A stretch of DNA of 51,609 nt, from NCBI GenBank assembly GCA_026984935.1, contig JALSRD010000064.1, forward strand, positions 1 through 51,609, written 5' to 3'. Source of the DNA: Desulfobacterales bacterium (GTDB lineage Bacteria > Desulfobacterota > Desulfobacteria > Desulfobacterales > JALSRD01). The stretch's first letter is position 1. Every line of letters begins with the position of its first letter. The notes beneath the pieces were generated by a model that did no database searches, had not been told where the DNA came from, and was given only the letters and a program-made list of their open reading frames with translations. Below, piece after piece: positions 1-51,609 of this stretch. Position numbers and translations under genes: made by a program.

Positions 1-125
1 TCTGCCCTGCGGGAGCGCCGATTTTACCGCCTCTACTGTGTTGCAGGGCATTTGCGTCTGTATACGACAGCTGCATGCCCTGTGCCTTGTATAGGCGGCA
101 AACGCGACGCTTGCAAAATTCAGGT
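1..125. repeat. 125-bp dispersed structured repeat, copy 1
   Basis: This stretch is repeated at 17688-17812 with three substitutions in 125 bases, and it may extend left beyond the window. It can fold into nested stems: outer CCGCCT/AGGCGG, inner GCAGGGCAT/ATGCCCTGT, and a small GCAA/TTGC hairpin near the right end. In this copy the inner stem closes with a G-T (G-U in RNA) pair where copy 2 has G-C, so folding is kept. It lies just 3' of the minus-strand operon that ends at 157. No reading frame in it looks coding. It resembles a REP/MITE-like element or a 3'-end structural element; which one is unknown. Confidence 0.85.
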
Positions 126-156
126 AGGAAATCATCCGATTTGAAAGCCGGCGCTT

Positions 157-444
157 TCAGGAGGAAGGTGGGGTTTTTCCGGAAGAATCCCCGCGGGCGG
201 AAAGCGATTGCTGCAGTTTTTGCAAACGCCCTTCAAGCCGGTCGACCTTTTTGTGCAGGTGCTTGATTTTGTAATCCATCAGTCTTTCGAAGGTATCCAC
301 CTGTCCCTGAAGCTCATGGGGCAGGCTGGAGATTTTATTCTCGTTTTCAGCGATACTGTCGTGAATCGCATTGACTTCAAACTTGAACCGCTTGGCCAGT
401 CTGGAGACAGTTTCCTTAAAACTTTCCTGCAGTAAGGTGCTCAA
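157..444 (-). CDS. Small coiled-coil protein (95 aa)
   Basis: I do not recognise a named family. The protein is soluble and almost entirely helical, with a heptad-like stretch from about residue 40 to 80 (MDYKIKHLHKKVDRLEGRL) and a polar Ser/Pro tail. That core resembles the 88-aa product at 814-1080 (IDYKIAYLNKKIVRLNKKL), so the two are probably paralogues. The start is TTG, chosen because GGAG lies about seven bases upstream and no better start exists. It is the last gene of a minus-strand operon whose first gene encodes the large CheX-like membrane protein. A short GAAAGC/GCTTTC hairpin overlaps its stop codon. A structural or adaptor role is a guess. Confidence 0.6.
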   Translation of the reverse strand: MSTLLQESFKETVSRLAKRFKFEVNAIHDSIAENENKISSLPHELQGQVDTFERLMDYKIKHLHKKVDRLEGRLQKLQQSLSARGDSSGKTPPSS

Positions 445-505
445 AACCTACTCCTTGATTTTGGCGCGTTTGCATCGGGCGAAGTACATCCCGGCCACGT
501 TTTTT

Positions 506-817
506 TCAGCCCTCGGACCTTTGCGTGCCATGGGCTTTTTCGTAAGCCTCGATTTTTCTCTCAACCAGGTCCACCTGGCGGTCGAGCTCGGTGAACTTGC
601 GTTCAAGGTTTTCACGACAACGGTCGAGAAACGTTCTCAAATCATCCCGTACCCTTTCCAGTGCGCGCTTATTGTCCATTACGCGAATGTCAAAAGCCTT
701 TATTCTGCGTTTCAGGCTTTTTTCGAAGTCATCCAGGACTTCAGAAGGCTTGCGCCCTTCGGGCTGTCCTGTATCGCTGGTTTTCCTGGATTTGGCGGCA
801 TCATTTTGCATGCTCAT
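506..817 (-). CDS. Small coiled-coil protein (103 aa)
   Basis: A charged helical protein with no signal peptide or membrane segment. After about 25 polar residues it is a continuous amphipathic helix rich in Arg, Glu, Leu and Lys (for example FTELDRQVDLVERKIEAYEK), consistent with a dimeric coiled coil. Its ATG overlaps the stop of the 88-aa gene upstream as ATGA, which implies translational coupling. The operon partners are two further small coiled-coil proteins, an exported helical protein and a large membrane protein. I cannot name a family. Confidence 0.6.
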   Translation of the reverse strand: MSMQNDAAKSRKTSDTGQPEGRKPSEVLDDFEKSLKRRIKAFDIRVMDNKRALERVRDDLRTFLDRCRENLERKFTELDRQVDLVERKIEAYEKAHGTQRSEG

Positions 818-1080
818 GCAACTTCCCTGTCAAGTGTTTCCGGCGGCACCGGTGGTTTTTCCTCAAACCGGTTCAATTTTTTATTCAGACGAACGATTTT
901 TTTGTTCAGATAGGCGATTTTATAGTCAATGCTCTGTTGCAGCTTTTCAAGGCCGTGCTGCAGTTCAGCCGTAATTTCATGCTGCTGGGCCTGGTTGAAG
1001 CAGATTCGTCGGTTCAACACTTCAACGTACTTTTCCAGTTGATTTTCCAGGTCAAAAAGTTCCTGAACCAGGTTCCCCAT
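814..1080 (-). CDS. Small coiled-coil protein (88 aa)
   Basis: A helical protein with a coiled-coil core at about residues 40-75 and a Pro/Glu-rich C-terminus. The core is similar to that of the 95-aa product two genes downstream, suggesting duplication inside the operon. GGGAG lies about nine bases before the ATG. The gene is coupled by a 4-bp overlap to the next one (506-817). No enzymatic motif is visible. The three small proteins probably bind each other or the cytoplasmic part of the large protein encoded upstream, but this is inferred only from gene order and coiled-coil character. Confidence 0.6.
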   Translation of the reverse strand: MGNLVQELFDLENQLEKYVEVLNRRICFNQAQQHEITAELQHGLEKLQQSIDYKIAYLNKKIVRLNKKLNRFEEKPPVPPETLDREVA

Positions 1081-1177
1081 GTTCTATCTCCCGTCCGCCA
1101 ATAGGCCATTGAAGCGTGTGCAACTGCAGGAAAGTTGCGCCGTTGCCGGCCTTAATTAGCAGATGCAGCGCATCTGA

Positions 1178-1795
1178 TCAACCAGGACCTTTACGGCTGG
1201 TGATGGTTGTTCCTGCAGCCACAAGTTTCCAGATCCGGACTGTATGGATATACTCAATATCACGGCTGTCCACCAGGTATCGCCTGAGGTCGCGGCGTAC
1301 CGCTGCGATGGTGCGACCGGTTTCGGCCATGAAAGCCGTAATGTCCAGGCTGGGCAGCGCTTTGATGATCTTCAAGTCATCAACCGCTTCCTGGTAAAAA
1401 AAACCCAGCCGTTGATACTCGTTTTTAAAGTTTTGAATTTTACGGTCAAGAGCACGCATGTACGAATGCAGTTGCTGGGCCAGCGACAGATGGTGATCAA
1501 GGGTCTGCCAACGGATGGCCTGTGCATAGGAGATGATGGCGCGTTGTCTGCACTCATCCCGTATTTCCGCTACGACCAATGCGAACTGGTCCGCCAGTCG
1601 ACTGTAGAGTGCCTGCGCCTGAGCGGTCTGATGGTCAATTTTTTGCTGCAGTGTGATAATTTCATTCATCCGCTGCTCCAGCAGACGTGATGAAACGTCA
1701 CCCGGGGCGTCGGCCAACGCCGATACCGATCGTAAAAAGCACGCGGCCAGCAGCATACCCAGAACCATTGGGGCAATTTTGTTGTTTTCCTGCAT
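1178..1795 (-). CDS. Exported helical protein (205 aa)
   Basis: The N-terminus is a signal peptide: a short Lys-containing n-region, the hydrophobic stretch MVLGMLLAACFL and a likely cleavage near SVSALADA. The mature protein is predicted to be helical and periplasmic, rich in Gln, Leu and Arg, with long amphipathic segments at about residues 35-130. It starts three bases after the stop of the 817-aa gene, so the two are surely cotranscribed. I recognise no family. Because its partner also carries a long helical region beyond its single membrane helix, the two may interact in the periplasm; this is inference. Confidence 0.65.
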   Translation of the reverse strand: MQENNKIAPMVLGMLLAACFLRSVSALADAPGDVSSRLLEQRMNEIITLQQKIDHQTAQAQALYSRLADQFALVVAEIRDECRQRAIISYAQAIRWQTLDHHLSLAQQLHSYMRALDRKIQNFKNEYQRLGFFYQEAVDDLKIIKALPSLDITAFMAETGRTIAAVRRDLRRYLVDSRDIEYIHTVRIWKLVAAGTTITSRKGPG

Positions 1796-1798
1796 CCT

Positions 1799-4252
1799 CT
1801 ACCTGCCGGCGGCTGCGAACATCCGCCGCATCTTCCGGGAAACGAAAAGTTTTTTCCCTGGTCCCATCCAGTTTTTCAGAGCCTCGGTTACACGCCGGGC
1901 ATCGTCCTGGCTTCCGACGGAAAGGCTCACCAGTTCCAGCTGGCGGCCGGGCCAGCGCGACAGGAAGCCGGCCGCCTGGGGCGAAAGTGTCTCCAGGCTG
2001 TTTAAAGACAAACGCTGCCCCTTCCACTTGGCCAGCTGCTGGGCTGCAGCGGCGGAAAGCCTGGTGAGTCCGTTCAGTGCCAGCCAGTCCCCCGACCATC
2101 TGGCCAGATGGTAGGCCGCCGCCGCCGGAAGTTCTTCCAGGCCGTCCAGAAACAGGTCTTTCACCCTGTCCTTTGTAAGGCATGCGGCTGCCTGAGCCGA
2201 AATCATGGTCAGATCCGATTTGCGGTGGTAATCGCCCCGGCAGAGCTGTCGCCATATTTTGCGGTTGACCAGCCACTGGCCGAGGTTCACCTGCAGCCCC
2301 GTGTCGGGGGGTGCACTGGTTCCCTGAACCCACACCGTTTTTTTGATACCGGTGGCAATGTCCTTCCAAATGGCTTTCACAGGCACCGGGTCAGACTGTT
2401 GCACATTCATCAACAGATGTTCATCGTCAATGGTGTATTTCTGAATGAGCGCCTCGACGGAGCGCGCAAGGCGCTGCAAATCCGTTCCGCGCGTATACGG
2501 TGCCATCTGAAAATCGATGCGTGTTTTACGAATGCCGTAGTCCAGCGCTTCACTTGCGGAACCAAGCCATTCCAAGGGCTTTTGCAGAACCTCCAGAGAT
2601 ACACTCTGTCGTTGGATGGTTCGCAACGCCAGCGTCAGTTCCTCGTTGCCGATGGCCTTCTGAAAACTGTGGATCCGGCTTTTTTGCAGCTGCTGACGAA
2701 CACGATCGCACTGGTGCTCAACAGCGTTTTTAAAGTACTGTACCAGGCTCAGGATGTCATCCTGCTTGGCCAGGATTTTTTCCCGCAGTCGCTGCGCCTC
2801 TGCAAGCCGACGCTCCAGCACCGCTTGGGGAGTCAGCGCTTCGGGCTTATCCGGTGCAGGCGCCGGGCCCGGCTCTTCCGCCTTTGGAGGCGCCGGGCGC
2901 ACGATGGCTGCCTGAGTGACCGGCACAGGCCTCTTTGCGCGCAGTCTTGTTGCCGGTGCCTGCCTTTTCGGACGGTGCCAAAAATAAAATGTTCCCCCGG
3001 CAACCGCTGTCAGCAGCAATGTGCAAACCAGAACGGCCACACGGCGGTGCCCTTTTCGTGTTTTTCCAGCTGGGGACAATTTTCCGGAGGGCAAACCGCT
3101 GCCGGCATCTTTCTGGTGGCTTTCTTTCCGTTTATGAACCTGCCCTTTAGGTTCATCCGCCGCGGCCCTCTCTTCAGGCGGCACCGCTTCACCATCGGAC
3201 GGCTGTGGTTCAGCATCGTCTGCCGGTGCTGTTGTCAGATCCGCAAGGTCTTCGGCGGAAAGCCCTTCGAAACCGTCCGTGTCAGGATCGTCCGGGATAT
3301 CGCCCTTTTCCTTTGCCGGTGGAAGCGGCGCTTCATCGGGCAAGGCCGGTTTCTGCCCCCCGATGGCCCCCTCTCCCGTCCGCACACCCGTCGCAGGTTG
3401 CTTTGCGGCATCACCTGGTGCACCATCATTGGACAGCGTCGGTACATCCGGGGGATTGTCCGGGTTTCCGTCGGATGACGGCACGGGTGTGTCCAGCAAT
3501 TCATGCAGGTCGCCGTCGTCCAGAGGCTCCAGTTCCAGTTCCGTGGACAATGCATCGCCGGTATTATCCGTCGATTTTCCCGGAGGATTGGTGTCATTGA
3601 CGCGCGGCGCAGGTTCCGAGGCGGTATCGCTTCTATCATCTGTATCTGCCGGCGCGTCGCCGGCAGGCAGGTTTTCCTCCGGCCCGTCGGATTCTGATGC
3701 AGCATTCGATGCTGTGTTGTCCAGTTGTTTTTCTGCAGCTATCTTTTCCGGCTCACCCGAAGCCGGAATCGACGCTGCATCCCGGAGATATATTTCCAGC
3801 AGCCCGATGTGTTCCTGATGTTTAAACGCAATGCGAACCGGCTTGCCGTCCGGCTGTGACCGTTCTTCGAAGGCTTTTTCCGCCTGCACAGCGGGATCCG
3901 AAAACGTGCAGGAAAAACCGGCGTCCTCAAGGCATCGGGCCAGTTTTTTGGATATAAAATCGGCCATTTCAAGCAGCAGGTCGGGCACTTCATGGTCGAT
4001 TTCGACCTCTTCCACGCTGGCACCCAGCATGGAGGCGGCCATCAGGACGGCATAATCATCCGCAACCAGAATATCGGCACGCCCCTGCTTTTCGCCTGAA
4101 ATCTCGATCCGCCCGCGAAATCCACTGCCTTCCATCAACACGGAAGGGCCGCCTTCGAACAGGTCCACCTCCATCGATAGGATGCGCGCAAAGAATTCCG
4201 CAAGGGAGTCTTTGACGGCCGGAACGATATCCAGCTCGCCGTTGTCAGTCAT
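1799..4252 (-). CDS. CheX-like / single-TM protein with leucine-rich-like repeats (817 aa)
   Basis: Residues 1 to about 165 resemble CheX/CheC-type phosphatase folds: a segment with LMAASMLGA, an acidic stretch, then a helix LLEMADFISKKLARCL. About 165-400 is long, acidic and low complexity (Asp, Pro, Ser, Glu), probably disordered. A single transmembrane helix follows (VAVLVCTLLLTAVAGGTFYFW) after a basic stop-transfer-like region. Beyond it are coiled-coil segments and, near the C-terminus, three or four repeats of about 23 residues of the form LxLxxLxxLxxxAAxxLxxWxG, like leucine-rich repeats. It is probably the first gene of the operon. The CheX assignment is tentative: the canonical E-x2-N catalytic signature is not obvious. 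Confidence 0.6.
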   Translation of the reverse strand: MTDNGELDIVPAVKDSLAEFFARILSMEVDLFEGGPSVLMEGSGFRGRIEISGEKQGRADILVADDYAVLMAASMLGASVEEVEIDHEVPDLLLEMADFISKKLARCLEDAGFSCTFSDPAVQAEKAFEERSQPDGKPVRIAFKHQEHIGLLEIYLRDAASIPASGEPEKIAAEKQLDNTASNAASESDGPEENLPAGDAPADTDDRSDTASEPAPRVNDTNPPGKSTDNTGDALSTELELEPLDDGDLHELLDTPVPSSDGNPDNPPDVPTLSNDGAPGDAAKQPATGVRTGEGAIGGQKPALPDEAPLPPAKEKGDIPDDPDTDGFEGLSAEDLADLTTAPADDAEPQPSDGEAVPPEERAAADEPKGQVHKRKESHQKDAGSGLPSGKLSPAGKTRKGHRRVAVLVCTLLLTAVAGGTFYFWHRPKRQAPATRLRAKRPVPVTQAAIVRPAPPKAEEPGPAPAPDKPEALTPQAVLERRLAEAQRLREKILAKQDDILSLVQYFKNAVEHQCDRVRQQLQKSRIHSFQKAIGNEELTLALRTIQRQSVSLEVLQKPLEWLGSASEALDYGIRKTRIDFQMAPYTRGTDLQRLARSVEALIQKYTIDDEHLLMNVQQSDPVPVKAIWKDIATGIKKTVWVQGTSAPPDTGLQVNLGQWLVNRKIWRQLCRGDYHRKSDLTMISAQAAACLTKDRVKDLFLDGLEELPAAAAYHLARWSGDWLALNGLTRLSAAAAQQLAKWKGQRLSLNSLETLSPQAAGFLSRWPGRQLELVSLSVGSQDDARRVTEALKNWMGPGKKLFVSRKMRRMFAAAGR

Positions 4253-4685
4253 AGCCGCTTCTCAAACCGGTTGAACCGTAAAATGCCATCCGTGCCGTCT
4301 GCAAAGTGACGCCGGAAAATCCGATGGCCTGCAAAACAGCCTCTGGCGGCAGGCGTCAAAAAACAGCCCCCCGACATCCAAATGTGCTTCGAATCGAACA
4401 TCCGTCTCGAATCAGAGCCCAAATGCAGGCCGACAACCATCTGAATTTCAACTATCCAGTGGATATATCGGCCTTTTCAACCCACAGGATAAGCGAAAAT
4501 TGCAATGTCACACTGAAAGTTGGTGTAGACGATATGCCGGAAAGTGGTTCTATCGCGCACCTCAAGCGCTTCCGGCTGAAATACACCCGCCGGAATTGAC
4601 GGCTGCCACGGGTTTGGGTAATTGGGGAAGAGATGGGTTTTACTGCAGCCCTGTCGGAGGAGCGTTGCGTTGCTGCCGGTTTACA
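4253..4685. other. Intergenic region, no gene supported
   Basis: About 430 bp between the start of the 817-aa gene and the stop of the hybrid kinase gene. The short open frames here have no ribosome-binding site or recognisable protein. On the minus strand, TTGAAA followed 18 bases later by GATAGT (near 4480-4455) is a weak candidate promoter for the downstream operon. I see no strong terminator. Confidence 0.4.
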
Positions 4686-6653
4686 TCAGGCTGTTTTGCG
4701 TTCGCACAGCAGGTGCCTTACTTTTTGGGAAAGCTGATCCAGATTGTACGGTTTTTGAATAAAATCATCGCATCCGCAATCCAGGATTTCGCGCGCCTGT
4801 CCGTTGATGCTGTACCCGCTGCACAGAAGCACTTTGAGATCTGGCTTTATCTGCTTGACCTTAATGAAAGTTTCGTTGCCGCCCATTCCGGGCATGATCA
4901 TATCCAGCATCATCAGATCGATCTGGTCGCCGTACTGTTGCAGTTTTTGCAGGGCGGTATTTCCACTATTTGCGGTGATCACGCTGTATCCCATGTTTTC
5001 CAGCATCTCACGGGTGGAATCGACAATACTCTGTTCATCGTCAACCAGCAGCACCATACCACTGCCGGTTTGAATTTCATGATGCTCAATTTTGATTTCA
5101 ACCGGATCCTGCCGGGTCGCCGGCAGATAGATGACAAAGCGGCTTCCCTGACCCGGCTGACTGGTTACATGGATCGATCCGCCATGGTTTTGAATGATGC
5201 CGTAGGCGGAAGCCAAACCCAGGCCGGTGCCGCGTCCCTTGTCTTTGGTTGTAAAGAAGGGGTCAAACACGCGCCGGCAGGTGTTTTCATCCATTCCGAT
5301 TCCACTGTCGGATACGGACATCATGACGAAATTGCCCGGCTTCAGCCCCACTTTACGGGCCTGGGTCTGGGTAAGGCTCACATTTTCAGTGGCGATGTCA
5401 AGCAGGCCGCCGCCCGGCATGGCTTGCCAGGCATTGACGTAGAGGTTGATGAGTACCTGCTCAATCTGGCCACTGTCCACCTTGGCCGACCAGAGGTCCT
5501 GCTGCAGGCGCCAGCGGATGTCGATTTCCTTGCGTGTCCGGCCAAACATGGATGCAGAGCGTTCGATAAGGCGGTTAAGGTTGGTGGGCCGCACCTGGTA
5601 TTTGCCGGCACGTGCGAATCCCAACAGCTGGCGCGTCAGCTCGGCACCGCTTTGAACGTACTGCTCGATGTTGGTCAGACGCACATAATTCTGGTCCGAA
5701 CGATCCTTGATGTCGTAGAGCATCAGCGAAGCGCATCCCTGGATGCCCATCAGAATATTGTTGAAGTCATGGGCAATTCCGCCTGCCAAAGTACCGATGG
5801 ACTCCATTTTGCGGGCATGCCGCAGTTGTGACTCCAGATGCCGGCGATAACTGATATCTCTGGCCACGCCGTATGTGCCCACAAATTTCTTGGCTGACGC
5901 AGAGGATGAGTTGACATATACACCTGTGGCTTTCAGCTCGATCGTCAGGTGCCGCACCTCACATTCGCGGTATTGCTGTGCTTTCCGATTCAAGCGCAGC
6001 CTGATCTCCTCTCCGCTACAGGCGCGTTCACCAGTCCGCCGTTCGTTGAGCAGCCAGCGGGCTTTCTCGCGGTCCGGCCGGGCAACAATGCTCTCGTAAC
6101 TTTTTCCGATCAGGTCTTCCTGCGTATACCCCAGAAGCCGCTGGGCGGCTTCATTAACGAAAGTGAAGCGGCCCACGTTATCAAGCATGTAGATGATGTC
6201 CGGAGAATTTTGCACGAGGAAGCGGTAGCGCCGCTCGGAATTCTCCAGTTTTTGGTTAATAACCCGATTTTCGTCTTTTAATCGTTTCTGGGTGAAGACA
6301 TTTTTAACGGTCCTGATCAGGTCATCAGGCTCAAAAGGCTTTTTCAGATAGTCACAGGCTCCCTTTTTCAATGCCGTGACCGCGGTTTCGATGGATGCAT
6401 ACCCGGTAATCATGATGACATGCGCATCAGCTTCCTGGCGCAGGATCCGCTCGAGCACGTCAAAGCCACTGATTCCAGGCATGCACAGGTCCAGCAGGAA
6501 CAGGTCGTAGGATTTATCGCGCAGCACGGCGTCGATTTCGGCGGGGCGGGTAATATAGTCCACAACGTAGTGCTGCATCTGCAATAGTGCTTTGATGCTC
6601 TCGCAGATTCTCAGTTCGTCATCGATAACCAAAACCCTTGGGACAGAACTCAT
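4686..6653 (-). CDS. Hybrid sensor histidine kinase, REC-PAS-HisKA-HATPase-REC (655 aa)
   Basis: A cytoplasmic phosphorelay protein with no membrane segment. Domains in order: receiver at about 5-120 with Asp55 as likely phosphoacceptor (LFLLDLCMPG); PAS at about 140-265; dimerisation/phosphoacceptor domain with His295 in GGIAHDFNN; HATPase with DSGIGMDE and GTGLGLAS boxes; C-terminal receiver at about 535-650 (LLVDDE, MMLDMIMPG). The ATG at 6653 is preferred over an in-frame start 129 bp upstream because AGGAG lies just before it and the extra residues are not receiver-like. A receiver at each end suggests it takes a phosphoryl signal from another kinase and relays it onward. The neighbouring HDOD-kinase is a plausible partner. 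Confidence 0.9.
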   Translation of the reverse strand: MSSVPRVLVIDDELRICESIKALLQMQHYVVDYITRPAEIDAVLRDKSYDLFLLDLCMPGISGFDVLERILRQEADAHVIMITGYASIETAVTALKKGACDYLKKPFEPDDLIRTVKNVFTQKRLKDENRVINQKLENSERRYRFLVQNSPDIIYMLDNVGRFTFVNEAAQRLLGYTQEDLIGKSYESIVARPDREKARWLLNERRTGERACSGEEIRLRLNRKAQQYRECEVRHLTIELKATGVYVNSSSASAKKFVGTYGVARDISYRRHLESQLRHARKMESIGTLAGGIAHDFNNILMGIQGCASLMLYDIKDRSDQNYVRLTNIEQYVQSGAELTRQLLGFARAGKYQVRPTNLNRLIERSASMFGRTRKEIDIRWRLQQDLWSAKVDSGQIEQVLINLYVNAWQAMPGGGLLDIATENVSLTQTQARKVGLKPGNFVMMSVSDSGIGMDENTCRRVFDPFFTTKDKGRGTGLGLASAYGIIQNHGGSIHVTSQPGQGSRFVIYLPATRQDPVEIKIEHHEIQTGSGMVLLVDDEQSIVDSTREMLENMGYSVITANSGNTALQKLQQYGDQIDLMMLDMIMPGMGGNETFIKVKQIKPDLKVLLCSGYSINGQAREILDCGCDDFIQKPYNLDQLSQKVRHLLCERKTA

Positions 6654-6871
6654 CGCTGACTCCTGACGGCTTTGTGAGAAAAACCAAAACACCAAAAGAT
6701 CAAGAGACCCAAAGAAACCGATAACCAACACCGGGCAGCTTGGCCATCTGGCAGCACCCTTGTGCCTGTACAAAATAGACATAAGGATGTCAAGCGCTTA
6801 TTCTGTTTTCAGGCAGGACCCGCTATACCTGGGCGGTTACCACCGAACAGTAAAAATCCCCGGTTTCTCTT

Positions 6872-9010
6872 TTACAGCTGTTTTTTGGTCCCGCCGTCGA
6901 CGGGAAAGGTGAGTACAAAAGTCGTGCCCTTACCCGCACGGCTGGAAAAGCGGATGCTGCCGCCCAGGGCCTCGACGACACTGTGGACCACGTAAAGGCC
7001 CAGTCCGGAGTGGTGTTCTCCCTTGGCGCTGGTATAGGGTTCAAACAGGCTGGATTTCAGGGTATCGGGGATGCCGGGGCCGTTGTCCCTTATGATAATT
7101 TCGATACGGCCGGCGGCCTCACCGCTGTCTTTTCGCGCACCATTTATTCTGCGGCCCTCCAGGCGGCGCGTACGCACGTAAAGCCAACCGCCGCCGGGCA
7201 TGGCCTCGGCCGCATTTTTCACCAGATTGATGAAAACCTGTTTCATGGCATCCCAATCCGTAAGCATCGGGGGAAGATTCCGGCCGAGATCGAGCTGCAG
7301 CACAATACGGTGGGGAGCGAGGAGGGATTGATCCAGAATCCGCAGAAAGGCTTCCAGACGTCGGTTGAGATCGATGGGAGACTTACCTGTGATCACCGGG
7401 CGGGAGACCGATGAGGTCTGGCGGACGATCTGGCTTACACGGTCGACTTCCTCAATGATCAGTTGCAGTTCTTCACGCCCCGAATGGTCTTCGGGAAGTT
7501 TCATGCTCAGCACCTTGATATAATTTTTAATGATACCCAGTGGATTGTTGATTTCATGCATCAGCCGGCGGGGAACCAGTGCGGCGGTGTCGATGGCCTG
7601 CCGCTGCAGGGTCTGCCGCAGTTCGGCCTCCTGAAGTATGCAGCTGGCGGCATTTTCAGCCAGGTCCCTGATCAGCCGGGACTGGGCTGCCAGCCCGTGG
7701 GCCTGGCTTCTGCGGCAGCCGATTGCCAGTACCCCCAGGTAGTTGCCGGCAGCCGCCAACGGGACACTCACGAACCCTTCACTGCCGAGCAGGTGCACAA
7801 TCTGCTCGTCGGCGATGCTGCATGCAGTATTTGTAAACAGGCCGAAGGAATCAGCCAGTTCGGTGTCTGCTGTCGTGTGCGCAATCACACCGGCAGGACC
7901 TTCAGGTGCGATCTCAAGATCACCTGCCGCCGGGGTTTGCGCATGGGGATCGAAAAGTCTGAGCACGTCTGTTTCGGTATCACGCAGGAAGATAACCAGG
8001 CGGTCCACACCCAGATTGATTTTGAGGCTGTCCTTCAAGCTTTCCAGCACCGCCGGCCGCGCCGGGGTGTGGATCAGTTGTTGGAGTGCGGCCGACAGCA
8101 GCGAGCTGTTTTTGACCTCATAGACAAATTCCTTCAAATGGGCTTTGCCGCTGGCTGATTTTGCAAGCATCTCTGCTTCGCCCGGCGGATCGATGGCCAG
8201 GAACGCCGCTTTTTTTTGTACATCCGCCTGGGCCTCGTTCACCATCTGCCGTATCACCGGCAGGGAGATCTGAAACGCTTTCTCAGCCACCTGGGCACCG
8301 GCCAGCAGGACATTTTCCGACTGTTGCGCAAGCGTGTTGGCAATGTACACGACTTTAACGAGATCAAAGGCGCCCAGGATGCGCACCCGGGACTCATGGT
8401 GGTAGCGCACCGCATCTGCAAGCAGGGAATTTCCGGTGGCCTGCTGCACCAGCCGGGCACCGATTTCGAAATGGCGCAGGCTTTCCTTTTTTTCGAACAC
8501 CGTAAAAGACATGCCCGACTGGGCCCGTGAGCGCAGTGCAGGATTGATTCCCGGGTCCTGCTGTGCCAGTACCAGTTTCCCGATATCATGGACCAGGCCG
8601 GCCAGGTAGGCTTCCTCGGGGTCCACACCAATGGCGGTTTTTGCCAGCCGCCTGGCCAGGCAGGCACAAGTCATGCTATGCCACCAGAACTCACCCACAC
8701 GTACAAAAGAAAGGTTTTTATCCGGCCCGAAGGTTTGCTGAACAAGGGCTTTTACCAGGATCTGACGTATGGTGCGCCTGCCGAGCCTGCCGATGGCCTT
8801 TTCAAAACCGGACGCTCCTACCGCTGTGTGCCGGATCATACCGGCTGCCTGCAGGATAGCGATGCTCAGGGCCGCATCGGTGTTACAGATGCGGGCTAAA
8901 GCCGCGTTTGCATCGCTTTCTCGGCTGCAGGCCTGCAGCGCCTTGAGCACAACCTGAGGCACGAACGGAAGCGTTTCAAAGCGCCGTGAGGAAAGGGGCT
9001 GTCGGTTCAC
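6872..9010 (-). CDS. HDOD-GAF sensor histidine kinase (712 aa)
   Basis: Residues about 10-220 form an HDOD domain (PFVPQVVLKAL, LAGLVHDIGKLVL), followed by helical linkers, a GAF domain at about 330-480, then a kinase core. The phosphoacceptor box is LMHEINNPLGIIKNYIKVL near residue 490, and the ATPase boxes are NLVKNAAEAMP, DNGPGIPD and GLGLYVVHS. No membrane helix is seen, so the signal is probably cytosolic. The start is GTG with only a weak purine tract upstream. It lies 218 bp from the hybrid kinase on the same strand. HDOD-kinase fusions are usual in deltaproteobacteria and are linked to stress or cell-cycle signalling; the ligand here is unknown. Confidence 0.9.
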   Translation of the reverse strand: MNRQPLSSRRFETLPFVPQVVLKALQACSRESDANAALARICNTDAALSIAILQAAGMIRHTAVGASGFEKAIGRLGRRTIRQILVKALVQQTFGPDKNLSFVRVGEFWWHSMTCACLARRLAKTAIGVDPEEAYLAGLVHDIGKLVLAQQDPGINPALRSRAQSGMSFTVFEKKESLRHFEIGARLVQQATGNSLLADAVRYHHESRVRILGAFDLVKVVYIANTLAQQSENVLLAGAQVAEKAFQISLPVIRQMVNEAQADVQKKAAFLAIDPPGEAEMLAKSASGKAHLKEFVYEVKNSSLLSAALQQLIHTPARPAVLESLKDSLKINLGVDRLVIFLRDTETDVLRLFDPHAQTPAAGDLEIAPEGPAGVIAHTTADTELADSFGLFTNTACSIADEQIVHLLGSEGFVSVPLAAAGNYLGVLAIGCRRSQAHGLAAQSRLIRDLAENAASCILQEAELRQTLQRQAIDTAALVPRRLMHEINNPLGIIKNYIKVLSMKLPEDHSGREELQLIIEEVDRVSQIVRQTSSVSRPVITGKSPIDLNRRLEAFLRILDQSLLAPHRIVLQLDLGRNLPPMLTDWDAMKQVFINLVKNAAEAMPGGGWLYVRTRRLEGRRINGARKDSGEAAGRIEIIIRDNGPGIPDTLKSSLFEPYTSAKGEHHSGLGLYVVHSVVEALGGSIRFSSRAGKGTTFVLTFPVDGGTKKQL

Positions 9011-9136
9011 GAATTTCTCTTTAGCTTCAATAGGAGTAAATGCCTCTTGATCATTAGTATTTGCCTGCTTTCATATTGGGACTTGCATCGGTCTGGCTTT
9101 CGCGCTCACCATGCCCGATCATTTTTGCCGCCGCCA

Positions 9137-9316
9137 TCAGGTCATGGTGGTATCCGAAATCGGAATTTGCTTGTCCGGCTGTCCCTGCCGCCTCCGGATA
9201 ACGTCTCCGCGCTTGCCCTGCGTACCGGGCGGCTGTTTTGCGGCGGACTTTTTTTTATAATGCCTGAACATTTCGCGCAGCCGCGTATCTAAACGTTCAC
9301 GCTTGGCTGGATCCAT
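9137..9316 (-). CDS. Small basic conserved protein (59 aa)
   Basis: A short Arg/Lys-rich protein with an N-terminal helix (DPAKRERLDTRLREMFRHY) and a basic tail with GKRGDVIRRRQGQPD. I cannot assign a function. The ATG at 9316 is chosen over an in-frame TTG at 9340 because GGAGGAG lies immediately upstream of it. The gene lies 126 bp before the HDOD-kinase on the same strand and downstream of the AT-rich regulatory region at 9490-9604. The strong ribosome-binding site and non-random composition support expression. Confidence 0.55.
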   Translation of the reverse strand: MDPAKRERLDTRLREMFRHYKKKSAAKQPPGTQGKRGDVIRRRQGQPDKQIPISDTTMT

Positions 9317-9489
9317 CGACTCCTCCGTAATTTCCGCCAATTTTTGACATTACGCCGTACTTCGCGTCCCCCGGCCGGGCAGTCTTTCACCGGACGCCCA
9401 TTTAAAATCCTGACCGATGAAGCAACATGTCCGTCGAAATCCGTATGCTTCTGTTGCAAGAAGCGTGCAAGTTTGAATTGTTTATTATA

Positions 9490-9604
9490 TTTCATATATT
9501 TTCATCATGTTATAATATGAACAAAAGTATTTCATTTGATTCATATTATGAAAAACAAGTTTCATTTTTCCGGTAGTCGTTTTCATATAAGACCACATTG
9601 TGGT
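9490..9604. promoter_or_regulatory. AT-rich regulatory region with phased TTCAT motifs and palindromes
   Basis: In a gene gap of about 460 bp (9317-9779), TTCAT begins at 9491, 9501, 9531, 9540, 9561 and 9582. The spacing of 10, 30, 9, 21 and 21 places the motifs on one face of the helix. TTCATATTATGAA (9540-9552) and ACCACATTGTGGT (9592-9604) are odd-centre palindromes. The AT content contrasts with the GC-rich surroundings. The minus strand contains TATAAT-like hexamers but no good -35 partner. It probably controls the minus-strand genes below 9316. The remaining part, 9605-9779, holds nothing I can name. Confidence 0.45.
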
Positions 9605-9779
9605 ACTATAAGATGGGCGGCAGCGATGCGGATTTTTTTGCGCCGGTTGTACGAAAAAGGACCAGACATCGGGCGTGAAGCGGCATGCGATGCATGTAAG
9701 AAGTGACAAATTATGTCAGATGTGCTCCAAAATTCGGCGCAAGAAACGCTCCCGCCGCAGGTGCTTTGCGTAAAGCGGA

Positions 9780-10217
9780 TCAGATGAAGGGAAGCGGTTT
9801 GCCGGTTCGATAGGCCAGTGCCTGGCAGGTGGCCATCAGGCGGCCCTCGGCGTCTTTGACTTGAATCGAATAACTGGCAGTCTTCTTCGTCCGGCTCACT
9901 TCCCGGGCTTCGGCCCGCAGGCAGGCTCCGGGATCGGGGCTCGACACATAGGTCACGTTGACATTCAGGGCCACGGCAACCGTGCCATGGGTCTGGCCGG
10001 CGGTCTCGAAAGCTTCGTCGATCAGTGCGAACAGCGCACCGCCGTGTGCACGCCGAAAAAGGTTGTCCATTTTTGCGGGCTCATAAATCATTTCGACAAC
10101 GGCAAACCCCGTGCGCAGTTCAACCAATCGGATGCCCAGCAACCGTGGCAGCGGTTCACGGGTGACCTGGGCTGCAATGGCTTGTCTCAGGTTGGCATCC
10201 ATGCGGGCCAGCTCCAT
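9780..10217 (-). CDS. PaaI-type hotdog-fold thioesterase (145 aa)
   Basis: A single hotdog domain typical of the PaaI/YbdB family of acyl-CoA thioesterases, near the usual length. Visible family features are the N-terminal RLVELRTGFAVVEMIYEP strand pair, RRAHGGALFALIDEAFETA containing the HGG motif and catalytic-region acidic residue, and the later VNVTYVSSPDPGACLRAEA strand. These enzymes hydrolyse acyl- or aryl-CoA thioesters in the cytoplasm. The true start may be the ATG at 10202, which has a better-spaced GGAG. The physiological substrate cannot be read from the sequence. Confidence 0.88.
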   Translation of the reverse strand: MELARMDANLRQAIAAQVTREPLPRLLGIRLVELRTGFAVVEMIYEPAKMDNLFRRAHGGALFALIDEAFETAGQTHGTVAVALNVNVTYVSSPDPGACLRAEAREVSRTKKTASYSIQVKDAEGRLMATCQALAYRTGKPLPFI

Positions 10218-10299
10218 TTTGTCTGAAAATCAGTACGTGCACGTGAAAAGCCTGCTGTACGCATGCGCAGCCGAACCGCAGCTGCATACCACGCATGCG

Positions 10300-10560
10300 T
10301 CAGGAGCGCCTGCCATCATCCGGAATTACCCACAGGATATGCGCTTTGTTCAAAATTACGACGGAGACTTCCTCTCCCGAAACTTTCATGTCGGAGGCAT
10401 TGTACACCACGAGGAAGCCGCTCTGCCCCTTAACCAGCAGATCGCTGATGCGGTCGGCGCGCTCATCGGCGCCTTTCAGGTTGACCTGCCCGGCAATGAT
10501 TGATCCGTCTGAGATTTTTACGATCACATTTCGGCTCTCCACTTTCCTCTCCGTTCCCAT
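10300..10560 (-). CDS. Small beta-rich conserved protein (86 aa), DUF6812-like
   Basis: A short soluble protein with alternating hydrophobic strands (RNVIVKISDGSIIAGQVNL, SGFLVVYNASDM, VSVVILNKAHILWVIPDD), giving a small beta-barrel appearance. It resembles small uncharacterised proteins (DUF6812) of deltaproteobacteria, a recollection I cannot verify. GGGAGGA lies at ideal distance from the ATG. It is transcribed toward the thioesterase gene 82 bp away and may share its transcript. No catalytic residues are apparent. Confidence 0.65.
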   Translation of the reverse strand: MGTERKVESRNVIVKISDGSIIAGQVNLKGADERADRISDLLVKGQSGFLVVYNASDMKVSGEEVSVVILNKAHILWVIPDDGRRS

Positions 10561-10648
10561 GGAAAATTCCTCCCGCCATGTTGAAGCCGCCGGTCATCTG
10601 CAATCCGCGCAGCCAGCCGTACACAAGATCGCACCCGGAAGCCGTCCC

Positions 10649-10678
10649 TTGACACGCAACGTGTCGATCTCCTATACT
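10649..10678 (+). promoter_or_regulatory. Sigma-70-type promoter for the TPR lipoprotein gene
   Basis: TTGACA at 10649-10654 and TATACT at 10673-10678 are separated by 18 bp and followed by a T/A-rich stretch. This is one of the best consensus matches in the window. Transcription would begin near 10685, leaving a leader of about 145 nt before the TTG start at 10832. Confidence 0.65.
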
Positions 10679-10831
10679 TTATATTTATAAAAGTTGGTTG
10701 CACCCCTGCCTTCAGCGTTGCCTATACAACGGATTCGGCACGAAGGCAAATCGGTTGCATGGAATCGCTCCTTGGCCTGTATCGTAACGCCAATTGCAAA
10801 AAAAATCCGGCAACAGGAGAAAAGTGCGGTT

Positions 10832-11251
10832 TTGAAGTCTGTCCCAAGACATCGACTGCGTCAGCATCCGGCTGTCCGTGCCACGGCATGCTGCAGCATG
10901 GTGCTGTTGTGCGTTTCAATCCTGGCCGGCGCCGGCTGCGCCAGAAACAATCTGAGCCGGCAGAAAAAAGCGATTTTTCAGCGGGCCATACGGGAAAATC
11001 CCGGCGATCCTTACGCTTATTACAACCTGGGCATCTGCCATTACAACCTCAAAGAGTACCGCCAAGCATTGGGGGCCTTTAAAAAAGCCCTCGCGCTGGA
11101 CCCGCAAAACGGAGAATTCATATACAGTCTGGGCATCTGCTACCACCAGCTGGGTCGATTCCGGGAAGCCATGGACCAGTATCGCCAGCTCAGGTTCATC
11201 GATGCAAAACTCGCTGACCGCTTATTCAAAAAACTCAACGCCAGTCCCTAA
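10832..11251 (+). CDS. TPR lipoprotein (139 aa)
   Basis: A secreted, lipid-anchored protein with tetratricopeptide repeats. The N-terminus has a basic region (KSVPRHRLRQHPAVR), a hydrophobic core and the lipobox LAGAGC. Two TPR units follow, with consensus-like PYAYYNLGICHYNLKEYRQA and EFIYSLGICYHQLGRFREAM, and a partial third helix pair. I chose TTG at 10832 because CAGGAG lies upstream and the signal peptide is then of normal length. An in-frame ATG at 10694 would add 46 residues ahead of the signal sequence. TPR lipoproteins scaffold envelope complexes; the partner is unknown. Confidence 0.75.
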   Translation: MKSVPRHRLRQHPAVRATACCSMVLLCVSILAGAGCARNNLSRQKKAIFQRAIRENPGDPYAYYNLGICHYNLKEYRQALGAFKKALALDPQNGEFIYSLGICYHQLGRFREAMDQYRQLRFIDAKLADRLFKKLNASP

Positions 11252-11264
11252 GCTTCTTCACACC

Positions 11265-11717
11265 ATGCAGCCTTCAAGCCGCCGCCCTTTCTGGGAGCGC
11301 AGAACATTGGATGAAATGACACCCCGCCAGTGGGAATCCCTGTGTGACGGTTGTGGACGCTGCTGCCTGGAAAAACTCGAAGATACGGCCACCGGCCGTG
11401 TCACTTACACCTGTGTCGCCTGCCGGCTGCTGGACAGTGAGCGCTGCCGCTGCCGGGATTACCGCAACCGGCACCTGCTGATACCCGGCTGCCTGGTGTT
11501 GACGCCTGCGGCGGTCAAAAGGCTGAACTGGCTTCCCCAAAGCTGCGCCTACCGCCGGCTGGCCGAGGGACGACCGCTCGAATGGTGGCATCCGCTGGTA
11601 TGCGGCGATCCTGAAACAGTCCACCGTGCCGGTATGTCCGTCAGGGGTAAGGTGGTGCCCGGACAATATGCCGCACCGGATGCACTCGAAGCCTATGCCA
11701 TCGACGGCATTTTGTAA
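11265..11717 (+). CDS. YcgN/UPF0260-family cysteine-cluster protein (150 aa)
   Basis: Matches the YcgN family closely: FWERRTLDEMT, WESLCDGCGRCCLEKL, VACRLL, CRCRDYRNR, the WLPQSCAYRRLAEG box and WHPLVCG. The clustered cysteines suggest binding of a metal or iron-sulfur centre, as proposed for the Zn/Fe CxxCxxCC superfamily. The biochemical function of the family is not established. The ATG at 11265 follows the lipoprotein stop by 13 bp, and homology begins a few residues later, so I reject the longer in-frame start at 11202 that overlaps the upstream gene. It converges on dnaE2. Confidence 0.88.
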   Translation: MQPSSRRPFWERRTLDEMTPRQWESLCDGCGRCCLEKLEDTATGRVTYTCVACRLLDSERCRCRDYRNRHLLIPGCLVLTPAAVKRLNWLPQSCAYRRLAEGRPLEWWHPLVCGDPETVHRAGMSVRGKVVPGQYAAPDALEAYAIDGIL

Positions 11718-11727
11718 TCAGCATATC

Positions 11728-14700
11728 TCAGGCGGCTTGCATCTGCCGGGGTAACGCCAGCGGTACGGCATCCTCCACCGTCAGCGTCAGTGCCCCCCAG
11801 TCCTGCTCTACCCGGCCACTCAACAGGCAGGGCCGCCCGCAGACAAGACGGTCTCGGCAGCGACGGTAGGCGGCAGGGAAAAAGGTGGTTTCAACCAGGC
11901 CGGTTTCGTCTTCGAAGGTCAAAAACTGCATGGCCTCGCCGCGGCGCGTGCGCACGGCCTTGCCGGTGATCAGCCAGCCGGCAAACCGCACCCGCCGGCC
12001 CACAAAACGTTCCAGCGCAGCGGCTCTGACCGTCCGGCACCGGTCGCGCACCCCGCGGAACAGCACCATGGGATGGTGGTCGCATAAAAATCCGAGGACT
12101 CCGAATTCGCGCCTCAGGCGCCGGAGCGGGTCTTCCTCCGGCAGGCGCGGCGCCGGCGTTTGAGTGTCGAAAAGAGGCTGCTGCCCCTTTGCATGCCGGG
12201 CCTGCCGCCCGCGCATCAAGGTCCACAGCAGCTCGGCCCGGTTCCGGCCGGCGGCCAGGCTGTCCAAAGCGCCGCTCGCAACCAGCGCCCACCCTTCGTC
12301 TGCGGCCGGCCGCACACGCTGCAGCAGGTCGGCAACCCCCCTGTAAGGCTGCCTGCGGCGCTGCGCAACGATGCGCCGGCACGTTTTTTCCGCCAGCCCC
12401 TTAATTGCCATCAGGCCCACCCGCATACGGCGGCCGCGGCCGCGCCAGCAGATATCACTGCGGTTGACGTCCGGCGGCAGAATCGTCAATCCCATGCGCC
12501 GCGCCTCCGAGACGTAGGCAAAGGTACTGTAAAATCCGCCCCGGTTGCTGATCACCGCCGCCATGAATTCAGCCGGATGGTGCACCCTCAGGTAGGCGGC
12601 CTGATACGAAACACGGGCGTAGGAAGCGCTGTGCGGTTTGCAGAAGGAATAGCCCGCAAAACTCATCATCATGTCCCACACCGCGGCAATTTGCGCATGG
12701 CTCAGGCCCCGCGAGCGGGCCCCTTTGACAAAACGGGCGTGCATATCCTGCAGCTGATGGGTGCGGTCTTTTTTCGACAGAATCCTGCGCAGGCCGTCGG
12801 CCTCGGCATGCGAAAAACCGGCCAGGGCCACCGCCGCCCGGGAAACATCCTCCTGGTAGACCATGATGCCGTAAGTTTCGTCCAACACCCCGCAAAGCAG
12901 TGGATGGATGGGCTGCCAGCGGCCGCCGCGCAGCCGGCGGATGTACTCCCGGATCAATGTGTTGGCCGCCGGCCGGATGATGCTGCTGTGGATCACCAAG
13001 TGTTTGAAGTCACCCACACCGGTCTTTTTCTGCAGCAGGCGCATGGCCGGGCTCTCGATATAAAAGCACCCCATGGTCTGTCCCCGGGACACGGCCGCCC
13101 GGGTGGCCGGATCATCTTCCGGCTGCCAGCGGTGTTCGTCAAAATCCACGCCGCCGGCGCGTACGCTGCGCAGCGCGTCCCGGATAACGGCCAGGCTGCG
13201 ATTGCCCAGCAGGTCGATTTTCACCAGACCGGCGCTTTCAGCGCCGTTTTTTTCCCACTGGATCACCGGCCGGCCCTTGGGGGCGGTCTCCAGCGGCACA
13301 TAAGTCTCAATGGGATCGGGTGTCATCACCACTCCGCCGGGATGCAGTGAAATACAGCGCGGGGTGCCGACGAGGAGATGCGCCAGATGCAGAATTTCAT
13401 GCCAGGGCGGGAGTAGATGGCACCTGTTGGATGCCGGCTTTCGTTCCCGTACGCCCGGCTTGGCCGGGTCCACCGATGCGTTTTGCCAATATACCGGCAG
13501 GCGGCGGGTGACGCGTCTGATCTCCGCATCACCTATCCCATACACGCGGGCGGTTTCGCGCACGGCCATGCGGGGCTGGAAACACACGTGGTTGGCCACC
13601 ATGGCCGCGTGGCCGGCGTACTGCCGCAGCACACGCTGCAGCAGCGCATCGCGCTCGTCCCAGGCAAAGTCGATGTCGATGTCCGGCGGATCCGTGCGCC
13701 CCGGGTTCAAAAAGCGTTCGAAGTAGAGGTTATGCTTCAGCGGGCAGACATTGGTGATCCCCAGGCAATAGGCCACCAGCGAGGCGGCCCCGGAACCGCG
13801 GCCGCAGATGCGCGGACTGCGGCGCACGATATCGTGCACAATGAGAAAATAGGCACTGAAGCCCATGCGGATGATCACGCGCAGCTCCCGTTCGAGCCGT
13901 GCGGCCACAGCCGCACCCGGTTTGTCTCCGTACCGCCGGCAGGCCCCCCGAAAGGCGGCCCGGCGCAGCAATTCCGCGGCCTCGGCAGCAGTCCTGCCCG
14001 GCAGCGACGGCATCACCAGACCGAAGCGCGGCCCCGTGAAATCCAGCCGTGCGGCGATCTGCCGAGAGGCCCGCAGGGCCTGGGGGCAGACGGCGAACCG
14101 GCGCCGGTAAACGGCCGGTGCGGCCAGCCAGGCATCCGGCGGAGCTGTCTGCGACAAGTCCAGGCGGGACAGCGTACACTTCCGGCCAATCGCCCGCAGC
14201 AGGCGGTGCCGTTGGAAATCGTCCGCATCGAGGAAAAAACTGCCCGGCGTGGCCACCAGCGGCACACCGGCCCTGCGCGCCGCACGGCAGAGCGGATGGC
14301 CGGCTGCCAGCGGCCGCCGCGGCATGGCGGCCGCCACAGCGACCCCGGCAGCATGCCAGTACTGCAGCAAAGCGGGGTCGTCGGCCAATACCACCAGCCC
14401 GGCGGCATGGGTGGCCACGGATTCCTGCAGGTCAAAGGCCGGGTCCGTGTGGCGCCGGCTGAGCAGACGGCACAAGTTGCGGTAGCCGTCGGTGTTTTCC
14501 ACCAGGCACACGGCCCGTGCCGGACTGCCCAGATCCGTCACCTCGGCACCCACGATGGGGCGTAGGCCCTCACGTCGGCAGGCCGCCAGAAAACCCCACA
14601 GTCCGTAAAGGTTGTCGGTATCGGTCAACGCCAGAGAGCGGTAACCCAGGCGCCGGGCGCGACGGCAGATCTGCTCCACCGCCGCCGTGCCCCGCATGAG

Positions 14701-14733
14701 GGAATAATGGGATCGCAGGGTCAATGGGACCAC
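11728..14733 (-). CDS. dnaE2: Error-prone DNA polymerase III alpha-like subunit, DnaE2/ImuC (1001 aa)
   Basis: A C-family polymerase of the DnaE2 (ImuC) type used for SOS-induced translesion synthesis. It starts with a PHP domain (LALTDTDNLYG), has the palm catalytic motif PDIDIDF near residue 350, the fingers and beta-binding regions, helix-hairpin-helix repeats near 780-830, and a C-terminal OB domain (VRFAGWLITGK to about 990). It is slightly shorter than typical DnaE2 (about 1050-1080). The first PHP metal-binding His-x-His reads RSH, so that exonuclease-like site looks degenerate. The start is GTG with GAGGAAGG upstream. It is last in the lexA-DUF72-imuB-dnaE2 array and is presumably under LexA control. 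Confidence 0.93.
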   Translation of the reverse strand: MVPLTLRSHYSLMRGTAAVEQICRRARRLGYRSLALTDTDNLYGLWGFLAACRREGLRPIVGAEVTDLGSPARAVCLVENTDGYRNLCRLLSRRHTDPAFDLQESVATHAAGLVVLADDPALLQYWHAAGVAVAAAMPRRPLAAGHPLCRAARRAGVPLVATPGSFFLDADDFQRHRLLRAIGRKCTLSRLDLSQTAPPDAWLAAPAVYRRRFAVCPQALRASRQIAARLDFTGPRFGLVMPSLPGRTAAEAAELLRRAAFRGACRRYGDKPGAAVAARLERELRVIIRMGFSAYFLIVHDIVRRSPRICGRGSGAASLVAYCLGITNVCPLKHNLYFERFLNPGRTDPPDIDIDFAWDERDALLQRVLRQYAGHAAMVANHVCFQPRMAVRETARVYGIGDAEIRRVTRRLPVYWQNASVDPAKPGVRERKPASNRCHLLPPWHEILHLAHLLVGTPRCISLHPGGVVMTPDPIETYVPLETAPKGRPVIQWEKNGAESAGLVKIDLLGNRSLAVIRDALRSVRAGGVDFDEHRWQPEDDPATRAAVSRGQTMGCFYIESPAMRLLQKKTGVGDFKHLVIHSSIIRPAANTLIREYIRRLRGGRWQPIHPLLCGVLDETYGIMVYQEDVSRAAVALAGFSHAEADGLRRILSKKDRTHQLQDMHARFVKGARSRGLSHAQIAAVWDMMMSFAGYSFCKPHSASYARVSYQAAYLRVHHPAEFMAAVISNRGGFYSTFAYVSEARRMGLTILPPDVNRSDICWRGRGRRMRVGLMAIKGLAEKTCRRIVAQRRRQPYRGVADLLQRVRPAADEGWALVASGALDSLAAGRNRAELLWTLMRGRQARHAKGQQPLFDTQTPAPRLPEEDPLRRLRREFGVLGFLCDHHPMVLFRGVRDRCRTVRAAALERFVGRRVRFAGWLITGKAVRTRRGEAMQFLTFEDETGLVETTFFPAAYRRCRDRLVCGRPCLLSGRVEQDWGALTLTVEDAVPLALPRQMQAA

Positions 14734-14789
14734 GGGGCCTTCCTCTTTCTAATACCGGCAGGGCCGGCAGGTGGTATGCGGCACGCCGG

Positions 14790-16019
14790 TTAAGCCGGGA
14801 CACCCGGCAACAGCGGCACAGCACATTGTCCCGCCGCGGGCAAATCCTTAAGGGCCAGCACACGGCCCACGTCAATGGCCTGCCGGCCGAAACGCTCACG
14901 GATGCGGTCAACAGCGGCTGACAGGCGATAGTGTTTGCGGTTCGGGTAATGCCGGCCGGCGAACAGATCCAGCTGTGCCGTCGGGAAAACCAGCCGCTCA
15001 CAGTAAAACCCCAGGTGCCGTATGCGCACCCGCCGGGTCCAGACCCGCTGCAGGGCCCTGCAGGCGATTTCGAAAAGCGACCGGTCGTCGGACGTGGCGC
15101 CGGGTGCTGTGGCGTGGCCGGTACGCCGCCGGCCATCGGAGTAGTCGATGGTGATGCGGAGGCGGCGGGCCGCCAACCGCTGCCGGCGCAGCTGCCAACC
15201 GGCCTGTTCCGCCAGGGCATATAAGGCGCTTTCGACCACGACGGCATCGTTGCTGTCGTTTCCGAAATGCCAGTGGGCCGTGACGGTCGGTGAAGCACTG
15301 CCGGCAGGCCGCACCGGCGAGGGGTCGATGCCGCGCAGCACATCGTGGACCAAAGCCGCCCGACTTCCGAAAAGAGCGCCCAACTGCTCCCGGCTCAGGG
15401 AAGCAGCCTGCCGCACGAACGCCAGGTTCAACGCATCCAGCATGGCCAGATCCCTGTTTTCGATGCCCGGAAGCAGGCGCAGGGGCAGCGGCGCCAGGAA
15501 GGCGGCCTCTTCGCCCGCACCCACGATGCATTCACCGCGGGGCTTGACCAGGCGCGTGGCCACCTTGGCCATGAGCTTGCTGGATGCCACCGACCAGGCG
15601 GGCTCGAATCCGAGATCGGCCCGGATGCGCCGTTCCAGCCGCCAGGCCACATCCATCGCCGGTCCCAGAAGACGGCCGGTACCGGTGACGTCAACGAACA
15701 GATGCCCGTCCGCATCACCACACTCCACACGCGGCGAGCAGGCAAGCGCCGGCTGCAGCAGCGCCTGCATGGCCTGTTCGTAGCGTTCCATGCGCGGCGG
15801 GCGCAGGCGGGCATCCGGGCAGCGGCGTAGGGCCCGGCGCACGGCCATGCCTTTGCGCACGCCGCACTGGAAAGCCGTTTCGTTCATGTCGTAGACCACG
15901 GCCCGCGCCGCGCCGCCGGGCGCAATGATCAGCGGTCGGCCGGCCAGCCGGCGGTCCAGCAGGCACTCCACGGCCGCGGCGAAGTCAGCCACATCCAGGT
16001 GGATGATCGTACGCTCCAC
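14790..16019 (-). CDS. imuB: ImuB-like catalytically inactive Y-family polymerase homologue (about 409 aa)
   Basis: The protein has the Y-family palm start (IIHLDVADFAAAVE) and fingers (VRKGMAVRRALRRCPDARL). Where active polymerases have the catalytic Asp-Glu pair before the YLDVT-type strand, this one has ADGHLFVDVTG, so both acidic residues are replaced. That is the hallmark of ImuB, the non-catalytic adaptor of the DnaE2 mutasome. Near residue 350 it carries QLDLF, a textbook beta-clamp-binding pentapeptide. I prefer the GTG at 16019 because GAGGTG precedes it; GTG at 16031 is also possible and would overlap the DUF72 stop. An ordinary Pol IV is unlikely. Confidence 0.85.
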   Translation of the reverse strand: MERTIIHLDVADFAAAVECLLDRRLAGRPLIIAPGGAARAVVYDMNETAFQCGVRKGMAVRRALRRCPDARLRPPRMERYEQAMQALLQPALACSPRVECGDADGHLFVDVTGTGRLLGPAMDVAWRLERRIRADLGFEPAWSVASSKLMAKVATRLVKPRGECIVGAGEEAAFLAPLPLRLLPGIENRDLAMLDALNLAFVRQAASLSREQLGALFGSRAALVHDVLRGIDPSPVRPAGSASPTVTAHWHFGNDSNDAVVVESALYALAEQAGWQLRRQRLAARRLRITIDYSDGRRRTGHATAPGATSDDRSLFEIACRALQRVWTRRVRIRHLGFYCERLVFPTAQLDLFAGRHYPNRKHYRLSAAVDRIRERFGRQAIDVGRVLALKDLPAAGQCAVPLLPGVPA

Positions 16020-16027
16020 GGCACACC

Positions 16028-16864
16028 TCACGCGATTTTACCGGATGCCAGGTGCTTCATCAGCCGACGGGCATTTTTGGGTGCCTGAGCCCGTACGTGG
16101 TTGTTGAAAAAAATCACCCCACTGCGGGCGCGGGCGGCCATTTCGGCAATGGGCCCCTGCGCCCAACGGCACAGTTCCGCATCGTGGTAGTCGTAATCAA
16201 ACTGTTTCTGCATATCACCCGAACGCCAGCCCGCGGCATTGCGGCCGTGAAAGCGGACGTAGAACAGGTCCGGATTGGTGACGACCGCAAGCTGCGGAAA
16301 AAGCCCGGGCAGTGCCGGTTCGTCCACGCACACCAGGGTCGTCCGGCGGCGTTCGAGCTCGGCAAAGACCCGTTCGGCCGCCCACGAGGCATGCCGAAAT
16401 TCCACAGCCAGGGGCAGTCCTTCCAGTGCATCCAGCAGCAGTGCCAGATAACGGCGGTTTTGCGGCCGGCGGTCAAAAAAAGGCGGCAGCTGCACCAGAA
16501 CCGCCTTTAGTTTGCCGGCCTGTTGCAGGGGAGCAATCCCCCGGCGATACTCGGCGGCCGCCGTGCGCCACCGGTCGAAGTCGATCTCGTGGGTCAGGCG
16601 GCGGGTCAGCTTGGCGGTAAAATAAAAATCCGCCGGGCTGCGCGCACAGAGGCGCTCGAGGGCATCGGCCCTGGGCATCTGGTACCAGGTGTAGTTCAAT
16701 TCGACGATGGGAAAGCGCCGTGCGTAAAAGGACAGCATGCGGGTCGAAGGTGTCTGCGGCGGATAGAATCCGGCCGATACCCATTCGGCATACGAATAGC
16801 CGCTGGTACCTACCAGCAGGCGGCAGGATGGTTTCGATGTCGATGCCGGAGGTAAACACTGCAT
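16028..16864 (-). CDS. DUF72 (YecE-like) family protein (278 aa)
   Basis: A clear DUF72 member: LLVGTSGYSYAEW, FYARRFPIVELNYTWY, DFYFTAKLTRRLTHE, LPLAVEFRHASW, and near the end VIFFNNHVRAQAPKNARRL. The family has a TIM-barrel fold without an assigned reaction. It lies 17 bp after lexA and abuts imuB, in the position where other bacteria carry imuA, so a role in DNA repair or in the mutasome is suggested by context alone. The ATG at 16864 follows GGAAG. No RecA-like or ImuA-type sequence is present. Confidence 0.9.
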   Translation of the reverse strand: MQCLPPASTSKPSCRLLVGTSGYSYAEWVSAGFYPPQTPSTRMLSFYARRFPIVELNYTWYQMPRADALERLCARSPADFYFTAKLTRRLTHEIDFDRWRTAAAEYRRGIAPLQQAGKLKAVLVQLPPFFDRRPQNRRYLALLLDALEGLPLAVEFRHASWAAERVFAELERRRTTLVCVDEPALPGLFPQLAVVTNPDLFYVRFHGRNAAGWRSGDMQKQFDYDYHDAELCRWAQGPIAEMAARARSGVIFFNNHVRAQAPKNARRLMKHLASGKIA

Positions 16865-16881
16865 GGCAAACTTCCGCGTGC

Positions 16882-17520
16882 TCAGAGGCGCTGCATGACG
16901 TCCGGGCCGCGCTGAACGCCGATGACCCGCCCCTGGATCAGCACCGCACCCAAATCGTAGTGCATGGGGATGTAGCGGGGGTTTTCCGGCCGCAGCTCGA
17001 TACGACCGCGGTGCAGAAAAAAGCGCTTGACGGTGGCCTCCTCGGCATCGATGAGCGCCACCACGATCTCACCGTCGCGGGCGTACTGGCGCGGTTCGCA
17101 GATCGCCAGGTCGCCGTCCAGGATGCCGGCGCCGGTCATGGAATCGCCCTTGACCCGCAGGGCAAAGAGGTTCTGGCCGCGAAAAAGCGCCGCGTCAAGC
17201 ACCACGCTGCCCTCCCACTGCTGCTGGGCGTACATGGGCAGGCCGGCGGTGATGCGGCCAACCACCGGGATCTCACGCCAACGCTGCAGCCCCGCAGTCT
17301 GAAAATCGCGGTTCAACAAATGCACCGTGCGGCTGTACCGGCCCTGGCGCTTGACAAAGCCCTTGTCTTCCAGGGTGCGCAAGAGCTGGGCCACGGCCGC
17401 ATGGCTGATCCCCAGGTCCCGGGCGGCCTGCCGCAGGCTGGGTGTGCGGCCCCGCTGCCGCACCACGTTTTGCAGGTAAGCGAGAAAACGTTCCTGTCTG
17501 GGAGTCAATACCGGCTGCAC
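16882..17520 (-). CDS. lexA: LexA SOS repressor (212 aa)
   Basis: A full-length LexA. Winged-helix DNA-binding domain at 1-70 (LTPRQERFLAYL, LGISHAAVAQLLRTLEDKGF), then the self-cleavage site Ala92-Gly93 in RITAGLPM, catalytic Ser127 (KGDSMTGAGI) and Lys165 (EATVKRF). On DNA damage RecA filaments stimulate autocleavage and de-repress the regulon. The start is GTG with GGAGG at good distance. Its gene heads the mutagenesis cassette, so the repressor probably controls itself and the polymerase genes downstream. An inverted repeat over a TATAAG hexamer upstream is the best operator candidate. The recognition helix differs from that of E. coli, so the operator is not expected to be the CTG-N10-CAG box. 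Confidence 0.95.
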   Translation of the reverse strand: MQPVLTPRQERFLAYLQNVVRQRGRTPSLRQAARDLGISHAAVAQLLRTLEDKGFVKRQGRYSRTVHLLNRDFQTAGLQRWREIPVVGRITAGLPMYAQQQWEGSVVLDAALFRGQNLFALRVKGDSMTGAGILDGDLAICEPRQYARDGEIVVALIDAEEATVKRFFLHRGRIELRPENPRYIPMHYDLGAVLIQGRVIGVQRGPDVMQRL

Positions 17521-17552
17521 GGCCGCCTCCGTGTTTCTTTCCCGGGCTTTAC

Positions 17553-17580
17553 ACCTGAATCTTGCACAGACAATTTTGAA
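17553..17580 (-). repeat. Inverted remnant joining the two ends of the 125-bp repeat
   Basis: Read on the minus strand, this stretch begins with 14 bases (TTCAAAATTGTCTG) identical to those spanning the left boundary of repeat copy 2 at 17678-17691. It ends with GCAAGATTCAGGT, which matches 12 of 13 bases at that repeat's right end (GCAAAATTCAGGT). The 100-odd bases between are missing. It looks like an internally deleted, inverted third copy directly upstream of lexA. Chance similarity of the shorter arm cannot be excluded. Confidence 0.5.
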
Positions 17581-17594
17581 AACTTATAAAATTG
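17571..17594 (-). promoter_or_regulatory. Candidate lexA promoter/operator
   Basis: CAATTTT and AAAATTG form a 7-bp inverted repeat with a 10-bp spacer. On the minus strand the spacer and arm contain TATAAG, a good -10 hexamer, about 65 bp before the lexA GTG. A repressor bound here would occlude the promoter, fitting LexA autoregulation. No clear -35 is seen at 17 bp. The motif differs from published LexA boxes I know, so the assignment is tentative. Confidence 0.35.
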
Positions 17595-17687
17595 CAATGT
17601 TATCTCATGGTTGTCTATGAATGAAGCGCGATATTTTTTTAGCGTCATTGGTATGTTCGGAAACCTTCCATTTTGACTTCAAAATTG

Positions 17688-17812
17688 TCTGCCCTGCGGG
17701 AGCGCCGGTTTTACCGCCTCTACTGTGTTGCAGGGCATTTGCGTCTGTATACGACAGCTGCATGCCCTGCGCCTTGAATAGGCGGCAAACGCGACGCTTG
17801 CAAAATTCAGGT
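17688..17812. repeat. 125-bp dispersed structured repeat, copy 2
   Basis: Nearly identical to 1-125 (differences at repeat positions near 21, 82 and 90). Here the inner stem GCAGGGCAT/ATGCCCTGC is perfect and the outer CCGCCT/AGGCGG stem encloses it. The 14 bases across its left boundary are found inverted at 17567-17580. It lies in the gap between the 3' end of the mntP-like gene and the lexA promoter, so like copy 1 it is 3' of a minus-strand gene. Flanking bases to 18094 contain no gene I can support. Confidence 0.85.
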
Positions 17813-18094
17813 TACAATCTTCCAAGCCCCGTATCAGACACGTTGAGCCTAAAATGCACCATCTTTCTCATAATGTCAATATATATGTAAATGCTATGTA
17901 AACAATCCGGGCCATCCTTTATTACCCCGGAGATTGCAGAAAAGCCCGGCAAAAGCATGTTGGCGGAACTGCATGTTGGTTGGTGGCCGTTGGCAGACAG
18001 GGGCACGAAAGGACGGAGCAGGTGCTGCTTGGTTGATGACCTGCACGTTGGCGCGGATTGCGCGGAACCCAAAGAACCCAATGGCCCCACATCG

Positions 18095-18670
18095 TCAGAA
18101 GGTGACCGCACCGTGCTCGATAAGGATCTTGAACCCGATGGCCAACAGCACGATGCCGCCGCCGGCCGAGGCATAGCGGCACAGGCGCGGTGTCGAGCTT
18201 GCGATGCGGCCCAGGTGCAGACCGGCAGCCGTCAGCACGAGGGCCACCAGGCCGATGATCGCCGCCGGCAGCCAGATGGATAGCTTCAGCATGGACATGC
18301 TCAGTCCCACCGCCAGGGCATCGATACTGGTGGCCGTAGAGAGCATGACCATGGTCATTCCCCTGGTGGGGTCTTTGCGGGATTTTTGTTCAGCATCTTT
18401 TGCAAGGGCTTCCTTGAGCATGTTGCCGCCCACGAAGGCCAGCAGACCAAAGGCCACCCAGTGGGCGTAACGCTCCATGTACGTCCGTATGCCCAGACCG
18501 GCGGACCAACCGATTACCGGCATCATGGCCTGGAAAAAACCGAAGTGCCAGGCCAACCGGAAAGTTTGCCGCCAGCTGACGGTTTTCAGATGGATGCCGG
18601 TCGCCAGTGCCACGGCCAGAGCATCCATGGCCAGGGCAAGCGCAACTACAGTAATCGTATAATAATCCAA
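18095..18670 (-). CDS. mntP: MntP-family manganese efflux pump (191 aa)
   Basis: A six-helix inner-membrane protein of the MntP (formerly DUF204/YebN) family, which exports Mn2+. The two halves repeat the family motif: AMDALAVALATG near residues 14-25 and STATSIDALAVGLSMS near 112-127, each with the conserved aspartate. The length matches the family (about 185-190). The start is TTG with GGAG about ten bases upstream. I looked for a yybP-ykoY manganese riboswitch in the leader and saw none of its conserved core. The lipoprotein gene is divergent upstream. Confidence 0.9.
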   Translation of the reverse strand: MDYYTITVVALALAMDALAVALATGIHLKTVSWRQTFRLAWHFGFFQAMMPVIGWSAGLGIRTYMERYAHWVAFGLLAFVGGNMLKEALAKDAEQKSRKDPTRGMTMVMLSTATSIDALAVGLSMSMLKLSIWLPAAIIGLVALVLTAAGLHLGRIASSTPRLCRYASAGGGIVLLAIGFKILIEHGAVTF

Positions 18671-18794
18671 TCAGATAACTCCGGGTTTCATGGATACAGC
18701 ATGACCTGATGGTCCCGGCTTCGCAAATGCCTGGAAGGTCATCTTGCGGCACATGACGTAATAGCCGGTGATCCTTCCGGCGCCTTGGCCGATC

Positions 18795-18844
18795 TTGACA
18801 TGCAAATTCGGCGACTCTATCCTATGTATATCGGAAATCCGATA
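18795..18844 (+). promoter_or_regulatory. Promoter with overlapping palindromic operator
   Basis: TTGACA (18795-18800) and TATCCT (18818-18823) have 17-bp spacing. TATCGGAAATCCGATA (18829-18844), with perfect 7-bp arms, covers the expected start point near 18830. This is a classic repressor-site position for the lipoprotein gene starting at 18925. A GC-rich inverted repeat (about 18851-18900) sits in the leader. The regulator is not identifiable. Confidence 0.5.
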
Positions 18845-18924
18845 ATGTTCACGCGCGTCGCGCTTCGAGCGCAACAGATAGTCGCGCGCGCAGACGCGCC
18901 AACAAAGGACAGGAGGGCGGAAAA

Positions 18925-19422
18925 ATGACACACCACCGCCAGAATCATAAAAGACGGCCACCGGCTTCGCTGCTGGTCTTTATCCTGCTGTTTTCAGGTG
19001 CTCTTTTGGGCAGCTGTTCTTCCATGGGCGTCAATGGTCGGCTGCAGCGCAGCCCGGAAGTTACCGAGGCGTTTAAAGCCCACAGGCCATTTCCCAATTA
19101 CCGTTACTATCACATTGGATGGAAGAACAACCCCTACGCCATCATTGCCGTGGACCGGGACTACACCCTGGCCGGCCGCTTATGGACGGAGTTTGCTCCT
19201 GATAGTCAAGAGCTGCGCAAGCTGACGTCCGCGCTGTACAACAACTACGACTATTACCCCTACGGTGCCTATATACTGGATCCTGCCGGCAAACGCGTGG
19301 GTGTCTGGTACTCGGCCATTCAATGGGCCAATGTACGGGTAAATGACGAAACCCGCACCGTCGAGGTCCTGCCGGATACCCCCTACCTGGGAGACGAAAA
19401 GCGGACCATCGGGAGGCTGTAA
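18925..19422 (+). CDS. Uncharacterised lipoprotein (165 aa)
   Basis: Basic N-terminus, hydrophobic core and lipobox LLGSC (Cys at about residue 31) mark an exported lipid-modified protein. The mature part is compact with many aromatic residues (FPNYRYYHIGWKNNPYAIIAV, YNNYDYYPYGAYI, VGVWYSAIQW). I recognise no family by name. GGAGGG precedes the ATG. It is divergent from the mntP-like gene and convergent with the thioredoxin-like gene. The palindrome over its promoter implies regulated expression. Confidence 0.75.
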   Translation: MTHHRQNHKRRPPASLLVFILLFSGALLGSCSSMGVNGRLQRSPEVTEAFKAHRPFPNYRYYHIGWKNNPYAIIAVDRDYTLAGRLWTEFAPDSQELRKLTSALYNNYDYYPYGAYILDPAGKRVGVWYSAIQWANVRVNDETRTVEVLPDTPYLGDEKRTIGRL

Positions 19423-19425
19423 CAA

Positions 19426-20394
19426 CTAGGTGTTATTGAGCTTCTCAAGCGCCTCACAAACTGCATCCCGCATCTCGCCGGGCGGACAGGAAGCCTTCAG
19501 CGCGGCGAGTTCCGGGAGCAGGTCCCGCTTGCCGTATTCGCCGGCGAGGTAGACGATGTCGCCTCTGACGGTATTCTCAGCGTCCCCCATGCGCTGCCAG
19601 AGCATGGCGACTGTCCGGGCGGCCAGACAACGGTCTTCTTCCGCCATCCACTCCACCGTCACCATGGCGGCCAGGCGTATCGGCCAATCAGGGTGCAGCA
19701 ACAGTTCGATCAGGGCCGGAGGCACCTCCCCGGAAGCCAGTATTAAAGCGGCCGCGCGGCGCGCTTCGCCCGCCTGCAGCATGTTTTGCAGCATGCCGGG
19801 ACCCATACGGCCGGGATCCCGATCGGCCATGGCAGCGGTGAGTTCTTTTAACGGCACCTGCCCGGTCCAGCGGAAATCCGCATTCAGCACCAGTGTAGGC
19901 ACCGCACGGATACCGTCCTGCCGTGCCAGCTCCGAGAAAAGATCGGCATCGATCACATGCAGTTCGACGCCCGCATTTGCCGCCGCCAGCGTTGCGATGC
20001 GCCGGATTACCGCAGGGCAGTACGGGCAGCGCTGCGATACGTACAGCTTGAGCGCCACCGGCAGCGCGGGGTCCTGCAGGTACAACTCTTCATCATGCGG
20101 CGACGACGGTCTATCCGATCCGGCCACTACCAGGGCGTCCAGAAAGGGCTCCAGTTCACGCCCCAGTGGGACCCCGTGAAAAAAAATCCCGCGGCCCGCG
20201 GCAATGGCTGGCAGGCCCTGCGGGGCATCTTCCCCCTGAGCCGGGCACACGCTGCAACCCGCTTCCGCCAGCTGACCGCAAAAGCGCTGCAGTTGCCGGC
20301 TGCGCGGATCATCGGCCGCTCTCAGTTGTATCGTGCAGTCTCTCCCGAACGCGGCGCAGAACTCGGCAATGCGTTTCTTTTCGTCAGATCGCAT
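19426..20394 (-). CDS. Thioredoxin-fold protein with C-terminal HEAT-like repeats (322 aa)
   Basis: Residues 1-105 look like a first thioredoxin-fold half without an active dithiol, and 108-195 like a second one with the redox motif CPYC (SQRCPYCPAVIRRI) and the cis-Pro loop AVPTLVLN. This tandem arrangement is like the N-terminal domain of AhpF and archaeal PDO-type glutaredoxins. From about 200 to the end, helical pairs (PALIELLLHPDWPIRLAAMV, DIVYLAGEYGKRDLLPELAAL) resemble HEAT repeats. A disulfide-exchange role with a helical scaffold for a partner is inferred. No signal peptide is seen, so it is cytosolic. Confidence 0.78.
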   Translation of the reverse strand: MRSDEKKRIAEFCAAFGRDCTIQLRAADDPRSRQLQRFCGQLAEAGCSVCPAQGEDAPQGLPAIAAGRGIFFHGVPLGRELEPFLDALVVAGSDRPSSPHDEELYLQDPALPVALKLYVSQRCPYCPAVIRRIATLAAANAGVELHVIDADLFSELARQDGIRAVPTLVLNADFRWTGQVPLKELTAAMADRDPGRMGPGMLQNMLQAGEARRAAALILASGEVPPALIELLLHPDWPIRLAAMVTVEWMAEEDRCLAARTVAMLWQRMGDAENTVRGDIVYLAGEYGKRDLLPELAALKASCPPGEMRDAVCEALEKLNNT

Positions 20395-20815
20395 CAGCAG
20401 TCCACCTCCCGCACCTCATCCACGCCCATCAACCCGCCGTCCATCGCCTCCGGCGAGTTTCCCCTTGACCTGCCTCCGGGCCGATGCTAATTTTCGGCTG
20501 ACCCGTAAAAAGTCGCTTTCGAGCGGATTGCAAGACTTTGCGGTAAAAAGCACTGTGCGCAGTTGAGCGCTAAAAAATCCCAAACTGTTCTATGATCTTG
20601 CAGGGCATTGTTGGGATCTGGCCAAAGCCTGCACAGCTCTCACAGGGGCGTTCGCAAGCGAAAGGGCCGGACTTGTTTACGAAATCATCGATTTAGCGCT
20701 ATCACATAACCCCGGGCTACCGAACTTGCGGCTGCACTATAACACGAGGCCGCCAGAAGTCAATTCAGACAGCTTTCAGCATTACAAATTCCCGCCACAC
20801 CGTAAGGGCTGACCC
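20395..20815. other. Intergenic region with repeated AGCGCT motifs
   Basis: About 420 bp of divergent intergenic DNA. TTGACC (20464) with TAATTT 17 bp later is a weak plus-strand promoter. AGCGCTA occurs near 20568 and 20695. TCCCAA/TTGGGA arms flank TTGCAGGGCATT, a 12-base word shared with the 125-bp repeat, perhaps by chance. I see no coding frame. Confidence 0.35.
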
Positions 20816-22330
20816 ATGAAAAAGAAAATATACCGCGCCGCGCTGATGATGTTTGTTTTCTCGAGTATACTGGGGCCGGCAAGTGTCCCGCAGGCCGGCC
20901 AGGTCGTCACCGACAGCCTCAAATCCTGGGCCCGCGATGCCCTGCGGCAGGGAAAAAGCGCCGTTTCGCAGGTTGTCCCCAACAGCATTGCCGTGTTTTA
21001 TTTTCAAAACCGGACTGGCCGGGCGGACATCGATCTGCTGCAAAAAGGGCTGGCGGTCATGCTGGCCCGTGACCTTGCCGCGGTCAAAGGGGTCAAAGTG
21101 GTTGAACGGGCCAGAATCCAGGCACTGGCGGAAGCGATGGAGTTGAATACGCCCGGTGCGCTGACGCCCGCCGCAATCCGGCGGATGGCAAACATGCTGG
21201 GCGCGTTCTACAGCGTGCAGGGGGTGATCTCCAAAGGATTGATTACGGATTTGAAAATCAAAACCGATCTGATGGAAGTTCCAGATGACATGCTGCTGGA
21301 CCAGCCGGTTTCAGCCGGCGATCTTGCCGATATCACTTCCATGGAAAAGGAAATCCTGTTTGATGTTATCGCCACACTCCACGTCCAGCTGAGCGCGGCA
21401 CAGCAAAAGATGCTGGAGAAACCACTTTCTGCGGATATCGATGCCCTGTTCCTCCTGTTTCAGGCCATCGACGCCAGCGACCGCGGAAAATATGAAGCTG
21501 CCGAAGATCTTTACCGGCGCGCCCTGCGTCAGGACCCCCAGCTTTCCATGGCTGCCGCCGCCATCGATGAGCTGCAAAAAAGCGTTCTGGCCACCAAGAC
21601 GCAGCCCTCAACGACGGCAACCGCTCCGGCGGCGGCGGTTCAACCCGGCCGGCAGCATCCTTCGGCAACTGAAAAACCGGCGCCCCGACAGACAGTTGCC
21701 GCTGGGACCCCTGCGCCCCGACCGGCGGCGGCCGGAGAAATTGCGACCGGCCGTGAGAAATCCAAGCGGCCGGTTGCAGCGCCTGCCGAACCGACCACGC
21801 CGGTAAGTACACCACCAAAAACCGGCGCTGCAACGCCTGCAGAAAGCGGTACCTCCCCCGCCCAGGAAAAGGGCGCGCAGCACATGTCGAGCGGAAAAAT
21901 CATCGCCATCGGCGTAGGGATCGCCGCCATCGGCGCCTTGGCGCTGGCCGGCGGCGGCGGTGGCGGCGGCGGAGAGGCCGCCCCGCCGCCATCACAGCCC
22001 CCCTCCGGCACACCCACCGCACCTGTCGTCACCAGCAGTGACCCGCCGGACGGCGCTCCGGTTTCCTGTTCATCGGGGGCGGTCAAATTCGTTTTCAGCA
22101 AAGTCATGGACATCAATGCCGGCCAGGTAAAAGTTTCTCCGGCCAGCTGGAAATTCACGGCCGGATTCGGCGCCGACAATCGTATCCTTACCGTTTTCTG
22201 GGACAACAACTGCCCGGGGGCCGGAGAAACCCTGCCGCAAAGTGTGACCTTCAGCCTGGAAAACTTCCAGGATACATCCCAGACGCCATTGTCCGGAACA
22301 TCCGTTTTTACCTTTGTACCGACCATGTAG
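20816..22330 (+). CDS. CsgG-like envelope protein with C-terminal Ig-like domain (504 aa)
   Basis: A signal peptide (KKKIYRAALMMFVFSSIL) precedes a CsgG/FlgO-like alpha-beta domain at about 50-170 (SIAVFYFQNRTG, VMLARDLAAVKGVKVVERARI). A short TPR-like helical region (GKYEAAEDLYRRALRQDPQ), a long Pro/Ala/Thr-rich linker, a hydrophobic helix (IIAIGVGIAAIGALALAG), eight glycines, a Pro-rich spacer and a C-terminal Big_5/SbsA-like beta domain follow. The mid-protein membrane helix is unusual and could place the last domain on the other side of a membrane. It heads an export operon (TolC, fusion protein, MacB-like ATPase and permease), so an accessory or substrate role is likely. Confidence 0.7.
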   Translation: MKKKIYRAALMMFVFSSILGPASVPQAGQVVTDSLKSWARDALRQGKSAVSQVVPNSIAVFYFQNRTGRADIDLLQKGLAVMLARDLAAVKGVKVVERARIQALAEAMELNTPGALTPAAIRRMANMLGAFYSVQGVISKGLITDLKIKTDLMEVPDDMLLDQPVSAGDLADITSMEKEILFDVIATLHVQLSAAQQKMLEKPLSADIDALFLLFQAIDASDRGKYEAAEDLYRRALRQDPQLSMAAAAIDELQKSVLATKTQPSTTATAPAAAVQPGRQHPSATEKPAPRQTVAAGTPAPRPAAAGEIATGREKSKRPVAAPAEPTTPVSTPPKTGAATPAESGTSPAQEKGAQHMSSGKIIAIGVGIAAIGALALAGGGGGGGGEAAPPPSQPPSGTPTAPVVTSSDPPDGAPVSCSSGAVKFVFSKVMDINAGQVKVSPASWKFTAGFGADNRILTVFWDNNCPGAGETLPQSVTFSLENFQDTSQTPLSGTSVFTFVPTM

Positions 22331-22410
22331 CCAATCCCGGGATGGAAACTTCAGAATGTGATGGCACAAGGCAATCGACCGCGCTTTAAGAAAACGGAAA
22401 TGCTTGCATC

Positions 22411-23811
22411 ATGGGACGCCCGTACCTTACGCCCCTTTTTTTAACTGTTGCGATCCTGCTGGTAGAACCTTGCACACCGGGCCACGCGGCATTTTTCGCG
22501 AAACCCGGCCGGCGGATACTGAAACTGAACCTGCCCCAGGCCATCCAATACGCTCTGACGCATAACCGCGGGTTGCGCCGGGCCGCCAACCAACTGAAGC
22601 GCCGCGGCTTCTCGGTGGATTCCACTAGCTCCGAATTCGACGTCAAGCTTCGTCCCCTGTCCCAGGCGGGCGTCTCTGACGAGACCAGGCGCATCAGTGC
22701 GGGCGTCAAGCTTTCCAAACAGTTTGCCAACGGCGTCGAAGCCAGCCTGACGCCCGAAATCGGGCGCATCGACGATGCTTTCCGCCAGGAGCTTTCGGCC
22801 TCGCTGAAAATTCCGCTTTTTAAGGGCTACGGGCGTGAAACCAACCTGGATCCGGTCAAGCGCGCGCGCTTCGGCTTTCGAACGGCACAGCGCTCCCTTT
22901 ACCTGGCCCGCGTCAATACGGTCATCGAAACCGTTGCGGCGATTTACAACCTCACAAAATCCCGGCGTCTGACAGAGCTGTTTGAATTCATGGCCGGGCG
23001 TCTTTCACACCATCTGCAGGATGCCCTCCTGCGTCGGCAAGTCGGTCTGGCTACCCCGCTGGACGTTTTTCGGGTTAAAATCCGCCTAAAGGATGTCCAG
23101 GACAACCTTGCCGTTTCGCAGACAGCCCTGAAAAATGCCGCAGACCGCCTGAAACTGCTTCTGGCTGTCCCCATGGAACAGTCGCTCACGGTTACCGCAC
23201 CGCTGACGTTGCCCACCGTCGACATGCCGCTGGAAAAAGCTTTCGCCATCGGCCTCGCACGGCGGGTTGAAATTCAACAGGCACAGGACGCCCTGGCCGA
23301 GTCACGGCGACGGTCCCAGGTGGCCGGGCACAACCTGCTGCCGGGCGTCAATATAGTGGCCGGTTTTGTGAGCGCCGGTTCTGCCGCCGTTTTCAACGAC
23401 ATCTTCCAACCCCAGGGGGATCGCTGGACGATCAGCCTGGAGGGCAGTACGGACTGGGCGCGTACCGCCGAAAAAGCCGCCTTTCAGCAGAGCCTGCTGG
23501 ATGTCGGTTCCGCCCGCCTGGACCTGGCTTCGCGGCGTGAAGCCGTCAAAAGGGAAATCCGCCAGGAACTGGATGCGCTGCACAGAGCCCGGACGCGTAT
23601 CCGTATCCGTCAGGCACAGATCAAGCAGGCACGGGGCAAGCTGGCACTGGCAAAAATAAAATTTCACTACAATATGGCTGACAATTTCGATGTCATGGAA
23701 GCCGACCGTGAGTGGCAGCAGGCCAAAGTAAACCTGCTGAACGTCAAAACGGATTATATCGTCGGCACCTTTCGCCTGCGCCGGGTGCTGGGCACCCTGC
23801 TGGAACGCTAA
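22411..23811 (+). CDS. TolC-family outer-membrane efflux protein (466 aa)
   Basis: After a signal peptide (LFLTVAILLVEPCTPGHA) the sequence has the TolC pattern of two structural repeats. Each has long coiled helices and a beta strand, for example LNLPQAIQYALTHNRGLRRA at the start, VGLATPLDVFRVKIRLKDVQ in the first helical repeat and YNMADNFDVMEADREWQQAKV in the second. It would form the trimeric outer-membrane and periplasmic tunnel of a tripartite exporter. The downstream genes supply the fusion protein, ATPase and permease, so the operon encodes a complete pathway. Confidence 0.88.
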   Translation: MGRPYLTPLFLTVAILLVEPCTPGHAAFFAKPGRRILKLNLPQAIQYALTHNRGLRRAANQLKRRGFSVDSTSSEFDVKLRPLSQAGVSDETRRISAGVKLSKQFANGVEASLTPEIGRIDDAFRQELSASLKIPLFKGYGRETNLDPVKRARFGFRTAQRSLYLARVNTVIETVAAIYNLTKSRRLTELFEFMAGRLSHHLQDALLRRQVGLATPLDVFRVKIRLKDVQDNLAVSQTALKNAADRLKLLLAVPMEQSLTVTAPLTLPTVDMPLEKAFAIGLARRVEIQQAQDALAESRRRSQVAGHNLLPGVNIVAGFVSAGSAAVFNDIFQPQGDRWTISLEGSTDWARTAEKAAFQQSLLDVGSARLDLASRREAVKREIRQELDALHRARTRIRIRQAQIKQARGKLALAKIKFHYNMADNFDVMEADREWQQAKVNLLNVKTDYIVGTFRLRRVLGTLLER

Positions 23812-23863
23812 AGCGCAGCTCCAGGCGCCTCCGCTGCAAAAAGGCATGCTGCAAAAAGGCCTC

Positions 23864-25318
23864 ATGGCTAACCGAATCTACAAATCCGGCGCACTGGCTG
23901 CGCTTCTCATCCTGGTTGCCGTCATATTCGGCACAGATCACGTGCGCACCGGTGCCCAAGCTCCCGACGGCCAGCAGACGCGCGTTCGCCGGCGCACTTT
24001 TCAGGTCACGGTCAACAGTGTCGGTGTACTGGACGCCCTGCGCGCCCACATGATATCTTCCACCGTCCATGGAGACCGGGGCAAGATCGTCTTTCTGATC
24101 GAAGACGGCCGGCGGGTGAAAAAGGGCGATGTACTGGTGCGTCTTGACACCACGGCCTTCGAAGAGGCCGTCCAGCGCCTGAGCGGCGAAGTAACGGCCC
24201 TGGAAGCGGCGGCGGAAGCCTCCCGGCAGATGCTGGAATGGGAAAAATCCCAGGTGCAGCGCGAAATCCGCGCTGCACGCTACGACCTTAAAATCGCACG
24301 CCTGGAACGTGACAAATTGGCCAGTGGTGAAGGCGCCATCCAGCTGGCCCAGTACAAATCCGATTTCAAAAAGGCCGCCGAGGCCTTTGCTCGTTACGGT
24401 GCCTATATCGCCGGCTTGAAAAAACTCCGTCAGGCCGGATTCGGCAACGCCGCTGAAATCGCCCTGGCCCAAAAAAAGCGTGCCGCGTTGAAAGAAAAAT
24501 ACGAAGCCGCGCGCCAGAAGTACACCAGCTACCGGGACTACGTCCTGCCCGCGCAGGTCGAAGCCGCCAGGGCCAAAGCCGAGAACGCCGCCCTGGCACT
24601 TGAACAGGTCCGCACAGCCAGTGTTTTCAAAATCGCCAAGAGCCAATCCCTGCTGAAAGAGGCCCTTGGAAGGCTGGAAACTGCCCGCAGGTCTCTGAAG
24701 CAGGCCCGCCGGGAGCTTGCCAAAACCACCATCCGGGCCCCGTTCGATGGCCTTGCCATTCTGTACGAAACGTTCCGCAATGGACAGAAGCGCAAGCCGC
24801 GCATCGGTGACCGCATCTGGCAGAATCAGCCGTTACTCTATCTGCCTGATGTTTCGCAGATGCTGGTAAAAACACGGGTGCGTGAAATCGACCTGCACAA
24901 AGTATCCGTGGGCCAGCCCTGCAGCATCCGGATCGACGCCTTTCCGGACGTCTCCTTTACAGGCCGGGTGAAATTCGTTGGCGCCCTGGCAGCACGGCGC
25001 ACGCCCGACGGCAGTGGCGAGAAGTATTTTCAGCTTACCATTGCACTGGCCGGAAAGGACATGCGTCTGCGGCCCGGAATGACCGCGCGGGTGACTGTCT
25101 TAACGGATACGGTCAAAGATGCACTGAGCCTCCCGCTGCAGGCGGTTTTTGACACCCATGAGGGGCAGCACTTCGTCTATCGCCTGCAGGGCCGCAATTT
25201 TGAACGCGTGCGGGTGGCCACCGGCCGCCAGAACGAGGATTTCGTGGAGATCCTGTCCGGGCTGCGGGAGGGCGACCGGGTGAGCCTGTCGGGCCGGGAA
25301 GACGGGGTCAGGGGTTAG
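23864..25318 (+). CDS. HlyD/MacA-type periplasmic membrane fusion protein (484 aa)
   Basis: An N-terminal anchor helix (ALAALLILVAVIFG) is followed by a first lipoyl half (VKKGDVLVRLD), a very long helical hairpin at about 90-290 rich in Ala, Lys and Glu, the second lipoyl half (TIRAPFDGLAILYE), a beta-barrel (VGQPCSIRIDAFPDVSFTGRV) and a membrane-proximal domain. This is the adaptor that joins the inner-membrane permease to TolC. I prefer ATG at 23864, preceded by AAGG, over an ATG 18 bp upstream. The hairpin is longer than in MacA. Confidence 0.88.
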   Translation: MANRIYKSGALAALLILVAVIFGTDHVRTGAQAPDGQQTRVRRRTFQVTVNSVGVLDALRAHMISSTVHGDRGKIVFLIEDGRRVKKGDVLVRLDTTAFEEAVQRLSGEVTALEAAAEASRQMLEWEKSQVQREIRAARYDLKIARLERDKLASGEGAIQLAQYKSDFKKAAEAFARYGAYIAGLKKLRQAGFGNAAEIALAQKKRAALKEKYEAARQKYTSYRDYVLPAQVEAARAKAENAALALEQVRTASVFKIAKSQSLLKEALGRLETARRSLKQARRELAKTTIRAPFDGLAILYETFRNGQKRKPRIGDRIWQNQPLLYLPDVSQMLVKTRVREIDLHKVSVGQPCSIRIDAFPDVSFTGRVKFVGALAARRTPDGSGEKYFQLTIALAGKDMRLRPGMTARVTVLTDTVKDALSLPLQAVFDTHEGQHFVYRLQGRNFERVRVATGRQNEDFVEILSGLREGDRVSLSGREDGVRG

Positions 25319-25319
25319 G

Positions 25320-25991
25320 GTGGACAATCCGCTGCTTTACGCAAAAAAACTCGAAAAAACCTACCGCTCGGGCGCAACGGCAGTCAGGGCCTTAAATGGT
25401 ATCAGCCTTAAGATCCGTCGGGGGGAATTCGTTGCCGTGACAGGTCCTTCGGGGTCCGGCAAAACCACGCTGATGAACATTCTCGGCTGCCTTGAGCGGC
25501 CGGATTCCGGCTGTTACCGTTTCGACGGGCTCCAAGTGGGGGAACTCTCCGACCGGCATTTGTCCCGCCTGCGGGCCCGCGCCATCGGCTTTGTTTTTCA
25601 AAGCTACAATCTGATCCCGACCCTCAGTGCAGCGGAAAATGTGGAACTGCCCTTGATCTATTCAACACCGCCGCCGGCCGCCGCCAAACGACGCGTCCGT
25701 CAGGCGCTCGCCCAGGTGGGCCTGGCCGAGAGAAGCCGCCACAAACCGGCCGCACTTTCCGGCGGCGAAATGCAGCGTGTAGCCATCGCCCGCGCCCTTG
25801 CCGCCGGCCCGGAGCTCGTACTGGCCGATGAGCCCACCGGCAACCTGGACACCCAGACCGGCCATGGCATTCTCGATCTTTTTTCAAAACTGAACGCCAG
25901 CGGGACCACCATCCTGCTGGTGACCCATGACCGCCGGGTGGCCGCCCGCGCACAGCGGCAACTGCATCTGCGCGATGGCCGCTTCGCCTGA
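25320..25991 (+). CDS. MacB-like ABC transporter ATPase (223 aa)
   Basis: A complete nucleotide-binding domain of the MacB/LolD class: Walker A GPSGSGKTT, Q-loop FVFQSYNLIPTLSAAENVELP, signature LSGGEMQRVAIARALA, Walker B LVLADEPTGNLD, and the H-loop VTHDRRVA. The start is GTG, one base after the stop of the fusion-protein gene. It is encoded separately from the permease, unlike E. coli MacB where the two are fused. Such transporters act as mechanotransmitters that push periplasmic substrate through TolC. Confidence 0.93.
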   Translation: MDNPLLYAKKLEKTYRSGATAVRALNGISLKIRRGEFVAVTGPSGSGKTTLMNILGCLERPDSGCYRFDGLQVGELSDRHLSRLRARAIGFVFQSYNLIPTLSAAENVELPLIYSTPPPAAAKRRVRQALAQVGLAERSRHKPAALSGGEMQRVAIARALAAGPELVLADEPTGNLDTQTGHGILDLFSKLNASGTTILLVTHDRRVAARAQRQLHLRDGRFA

Positions 25992-26014
25992 AATCGAAGA
26001 CGGAAACAGCCGCT

Positions 26015-27265
26015 TTGAACAAACTTGCGAAAGTCATCCTCTCCGCTTGGCGCTGCCTGATGCAACAGAAACTCCGATCCGCCTTGAGCATCCTCGGCGT
26101 GGTCTGCGCAGTGGCGGCCGTCATGACCATGATGGCCGTGGGACAAGGCGCCAGACAGAAAATCCTGACAGCCATCGAACGGCTGGGGACACGGCACATC
26201 TACCTGAAGTCCGTCTCGTTGACAGCAGACCAGGCACTGACGGTCAACAGCCGGCATACCGGCGGGCTGGTTCCTGCAGACATGCAGCGCATTCGCATCG
26301 GATGCCCGGATGTCGAGGCGCTTGCCGCCCTCAAGGAGGTCACCGCAGCCGTCCACGGCAGCGATAAAGACACCTTTCCGCAAGTCGTTGCTGTCTCGTC
26401 CGGTTACGCCGCCCTGCAGCACCTTGCCATGGCCCGCGGACGCTTTCTCTCCGACCTGGATGTCGAGCGCCGCAGCCTGGTCTGTGTGCTGGGCAGCCAC
26501 GCCGCACGCAATCTGGGATTTACTGCGGGTCCGCCGGCGCTGGTGCGCATTCAGGATCAACCGTTTCACGTCGTCGGAGTGCTGCACGAAATCAACACCC
26601 GCGGCCCAACCCCACCGGCCATCTCGCCCCGAAACTACAACAATGCGCTATTTATCCCCCTGGGTACCGAAGGCGTGCTTGCGGCACCGGCACCGGAACC
26701 CGGCCACACTGCCCGGCAGCACCTGAGCGAGATCGTGGTGCGAATCGCACAAAGCGGCCGCGTCCTCCGCGCAGCGCGCGTGATTCGCCGGATCATGGGC
26801 GTGGCCCACCACGGCGCTCGGGATTACCGTATGATTGTTCCGTTGGAGCTTCTGAACCAGGCGGCAGCGACCCAGCGCACTTTCAACCGTTTCCTGGCGG
26901 CCATTGCCGGCATTGCTCTTCTGGTCGGCGGCATCGGCATCATGAACATCATGCTGGCCACGGTTTCCGAACGTACGCGCGAAATCGGGGTGCGGCGCGC
27001 GGTGGGCGCCACGCGCGGAGATATCGCCGTTCAGTTTCTGGCCGAAGCCGTCATGCTGACCGGTTGCGGCGGCGTGGCGGGTGTGCTGGCCGGAATGGGG
27101 AGCATACACGCCGTCGCAGCGATAACCGGATGGCAGACATGCATCACGTCCGGCGCCATTGCCATTCCATTGGGCATGTCCCTGCTGGCCGGGTTGTTTT
27201 CCGGCATCTACCCGGCCTGCCGGGCCGCCTACATGGATCCGGCAGCGGCTTTGCGCAAGCTGTAA
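26015..27265 (+). CDS. MacB-like ABC transporter permease (416 aa)
   Basis: A FtsX/MacB-type permease with one N-terminal helix (SALSILGVVCAVAAVMTMMAV), a large periplasmic domain at about 50-285, and three C-terminal helices. The family box GGIGIMNIMLATVSERTREI is present at about 305-325, continuing to VRRAVGATRGDI. The start is TTG with a weak ribosome-binding site, 23 bp after the ATPase stop. With the ATPase it forms a MacB-type exporter. The substrate is unknown; candidates for this family are peptides, siderophores or lipoproteins. Confidence 0.9.
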   Translation: MNKLAKVILSAWRCLMQQKLRSALSILGVVCAVAAVMTMMAVGQGARQKILTAIERLGTRHIYLKSVSLTADQALTVNSRHTGGLVPADMQRIRIGCPDVEALAALKEVTAAVHGSDKDTFPQVVAVSSGYAALQHLAMARGRFLSDLDVERRSLVCVLGSHAARNLGFTAGPPALVRIQDQPFHVVGVLHEINTRGPTPPAISPRNYNNALFIPLGTEGVLAAPAPEPGHTARQHLSEIVVRIAQSGRVLRAARVIRRIMGVAHHGARDYRMIVPLELLNQAAATQRTFNRFLAAIAGIALLVGGIGIMNIMLATVSERTREIGVRRAVGATRGDIAVQFLAEAVMLTGCGGVAGVLAGMGSIHAVAAITGWQTCITSGAIAIPLGMSLLAGLFSGIYPACRAAYMDPAAALRKL

Positions 27266-27360
27266 CCTCCGAACAGAGTTCGGGCGCCGCCTTGCCGCCG
27301 ACCCCACTTTACTTTCTGCCGGCGGCTTCCGCATGTCGGCGGCGGAACAAACAGGTGCGG

Positions 27361-27819
27361 TCAGCGTATGGCCAATATCCACCAGCGCCGGCCCTGTTTC
27401 AACAGCGTAAACGTCGTTTTGCGAAGGCCTTTTTCAGATGTAACATTAAAATCGACAAAAGCCTTATTGGCGCGAAGCTTGATGATCGGCCGGCCGAACT
27501 GCACGTGGGACTGCATTTCCCGGGGCAAATGCTTAAGATAGGTTCTCCGGTCCACAATGCGCATTTCCTGCTGCAGCCAGAAAGTCGCATGCCGGTGCAG
27601 CAACTTCGCATAGGCAGCCGTGTCCCTGCGGTTCCAGGCGTCCTGGACCTGCAACAGCAGGGCGCGGATTTCCGCTTCGGCCATGGACTGCGGCCGGTAG
27701 GCCTTCAGATCCGCCTGGCAGGCATACAACGGCAGGGCCGCGATTAAAGCCGCCAGCCATTTGGATATGGCGCCCATCCTGCGTTTCACATCCGGCCGGC
27801 AGGCGGCTGACGGCCGCAT
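27361..27819 (-). CDS. Lipoprotein with NTF2-like fold (152 aa)
   Basis: Arg-rich n-region, hydrophobic core and lipobox LPLYAC (Cys at about residue 34) indicate a lipoprotein. The remainder matches NTF2/DUF4440-like cone folds: IRALLLQVQDAWNRRDTAAYAKLLHRHATFW, then strands ending in LLKQGRRWWILAI. The function is unknown. Such domains often bind small ligands or cell-wall components. Its ATG overlaps the stop of the flavoprotein-rhodanese gene by one base, so it is probably the last gene of the long sulfur/electron-transfer array. An ATG at 27777 is an alternative start. Confidence 0.7.
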   Translation of the reverse strand: MRPSAACRPDVKRRMGAISKWLAALIAALPLYACQADLKAYRPQSMAEAEIRALLLQVQDAWNRRDTAAYAKLLHRHATFWLQQEMRIVDRRTYLKHLPREMQSHVQFGRPIIKLRANKAFVDFNVTSEKGLRKTTFTLLKQGRRWWILAIR

Positions 27820-29546
27820 CAGGTTTCGCCCTTTCCGGCAGAGGTAAACTCCGGATCGCTGGTCATCAACATGCCGTAGCCGCCCTGCACGTTCAGGGTG
27901 TCTCGGATGCCGTGGCTTTTTAAAAGCAGCTGGGCTTCATAGGACCGCGGCCCGGTGTTGCAGAGCAGGCACAGCACTTCCCCTGCCGGAACCTCGTTCA
28001 TGCGGGCCGCCAGCTCCTCCTGCGGGATGTTCACCCAGCGGTCGCCATAGGCCGCCTCGAAGGGGCGCGATTCCGAGGGTGAACGCACGTCCAGCACCTT
28101 GGTCTTTTTATCTTTAAACATGGACAGAAAATCCGCCACATCAATGGGCCTGTTCTGCCCCAGGATGATGTTTTCAAGAGTATTGGCGGCATTGTTGACA
28201 ATGTCCATGGCCGAGGCAAACGGCGGTGCGTAGGACACTTCCAGATTGGAAACAGCTGCGATATCGGCTTCGTACGGCAGCAGCGCCGCCACGGCATCCA
28301 CCCGTGCCTTGACGGCATCCCCGCTTTTGCCCAGAGCCTCGATTCCCAGCACGCGCCGGGTGCCGCGGTCGGCAATCAGTTTCATGTACATCAGTTCCTG
28401 GGTAGGGTAGAAATGGGCCCGGTCCGACTGCACGACGATGGAGTACACAGGATCGAAACCGGCCGCGGCGGCCTGCTTGACGGTCAGTCCGGCACGTGCG
28501 ATGCCCAGGTCAAACACCTTGAGGCAGAAGGATCCCACCGTGCCCTTGAAGTGGTCACAGCCCCCGTTGATATTGGTTCCGATGACCCGCCCCTGCCGGT
28601 TTGCCAGCGAGCCCAGGGGCATGGGCACCTTCTGACCGCTCACCAGGTGCGTCAATTCCACACAATCGCCGCCGGCGTAAATATCCGGGTCGCTGGTGCG
28701 CAGGCAGCGATCCACCAGAATGCCGCCGTGGCCGCCGATGGCCAGCCCGGCTTCGGCGGCCAATTCGGCATTGGGCCGCACGCCCACGGCCAGAATCACC
28801 ATGTCACAGGGGATTCTCGAACGGGTCGTCTGCACGGCGGCGACACCGTTTTGCGCATCCCCTAGGATTCTGGTTACGCCCTCGGAGAGCAGAACATTAA
28901 CACCTTTTGCGCTCATATGGTTCTGGATCAGACGGCTCATGTTGCTGCCGAAAGCCGTCGGCAGGAGTTGGTCCATCATCTCCACCAACGTGGTTTCAAC
29001 GCCCCACAGGTCGGTGAGCGCTTCGGCCATTTCCACGCCGATGGCACCGCCGCCAATGACCACGGCGCGATTCACCTTTCCTGCGGCGATGGCATCCTTG
29101 ATATGCTTGGCATGGTGTAAATTGGCCACCACGGTAACCCCCGGCAGATCAGCACCGGGGATCGGCGGCACCACTGGCTTGGCACCGGTTGCCAGCACCA
29201 GTTTATCGTATTTGAGGTCTTCAACGTCATCGGTGGGCATCAGACGCACGGTCACCTTTTTGGCCTGACGGTCGATGTGCAACGCTTCGGTGCGCTCCCT
29301 GATCGCGACTCCCTTGCAGGCCTGAAAAAACTTGCGGTTCCTGACAGCATGCGAACTCGTCGAGCGCAGCCCCTCCAGGTCGGCCACGTCTCCGCCCACG
29401 TAGTAGGGAATGCCACAGCCGCCGTAAGAGATCAGGTAATCCCGGTCGACGATGGTTACCTGTGCCTGCGGGTCCAGCCGCTTTATCCTGCAGGCCGCCT
29501 TGGGCCCCAGAGCCACCGCTCCGATGATCAGAACTTTACGCGCCAT
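27819..29546 (-). CDS. CoA-disulfide reductase-like flavoprotein with C-terminal rhodanese domain (575 aa)
   Basis: A pyridine-nucleotide-disulfide oxidoreductase: N-terminal FAD site (VLIIGAVALGPKAACRI), redox-active cysteine in YGGCGIPYYVGG, NAD site AVVIGGGAIGVEMAEAL, FAD-contact GGDCVE, then a dimerisation domain. From about residue 480 a rhodanese domain follows with the active loop CNTGPR. Related Cdr/Npsr enzymes reduce CoA disulfide, CoA persulfide or polysulfide with NAD(P)H; the rhodanese domain would hand over persulfide sulfur. The ATG at 29546 has AGGA upstream and begins the FAD motif, so I reject the 48-residue extension. Neighbouring DsrE genes fit sulfur trafficking. Confidence 0.9.
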   Translation of the reverse strand: MARKVLIIGAVALGPKAACRIKRLDPQAQVTIVDRDYLISYGGCGIPYYVGGDVADLEGLRSTSSHAVRNRKFFQACKGVAIRERTEALHIDRQAKKVTVRLMPTDDVEDLKYDKLVLATGAKPVVPPIPGADLPGVTVVANLHHAKHIKDAIAAGKVNRAVVIGGGAIGVEMAEALTDLWGVETTLVEMMDQLLPTAFGSNMSRLIQNHMSAKGVNVLLSEGVTRILGDAQNGVAAVQTTRSRIPCDMVILAVGVRPNAELAAEAGLAIGGHGGILVDRCLRTSDPDIYAGGDCVELTHLVSGQKVPMPLGSLANRQGRVIGTNINGGCDHFKGTVGSFCLKVFDLGIARAGLTVKQAAAAGFDPVYSIVVQSDRAHFYPTQELMYMKLIADRGTRRVLGIEALGKSGDAVKARVDAVAALLPYEADIAAVSNLEVSYAPPFASAMDIVNNAANTLENIILGQNRPIDVADFLSMFKDKKTKVLDVRSPSESRPFEAAYGDRWVNIPQEELAARMNEVPAGEVLCLLCNTGPRSYEAQLLLKSHGIRDTLNVQGGYGMLMTSDPEFTSAGKGET

Positions 29547-29690
29547 TTTCCTGTTCCTTGTCTTGGGTCTGCGTGCCGTCTCCAGCCGGGGGTTCCGGCA
29601 CATCTGCCGCATTGTTTCGGCGGTAACCGGCCCTGCCGGCCATCGTCTTTCCGTTTTTCCGCAACGGGCTTTCCTGGTTTCACTTGGCAA

Positions 29691-30053
29691 CTACAGGCTG
29701 ATCACGGCGGCGTCATCGCAGGCCGCCTGTATCAATTCCGATGCCGGTGCCAGTCTGGCACCCTCGATCAGGTCATCTTCGGAAATGCGCCGGGCCTTGG
29801 CACACGGCGTACAAACCAGGATGGGAACGCCCTTGGCCTGCAGATAGGTCATGAGATCATCGGCAATGTCGCCGGTGGCGGCACGCAGATAATCCAGAAG
29901 CCCCTCTTTGGCCAGATAAACGGCATCATCCAGCAGAAAAACGGTGACATTTTTCCCCGCTTTGTGCGCCACGGTAGCCAAGTGAATCCCCCGGGTCGAA
30001 CGGTTGGGATTGTCTGTACCGCAGGAAATTACGATAACGACGTTTTCAGACAT
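29691..30053 (-). CDS. DsrE-family sulfur carrier (120 aa)
   Basis: A single DsrE/DsrF-like domain: VVIVISCGTDNPNRSTRGIHLA, GKNVTVFLLDDAVYLAKEG, and a conserved cysteine region VPILVCTPCAKARRIS, followed by LIEGARLA. The CTPC cysteines sit where DsrE proteins carry their persulfide-bearing Cys. Members accept sulfur from TusA or rhodanese partners. AGGAGG lies just upstream of the ATG. It is encoded between the DrsE_2 protein and the rhodanese-flavoprotein, and its closest match in the window is the 124-aa DsrE at 32360-32734. Confidence 0.88.
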   Translation of the reverse strand: MSENVVIVISCGTDNPNRSTRGIHLATVAHKAGKNVTVFLLDDAVYLAKEGLLDYLRAATGDIADDLMTYLQAKGVPILVCTPCAKARRISEDDLIEGARLAPASELIQAACDDAAVISL

Positions 30054-30299
30054 CTAAAGCCTCCTGTCAGTAGGTAGCGGTCATTCTCGCCTTCAACGGC
30101 CGCAGGTCCGCTGCGAGGTCATAAAATACAGCAGATAAGCCGCCTGTAAAGGCTTTGTAATTGATATTTTCAGAAAAACAGGGAAGGATTGACGTAGGCA
30201 GTAATCGGGGAAAAGGCGGCAGCCAAACTGCCGGCACAATGGGTATCCTGAACTCCGCGCCATTTCCAGGTCAATCTTATGCCTGGGCCTTACAAATAA

Positions 30300-30325
30300 G
30301 TCCCGGCGGCAGCCACCGCCGGGAC
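30300..30325 (-). terminator. Strong hairpin, likely terminator or attenuator
   Basis: GTCCCGGCGG and CCGCCGGGAC form a perfect 10-bp stem with a 6-base loop. On the minus strand it is followed by ACTTATTTG, a weak U-rich tail. It lies about 30 bp after the stop of the DrsE_2 gene and could partly terminate transcription before the downstream DsrE gene. The remaining gap bases, 30054-30299, show nothing else. Confidence 0.55.
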
Positions 30326-30353
30326 AGCGGCGGTAGATAGAGCAGTGCGGTCG

Positions 30354-30911
30354 CTATATAAACAGGCTCACCTTGCTCTGGCCGGACTCCTGCAGAAACT
30401 TCGCCACGCCAGCCAGTGTGACATGGGGATAATCGATCATCTCTTCGGCGGAGAATCCCATCAGGTCCATGGACATCTCGCAGATGACGATCTCGACACC
30501 GGAATCGGCCGCCGTCTGCATCAGCTCTTCCAATGAAAGTACGCCCTTTTGCTTCATCAGGGTTTTCATCATGCGTGTGCCCATGCCGGCCATGTTCATG
30601 TGCGAAAGCCTCAGGCCGCCGGAACCTTTGGGCAGCATTTGGCCGAACATCTTGGCCATGACGTCTTCCTTTTTCACCTTCTTGTGGCGATCGCGCAGTG
30701 CGCTGATGCCCCAGAAGGTAAAGAACATGACCACGCGCTCGTACATGGCGGCCGCCCCCACGGCAATGATAAACGCGGCCAGCACGCGGTCCAGGTCGCC
30801 GCTGAAAACCACCATCGAGAGCTGATCCTCGGCGGCGTTGTTGCTCAGATTTTCAATCTGCTGCTCAAGATCTTCAATCTTCTTTTCGAGTTTCGTGAGT
30901 CTGGATTCCAT
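30354..30911 (-). CDS. DsrE/DsrF/DrsH-like (DrsE_2) protein with N-terminal coiled coil (185 aa)
   Basis: An N-terminal coiled coil (LTKLEKKIEDLEQQIENL) leads into a DrsE_2-type domain with the characteristic LSMVVFSGDLDRVLAAFIIAVGAAAMYERVVMFFTFWG spread over residues 32-69, and a C-terminal segment with Cys in VEIVICEMSMDLMGFS. Its hydrophobic helices suggest membrane association, as in other members. The family co-occurs with rhodanese, TusA and CoA-disulfide-reductase genes and is believed to move sulfane sulfur. It has its own promoter candidate upstream (30949-30979) and a hairpin downstream, so it may be separately regulated within the array. Confidence 0.88.
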   Translation of the reverse strand: MESRLTKLEKKIEDLEQQIENLSNNAAEDQLSMVVFSGDLDRVLAAFIIAVGAAAMYERVVMFFTFWGISALRDRHKKVKKEDVMAKMFGQMLPKGSGGLRLSHMNMAGMGTRMMKTLMKQKGVLSLEELMQTAADSGVEIVICEMSMDLMGFSAEEMIDYPHVTLAGVAKFLQESGQSKVSLFI

Positions 30912-30948
30912 GGTGTTCTTCTATCTGCCTCCCAATTTTTTTAAATAT

Positions 30949-30979
30949 CTTATACACAGAATACACAGATTCTGTCCAA
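30949..30979 (-). promoter_or_regulatory. Promoter with operator in its spacer, upstream of the DrsE_2 gene
   Basis: On the minus strand TTGGAC (30979-30974) is followed after 17 bp by TGTATA (30956-30951), with TATAAG overlapping. ACAGAAT/ATTCTGT (30956-30975) with a 6-bp spacer fits almost exactly between the two hexamers, an arrangement typical of MerR- or repressor-controlled promoters. The regulator is unknown. Confidence 0.45.
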
Positions 30980-30996
30980 AAAGCGGTTTTGATATT

Positions 30997-31070
30997 GAAA
31001 AAGGCTCCCCTGCTTACGCCGTCATGCCCGCTTTGGTTACCACTTTTGGCAGCGAAAGGCAAAGGAGCCC
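30997..31070 (-). terminator. Possible terminator or structured RNA after the 87-aa gene
   Basis: GGCTCC (31003-31008) pairs with GGAGCC (31064-31069). On the minus strand the closing stem is followed directly by five T residues (plus-strand 30998-31002), and the 55-base interior can fold further (TGCC/GGCA). The position is about 120 bp after the stop of the 87-aa gene. The large loop is unusual for a simple terminator. I matched it to no riboswitch class. Confidence 0.35.
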
Positions 31071-31188
31071 GAAGTTAATTTTGTGAAACGCTTTTTTCCC
31101 GCAACATACCCCTCGTGTTCAACCGGCGCCAAAAGCGGCCTGTTGACATTTCAAGTGCTTCAGAAAGTGATCGCGCATCCGCCGGGCA

Positions 31189-31452
31189 TCAGTCCGTATC
31201 GGAATACATTTCTCCCTCGGGGACTTTTTCGCCCGGCGCCCAGGTCGAGCAGTCAGCCAGCGGTACCTGTTCCCCGGGTCGTATTTCACGCTCTACCCAT
31301 ACGATGCGCGTATTGCAGTCAAAAACCCTGCGGCCCAGTTCCTGCTGACGTTTTTTAAGCGCCGCTTCGGCGGCTTCCCTGGTTTCGTGCACTGAAAGAA
31401 CGGGCTTGGTAATTTTTTCAAGGTTGTGTTCGTCATAAATCAGGGCGTACAT
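31189..31452 (-). CDS. Uncharacterised small protein (87 aa)
   Basis: A soluble alpha/beta protein beginning MYALIYDEHNLEKITKPVLS, then a helix (HETREAAEAALKKRQQEL), strands containing CNTRIVWVEREI and an acidic tail. Two cysteines (near residues 46 and 68) are present. I recognise no family. The start is firm because AGGAGGTG lies directly upstream of the ATG; longer in-frame extensions lack any ribosome-binding site. It follows the 234-aa gene by 97 bp on the same strand in the middle of the sulfur-transfer array and may serve that system. Confidence 0.65.
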   Translation of the reverse strand: MYALIYDEHNLEKITKPVLSVHETREAAEAALKKRQQELGRRVFDCNTRIVWVEREIRPGEQVPLADCSTWAPGEKVPEGEMYSDTD

Positions 31453-31549
31453 GGCAGGCACCTCCTTGATCCATTCGGGTTTGCTGACGGAGTTTGACAC
31501 TCGGCAGACGCAAGCCCCGACATTGCCTGCATTTGCCGGCGATAGGGCA

Positions 31550-32254
31550 TTACTCGAAAAAACGCTTTTCGTATTGAATGCCGGCCTGGTCAAACTCCTG
31601 GTAAAGCAGCGCCAGGCGCTGATTGGCCACCACCACCGCCTCCGGCCTTTCCTCGGCTTCCCTTTCGGTTGCAAAGCACCCGACGCAACGCTGGTAATGC
31701 CCGGTTCTTCCCAGGGTGGTGACGGCAAAATCACAGGTCAAAAAGGTCTGCTTATTTTTTTCATGGGCAAAATGCTCGACGGCCGGGACAAACTCCAGAA
31801 AGATTTCGACCGATACCGCATTGCCCTCCTTCGCGACATTGATGTAGTCGTGAATGGTCATCAGAGGCCCGCTGTCTTCCTTCTGGTCCTCAAATTTGAC
31901 CACCATGTCGTCCAGGGTGAACATGCGGTCGGCCACTTCAATGCCGCTTTTCCGGAGCCGGCGCAGGTCCCGCTGCAGGTAGCGGTTGGCGATCATGATG
32001 GCCTGGGCCACATGCGGGCACAGATTGTGCGGGCAGCCGCGCGCGTAGCATTTCCTGAACTGGTAGTTTTCATCGTCCACGGAGCCCTTGAAGCGGCACA
32101 GAAAGATATAGGCTTGGAATTGGGTTTTCTGGTGTACAAAATCCACCGGCAGCACTTCAAAGGACGGTTCGCAGGTCACCTGCGCGCCTGCCTTTTTCAG
32201 CTCCACCAGGTCGGTGACTCGTCGCGGTGGTTTATGGACCTCTGTACCTTCCAT
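31550..32254 (-). CDS. Uncharacterised cysteine-containing protein (234 aa)
   Basis: A soluble protein with no recognised family. Cysteines cluster in KCYARGCPHNLCPHVAQA (about 68-85) and QRCVGCFA (about 189-195), with others in VTCEP, LCRF and LTCDF. The spacing C-x4-C-x4-C with adjacent His could bind a metal or an Fe-S cluster. Aromatic strands (FQAYIFLCRFKG) and helical segments alternate, and a GGGAGG ribosome-binding site precedes the ATG. It lies between DsrE and the 87-aa protein in an array of sulfur carriers and Hdr-like subunits, so a redox or sulfur-binding role is plausible from context only. Confidence 0.7.
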   Translation of the reverse strand: MEGTEVHKPPRRVTDLVELKKAGAQVTCEPSFEVLPVDFVHQKTQFQAYIFLCRFKGSVDDENYQFRKCYARGCPHNLCPHVAQAIMIANRYLQRDLRRLRKSGIEVADRMFTLDDMVVKFEDQKEDSGPLMTIHDYINVAKEGNAVSVEIFLEFVPAVEHFAHEKNKQTFLTCDFAVTTLGRTGHYQRCVGCFATEREAEERPEAVVVANQRLALLYQEFDQAGIQYEKRFFE

Positions 32255-32359
32255 GATGCCTCCCTTCCCCTTTTCGTCGTCCTGGGATCTGCCGGCGGAC
32301 AGCCGCCCCCTTTCCAGGCTTACCGTTCAGCAGAAATCGGCACGGTCCAAGGGAATAAG

Positions 32360-32734
32360 CTAATATACGAAAACGGCATCGGCTTCCAGGGCATCCACAT
32401 TCAGTTGACCGGCGGCCGTTGTTTTGGAGCCCTCGACCAAGTCGGATTCTTTGATATGGCGCTCCTGTATGCACGGCACACAGACTCTCAAATCGCCTCC
32501 CAGCTCCAGGAAATCAGTCAACAGTTTTTTAAGAGGAGGAAAGCCGCCGGGAGCTACCATGGTGTCCACAAACCCTTTCATAGCGATATAAACCGCTTCG
32601 CCCTGGAGCACCACCGTAGCCTTAACATCCATGGCCAGCGCCGCATTCGCCATTACAAAGGGCATGGCCGCCTTTTCCGCGTTGTCGTTTGCATGCGTGC
32701 AAAAATACATAATTCTTTCTTCTTTTTCCGCCAT
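32360..32734 (-). CDS. DsrE-family sulfur carrier (124 aa)
   Basis: A DsrE-like domain similar to the 120-aa protein at 29691: an N-terminal strand (RIMYFCTHANDNAEKAAMPF), a central VKATVVLQGEAVYIAMKG and the conserved cysteine loop LRVCVPCIQERHIKESDLVEG. The paired cysteines C-x2-C correspond to the sulfur-carrying position. AAAGGA precedes the ATG. It directly follows the QmoC-like gene in transcription order, so it is a candidate to shuttle persulfide between TusA and the Hdr-like complex. Confidence 0.88.
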   Translation of the reverse strand: MAEKEERIMYFCTHANDNAEKAAMPFVMANAALAMDVKATVVLQGEAVYIAMKGFVDTMVAPGGFPPLKKLLTDFLELGGDLRVCVPCIQERHIKESDLVEGSKTTAAGQLNVDALEADAVFVY

Positions 32735-32878
32735 GGGTCAAATCTTTCCTTTCTTTAGAGTTTTGGTTGCAATGTCTTGGGTTGCGTTTGTGGCCCCGCC
32801 GGCAATCACCGGGTTATTGCTCTGTTCATCCTGCCCCCATCCTTAATCCTTGAAATACTGCCAGCAACAGATGCATCG

Positions 32879-34048
32879 TTAGTAGGCTGCTTTCAAAGCC
32901 TGTTCGCGCACACCCATCAGGTACTGCACCAATGGACGGTAGAGCTGATGGGTCCACTTGGCAAAGGGCACTTCGACCACCAGCATGGGAACAGCGATCA
33001 TCAGGTGAATCACATAGATGTAATAGGTGCTCATGGGCATTTCCAGCAGGCGGAACACATGGACCAGAAAACCGGTGAAGGTGGTCAGCCAGAGCATGAT
33101 CAAAAAAGCCCAGTCCGAAGAGTGCGAGTGCTCGTACACCGTCTTGCTTTTTTTGAGCCTGCCGATGATGGCATATGTCACCCCGTACAGAATGGCGAAG
33201 GTGCAGTAATAGCCGATCAGCCGGATCGGGTTCCAGATCGAATAGATCTCATCGCGCTGGAACCAGCGGATGCCGACCACCACCAGCAAAAAGACCAGGG
33301 TATAGCCGGTCATGATCAGCAGGTGGACAAACCACTGCACGCGCTGTGTGCGTGTGCCGCAGGCGCCGAACTGCTTCTGAGTGAAAAAGTGCAACACAAA
33401 GGCCTTGAACTGGGACAGATAGATCGGTACCGGAATGCCGCGCAGCAGCCGGTTCTGGAACTGCTGTTTGGCGCTCTGGCTCAATGCCGGGTATTGTGCC
33501 GGATCGCCCATCACTTTCAAGAACAACCGCAGGCCGTTGCTCAAAAGGAAGAAGGACAGCACGCCCAGCATGATCAGGTCGAGGCGTTCGATGACGCGGT
33601 TGGGGGCAAACACATTCAGCGCCACCCGGTCGGTCAGCATGGGGCCGTGGAAACGGTAGAACCCCAGACCCACCAGTGCACCCACCAGCAAAATCGAAAA
33701 AATCTCGAACACCTTCGATGTGTAAAAAAGGCGCGAAATGCCGGTCCAGTCGTACAGGGTGGTCAGGTAGCGGCGCAGCCCCATCATCACTTCGCCGGGG
33801 TTGGCCTGCCGCGGACAGGTTTCGCTGCAGTCGCCGCAATAGTAGCAAAGCCATGGCTCAGGGCTTTGCAGCAGCTTGTCTTTGGCACCCACCTGCAGGT
33901 AGCGGATCACTTTGCGTGGAAACGGCGTGGATTCGCTTGACAGCGAGCAAACAGCCGTACAGTTTCCGCAGTTAAAACAAATACTGGCGTCCTTGACACC
34001 GAACTTTTTAAGATTCAACAGGAGGTCGGGATCAACTGCTGTGGTCAT
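32879..34048 (-). CDS. QmoC/HdrC-HdrE-like membrane subunit (389 aa)
   Basis: The N-terminal 100 residues carry two HdrC-type [4Fe-4S] motifs, CFNCGNCTAVC and CYYCGDCSETCP. The rest has about six transmembrane helices with several His residues suited to haem b ligation, like the NarI/HdrE cytochrome b of QmoC, and the length (about 390) matches QmoC. It would connect the cytoplasmic HdrA-like flavoproteins to the menaquinone pool. ATG at 34048 with GGGAG is preferred over a TTG 15 bases upstream. An authentic QmoC in the sulfate-reduction locus would be next to aprBA, which is not seen here. Confidence 0.9.
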   Translation of the reverse strand: MTTAVDPDLLLNLKKFGVKDASICFNCGNCTAVCSLSSESTPFPRKVIRYLQVGAKDKLLQSPEPWLCYYCGDCSETCPRQANPGEVMMGLRRYLTTLYDWTGISRLFYTSKVFEIFSILLVGALVGLGFYRFHGPMLTDRVALNVFAPNRVIERLDLIMLGVLSFFLLSNGLRLFLKVMGDPAQYPALSQSAKQQFQNRLLRGIPVPIYLSQFKAFVLHFFTQKQFGACGTRTQRVQWFVHLLIMTGYTLVFLLVVVGIRWFQRDEIYSIWNPIRLIGYYCTFAILYGVTYAIIGRLKKSKTVYEHSHSSDWAFLIMLWLTTFTGFLVHVFRLLEMPMSTYYIYVIHLMIAVPMLVVEVPFAKWTHQLYRPLVQYLMGVREQALKAAY

Positions 34049-34128
34049 GATTGTTCTCCCCAAAACCGTTTATGCTTCTGCCGCCGGAAGTCGATGCCCT
34101 GCGCCTTCCGGCAATGCCTGCCGCCTGA

Positions 34129-34419
34129 CTACTTGGGCGCCAGCTCGTATTTGAAATAGTCCCCGTCCTTGGGGCCTTCGATGACCATGCCGTACTTTTT
34201 CAGGCTCGCCACGTAAACCAGGACCTGGTCCGTCGGCAAACCGGCACCGGCAGCGATTTCCGGAATGGTTTTGCCGCCGCTTTTCATCTGTTCACGGATG
34301 GCTTTAACGTTTTGATTCTGGGCCTTGATGGCCTTGCGGGCACGTTCGATGCTCGCCTTGCGCTGCTGGCGAAGGGCTTTCAACCCCTCCTTATCGCTTT
34401 TTTTTTGATCACTCATCAT
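34129..34419 (-). CDS. Small winged-helix-like protein (about 96 aa)
   Basis: The first half is a strongly charged helix (LKALRQQRKASIERARKAI). The second half looks like a winged helix: KTIPEIAAGAGLPTDQVLVYVASLKKYG followed by a short wing and strand (DYFKYELA). It could bind DNA or a protein partner. ATG codons at 34419 and 34416 are equally good; a GTG lies six bases upstream. It sits between the HdrA-like and QmoC-like genes on the same strand, suggesting a dedicated accessory or regulatory role, not proven. Confidence 0.72.
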   Translation of the reverse strand: MMSDQKKSDKEGLKALRQQRKASIERARKAIKAQNQNVKAIREQMKSGGKTIPEIAAGAGLPTDQVLVYVASLKKYGMVIEGPKDGDYFKYELAPK

Positions 34420-34485
34420 CGTCACCAGATTATCACGTTAGGGATATCCGAATTTTAAAATACGGGCTTTCGTTTCAACCGCCTG

Positions 34486-36387
34486 CTAGTCCGCCACAAT
34501 GGCATCGACCATGGCTTCGTACTGCTCCAGCGTCCAACCCTTGACGTCGATGGCATTTTCCGGGCAGACCGCCACACAAACTCCGCAACCGGTGCACAGG
34601 GCGGGGTTGACCTCCGCACGTTCGACCGACTGACCGTCAACCTCGACGGTCTGCATCACGATGGCGTCGACGGTGCAGGCCGCGACACAGGCGCCGTTTC
34701 CTTTGCAGCGCGAAAGATCTACCTGTGCCACAAAGGGATCCAACTCCACATATCCTTTGGAAAGCAAACTGGTAGCCTTGGCCGCCGCCGCCGCCGCCGC
34801 ATTGCAGGCCTCGCTGATGTCCATGGGCGCCTGGCAGGTTCCGGCCAGCAGGATACCGGTATTCGCCAACTCGACAGGCCGCAGCTTGGGATGTACCTCC
34901 TGCAGGAAACGGTCCGCCCCCACCGGCAGCTTCATCATATCCACCAGGTCGGCGATGCGGCTGGGCACCATGCCCACCGACAGCACCACCAGATCCACAT
35001 CGGCCGAAAGCGCTTCTCCGAAAGTCAGGGTGTCTTTGACAGTCACCCGCAAAGGGAAATTCCCCTTGGACAGCCGCTCCACCTGCGGCGGATCCTCGGG
35101 TTCATAGCGCAAAAACATCACATGGTTTTCGGAGGCGCGCTCGTAAAATTCCTCCTGGCCACGTCCGTAAGTGCGGATATCACGGTAGTACTCCAGAACA
35201 TGCGTTAACGGATAACGCTCACGTATCTCGCTGGCGGCCTGCAGCGTGGCAGCGCAGCAGGTCCGCGAGCAGTATTCGTTCAGGCCGCCGTCCGCATCGG
35301 GCTCGTGGATGCCCGGGATCTGGCGGCTGCCCACACAGTGTACCAGGGCCACACGGCGGATGGTCCGGCCGTTGATAGTCAGGGAGCGGCCCCGCGATTT
35401 TTCCTGCGACATGAACCGGATCAGCTGGGGCAGCGTGATGACTTCCGGGTTTTGGCCATAGCCGAATTCTCCGTCCCGCGGGGTATAGGTGGAAAATCCG
35501 GTGGCGAAAACGATCGCTCCGCTGTCCAGCACCTGTTCACTGGCGGTGGTCGGCACCTTGACCGCCAAAAAACCCGCAAAAGGCACAAAGCGGCCCGGCT
35601 TTTCACCCTTGGCTGCAACTTCCTGCAGCTTTTCGAGATCCGCCTGCGAGTCAGGCGGCTGGGTTTTCAGGGTGATTTTGAAATTGCCCACATAGCCTTC
35701 GGACTTGACGATGCGGCTGCAGGTGTAAACGCGGATGCGGGAATCCGCCATGACCTTTGCGGCCAAATCCTGAATCAGATCGGCAGCCCGTTCACCGGTG
35801 GGTACGATTCTTTCCAGGTTGGCGGCCTGGCCGCCGAGAAAAGGCGATTTTTCGATCAGCGCCACTTCGATACCGCGCTGGGCCAGGTCCAGTGCCGCCC
35901 GCAGGCCGGCAATGCCTCCGCCGATCACCGTTGCATGCCGGGCGGCATCCACCTTGATGGGGTCTAAAGCCTCCAGCTCCTTGGCCTTGGCTACGGCCGC
36001 AGTGACCAGCGAGGTGGCTTTGGCAGTCGCCGCTTCACCGTGGTGCACCCAGCTGACCTGCTCGCGGATGTTGGCGTGTTCGTACAGATAGGGGTTCATG
36101 TCGGCGCGCTTGATGGCCCCGCGGAAAGTGGTTTCGTGCAGGCTTGGTGCGCATGAGGCCACTACCACACGATTGATCTTGCCGCTTTTGATGTCTTCCT
36201 GGATCAGTTCCTGGCCGGGATCCGAACACATGAACATGTTGGTGTGCGCCACGGCAACACCGGGGACTTTTTCAAGGTTCTCCGCCACCTTTTTGACATC
36301 CACATGATCTGAAATATTGCCCCCGCAGTGGCAGATATAGACGCCGACCCTGGGCTCCTCCGTTTCCGCTGTCTTCTTCGTTGACAT
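34486..36387 (-). CDS. hdrA: HdrA-like iron-sulfur flavoprotein (633 aa)
   Basis: A full-length HdrA-type protein. The N-terminal segment has VGVYICHCGGNISDHVDV, then the FAD site (TVIGGGIAGLRAALDLAQRG), a central region with HCVGSRQ and YCSRTCCAATLQAA, and near the C-terminus two [4Fe-4S] motifs, CKGNGACVAAC and CTGCGVCVAVCP. HdrA in methanogens is the flavin that bifurcates electrons between ferredoxin and heterodisulfide; in sulfate reducers related QmoB and FlxABCD-HdrABC complexes do similar work. It follows a second HdrA-like gene and precedes the QmoC-like subunit. A run of seven alanines near residue 530 is a curiosity. Confidence 0.92.
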   Translation of the reverse strand: MSTKKTAETEEPRVGVYICHCGGNISDHVDVKKVAENLEKVPGVAVAHTNMFMCSDPGQELIQEDIKSGKINRVVVASCAPSLHETTFRGAIKRADMNPYLYEHANIREQVSWVHHGEAATAKATSLVTAAVAKAKELEALDPIKVDAARHATVIGGGIAGLRAALDLAQRGIEVALIEKSPFLGGQAANLERIVPTGERAADLIQDLAAKVMADSRIRVYTCSRIVKSEGYVGNFKITLKTQPPDSQADLEKLQEVAAKGEKPGRFVPFAGFLAVKVPTTASEQVLDSGAIVFATGFSTYTPRDGEFGYGQNPEVITLPQLIRFMSQEKSRGRSLTINGRTIRRVALVHCVGSRQIPGIHEPDADGGLNEYCSRTCCAATLQAASEIRERYPLTHVLEYYRDIRTYGRGQEEFYERASENHVMFLRYEPEDPPQVERLSKGNFPLRVTVKDTLTFGEALSADVDLVVLSVGMVPSRIADLVDMMKLPVGADRFLQEVHPKLRPVELANTGILLAGTCQAPMDISEACNAAAAAAAKATSLLSKGYVELDPFVAQVDLSRCKGNGACVAACTVDAIVMQTVEVDGQSVERAEVNPALCTGCGVCVAVCPENAIDVKGWTLEQYEAMVDAIVAD

Positions 36388-36457
36388 TGCCTATCTCCAG
36401 TTTGCTGAAAAATTTCCCGACTTGCCCGGAAACATACCGAAAGTCGGCGGCCTGCCG

Positions 36458-37762
36458 TCAGGCCGCTTTTGGATTTTCAAGGGCATTGAGATATTTGGAT
36501 GCCTCCATGGCCGCCGCGCCGGCTTCGGCAATGGTGTCGACAATATCCTTGGGGCCGATGGCCACACCGGCAGCAAAAACGCCCTCGATGCTTGTGACGG
36601 TGGGCGCCAGGCTGGGGATGGTGGATTTGATAAAGGCATCCGTATCACAGGCCACGTCACAAACGCCCGCCGGGTTCCAGTCCGGCACCATGCCCAGCGA
36701 CATGACCACCAGGTCATGTTCCCGTTCGACCACACCGCCATTGCCCTCCTGGTCTTCGTAGCGCAGCCGGACATACTGGTTGTCTGCCTGTTCGATTTTG
36801 GCGATCTTGGCCTTGACGAACTCGATGCCCATGGCCTTGGCATTCTGGAAGAACTGTTCATAGCCTTTCCCGAAAGCCCGGATATCCATGTAGTAGATGG
36901 TAATATCGGCCAGCGGCAAAGCGCCCGACAGCAGCATGGCCTGCTTGATGGCATACATACAGCAGACCCGTGAACAGTATGGTACTCCCAGGGTTTTGTC
37001 GCGGGAGCCGGCACACTGAACGTAGGCAATGGAATCCGGCTCCTTGCCGTCCGACGGTCGGATCACGCGCTGGTAGGGACCGTGGGGTGCCAGCAGCCGC
37101 TCCATGTCCAGCGAACTGATCAGGTTCTGGATTTTTCCGCCGCCGTACTGCGGTTTCTGATCCATGGGCGTCAGTTTGAATCCGGTGGCCAGAACAGCGG
37201 TTTTGGCACGGATCACAAAATCCTCGGGTTGCTGAAAATAATCCACCGCGCCCGTCGGGCAGACCTTGGCGCATTTGCCGCACAACGAGCAGTTTTCCAC
37301 GTCCATCAACGCGATTTGCGGTATGGCGTTTGAAAACGGTATGTAGATGGCCTTGCGGAAGTTAAAATTGCCTTCTTCGTGGTTGGGTACATACACCGGA
37401 CAACCATACTCGCACTGGCGGCAGCCGATACATTTGTCGGCATCCACATAGCGCGGCATCTGGGTGATGTCCGCCTTGATCTCCTGCCCGTCGCGTTTGA
37501 GCGAGGTCAGATCGCAGTATGTAAAAATGGAAATGTTCTCGTGGTGGGCGGATGCCGCCATCTTGGGCGTGGTGATGCAGCTGGCGCAGTCCAGCGTGGG
37601 GAACACCTTTGACAGCCGGATCATCTTGCCGCCGATGGTGGCGTCTTTCTCCACGATGGCCACCTTGAAATTCTGATCCGCAAGGTCCAATGCCGCCTGT
37701 AGTCCGGCAATACCGCCGCCAATCACAAGCGCGTCGAAATTCAACTCACGACTCGGTTCCAT
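36458..37762 (-). CDS. HdrA/QmoA-like flavoprotein with inserted ferredoxin domain (434 aa)
   Basis: A shorter HdrA-like protein: FAD site (ALVIGGGIAGLQAALDLAD), the HdrA cysteine motif TLDCASCITTPKM, an inserted ferredoxin domain (CIGCRQCEYGCPVYVPN and CSLCGKCAKVCPTGAVDYF), then QCAGSRD and YCSRVCCMYAIKQAM. It lacks the C-terminal ferredoxin of the 633-aa partner. The two resemble a QmoA/QmoB-like pair but with the iron-sulfur motifs distributed differently, since standard QmoA carries none. The ATG at 37762 has AGGAG upstream; a start 27 bases earlier is less likely. It lies between the MvhD-like and HdrA genes. Confidence 0.9.
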   Translation of the reverse strand: MEPSRELNFDALVIGGGIAGLQAALDLADQNFKVAIVEKDATIGGKMIRLSKVFPTLDCASCITTPKMAASAHHENISIFTYCDLTSLKRDGQEIKADITQMPRYVDADKCIGCRQCEYGCPVYVPNHEEGNFNFRKAIYIPFSNAIPQIALMDVENCSLCGKCAKVCPTGAVDYFQQPEDFVIRAKTAVLATGFKLTPMDQKPQYGGGKIQNLISSLDMERLLAPHGPYQRVIRPSDGKEPDSIAYVQCAGSRDKTLGVPYCSRVCCMYAIKQAMLLSGALPLADITIYYMDIRAFGKGYEQFFQNAKAMGIEFVKAKIAKIEQADNQYVRLRYEDQEGNGGVVEREHDLVVMSLGMVPDWNPAGVCDVACDTDAFIKSTIPSLAPTVTSIEGVFAAGVAIGPKDIVDTIAEAGAAAMEASKYLNALENPKAA

Positions 37763-37835
37763 GAAATTCTCCTGCACCCCCGCATGCAACCGGCACGCTG
37801 CCGGTCGGATCCGGGATTAGATTCGCCCGCAATGC

Positions 37836-38264
37836 TCAGGCCGCCTCTTTGTATTCCGGCGGTCCGAGCTCTTCAATCAACTTATTCATTTCGTTGACTT
37901 CCTTGAGAAAGGCCCGGTTGCAGACCGTACAGATGGCGGTCAGCCGCAGCCGGCGTATATCCAGGTTGTGGGCCTTCATCATCTGAAAGACATTGTCGAT
38001 GCGCTTGGCCAGGGCATGGTAGGCGCCCTCATACGGGCACTCCTCACCGCAGGACATGATGATAATTCCGCCGATACCCTTTCTAAAGCAGTCTATATAG
38101 AACTTTTCGGGAAACAGCACCGGCGCACGTACCCGCAGGATATAGGTATTCGCCGGATAGGGGGAATGCGCCTGGCCGACGGAATTGGCCCCCGGATACG
38201 CACAGCTTTCGGTGGCCAGAATCAGAATCTTTCCCTTATTGGAATTGGCTTTATCGGCTGACAT
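37836..38264 (-). CDS. MvhD/HdrD-delta-like iron-sulfur protein (142 aa)
   Basis: A stand-alone MvhD-type domain: ILILATESCAYPGANSVG, VRAPVLFPEKFYIDCFRKG, IIIMSCGEECPYEGAYHAL, and CTVCNRAFLKEVNEM. The cysteines ligate a [2Fe-2S] cluster that links HdrA to a hydrogenase or formate dehydrogenase in methanogens. In QmoB this domain is fused to the flavoprotein, while here it is separate. AAGG precedes the ATG. Together with the two HdrA-like proteins and the QmoC-like subunit it completes a plausible complex. No hydrogenase or dehydrogenase partner is encoded in the window. Confidence 0.9.
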   Translation of the reverse strand: MSADKANSNKGKILILATESCAYPGANSVGQAHSPYPANTYILRVRAPVLFPEKFYIDCFRKGIGGIIIMSCGEECPYEGAYHALAKRIDNVFQMMKAHNLDIRRLRLTAICTVCNRAFLKEVNEMNKLIEELGPPEYKEAA

Positions 38265-38431
38265 GATATCCTTATCCGTTTTTGGTTCGCCCTGCCGGCA
38301 ACGGGGTCGCCGGATCAGCCGGCAAATGCGCTTTCAAAATCCATTTTGCCTGTCACCCGCACTTTGATCAATGCAGCGACATGCTGCGCAATACCCCCCA
38401 CTCTGCCCGCAGGTATGCGTTTTTTCCTCAG

Positions 38432-38686
38432 TTACTTTTTGCGCCGCACGTAGTGTTTGTCATAACCGTCGGCTTCCAAAAATCCGAGGTATTCATGGCC
38501 GACTTTCTTAGCCCAGGCCTGCAGGTCCGTGCGTGTGCCCGAGTCGTTGGAAAAAATTTCCAGAACTTCGCCGACCTTGACTTTGCCGATGCCCTTCTTG
38601 GCTTCCAGCAGCGGTCCCGGACAGGCACTGCCCCTGGCGTCTACATTGCTTGCAAACTCGATGGTGCTCAAATCAACATCTGACAT
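38432..38686 (-). CDS. tusA: TusA/SirA-family sulfur carrier (84 aa)
   Basis: A canonical TusA: VDARGSACPGPLLEAKKGIGK with the CPxP motif whose cysteine carries the persulfide, then GEVLEIFSNDSGTRTDLQAWAKKVGHEYLGF. The length is typical. It probably takes sulfur from a desulfurase or rhodanese and passes it to DsrE proteins or to the Hdr-like complex encoded downstream. It lies 167 bp before the MvhD-like gene and 136 bp after the cysteine-less TusA-like gene. Confidence 0.93.
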   Translation of the reverse strand: MSDVDLSTIEFASNVDARGSACPGPLLEAKKGIGKVKVGEVLEIFSNDSGTRTDLQAWAKKVGHEYLGFLEADGYDKHYVRRKK

Positions 38687-38707
38687 GGTTTTCCTCCTTG
38701 GCTTAAC

Positions 38708-38757
38708 TGGTTGCTTGGGTTACTTGGGTTTATTGGGTTTATTGGGTTGCTCGGGTG
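38708..38757. repeat. 9-bp tandem repeat
   Basis: About five tandem copies of a 9-bp unit close to GGGTTTATT lie between the two tusA-like genes: (T)GGTTGCTT, GGGTTACTT, GGGTTTATT, GGGTTTATT, GGGTTGCTC. It lies in the leader of tusA on the minus strand (AATAAACCC units), so copy-number changes could alter translation spacing or RNA structure. Confidence 0.75.
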
Positions 38758-38822
38758 AAGGCAATTCTGTCAGCACCCATCTTTTATCCAGAAACCCCCT
38801 TGGTCTTTGGCCTTTAACCTTT

Positions 38823-39128
38823 TCATGGCAGCTGTGAAGATGAGCAGCCGCATTTTCCGGATTCTGCGGCCTGGCCGGATTTTTTCTTTATCAGGATCCG
38901 GCAGGCCTTCGCTTTGGCCACGGCAGTTTCAACCGTTTCCATGCTGATCAGTTCGTAGGAGGAGGCGGGCAGCACCTTGAACAGTGCCGCTGTGTCGGCC
39001 GGCTCTCCCCACAACACTTCCAGAATTTCTCCCACCTGGATCTCCCGAAAAGTCTGGCTGACTTTCAACAGGGTGAACGGAGTCAACAAACCCCGCAAAT
39101 CCAGTTTATGCGCGCTCTGGTTTTGCAA
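38823..39128 (-). CDS. TusA-like protein lacking the CPxP cysteine, with Cys-rich tail (101 aa)
   Basis: The fold matches TusA: KLDLRGLLTPFTLLKVSQTFREIQVGEILEVLW, but LTPF replaces the usual CPxP, so no persulfide can form at the normal position. A C-terminal tail with KCGCSSS offers two cysteines instead. I place the start at TTG 39128, with AAGG shortly upstream, because the longer ATG-type start at 39209 would lie upstream of the -24/-12 promoter at 39164-39179. It is the first gene of the Hdr/DsrE array. A scaffold, decoy or alternative sulfur acceptor role is possible. Confidence 0.75.
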   Translation of the reverse strand: MQNQSAHKLDLRGLLTPFTLLKVSQTFREIQVGEILEVLWGEPADTAALFKVLPASSYELISMETVETAVAKAKACRILIKKKSGQAAESGKCGCSSSQLP

Positions 39129-39163
39129 TGACCTTACCTTGCAACATGGTTTGCCCTGGTTTC

Positions 39164-39179
39164 TGCAAACATGGTGCCA
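39164..39179 (-). promoter_or_regulatory. Sigma-54 (-24/-12) promoter of the sulfur-transfer array
   Basis: The minus strand reads TGGCAC, five bases, TTGCA, a perfect match to the -24/-12 consensus with GG and GC at the right spacing. Transcription would start about 12 bp downstream (near 39153), 25 bp before the TTG start of the TusA-like gene. A sigma-54 activator is encoded divergently 190 bp away, which strongly supports function. Confidence 0.8.
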
Positions 39180-39319
39180 ATAGCGTCGCCGCCGGGACCA
39201 AATGCCCATAAGGCAACCGATGCTGAACCGGCCGGGGTGCTTTCCGGCAAAACGCTGTTCAAAAAAGTCTGAAAAATATCCCGCCGGTCAAAATTAGAGT
39301 TGCCCGTTAAATGTTAAAG

Positions 39320-39359
39320 TGTTAAAAATATGTTTTTAACAAATGTTTAAATTTTAACA
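39320..39359. promoter_or_regulatory. Palindromes, likely enhancer/operator for the sigma-54 activator
   Basis: TGTTAAAAA/TTTTTAACA (39320-39341, 4-bp centre) is a perfect 9-bp inverted repeat. TGTTTAAATTTTAACA (39344-39359) is a second, near-perfect site, and a half site (TGTTAAA) lies at 39312. They are about 165-205 bp upstream of the -24/-12 start point, normal for an upstream activating sequence, and immediately before the activator ATG at 39370, so they may also autoregulate it. TTGCCC (39300) with TAAAAA 17 bp later is a possible promoter for the activator. Confidence 0.6.
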
Positions 39360-39369
39360 TGGAGGCGGC

Positions 39370-40740
39370 ATGTTTGAACAGGAGCTGAACGCATACTGGA
39401 AAACCGTGGTCGATACCATTCAGGACGGCGTTATGATTGTCGATACGGCCGGCACCATTGTTTCCGCCAACCAGGCCTTTGAAGCCATTACTGGTTACAA
39501 ACCTTCTGAGATAATAGGCAAATCATGCTCTATTCTCAACTGTAACGGCTGCGAAGCGGCCCGTGAGAAAAACGATCCCCACTGGTGCCTGCTCTTTAAA
39601 CAGGGCCTGCTGAAAAAACAGCGCTGCGTCTTGATGCGTAAAGACGGAAGCTATCTGCACATTCTGAAAAATGCGTCCGTGCTGTGTGACACACGCGGCA
39701 AGGTCATGGGAGCCGTGGAAACCATGACCGACATTACCGAACTGCTGGACAGAGACACAAAGATCGAAGCCTTTCAGCGCGAACTGCGCGCCGAGGACAG
39801 CTTCCACGGCATCATCGGCACTTCCGCCGCCATGCAGCGCGTCTTCGATCTCATCACCAATGCCGCGCATTCGGATGCACCGGTGATCATTTTCGGTGAA
39901 AGCGGCACCGGCAAAGAACTGGTGGCAAGAGCCATTCACAAGAACGGCCCCCGCCGACAGCGCCCCTATATCAAGGTAAACTGCGCGGCTTTGAATGAAT
40001 CCCTGCTGGAGAGCGAACTCTTCGGGCATGTCAAAGGCGCCTTCACCGGAGCCTTCCAGACCCGCAAGGGGCGCTTCGAAGCGGCCGCCGGCGGGGATAT
40101 TTTCCTGGATGAAATCGGAGACCTGCCCCTTTCAACACAGGTCAAGCTGCTGCGCGTGCTCGAAGAACAGGTCATCGAACGTGTGGGGGATAACCGCCCC
40201 ATACACATCAACGTGCGTATCATTTCGGCTACCAACCGCGATCTCCCGCATCTCGTACGGCAGGGAGCTTTCCGCGAAGACCTGTTTTACCGCATCAACG
40301 TCATTCCCATTCACGTCCCCCCCCTGCGCGAGCGCATCGGCGACATCCCTGTCCTGGCGGAAACTTTTTTTCACAAGATCAGCCTCAAGAGCGATAAGCA
40401 TATCGGCGGAATCAGCCGCCCGGCCATGGAACTGCTCATGCGTTATCCCTGGCCCGGAAATGTGCGCGAACTCAAAAGCGCTTTCGAATATGCCTTTGTC
40501 ACCTGTCAGAACTCCTTGATTCAACCCATGGATCTGCCGCCAGGCATTCTGCAGTCCCCGCCGTCCGCAGCGCCGGCAAAAAAAAGATCAGATGACCGTA
40601 ATGAGATTAAAAAACAGGCACTTATAGAGGCTTTGCGAAAAACCAACGGCAATCAATCACGCGCCGCCGAGCTGCTGGGCATCTCCCGGGTTACGGTTTG
40701 GAACCGCATGAAACGCTATGGACTGCGTCCGGGAAGCTAA
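39370..40740 (+). CDS. Sigma-54-dependent transcriptional activator, PAS-AAA+-HTH (456 aa)
   Basis: PAS domain at about 8-125 containing a cysteine cluster (CSILNCNGCEAAREKNDPHWC region, residues about 57-77); AAA+ domain with Walker A GESGTGKE, the sigma-54-contact loop GAFTGA, Walker B DIFLDEIGDL and the arginine-finger region; and a C-terminal Fis-type helix-turn-helix (NQSRAAELLGISRVTVWNRM). There is no receiver domain, so it senses a signal directly. The PAS cysteines suggest a redox, sulfur or Fe-S input. GGAGG precedes the ATG. Divergent orientation and the -24/-12 sites on both sides make the Hdr/TusA array and the downstream transcript likely targets. Confidence 0.93.
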   Translation: MFEQELNAYWKTVVDTIQDGVMIVDTAGTIVSANQAFEAITGYKPSEIIGKSCSILNCNGCEAAREKNDPHWCLLFKQGLLKKQRCVLMRKDGSYLHILKNASVLCDTRGKVMGAVETMTDITELLDRDTKIEAFQRELRAEDSFHGIIGTSAAMQRVFDLITNAAHSDAPVIIFGESGTGKELVARAIHKNGPRRQRPYIKVNCAALNESLLESELFGHVKGAFTGAFQTRKGRFEAAAGGDIFLDEIGDLPLSTQVKLLRVLEEQVIERVGDNRPIHINVRIISATNRDLPHLVRQGAFREDLFYRINVIPIHVPPLRERIGDIPVLAETFFHKISLKSDKHIGGISRPAMELLMRYPWPGNVRELKSAFEYAFVTCQNSLIQPMDLPPGILQSPPSAAPAKKRSDDRNEIKKQALIEALRKTNGNQSRAAELLGISRVTVWNRMKRYGLRPGS

Positions 40741-40979
40741 GTTTTATATTCAGGGCCCTGCAAAAAGCAAACTCCCCCATCTGGTTGGCCTTCTGGCCCG
40801 GTTACAGCCTCGCGGCGGTCTTCATAATACGGCCGCCAGTAAAAGCCGACGTGCCTTGCAGCCGAACCAGAATCTACGCGTAATCCATGCGGCTTTCCCT
40901 TCTTGCCACGTCCCGAACGCACACCGTCGGGACAAACACAGCGATTGTTTTCGACTGCTACACGCGATACGTCAAAAGT

Positions 40980-40995
40980 TGGCATTTTAATTGCA
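40980..40995 (+). promoter_or_regulatory. Second sigma-54 (-24/-12) promoter
   Basis: TGGCAT, five bases, TTGCA: one mismatch from consensus in the -24 box, with invariant GG and GC correctly spaced. The expected start is near 41006. The only strong signal downstream before the terminator at 41077-41119 is non-coding structure, so it probably drives a short RNA. Confidence 0.65.
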
Positions 40996-41005
40996 GTTAC
41001 GAAAC

Positions 41006-41119
41006 GATAACAGCCGTGCAAGGGCAAACAGCTTGGCATTTACCTCCATCAAAGCAAAACTCCCACCCTTGCATCCGATCGGCCCTGCGGGAATTGGCCC
41101 GCAGGGCCGATCACTTTTT
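41006..41119 (+). ncRNA. Candidate sigma-54-dependent small RNA or attenuated leader (about 113 nt)
   Basis: Bounded by the -24/-12 promoter at 40980 and a strong intrinsic terminator. TGCAAGGG (41017-41024) and CCCTTGCA (41066-41073) pair perfectly, closing a loop in which TTTACCTCCATC (around 41040-41050) would be exposed. ACCTCC is complementary to Shine-Dalgarno sequences; for example CCTCCAT pairs with ATGGAGG in front of the activator gene at 39370. No start codon with a ribosome-binding site lies inside. It could instead be the attenuated leader of the flavoenzyme gene starting at 41400. The rest of the 660-bp gap (40741-40979) shows no gene. Confidence 0.5.
41077..41119 (+). terminator. 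Rho-independent terminator
   Basis: GATCGGCCCTGCGGG and CCCGCAGGGCCGATC form a perfect 15-bp stem with a 6-base loop, followed by AC and five T. It is the strongest terminator in the window on the plus strand. It ends the candidate small RNA and would also stop read-through from the activator gene. Confidence 0.88.
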
Positions 41120-41271
41120 CCGCCGATAAAATGCCGTCGCAACGATTTTTTAAAAACGTTACAAGAACGCCACCGCTACTCACGTAACGTATCGGACCCA
41201 CCGAAATCGGCGAACCAGGCTCCCGGTAAGGACCCTGTTTTTTCTTTACAGGGGCCGGTGGCACTGCTTTG

Positions 41272-41287
41272 TGGAACATCACCTGCA
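41272..41287 (+). promoter_or_regulatory. Weak third sigma-54-like promoter before the flavoenzyme gene
   Basis: TGGAAC, five bases, CTGCA keeps GG and GC at the correct spacing with two deviations. The start would be near 41299, about 100 bp before the ATG at 41400. The near-palindrome AACGATTTTTTAAAAACGTT (41141-41160) and the ACGTTAC/GTAACGT inverted repeat (41156-41190) lie 110-160 bp upstream, where an enhancer would be. Confidence 0.35.
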
Positions 41288-41399
41288 AAGTTCCGGCAGT
41301 CATAGCAATAGGTCGTTTAATGGTACGGTTCTTGAAGGAAAAGCTTCAGATGCACAAAGACTTGTTGTCCGTCAACCGCAACCTTCCAGGAGGCAAAAG

Positions 41400-43310
41400 A
41401 TGGAAAGGCTCTTTGAACGCTTCAAACTCGGCAAACTGGATTTGAGCAACCGTTTTGTATTTCCGCCCATCAAGACCGGCTACGGCAACCCCGACGGAAC
41501 AGTAACGGACCGTCAGATCGCCTTTTACCGCCAGATTGCAGCCGAGGGGCCCGGCATCCTCATCATAGAGCCTGCCGCAGTGACGCCCGACGGCCGTGAA
41601 CACCCCAAACAGCTCAGCGTTCACCACACGGACAGCGCCCTACAGCTTAAAAAGTTGACCGACGCCGTACACAACTGCAATCGCAAGGTCTGCCTGCACC
41701 TGAACCATGCCGGCGCCGCTGCCAACCCCAAAGCTTCCGGCGGACCGCCCAAAGCACCATCTGCCATAACCTGTGCCACTTCCGGTCTTACCGCAGAAGC
41801 GCTCGCAGAAGATGAAATTGAGGTGATCATTGACGGATACCGTAAAGCCGCCGAAACCGCTGCGGCCGCCGGGTTCGATCTGATCGAAATCCAGGGTGGA
41901 CATGGTTATCTGGTTTCCCAGTTTTTAAATCCCAAAATCAACCGGCGCCGTGACGCATTCGGCCATGACCGCCTGACCTTTGCAAAAGCGGTGTTTGCCG
42001 CTGTACGGCAAGGGGCGCCGCACCTCCCGCTGATACTGCGCATCTCGGGAAATGAGATGTCGCCCGAATTCGGTGTCCCTCCGGAGGCGCTGGGGTCCCT
42101 TCTCGAACTGGCCCGCAAAGCGGGTTTTCTCGCCATTCACGTGGGCATGGGCAGCGCCTGCTTCAGCCCGCCATGGTATTTCCACCATTCCGCCCTGCCT
42201 GAAAAACCCCAGATGGAGGCCCTGGCCTGGGTGCGCCGGCAGACCCGGCTCCCGATCATCGCCGCCGGCAGGATGGGGCGGCGCCAGAAGCTGGCACAGG
42301 TCACGGAACGGAACTTAGCCGACTTGGTGGCCCTGGGCAGGCCGCTCATCGCCGATCCGGATTTTATCGCCAAGTGGCGACAGGAGAAAATCCACGAAAT
42401 CAGGTACTGCGGCTATTGCCTGCAGGGATGCCTGCACCGCGTGAAAAGCGGTCAGCCGCTGGGCTGCAACCTGAACCCTGAGCTCGGCCTGCCCCCACTG
42501 ACCCCTGCCCGGACGCCCCTGAAGGTGCTCATCGCCGGCGGCGGGCCGGCCGGCATGAGTGCCGCCAAGTATCTGAACCAGCGCGGCCATCAAGTCAGCC
42601 TGGCGGAAAAGCGGCCGCGTCTGGGTGGGCAGTACGCGCTGGCCTGGCAGGCGCCGGGCAAAGAAGCCATGCACGACGGCCTGGATACCCTGGCATACTG
42701 TGCACGTGCCAACTGCCAGTCGCTGATGCTGGGTAGACACGTGGATGCCGGGCTTGTCCGCCAGCTTCACCCGGACCTGCTGGTGTGGGCCACCGGTGCT
42801 ACACAGTTTGTGCCCCGGATTCCCGGACTCGCGGACCAGTACACCATGACATCGCTCGAGTTTTTCGAAAATGTCCGCGAAGTCATCGGCCCCCGCGTAC
42901 TCGTCATCGGTGCCGGCCGCGCCGGCCTGGAGATTGCCGAAAAGCTTGGCCTCGAAAAGTACGATGTCACGGCCACCAAACGCAGTGACCCCATCGGGTC
43001 CATGATGGAAATGATCACCAAAAATTTGATTCTAAAGCGCATCGCTGAAATGCCGCACGTCACCCTCATGCCGCACACCACGATAAAAGCCTTCGATGCC
43101 GACGGGGTGCGGGTCGAACAGGAAGGCAAGGCCCTGACGCTGCAGCCTTTCCAGACCGTCATTCTGGCATCGGGCCTGCGCCCGGCGCCGGCGCCCGATG
43201 AGGAGATACGCGCGGCGGCCGCGCGCATCGAAGTTATCGGTGACGCCCGGCAGGTACAGGACATCTACAGCGCTGTCTTGGCGGGCTATGAGTTGGCGCT
43301 CAAATATTGA
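41400..43310 (+). CDS. 2,4-dienoyl-CoA reductase-type NADH:flavin oxidoreductase (636 aa)
   Basis: An old-yellow-enzyme TIM barrel at 1-350 (FVFPPIKTGYGNPDG, LHLNHAGAA, EIQGGHGYLVSQFLNP) is followed by the [4Fe-4S] motif CGYCLQGC with a later Cys (GCNLNPELG), then an FAD/NAD(P) domain (VLIAGGGPAGMSAAKYL and VLVIGAGRAGLEIAEKL). This is the FadH/trimethylamine-dehydrogenase architecture. Such enzymes reduce enoate double bonds of unsaturated CoA thioesters or other substrates using NAD(P)H, FAD, an Fe-S cluster and FMN. AGGAGG lies eight bases before the ATG; an in-frame start 129 bp upstream is rejected. It leads a plus-strand operon. Confidence 0.92.
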   Translation: MERLFERFKLGKLDLSNRFVFPPIKTGYGNPDGTVTDRQIAFYRQIAAEGPGILIIEPAAVTPDGREHPKQLSVHHTDSALQLKKLTDAVHNCNRKVCLHLNHAGAAANPKASGGPPKAPSAITCATSGLTAEALAEDEIEVIIDGYRKAAETAAAAGFDLIEIQGGHGYLVSQFLNPKINRRRDAFGHDRLTFAKAVFAAVRQGAPHLPLILRISGNEMSPEFGVPPEALGSLLELARKAGFLAIHVGMGSACFSPPWYFHHSALPEKPQMEALAWVRRQTRLPIIAAGRMGRRQKLAQVTERNLADLVALGRPLIADPDFIAKWRQEKIHEIRYCGYCLQGCLHRVKSGQPLGCNLNPELGLPPLTPARTPLKVLIAGGGPAGMSAAKYLNQRGHQVSLAEKRPRLGGQYALAWQAPGKEAMHDGLDTLAYCARANCQSLMLGRHVDAGLVRQLHPDLLVWATGATQFVPRIPGLADQYTMTSLEFFENVREVIGPRVLVIGAGRAGLEIAEKLGLEKYDVTATKRSDPIGSMMEMITKNLILKRIAEMPHVTLMPHTTIKAFDADGVRVEQEGKALTLQPFQTVILASGLRPAPAPDEEIRAAAARIEVIGDARQVQDIYSAVLAGYELALKY

Positions 43311-43359
43311 TCCTGCGGATTGCGCCCTGCTTTGCACTCACTTATAAGGGATTACGGCC

Positions 43360-44016
43360 ATGAGCAAAATTTCTTTCCAAGACATTGCCATTGTTTCCTG
43401 CGGCACGCTCAGCATGGAATTGATGCATTTGAAAACAGAGGGCTTTCTCGACACGGAGCATCTTTTGTTCAGTACACCGGGTCTGCACCAGGACATTCAG
43501 GAGCTGGAACACCAGCTCGTGGCAAACATTGAAAAAGGCAAGGCCGTCGCCGGACGTGTCCTGGTGGTGTACGGCGGAAAATTCTGCTATGTCAATGCCG
43601 ATGAGCCCACGCGCACCATGCAGCAGGTCATTGCGGAGCAGGGTCCGGCGGTGGCCCGCATCGAGGCCACCCACTGCATGGACATGATCGCCAGCGAAGC
43701 CGAGCGCGAAAAAATCGCTGCGGAAATCGCCGGTGGAGAAAAGGTGTGGTGGATGACCCCCGGATGGGTAAAATTCCGCAAACTGGTCTTCAAGGGCTGG
43801 GACAAAGGTTTGGCCAACGAAAACTTTCCGCGCCACACCGGCGGCGCCATCGTGCTCGACGCGATTGGCTACCTGGACCGCTACATGGCGGAAAAGCCCG
43901 AAGAATTTCTGGAGTACTGCGACTGGATGGGCATTCCCATGCAGGCATACCCGGTAACGCTGGATCGCTTTAAAAGCCTGCTGGAAGCCCAGGCCCGCAA
44001 GCTTCTCGAAACATAA
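43360..44016 (+). CDS. DUF1638-family protein (218 aa)
   Basis: Matches the DUF1638 family: IAIVSCGTLSMELMHL, VLVVYGGKFCYVNADE, ARIEATHCMDMIAS, then a C-terminal WWMTPGWVKFRKLVFKGWDKGLANENFPRH segment over residues 127-156. The family is found mainly in anaerobes and methanogens near corrinoid methyltransferase genes, and its function is not settled. Conserved Cys and His residues hint at metal binding. No methyltransferase or corrinoid protein is visible here. AAGGGA precedes the ATG, 49 bp after the flavoenzyme stop, so the genes are probably cotranscribed. Confidence 0.85.
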   Translation: MSKISFQDIAIVSCGTLSMELMHLKTEGFLDTEHLLFSTPGLHQDIQELEHQLVANIEKGKAVAGRVLVVYGGKFCYVNADEPTRTMQQVIAEQGPAVARIEATHCMDMIASEAEREKIAAEIAGGEKVWWMTPGWVKFRKLVFKGWDKGLANENFPRHTGGAIVLDAIGYLDRYMAEKPEEFLEYCDWMGIPMQAYPVTLDRFKSLLEAQARKLLET

Positions 44017-44051
44017 AACCGAAGATTTCATTTATTCTATATAGGTGTGTG

Positions 44052-44423
44052 ATGACAAATGATTCTCATGGTGCGAATGGGAAACTCGATTCTCTGGAAC
44101 AACGCCCCCTGGACCTGCCTTTTTGCAATCTCACCATCCGGCTGAATGCAGCCGGCGCCAAGGCAACCGCCTGGCTGGCATGCAAAATGGCCGAACGGCA
44201 TGCCTCGGCCATCGAACTGCACCACCAGTACGCCCGCCGCTGCGCCGCATTTCTAACCGGCAACCTGGCGGCCCAATGCCCTGATGAGCGCCAGAAGCTC
44301 CTGGTCTTCGAAATTTTCCTGGACCGTGTGACCCACTGGATCAACCGGGTTTACGGGTGCTGCCTGGAAGAGATGGACTGGAGCCTCTTTAACGATGTGG
44401 CCGGCGAGCTCAGGCCGCTTTGA
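44052..44423 (+). CDS. Uncharacterised protein (123 aa)
   Basis: A soluble, mostly helical protein with no recognised family (CNLTIRLNAAGAKATAWLACKMAERHASAIELHHQY spanning residues 25-60, then LVFEIFLDRVTHWINRVYGCCLEEMDW). It holds five cysteines and several His residues. AGGTG precedes the ATG; a GTG immediately upstream is an equivalent start. Located between the DUF1638 gene and the second flavoprotein on the same strand, it is likely cotranscribed with them. Confidence 0.6.
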   Translation: MTNDSHGANGKLDSLEQRPLDLPFCNLTIRLNAAGAKATAWLACKMAERHASAIELHHQYARRCAAFLTGNLAAQCPDERQKLLVFEIFLDRVTHWINRVYGCCLEEMDWSLFNDVAGELRPL

Positions 44424-44475
44424 AAATTTGCGCGCTTACGCGCTCATGTACAATTTTAATGCGAGGTGTAGATAC

Positions 44476-45807
44476 ATGGAAAAACGTGATGTCGTAATCA
44501 TCGGCGGAGGGCCGGCCGGCCGGGTGGCGGTGCATACCCTGCACGCCGGCAACCCGGGTCTTTCGATCGCCCTGATCAAGGATGAAGCCATTAATGTCAA
44601 CCGCTGCGCCGTACCCTACGGCATCCCCATGACAGTGCCCTTGGAAAAATTTCAGATTCCCAATTCACTGGTGACCGATTTCGGTGCAGAACTGATCATT
44701 GATCGGGTCAAAAATGTGGATACCCAGAAACAGACTGTCCATACCGACAGCGGAAAATCTTTGGGCTATCGCGATCTGGTGCTGGCTACGGGAGCACGTC
44801 CGGTCATCCCCCCCCTGCCCGGCGCTGACCTGCCGCTGATCACACCGGTGCGCTATCTCAGCGACCTGTCCCGACTGAAAGCGTTTGCCGCCGCCGGACA
44901 GCGGGCCGTGGTCGTAGGCGGCGGCTATATCGGCATTGAAGTGGCGGTGGAGCTCCGCCGTATCGGCATCGAAGTCAGTGTTGTGGAGATGCTGCCCAAC
45001 ATCATGATGGAGACGACTGAACCGGAGTTCATCGCCGACATCGAAAACAGGCTCGTCGCCAACCATGTCCGGCTGCTCACCGGTACAAAGGTCGCATCTT
45101 TCGAGCAGCCATCCAAACATGAAATCGTCGTTCATCTCGCAGGGGGGCACACGGTAACGGCCGATTTCGTGGTGCTTTCGGTGGGTGTGGCGCTAAATAC
45201 AGAACTCGCTGCGGCGGCCGGCCTCAAAACCAGCCGCCTGGGCGTCTGGACGGATGATTTCCTGCAAACCTCTGCACCGCATGTTTATGCCAGCGGCGAC
45301 TGTGTCGAAAAACGTTCTTTCATCACCGGCAAACCCTGCCGCGGCGAATTTGGGACCAACGCCGTTTTTATGTCTAAAATTGTCGGCCAGAACATCCTGG
45401 GCAAGAAAAAGCGCTTTCCGGGGGTTGTCAACGCCAACGCCACTTCGGTTTTCGGCTGGAGCCTGGGCCAGGCGGGACTGACCGAACACATGGCCGACGA
45501 TGCCGGCATACGGGTTGTCACCGGCATGTCGCAGGTACCGGACAAGTATCCCATGATGGATGGTGTGGCCCCGGTGCATACCAAGCTTATTTTCAATGGC
45601 GATACACGCAAGTTGATCGGCGGATGTATCCTGCGCAAAGGGGTTGGGGCGGCCCAGTGCGCCGATTTCGTTTCCCTTGCCATTCAAATGGGGGCTACGG
45701 TGGACGACCTGTTGGTTTTCCAGTATGCCACGCACCCCGAGCAGGCCGCCAAACCCTCACATAACATCTTTACGGTCGCCGCCAAGGATGCCATCGGCCG
45801 AATGTGA
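44476..45807 (+). CDS. CoA-disulfide reductase / NADH oxidase-like flavoprotein (443 aa)
   Basis: A class III pyridine-nucleotide-disulfide oxidoreductase: FAD site VVIIGGGPAGRVAVHTL, likely redox cysteine in NVNRCAVPYGIPMTV, NAD site AVVVGGGYIGIEVAVEL, FAD contact ASGDCVEKR, and a dimerisation domain from about 330. It lacks the rhodanese domain of the paralogue at 27819-29546, and its active-site surroundings differ (RCAVPYG versus GCGIPYY). Possible substrates are CoA disulfides, polysulfide or other low-molecular thiols with NAD(P)H. A GAGGTG ribosome-binding site precedes the ATG. It ends the plus-strand operon and converges with the pseudo-receiver gene. Confidence 0.88.
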   Translation: MEKRDVVIIGGGPAGRVAVHTLHAGNPGLSIALIKDEAINVNRCAVPYGIPMTVPLEKFQIPNSLVTDFGAELIIDRVKNVDTQKQTVHTDSGKSLGYRDLVLATGARPVIPPLPGADLPLITPVRYLSDLSRLKAFAAAGQRAVVVGGGYIGIEVAVELRRIGIEVSVVEMLPNIMMETTEPEFIADIENRLVANHVRLLTGTKVASFEQPSKHEIVVHLAGGHTVTADFVVLSVGVALNTELAAAAGLKTSRLGVWTDDFLQTSAPHVYASGDCVEKRSFITGKPCRGEFGTNAVFMSKIVGQNILGKKKRFPGVVNANATSVFGWSLGQAGLTEHMADDAGIRVVTGMSQVPDKYPMMDGVAPVHTKLIFNGDTRKLIGGCILRKGVGAAQCADFVSLAIQMGATVDDLLVFQYATHPEQAAKPSHNIFTVAAKDAIGRM

Positions 45808-45965
45808 CTGCCCGGCGGAATAAGGCGGGCCGGCAAGGCGTTTTGCCGACCCTGTCTCTGGCCATGTTTGGGAGCCTGGAGAGCAAGAATTGCTCGGGAC
45901 TGTTTGGCGCTTCTGTCTGCTCATGCCGGCGTCTGAGACCCGACACCGGGCAGGCTACGCGCACT

Positions 45966-46349
45966 TTACGCCATATCGCTGCTTCCAAGCACCTGCCGCA
46001 ACCGGTTGATCACCTGGCGGGCATCCTCCGGCCCCGGCGGATCGGGCAGCGGCGGCATCACGCCCAGACCCTCGCTGGCCTCGTGAAACGCCTCGGCCGA
46101 CAGCGAGCTGACCACAGCCGTATGGATCATGGCATTGATCTTGAGCAGCGCGACCACCAGTTCGAGGGCTTGCATGTCCGGCAGCGCGCGGTCGATAATC
46201 ACCAGCTGGGGCGGATTCGAGCGTGCCTTTTCCAGCGCATCCGCAGCGCTGCCCACCACCCGCACATGCACATCGTCACTTTCGGCCAGCCCGTCCACAA
46301 AAGGCCCCAGCAAGTCCGCGCGTCCAGTTGCCAGCAGAACTTCCGGCAT
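45966..46349 (-). CDS. Receiver-like protein with degenerate site (127 aa)
   Basis: The fold resembles a response-regulator receiver: VLLATGRADLLGPFVDGL, LVIIDRALPDMQALELVVAL, TAVVSSLS. The likely phosphoacceptor Asp is retained in VIIDRALPD. The N-terminal acidic pair is missing (ATGRAD instead of DDE), and the conserved Lys near the end is replaced by a proline-rich segment. It is therefore probably a pseudo-receiver acting by binding. GGGAGG precedes the ATG; a 60-residue upstream extension lacks family similarity. It ends a minus-strand operon with two NifX-like and two MinD-like genes. Confidence 0.72.
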   Translation of the reverse strand: MPEVLLATGRADLLGPFVDGLAESDDVHVRVVGSAADALEKARSNPPQLVIIDRALPDMQALELVVALLKINAMIHTAVVSSLSAEAFHEASEGLGVMPPLPDPPGPEDARQVINRLRQVLGSSDMA

Positions 46350-46422
46350 AATCCGCCTCCCTTCAAGGCCGTGCACCTTCTTGATTAAGATGCGCCGGAG
46401 GGTTTTTTTAAAAAGCGGTCGT

Positions 46423-46803
46423 TTACTGGCCGCCACCGCCGCCGCAGGTGTTTTCGGTACTGAACTGCTGCAGCTTGCCTTCGATGAAGGCCTGGGCCGC
46501 ATCGCCGACCGTGGGTGCGCCGCCGGCATAGTAGACCTGAATCCCCACCTGGTTAAACCCCATCAGGGGCCGGAAACCCATTCCCTGTGCCAGCAGCACC
46601 TGGACGCCGTTTTGCTGCAGGTGCTGAACGGGCGCCAGGCATCCCCCCTGTTGATGGGGCACGTTGGGCAGCGTTTTGATGCTCTTGATGGAACCGTCCT
46701 CCACCTCGATCACGGTGTACAGGTCACAGTGGCCGAAATGGGCGCCGAAAGGGGCCTCCAAACCACCGGGATGGGTGGACGGAATCGCAATCAGGGTACT
46801 CAT
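46423..46803 (-). CDS. NifX/NafY-type dinitrogenase iron-molybdenum cofactor-like protein (126 aa)
   Basis: A single NifX/NifB-C-terminal-like domain: AIPSTHPGGLEAPFGAHFGHCDLYTVIEVEDG across residues 6-37, GGCLAPVQHLQQNGVQVLLAQGMGFRPLMGF, and AFIEGKL. It ends in a Cys-Gly-rich tail (CGGGGGQ) typical of these small metal-cluster-binding proteins in anaerobes. Most such proteins lie beside MinD-type ATPases outside nif loci, as here, and probably carry or sense an iron-sulfur or molybdenum-sulfur cluster. AAGGAGGTT lies upstream of the ATG. Confidence 0.88.
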   Translation of the reverse strand: MSTLIAIPSTHPGGLEAPFGAHFGHCDLYTVIEVEDGSIKSIKTLPNVPHQQGGCLAPVQHLQQNGVQVLLAQGMGFRPLMGFNQVGIQVYYAGGAPTVGDAAQAFIEGKLQQFSTENTCGGGGGQ

Positions 46804-46910
46804 GGTTACAACCTCCTTGTGATACTAGTGTTTATTCGGTTGGTTGTGTTATTTAAGTTTATAGTTTGCTTTAACCAGCATGATTCCCGGTTCTGAAACT
46901 TCCATTTACC

Positions 46911-47258
46911 TCACCGGCCGCCGGAAAGGGTGATCTGGCCCTTTTGAAACTTCTCCACCGCCTCGCGCACGGTCATCCGGTCGCATTCCTGTCCCACCTG
47001 AATGCCGGCGGTTTTCAATGCATCAAACGCCTTGGGGCCCACACGGCCGCTCAGAACCACTTCGGCTCCGGCACCGGCGACGAGCTCGGCCGCCTGGTAA
47101 CCCGCGCCCCTGGACGCCGCCTGGGCACTGCCATTGTCGAGGTAATGCGTCTCCATCGTTTCGGTGTCGACGATCAGAAAGCCTCCGGCCCGGCCGAAGC
47201 GTGGATCCACCGCATCGTCTAGAGTCGGTCCTTCGCTACTCACTGCAATCTTTGTCAT
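46911..47258 (-). CDS. NifX-like dinitrogenase iron-molybdenum cofactor family protein (115 aa)
   Basis: A second NifX-like domain: KIAVSSEGPTLDDAVDPRFGRA, FLIVDTETMETHYLDN, AGAEVVLSGRVGPKAFDALK, then EAVEKFQKGQ. It lacks the Cys/Gly tail of its neighbour. The ATG at 47258 starts the first strand of the domain; the 37-residue upstream extension is not family-like. It lies between the MinD-like ATPase genes and the other NifX-like gene, so the four probably work together in assembling or inserting a metal-sulfur cluster. The target enzyme is unknown. Confidence 0.88.
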   Translation of the reverse strand: MTKIAVSSEGPTLDDAVDPRFGRAGGFLIVDTETMETHYLDNGSAQAASRGAGYQAAELVAGAGAEVVLSGRVGPKAFDALKTAGIQVGQECDRMTVREAVEKFQKGQITLSGGR

Positions 47259-47314
47259 TGCGCCCCCTGTTGCCTCTGGTTTGAGGAAAACTGACATGCG
47301 CCAGCATTCCATTT

Positions 47315-48199
47315 TCAGGTTTTTGAAACTTCGCTTCCATCGTGCAGCTGCGTTGAAACCGCTTGCCACAGGCCACGCACAGCAGTCGCCGCCGGACCGT
47401 CCGAATGTGCCACCAGGTTCTTGAGCGCCACCATGGCTGCAGTGACCTCCCGGTCATAGGGTATCCGGCCGACGCTGCGGATACCCTGCCGGGCGGCAAA
47501 AGCTTCGATCCGTTCCGTGATTGCGGGATTGATGTCATACTTGTTGACGCACACCATGGCCGGCACTTTCAGAAAGGCCGCCAGATTTGCCGCACGCTCC
47601 AGGTCGTGCAGACCGGAAAGGGTCGGCTCGCTGATGATCAACACGGCATCGGCACCGGTCAGGGCCGAAATCACCGGGCACCCGATGCCCGGCGGGCCGT
47701 CAACGATCAGGGTGTCCAGCTTCCTTTCTTCAGCCAGTGCTTTGGCTTCTTTGCGCAGCAGGCTGACCAACAGCCCCGAGTTTTCTTCGGCGATCCCCAG
47801 CCGGGCGTGCACCATGGGCCCCAAGGCGGTTTCAGACACAAACCAGCGGCCGCAGACTCTTTCAGGAAAGGCGATGGCTTTTTCGGGACAAAAGTGCACG
47901 CAAACGCCGCATCCCTCACATGCACGCGCATCCACGCGAAAGTCGCCGGAAACCGCTCCGAACTGGCAGCGCTGCAAGCATTCACCGCAACCCGTGCACT
48001 TTTCGGAATCGATGACAGCGATGTGTCCACCCATAAACTCGGTTGTCCGCCTAACCTCGGGGTGCAGTACCAGGTGCAGGTCGGCCGCATCCACATCGGC
48101 GTCCACGATAACCTTGTTTTCCGCCAAGGCAGCAAAACCGGCCGTAATGCTCGTTTTTCCGGTGCCGCCCTTGCCGCTGATGATGACCAGTTCTTTCAT
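47315..48199 (-). CDS. MinD/Mrp-family ATPase with inserted ferredoxin domain (294 aa)
   Basis: A deviant Walker A at the N-terminus (ISGKGGTGKTS), then an inserted pair of [4Fe-4S] motifs at about 65-110 (CTGCGECLQRC and CEGCGVCVHFCP), followed by the ATPase core with LIVDGPPGIGCPV. This architecture is known from anaerobes near NifX-like genes. By analogy with Mrp/NBP35 it may transfer iron-sulfur clusters with ATP hydrolysis. It starts 14 bp after its paralogue's stop and is about half identical to it by eye. Function inferred. Confidence 0.9.
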   Translation of the reverse strand: MKELVIISGKGGTGKTSITAGFAALAENKVIVDADVDAADLHLVLHPEVRRTTEFMGGHIAVIDSEKCTGCGECLQRCQFGAVSGDFRVDARACEGCGVCVHFCPEKAIAFPERVCGRWFVSETALGPMVHARLGIAEENSGLLVSLLRKEAKALAEERKLDTLIVDGPPGIGCPVISALTGADAVLIISEPTLSGLHDLERAANLAAFLKVPAMVCVNKYDINPAITERIEAFAARQGIRSVGRIPYDREVTAAMVALKNLVAHSDGPAATAVRGLWQAVSTQLHDGSEVSKT

Positions 48200-48213
48200 G
48201 CCGGCGCTTTTCC

Positions 48214-49047
48214 TTAGATGCGCGTTAAAATGTCCCTGTAGAGATCCCGAAAGGCGGTTCGCAGGCCATCGTCGGCGTCGACCGGCACAACCCCACGGGA
48301 ATAATTTTCGGCGATCTTGCGCTGATCGGGAATCTCCATCAGGATCGGAATTTTCTCTTTTTCCGCGTACCGCGCAACCTGCCGGTCACCGCTGTCACAG
48401 CGGTTGATGACGATACCGAAAGGCAACTGCATGCTGCGCACCGCCCCGACGGCCAGCACCAGGTCATTGAAGCCAAAGGGTGTCGGTTCGGTCACCAGAA
48501 CGACGAAGTCAACGCCCGTAAGTGCCGTAACCACCGGACAGGAGGTACCCGGTGGGGCATCGATGATCGCCGGCAGGTCGGAATTGTGCTGCGCTTTGAC
48601 TTCCTGGATCAAGGGCGGCGACATGGCCTCACCCACCCGCAGGCGGCCGTAGACCAGCTCAACGTTGCCTGCAGAGCCGCTGACCAGTTCACCGATTTCC
48701 CGAAAGGATTCGCTGATCGCCGCTTCGGGGCACACCATGAGACACCCGTAGCAGCTGTGGCACATCTCGGGAAAGGTCATCACGGTGTCTCCCAGGATCA
48801 TGATGGCGTTGAACTGGCATATCCGGCGGCATTTCCCGCACAGGTTGCAGCGTTCGGCGTCCACCTGCGGCACCATGGTCGTCACGCGCCTAATCCGGGG
48901 ATTTTCCGGTTTTAAGAAAATATGTGCATTGGGTTCCTCGACATCACAGTCCAGCAGCTGAACGGGCGCGTCGAGGCATACGGCCAGACTGGTGGCAACG
49001 GTGGTTTTCCCGGTGCCGCCTTTGCCGCTGGCAATGGCAATGATCAT
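48214..49047 (-). CDS. MinD/Mrp-family ATPase with inserted ferredoxin domain (277 aa)
   Basis: Deviant Walker A (IASGKGGTGKTTVATSLAV), inserted Fe-S motifs CNLCGKCRRIC and CHSCYGCLMVCP, and the ATPase motif IIDAPPGTSCPV. A switch-like DCDVEEPNAHIFL follows the P-loop. The ATG at 49047 begins the P-loop strand; an in-frame start 72 bp upstream is less likely. It is first in the operon and has a good sigma-70 promoter (49145-49118). The pair of paralogues may form a heterodimer, which is consistent with their adjacent coding but unproven. Confidence 0.9.
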   Translation of the reverse strand: MIIAIASGKGGTGKTTVATSLAVCLDAPVQLLDCDVEEPNAHIFLKPENPRIRRVTTMVPQVDAERCNLCGKCRRICQFNAIMILGDTVMTFPEMCHSCYGCLMVCPEAAISESFREIGELVSGSAGNVELVYGRLRVGEAMSPPLIQEVKAQHNSDLPAIIDAPPGTSCPVVTALTGVDFVVLVTEPTPFGFNDLVLAVGAVRSMQLPFGIVINRCDSGDRQVARYAEKEKIPILMEIPDQRKIAENYSRGVVPVDADDGLRTAFRDLYRDILTRI

Positions 49048-49117
49048 GATCGCATCTCTTTTGGCTGGCGCCGGTGGGCGGCCGTATCCGGTTTTGAGTA
49101 TAATCTCATAACTGACC

Positions 49118-49145
49118 AAGATAAGCGTTTCTTGCGGGGTGTCAA
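49118..49145 (-). promoter_or_regulatory. Sigma-70 promoter for the MinD/NifX operon
   Basis: On the minus strand TTGACA (49145-49140) and TATCTT (49123-49118) are separated by 16 bp, about 70 bp before the ATG at 49047. It lies in a divergent 315-bp region shared with the LivK promoter. Confidence 0.6.
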
Positions 49146-49239
49146 GGCAGCGATGGCAAAAAAAGTGCGCTTACGGCATCGACAATCGAGGCGGCCGAAA
49201 ATTTTGTTATCCACCCGGCATCTGCAGCATGAAAAAAGG

Positions 49240-49269
49240 TTGCATCGCACTAAAAATTTGTCCTATGGT
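49240..49269 (+). promoter_or_regulatory. Possible promoter for the branched-chain amino-acid transporter
   Basis: TTGCAT (49240-49245) and TATGGT (49264-49269) with 18-bp spacing, about 95 bp before the livK ATG. The match is moderate. Confidence 0.35.
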
Positions 49270-49362
49270 GACACGTCGAGTTGGCTCAGTGTCGTCCGAT
49301 GGACGCGCAGGCTGTCATTTTGCTGGTCTTTAACCCATATTTTCAACGGAAAGGAGGCGTCC

Positions 49363-50592
49363 ATGAAAAGCAAGAGGATTTTTCTGTCGATGGTTTTGGC
49401 GCTTGCGCTGGGCAGTCTGGTTTTCAGCGCACCGGCCGCAGCTGCCAAGCCTGTCAAAATCGGTTTTGTCTACATCATGTCGGGCCCGTTTTCAACTTAC
49501 GGCCAGTTCGCCAAAAAAGGTGCCCTCATGGCCATTGACGAAATCAACGCCGGCGGCGGCTTTCTGGGCCACAAGGTCGAGGGCTATTTTGAGGACTCCA
49601 CGGGCAAGCCCGATGTGGCCATGCGCGCCATCCGCAAACTGGTATACCAGAAAAAGGTCAACTTTCTCATCGGCCTGGATTCCAGCGGTGTCGCCAAATC
49701 GGTGGTGCCGTCCATCCCGCAGATGAAAACGCCGCTGATCATCACCCATGCCGCTACACCGGACGTAACCGGCAGCGTCTGCAACCGCTACGTTTTCCGC
49801 ATTTCGCTGAACCTGGCGCAAAACGTCAAGACCGCGGCCCTGCTGGCCGCCCAGACACCGGCCAAAAAATGGACCACCATCGGCCCGGATTACGCCTTCG
49901 GTCATCAGTCCTGGGAATACTTCCAGAAGTATCTCAAAGCTGTTAAACCGGAAACGACCTTCCTGCCCAGGGATCAGGTGGCTTTTCCGCCCTTTAAAAC
50001 CACCGACTTCAGCGCCTACATCACCAAAGTGATGCAGTCCAAACCCGATGGGGTACTGGTTTCCCTGTGGGGCGGCAACCTGATCAATTTTATCCGCCAG
50101 GGCCGTGAAATGGGGTTTTTCAAAGGCGACTTCCAGGTTCTGGTAACCCTCGGCGCCGCCGTGGAAGTGCTCTCCGCGCTGGGCGACAAGATGCCCGAAG
50201 GCCTCTGGGTGGGGACGCGCTACTGGTTTCTGGCCAACGACTCGGCTTTGAACAAGAAATTTGTCAAGGCCTATTACCGCCGCTACAAAAGCTATCCCTC
50301 ATACAATGCCCACGGCGCCTATGCGGCGGTGTACACATACAAAGCCGCCATCGAAAAAGCCGGCAAGCTCGACACGCAATCCGTGATTCAAGCCCTCGAG
50401 GGACTGACCATCGAACTTCCGGTGGGCAAAATCACCATCCGGCCCCAGGACCACCAGGCCGTCACCGATGCCTGCTGGGGCAGAACGTACGCCGACCCCA
50501 AGTATCCCATCCGCATTCTGAAACCGTTTAAAATCTTCAAGGGCGCCGATATTACCCGGCCGGTTTCCGAGACCGGCTGCAAGCTGAAATAG
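49363..50592 (+). CDS. livK: Branched-chain amino-acid-type ABC transporter substrate-binding protein (409 aa)
   Basis: A periplasmic type I binding protein: signal peptide (MVLALALGSLVFSAPAAAA), then VKIGFVYIMSGPFSTYGQFAKKG and the two-lobe Leu/Ile/Val-binding fold with a C-terminal region rich in aromatic residues. It delivers substrate to the LivH/LivM permease encoded next. The homology class also includes binding proteins for urea, amides and aromatic compounds, so leucine specificity is not assured. GGAGG lies about seven bases before the ATG at 49363; longer in-frame starts would disrupt the signal peptide. Confidence 0.9.
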   Translation: MKSKRIFLSMVLALALGSLVFSAPAAAAKPVKIGFVYIMSGPFSTYGQFAKKGALMAIDEINAGGGFLGHKVEGYFEDSTGKPDVAMRAIRKLVYQKKVNFLIGLDSSGVAKSVVPSIPQMKTPLIITHAATPDVTGSVCNRYVFRISLNLAQNVKTAALLAAQTPAKKWTTIGPDYAFGHQSWEYFQKYLKAVKPETTFLPRDQVAFPPFKTTDFSAYITKVMQSKPDGVLVSLWGGNLINFIRQGREMGFFKGDFQVLVTLGAAVEVLSALGDKMPEGLWVGTRYWFLANDSALNKKFVKAYYRRYKSYPSYNAHGAYAAVYTYKAAIEKAGKLDTQSVIQALEGLTIELPVGKITIRPQDHQAVTDACWGRTYADPKYPIRILKPFKIFKGADITRPVSETGCKLK

Positions 50593-50666
50593 GCCGCGGG
50601 TCGAATTCCCTCCGGGGCGGGTTCCCCCTGGAGGGAAAACACCCGGACGCGTTTTGAAGGAATTTT

Positions 50667-51527
50667 GTGGAAGCACTGATTGTCAATCTGCTCAACGGGC
50701 TGAGCTGGGGCATGCTGCTGTTCTTGATTTCCGTCGGCCTGACCACGGTTTTCGGCGTACTGGGCGTGCTGAATTTCGCCCACGGGTCCTTTTTCATGCT
50801 GGGTGCCTACCTGTGCATGCAGGTCATGCATATCGTGCCCTCTTTCTGGATCGGCCTGCTGGTGGGTCCCCTGGCCGTGGCTCTGCTGGGGCTGGTCGTC
50901 GAAAAGTGGCTGCTGCGGCAGGTCTATGGCCGGGATGTGGCTTTCCAGCTGCTGCTCACCTTCGCCATTCTGCTCTTTTTGGACGACGGTGTACGCATCG
51001 TCTGGGGGCCCGGCTACCACGTGGTCGAGGCGCCGGCGCTGCTGGCCGGGGTTTTCCCCCTGTTCAGCCACTCCTACCCGGTCTACCGCCTCTTCCTGGT
51101 GGCCATGGGCCCACTGGTGGGAATGGCCCTATGGTCTTTCTTCCGCTTCACGCGCTGGGGGAAAATTGTGCGCGCCGCCGCCGCCGACCGCGAGATGGCC
51201 GAGGGCATCGGCATCCGCGTACCCCTGCTCTTTACGGCCGTTTTCGCCCTGGGCACCTGGCTGGCAGCCCTGGGGGGCGCACTGGCCGCCCCCCACCAGA
51301 GCCTGGCGCCTTCCATGGGCGACCGCATCATTATCGAAAGTTTCATCGTGGTGGTCACCGGCGGCATGGGCAGTTTTCCGGGTGCCTTCGTGGGGGCACT
51401 GGTGCTGGGCCTGCTGGAATCATTCGGCACGGTTTTTGCCGGCCGTGCCCAGATGGCGCTGCCCTACATCCTGCTGGCAGTTGTTCTGCTGGTGAGGCCG
51501 CGGGGCCTTTTCGGCGACAGGGCCTGA
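50667..51527 (+). CDS. livH: LivH-type ABC transporter permease (286 aa)
   Basis: A multi-helix inner-membrane permease of the LivH family: NGLSWGMLLFLISVGLTTVFG at the start, the GVLNFAHGSFFMLGAY motif near 30-46, and the conserved cytoplasmic loop RAAAADREMAEGIGI near 170-185. The C-terminal VTGGMGSFPGAFVGALVLG is characteristic. The start is GTG with GAAGGA upstream. It follows livK by 74 bp and is followed almost at once by the LivM start. Confidence 0.92.
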   Translation: MEALIVNLLNGLSWGMLLFLISVGLTTVFGVLGVLNFAHGSFFMLGAYLCMQVMHIVPSFWIGLLVGPLAVALLGLVVEKWLLRQVYGRDVAFQLLLTFAILLFLDDGVRIVWGPGYHVVEAPALLAGVFPLFSHSYPVYRLFLVAMGPLVGMALWSFFRFTRWGKIVRAAAADREMAEGIGIRVPLLFTAVFALGTWLAALGGALAAPHQSLAPSMGDRIIIESFIVVVTGGMGSFPGAFVGALVLGLLESFGTVFAGRAQMALPYILLAVVLLVRPRGLFGDRA

Positions 51528-51528
51528 A

Positions 51529-51609
51529 ATGCATACCAAACCCGTGGCTACATACCGCACCCGCCTGCTGCCGCTGCTGGCCTTTCTGCTGCTGGCCGCC
51601 GGTCCCTTC
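51529..51609 (+). CDS. livM: LivM-type ABC transporter permease, 5' fragment
   Basis: ATG one base after the LivH stop opens a frame that runs to the window edge (27 codons). It begins MHTKPVATYRTRLLPLLAFL and is hydrophobic and Leu-rich after a basic start, as expected for the first helix of LivM. The gene continues beyond the window, so identity rests mainly on gene order. Confidence 0.7.
   Translation, partial: MHTKPVATYRTRLLPLLAFLLLAAGPF

Follow-up and report, generated by a model that had tools for sequence, protein, structure and literature searches.

The window, by which we mean the whole 51,609-nucleotide stretch analysed here, carries a minus-strand array that combines Hdr/Qmo-like genes with sulfur-carrier genes. 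All gene types that the sequence-only reading had named in this array are present at the positions assigned to them, as judged from the open reading frame list and domain scans (Table 1). Of the several proteins left there as unknowns, one now reads as a DUF4440-like protein, just below the Pfam cut-off. The reported lack of apr, hydrogenase and lipoate genes also stands: AprA gives no match in the window (tblastn with the host AprA), and neither MvhA/MvhG nor an LbpA-type lipoate-binding protein occurs among the 14 array proteins scanned. No CCG (HdrB) protein was found among the scanned array proteins either.

Table 1 Features of the array and its upstream region, in the order of decreasing coordinates.
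Feature	Positions	Strand	Basis
REG, PAS - AAA+ (sigma-54 interaction) - Fis-type HTH activator (core)	39370-40740	+	Pfam; divergent to operon
Sigma-54-type (-24/-12) promoter site, directed into operon	39164-39179	-	pattern match
TusA1, degenerate TusA	38823-39209	-	PF01206, 28.9 bits (cut-off 28.6)
TusA2, TusA sulfur carrier, CPGP Cys22 (core)	38432-38686	-	PF01206, 65 bits
MvhD/FlpD electron-transfer protein, unfused (core)	37836-38264	-	PF02662
A, HdrA-like flavoprotein, 443 aa, FAD core and inserted two-cluster ferredoxin (core)	36458-37789	-	
B, HdrA-like flavoprotein, 633 aa, N-terminal Fe-S domain and C-terminal ferredoxin (core)	34486-36387	-	
U98, winged-helix protein of 98 aa, long helix at the N terminus (core marker)	34129-34425	-	model pLDDT 91.6
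C, QmoC-like membrane subunit, HdrC-type two-cluster domain and membrane domain	32879-34063	-	NF038018, 183.6 bits (cut-off 300)
E1, DsrE-family sulfurtransferase, CxxC (core)	32360-32734	-	PF02635
U234, Cys-rich accessory protein	31550-32254	-	model pLDDT 80.9
U90, small accessory ORF	31189-31449	-	similar ORF in a few loci
E2, DrsE_2 (DsrE2-like), lineage-specific	30354-30911	-	PF13686
Intrinsic-terminator-like hairpin, 11 pairs (9 G-C), T-rich tail, 3' of E2	30300-30325	-	pattern match
E3, second DsrE	29691-30053	-	PF02635
CDR, CoA-disulfide/persulfide-reductase-like, with rhodanese domain	27819-29690	-	
DUF4440-like protein	27361-27819	-	25.0 bits (Pfam cut-off 25.2)

We compared 66 loci in total, picked through C or A and never through the sulfur genes; counts of neighboring genes given out of fewer than 66 loci refer to those with enough flanking sequence on the side concerned. 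On the upstream side of A, TusA2 and MvhD are each present in 52 of 53 loci, U98 lies downstream of B in all 59, and E1 follows U98 in 38 of 45. As the sulfur genes played no part in choosing the loci, the recurrence of this order is beyond chance. The core consists of a divergent sigma-54 activator, TusA2, MvhD, A, B, U98, an electron-exit subunit, and the CxxC DsrE (E1). The full sulfur relay proposed from the window is thus conserved only in part: TusA2 and E1 are kept with the Hdr-like genes, whereas CDR (2/33), E3 (5/33), and E2 (4/33) are lineage extras. U98, whose best winged-helix match has an E value of 1.4e-3, and the order TusA2-MvhD-A-B could serve as markers to find the trait in metagenomes. 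U234 occurs downstream of E1 in 15 of 33 loci, with Cys 69, 74, 79, 190, and 193 invariant, and a PDB search with its fold gave no match at E <= 0.001.

Both claimed TusA-like proteins match PF01206, but TusA1 does so weakly and lacks the active-site Cys, having LTPF where CPGP is expected. Its true start is probably the TTG at 39128, since the listed start overlaps the sigma-54-type site. Cys22 of TusA2 is kept in 55 of 55 aligned rows, and C85 and C88 of E1 are found in all 44 rows having a residue there (47-row alignment). E1 is absent from its usual place in seven of the 45 loci; in three of these (L034, L041, L088), a DsrE lies farther off, on the upstream side of TusA2. The listed start of CDR is too long, as homology begins around residue 50. 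At the other QmoC loci of the set, tblastn found no TusA/DsrE linkage in the flanks.

REG is divergent and upstream of the operon in 33 of 48 loci, and Cys 53, 58, 61, 73, and 86 of its PAS region are invariant (38/38). The site TGGCACCATGTTTGCA was scored against the 12 positions of the -24/-12 consensus, and no other 11/12 match exists on either strand of the window; 35 of 36 REG-TusA intervals, the window's included, contain such a site with 9-12 matches. The hairpin at 30325-30300 separates E2 from the E3-CDR pair and so points to two transcription units, with E3 and CDR probably forming one of their own, separate from the core; as a class, terminator-like sites show no enrichment at such positions (19 observed, 15.0 +/- 4.3 expected). 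A 277-bp gap precedes E2, which may thus be a unit by itself. Separate transcription of unconserved sulfur-carrier genes, which would have spoken against a functional link, was not found: TusA2 and E1 are conserved and, from these patterns, probably lie in one sigma-54 unit. A paralogue of REG, with 51% identity and a matching Cys pattern, is also encoded in the host genome, where it adjoins YeeE, TusA, an octaheme tetrathionate-reductase-family cytochrome, and a thiosulfate-reductase-like cytochrome b.

A aligns to residues ~142-560 of the solved HdrA, and B to ~2-240 and ~320-650 without the inserted ferredoxin. The Fe-S motifs are therefore divided between the two flavoproteins, as had been noticed, but this is not peculiar to the array, given that QmoA and QmoB split HdrA likewise. 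MvhD is indeed a separate gene. In a quick tree with SH-aLRT support only, the A group (20 rows) forms one side of a branch (support 100), the B group (19 rows) is separate and joined with L096 (100), and QmoA (11 rows) and QmoB (9 rows) join each other (100), apart from both. The A group joins archaeal HdrA (support 93) and the B group stands alone, in a tree built without the published type II Qmo sequences. A placement of A and B inside canonical QmoA/QmoB next to aprBA was hence not found: both fall outside these clades, and no AprA was found in the available flanks, often short, of any cluster locus. AprA was found in the flanks of 17 other QmoC loci and of the apr-qmo loci of two genomes (G000 and G001).

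The exit subunit is QmoC-like, as in the window, in 35 loci, an HdrC plus a CCG-type (HdrB-like) protein in 18, the CCG domain being shown by Pfam for L149 only, and HdrD-like in five. The HdrD-like exit of L168 has CCG domains, and its scores with the DsrK and TmcB models stay far under the respective cut-offs. C is related to apr-linked QmoC. The apr-linked QmoC of L046 (206.7 bits) and L092 (201.2) also miss the NF038018 cut-off, and the canonical QmoC of the host reaches 489.9. The eight Fe-S Cys of C are invariant, and the candidate heme ligands His 247, 335, 353, and 372 are conserved in the alignment. In the C tree, likewise built without published type II sequences, the window's C lies far from the host's canonical QmoC, among other QmoC, and the C of L064 (support 98) and L170 (83) sit among QmoC of Qmo-type loci, suggesting that membrane subunits were exchanged with Qmo complexes of the APS-reductase type. 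The quinone link first proposed for the complex is consistent with C, its Fe-S Cys, and its candidate heme His, but applies to one of three exit versions only. Three forms on one constant core suggest a modular, exchangeable electron exit in Hdr/Qmo complexes.

The operon may represent a distinct variant within the Hdr/Qmo superfamily. Tentatively, and at somewhat below an even chance, we infer a single Hdr/Qmo-type complex and, with it, the substrate, direction, and reversibility of a protein-persulfide:menaquinone oxidoreductase. A and B would form a heterodimer equivalent to a split, duplicated HdrA, which together with MvhD would exchange electrons with sulfane sulfur that TusA holds as persulfide and hands on to the CxxC DsrE. 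In the lineage of the window, electrons would travel via the QmoC-like subunit, with menaquinone as their acceptor or source; in relatives, the HdrC plus CCG-type or HdrD-like exit would presumably lead to a thiol/disulfide partner such as DsrC. The Cys-rich PAS activator would turn the operon on, and the direction may depend on conditions: given the redox values concerned, forming persulfide and reducing menaquinone would run downhill, and the opposite direction would call for a second donor acting through the flavins. Since it is the exit subunit that varies and the carriers and A-B that are constant, sulfur chemistry is most likely located at the constant end. The persulfide or CoA-disulfide chemistry originally put forward is suggested by the carriers.

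Several observations count against a persulfide oxidoreductase, namely the loci without E1 in its usual place, the lack of a strong sigma-54 site at the paralogous REG locus in our consensus scan, and a membrane form without HdrB as a candidate site of sulfur chemistry. The conserved set suggests an uncharacterised route for partly oxidised sulfur in sulfate reducers, in which sulfur carriers accompany a complex that seemingly swaps its output between membrane and soluble partners. With slightly more reserve, we propose a widespread Hdr/Qmo class, a sigma-54-controlled protein-persulfide oxidoreductase of Dsr-bearing bacteria with a constant TusA-DsrE-A-B-MvhD module and QmoC, HdrBC, or HdrD exits. 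It might be the missing electron link from the sulfane-sulfur pool to the quinone or DsrC pool when sulfur is reduced, oxidised, or disproportionated, and would bear on how cytoplasmic sulfane sulfur is linked to the respiratory chain in sulfate reducers and disproportionators.

Alternatively, TusA and DsrE might load DsrC with sulfane sulfur that then enters sulfite formation or disproportionation, with the Hdr/Qmo part only shuttling electrons between DsrC (trisulfide/disulfide) and menaquinone and not touching TusA/DsrE. We consider this rather unlikely. In its favor, as in that of the persulfide oxidoreductase, 27 of the 29 genomes with A carry dsrA, compared with 163 of the other 366 (190/395 overall; counted within the phylum), an association that partly reflects shared ancestry because genome sampling is uneven by lineage. 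The CCG-bearing exit of L168, with its weak DsrK/TmcB match, would suit a DsrC-like partner, and for cable bacteria it has been argued, in the part of that study available to us, that DsrC is loaded by DsrEFH type II with TusA (PMC13293266). However, the window's form is without a CCG subunit, and no DsrC-like protein occurs among the array proteins scanned.

TusA and DsrE could instead serve maturation or regulation, giving sulfur for the assembly or thiol repair of a complex that in truth works on some other donor or acceptor of low potential. Fe-S motifs are very abundant in the complex, and TusA-family proteins act in several thiolation pathways. We nonetheless find this unlikely, given the strict linkage of TusA2 and the frequent linkage of the CxxC DsrE, neither of which tblastn shows in the flanks of the other QmoC loci of the set, and the REG paralogue beside the YeeE-TusA-octaheme locus.

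A third possibility is that A-B-MvhD is the electron module of a methylene-tetrahydrofolate reductase of the Wood-Ljungdahl pathway, with the sulfur proteins accessory. The Moorella MetFV-HdrABC complex includes MvhD. MetV-like genes lie near the core in seven of the 66 loci (L022, L024, L027, L029, L103, L149, L150), with MetF in six of them, which may point to a different partner in certain lineages, and the available text of PMC10553843 names the Moorella complex. This appears improbable for the operon as a whole: metV is downstream in only four of the 33 loci with 3.5 kb of room there, six of 27 A-positive dsrA genomes are without acsB, acsB is not associated with A (odds 1.6, p 0.32), two of the four host metF places are beside other HdrA-like genes (C32, C100), and metVF has no match in the window. 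Finally, an ordinary QmoABC paralogue serving AprAB would fit the QmoC-like subunit and the QmoA/QmoB-like architecture of A and B, but is highly improbable, being contradicted by the tree placement of A and B, by the flanks without AprA, and by the host's own QmoABC, which adjoins aprA elsewhere (C13).

Compared with type I QmoABC, the operon shares two HdrA-derived flavoproteins with the same domain division and a QmoC membrane subunit, with distant homology throughout. It differs in that A and B form their own groups, MvhD is unfused (fused to QmoB in type I), apr linkage is missing, sulfur carriers are present, A keeps both inserted clusters, and the N-terminal Cys set of B is complete. 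A second type of QmoABC, type II (Neukirchen et al. 2023, PMC10504309; Chernyh et al. 2020 as cited there), compared here by its published description only, is described with HdrA-like flavoproteins, closer to HdrA than to canonical QmoAB, and with a distinct QmoC type, and the operon may resemble it or even belong to it. It occurs with or without Apr and Dsr, and its function was left open by the authors. The accessible part of that description mentions QmoAB-HdrBC and QmoAB-HdrD arrangements in sulfate reducers, but names no TusA, DsrE, MvhD, or wHTH neighbors, no exit exchange within one operon, and no sigma-54 control.

HdrABC-MvhADG and MetFV-HdrABC share HdrA, MvhD, and, in some relatives, HdrC plus the HdrB-like CCG protein; here, HdrA is split, the conserved core is without hydrogenase genes, TusA and DsrE are added, and metV is limited to the few loci above. 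The sHdr system, a lipoate-dependent, Hdr-like system of sulfur oxidation, uses paired HdrB1/HdrB2 subunits. The core described here has no such pair and no lipoate-binding protein, and has a membrane QmoC-like exit. The two systems are alike in principle in placing a TusA-DsrE relay beside an Hdr-like complex, as far as the excerpts at hand describe sHdr (PMC6067878, PMC4175335).

The YTD or DsrEFH type II system also joins TusA to the DsrE family in Desulfobacterota with dsr genes, whereas its bacterial cluster has YeeE/YedE and two CHPs, and no Hdr/Qmo subunits are named in the accessible parts of the sources (PMC13293266, PMC12998232, PMC9751629). It offers an explanation for sulfur transfer, not for the electrons; if our preferred reading of a persulfide oxidoreductase is true, the operon supplies a directly testable complex. 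A sulfur-relay/Qmo neighborhood as such is already in print, since archaeal dsrEFH type II genes are stated to occur with dsrMK or QmoAB genes (PMC13293266, in the part available). The YeeE/YedE-tusA-dsrE adjacency does not occur at the array, and the host genome carries YeeE only on another contig (C29), together with TusA.

The minus-strand array named by the sequence-only reading, in which an Hdr/Qmo-like membrane complex is encoded together with sulfur carriers, is borne out by the ORF calls and domain scans, and its features are listed in the table. The window is one complete contig (C64) of a 3.9-Mb genome in 112 contigs that is 99% complete.

Features of the array and of related regions (positions in the window unless another contig is named)
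Feature	Position	Strand or orientation	Description
Array		minus	transcription order TusA1, TusA2, MvhD, A, B, U98, C, E1, U234, U90, E2, E3, CDR, DUF4440-like ORF
A		minus	HdrA-like flavoprotein, 443 aa
B		minus	HdrA-like flavoprotein, 633 aa
C		minus	QmoC-like membrane subunit
REG	39370-40740	divergent from array	sigma-54 activator
Sigma-54-type site of array	39179-39164	pointing at tusA	11/12 matches
Terminator-like hairpin	30325-30300		11 pairs
MacAB-like export set	22411-27265	convergent with array	TolC-like, HlyD-type, ABC ATPase and FtsX-type permease
Second sigma-54-type site	40980-40995	plus	10/12 matches, upstream of flavoenzyme
Flavoenzyme	41271-43310		OYE/dienoyl-CoA-reductase-like, adjoins REG
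REG paralogue locus (L194)	C29, 4861-13704		DUF3373 protein, YeeE/YedE, TusA, octaheme cytochrome, cytochrome b

Related loci were collected with C as query in a scan of named genomes, which covered the best 80 of 358 relatives, and by searches of additional genomes with C and with A; A was found in 29 of 395 genomes of the phylum and in 13 of 58 relatives. Once repeat fetches (L180, L102, L104, L199) and the second contig of one genome (L184, the other operon half in the genome of L021) had been dropped, 66 cluster loci remained, the window included, while the other QmoC loci of the named-genome scan are not cluster loci. Among loci whose flanks are long enough for the gene in question to show, TusA2 and MvhD each precede A in 52 of 53, the 98-aa protein U98 follows B in 59 of 59, the DsrE protein E1 follows U98 in 38 of 45, and REG is divergent in 33 of 48, with four further loci (L165, L170, L172, L181) carrying it at the far end instead. 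Only L178, in whose genome dsrA was not found, has long enough flanks and yet neither TusA2 nor MvhD. E1 is missing from its usual place in seven loci, three of which (L034, L041, L088) carry a more distant DsrE ahead of TusA2. Because the loci were picked by C or A, the constancy of TusA2 and E1 constitutes independent evidence. The conserved core includes TusA2, MvhD, A-B, U98 and E1. The DrsE_2 protein E2, the second DsrE (E3) and CDR, a CoA-disulfide reductase that has a rhodanese domain, do not belong to it, and the genes farther downstream are patchy: the 33 loci with room downstream contain U234 in 15, E3 in 5, E2 in 4, metV in 4 and CDR in 2. The order, or parts of it, also occurs outside the phylum, in loci titled Planctomycetes, Krumholzibacteriota and Zipacnadia. 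In L021/L102 (G001, same genus as the host), a distant second A-B set (31% and 23% identity) lies downstream of E3 and has a QmoC- or HdrD-like match, making it another, adjoining Hdr-type cluster.

In alignments with HdrA chains of solved structure, A matches residues ~142-560, comprising the FAD core and its inserted ferredoxin. B matches ~2-240 and ~320-650, comprising the N-terminal domain, an insert-less FAD core and the C-terminal ferredoxin. A and B are therefore two HdrA copies that complement each other, and HdrA's four FAD-proximal Cys are invariant in both (60 A rows and 58 B rows with residues there). The redistribution of Fe-S motifs between the flavoproteins, earlier regarded as a peculiarity of the array, is not unique to it, since QmoA and QmoB divide HdrA likewise in a control alignment. 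The two pairs nevertheless differ: the second inserted cluster is kept in cluster A (20/20 at the test Cys), whereas QmoA keeps it in 3/11, and cluster B has an N-terminal Cys (21) absent from QmoB but has lost one Cys of the first C-terminal cluster, which is kept in 9/9 QmoB. At L142 and L144 (genomes G007 and G038), the A gene is read through a single in-frame TGA and may encode a selenocysteine form; such forms are reported for other HdrA.

One alternative is that the array encodes the canonical Qmo complex of APS reductase, which shares the division of HdrA just described. In a 65-row tree (rows of at least 900 residues excluded; quick search, SH-aLRT only), a single branch separates all cluster A rows from the rest, and likewise all cluster B rows; QmoA pairs with QmoB (support 100) and cluster A with archaeal HdrA (93). 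Support for cluster B on its own is low (24), but it is 100 for cluster B together with L096. AprA is present in 17 loci of the remaining QmoC relatives, but none turned up in the cluster loci, many of which have short flanks, and the host genome has aprA on C13 beside a separate QmoABC. We therefore reject canonical apr-linked QmoABC. A general role in the Wood-Ljungdahl pathway is rejected on the lack of a significant acsB association and on the rarity of metV near the core. The sHdr system and a hydrogenase-linked Hdr do not fit either, HdrB being absent among the array proteins scanned, together with the lipoate protein for the former and a hydrogenase protein for the latter; a YTD cluster is rejected as YeeE lies elsewhere in the genome. 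Elsewhere in the host genome, MetF-type genes stand beside other HdrA/HdrL-like proteins (1415 aa at L195 on C100, 913 aa at L197 on C32), with MvhD- and MetV-like ORFs also present at L197.

The nearest published system, judged by its description, appears to be type II QmoABC (PMC10504309), described as HdrA-like, as occurring both in the presence and in the absence of Apr and Dsr, and as having an open function. In archaea, DsrEFH type II genes are noted in the vicinity of QmoAB genes (PMC13293266). Within the literature covered, from which subscription journals are mostly absent, no published description of the operon's gene order was recognised, nor was it encountered in the available parts of papers on D. 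autotrophicum, T. dismutans, D. multivorans, cable bacteria, D. dismutans and AOM partners. On this comparison, we place the operon within the Hdr/Qmo kind, as a variant whose gene order we did not recognise in this literature.

The electron-exit subunit varies among the 66 loci: it is a full-length QmoC-like protein in 35, a pair made up of an HdrC-like protein of ~100 aa and a protein of ~310 aa in 18, and an HdrD-like protein located after E1 in 5, and was not seen or is cut off in 8. CCG domains are present in the one ~310-aa protein (L149) and the one HdrD-like protein (L168) that were scanned; similarity to these two was the basis for assigning the rest. A tree of 94 C-type sequences (quick search, SH-aLRT only) places 25 of the 35 cluster copies in one group (98), within which L105 also falls. 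Six more join the fused QmoC from L106-L110 together with two unassigned rows (95). L064 (98) and L170 (83) nest with QmoC from Desulfarculaceae and Syntrophobacteraceae, including apr-linked ones, and L087 and L173 each stand alone on a long branch. The canonical QmoC of the host genome is far from the window's C. These placements suggest that C has been exchanged repeatedly with apr-type Qmo. The NF038018 cut-off for QmoC was dropped as a separator, because apr-linked control relatives miss it too. In L106-L110 (G020, G003, G056, G009, G004), the QmoC-like domain lies inside a ~770-800-aa protein, next to MvhD and a ~1140-1160-aa HdrA-like protein matching B in two parts, a further Hdr/Qmo architecture.

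In the sulfur carriers, Cys22 of the CPGP motif is present in 55/55 TusA2, and C85 and C88 in 44/44 E1 rows with residues there; a profile of E1 and its relatives matches solved DsrE- and YchN-type proteins. TusA1 has no active-site Cys. U98 is modelled as a winged helix (pLDDT 91.6) whose best match is SqrR (E 1.4e-3), and itself has no Cys, while Cys 69, 74, 79, 190 and 193 of U234 are invariant. A fold search of the PDB with U234 gave zero matches at E <= 0.001, Pfam gave weak matches only for U98, U234 and U90, and clustering of flanking ORFs, swamped by shadow ORFs, was uninformative.

In the 395-genome sample, A (E <= 1e-125) occurs in 29 genomes, dsrA in 190 and acsB in 248. Of the 29 genomes with A, 27 have dsrA as well. 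Co-occurrence tests of this kind are inflated by shared ancestry; A is carried by 21 of 245 genera. The two exceptions belong to one genus, and the stretches examined, one cut by a contig start, show only A, B and U98; TusA2 and MvhD are seen in 26 of the 27 genomes with dsrA, the other (L174) being cut by a contig end. acsB occurs in 21 of these 27, which is also its total among the 29, and shows no significant association. Because of these two distributions, the complex appears to go with dissimilatory sulfite chemistry and not to need the Wood-Ljungdahl pathway.

Since the sulfur relay and A-B-MvhD are the constant part and the electron exit the variable one, the sulfur chemistry most likely takes place at the constant end. 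There, the sulfane sulfur carried by TusA2 or E1 would either yield sulfide by reduction or arise from sulfide, and electrons would pass in or out via MvhD and the A-B flavins. QmoC would connect A-B-MvhD to menaquinone in the window's lineage, and the CCG protein would connect it to a disulfide carrier, perhaps DsrC, in others. When menaquinone is the acceptor, conversion of sulfide to persulfide runs downhill. The opposite direction would call for a second donor of low potential, a role that suits an HdrA-type flavin.

A sigma-54-type site pointing at tusA occurs in 35 of 36 definable REG-TusA intervals, including that of the window; shuffled intervals, which preserve base content only, reached the same score in 1.1% on average. 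The window's site, the only one there with 11/12 matches, falls within the ORF listed for TusA1, whose true start is therefore probably 39128, farther downstream. The hairpin may end the transcription unit after E2; as a class, terminator-like patterns are not enriched there (19 found, 15.0 expected), and a 277-bp gap upstream of E2 would also allow an earlier end. The PAS region of REG has five Cys invariant in 38/38, and a paralogue in the host genome (51% identical) shows the same pattern. The latter's locus, L194, includes an octaheme cytochrome of the tetrathionate-reductase family (TIGR04315, 505 bits; cut-off 375) and a thiosulfate-reductase-like cytochrome b, and is a probable locus for thiosulfate/tetrathionate uptake and reduction; between its divergent genes, a sigma-54 site with at least 10 matches is absent. 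By association only, these neighbours connect the REG family with thiosulfate, tetrathionate or sulfane sulfur. Beyond REG, the second sigma-54-type site precedes the flavoenzyme gene, which may belong to the same regulon as the array.
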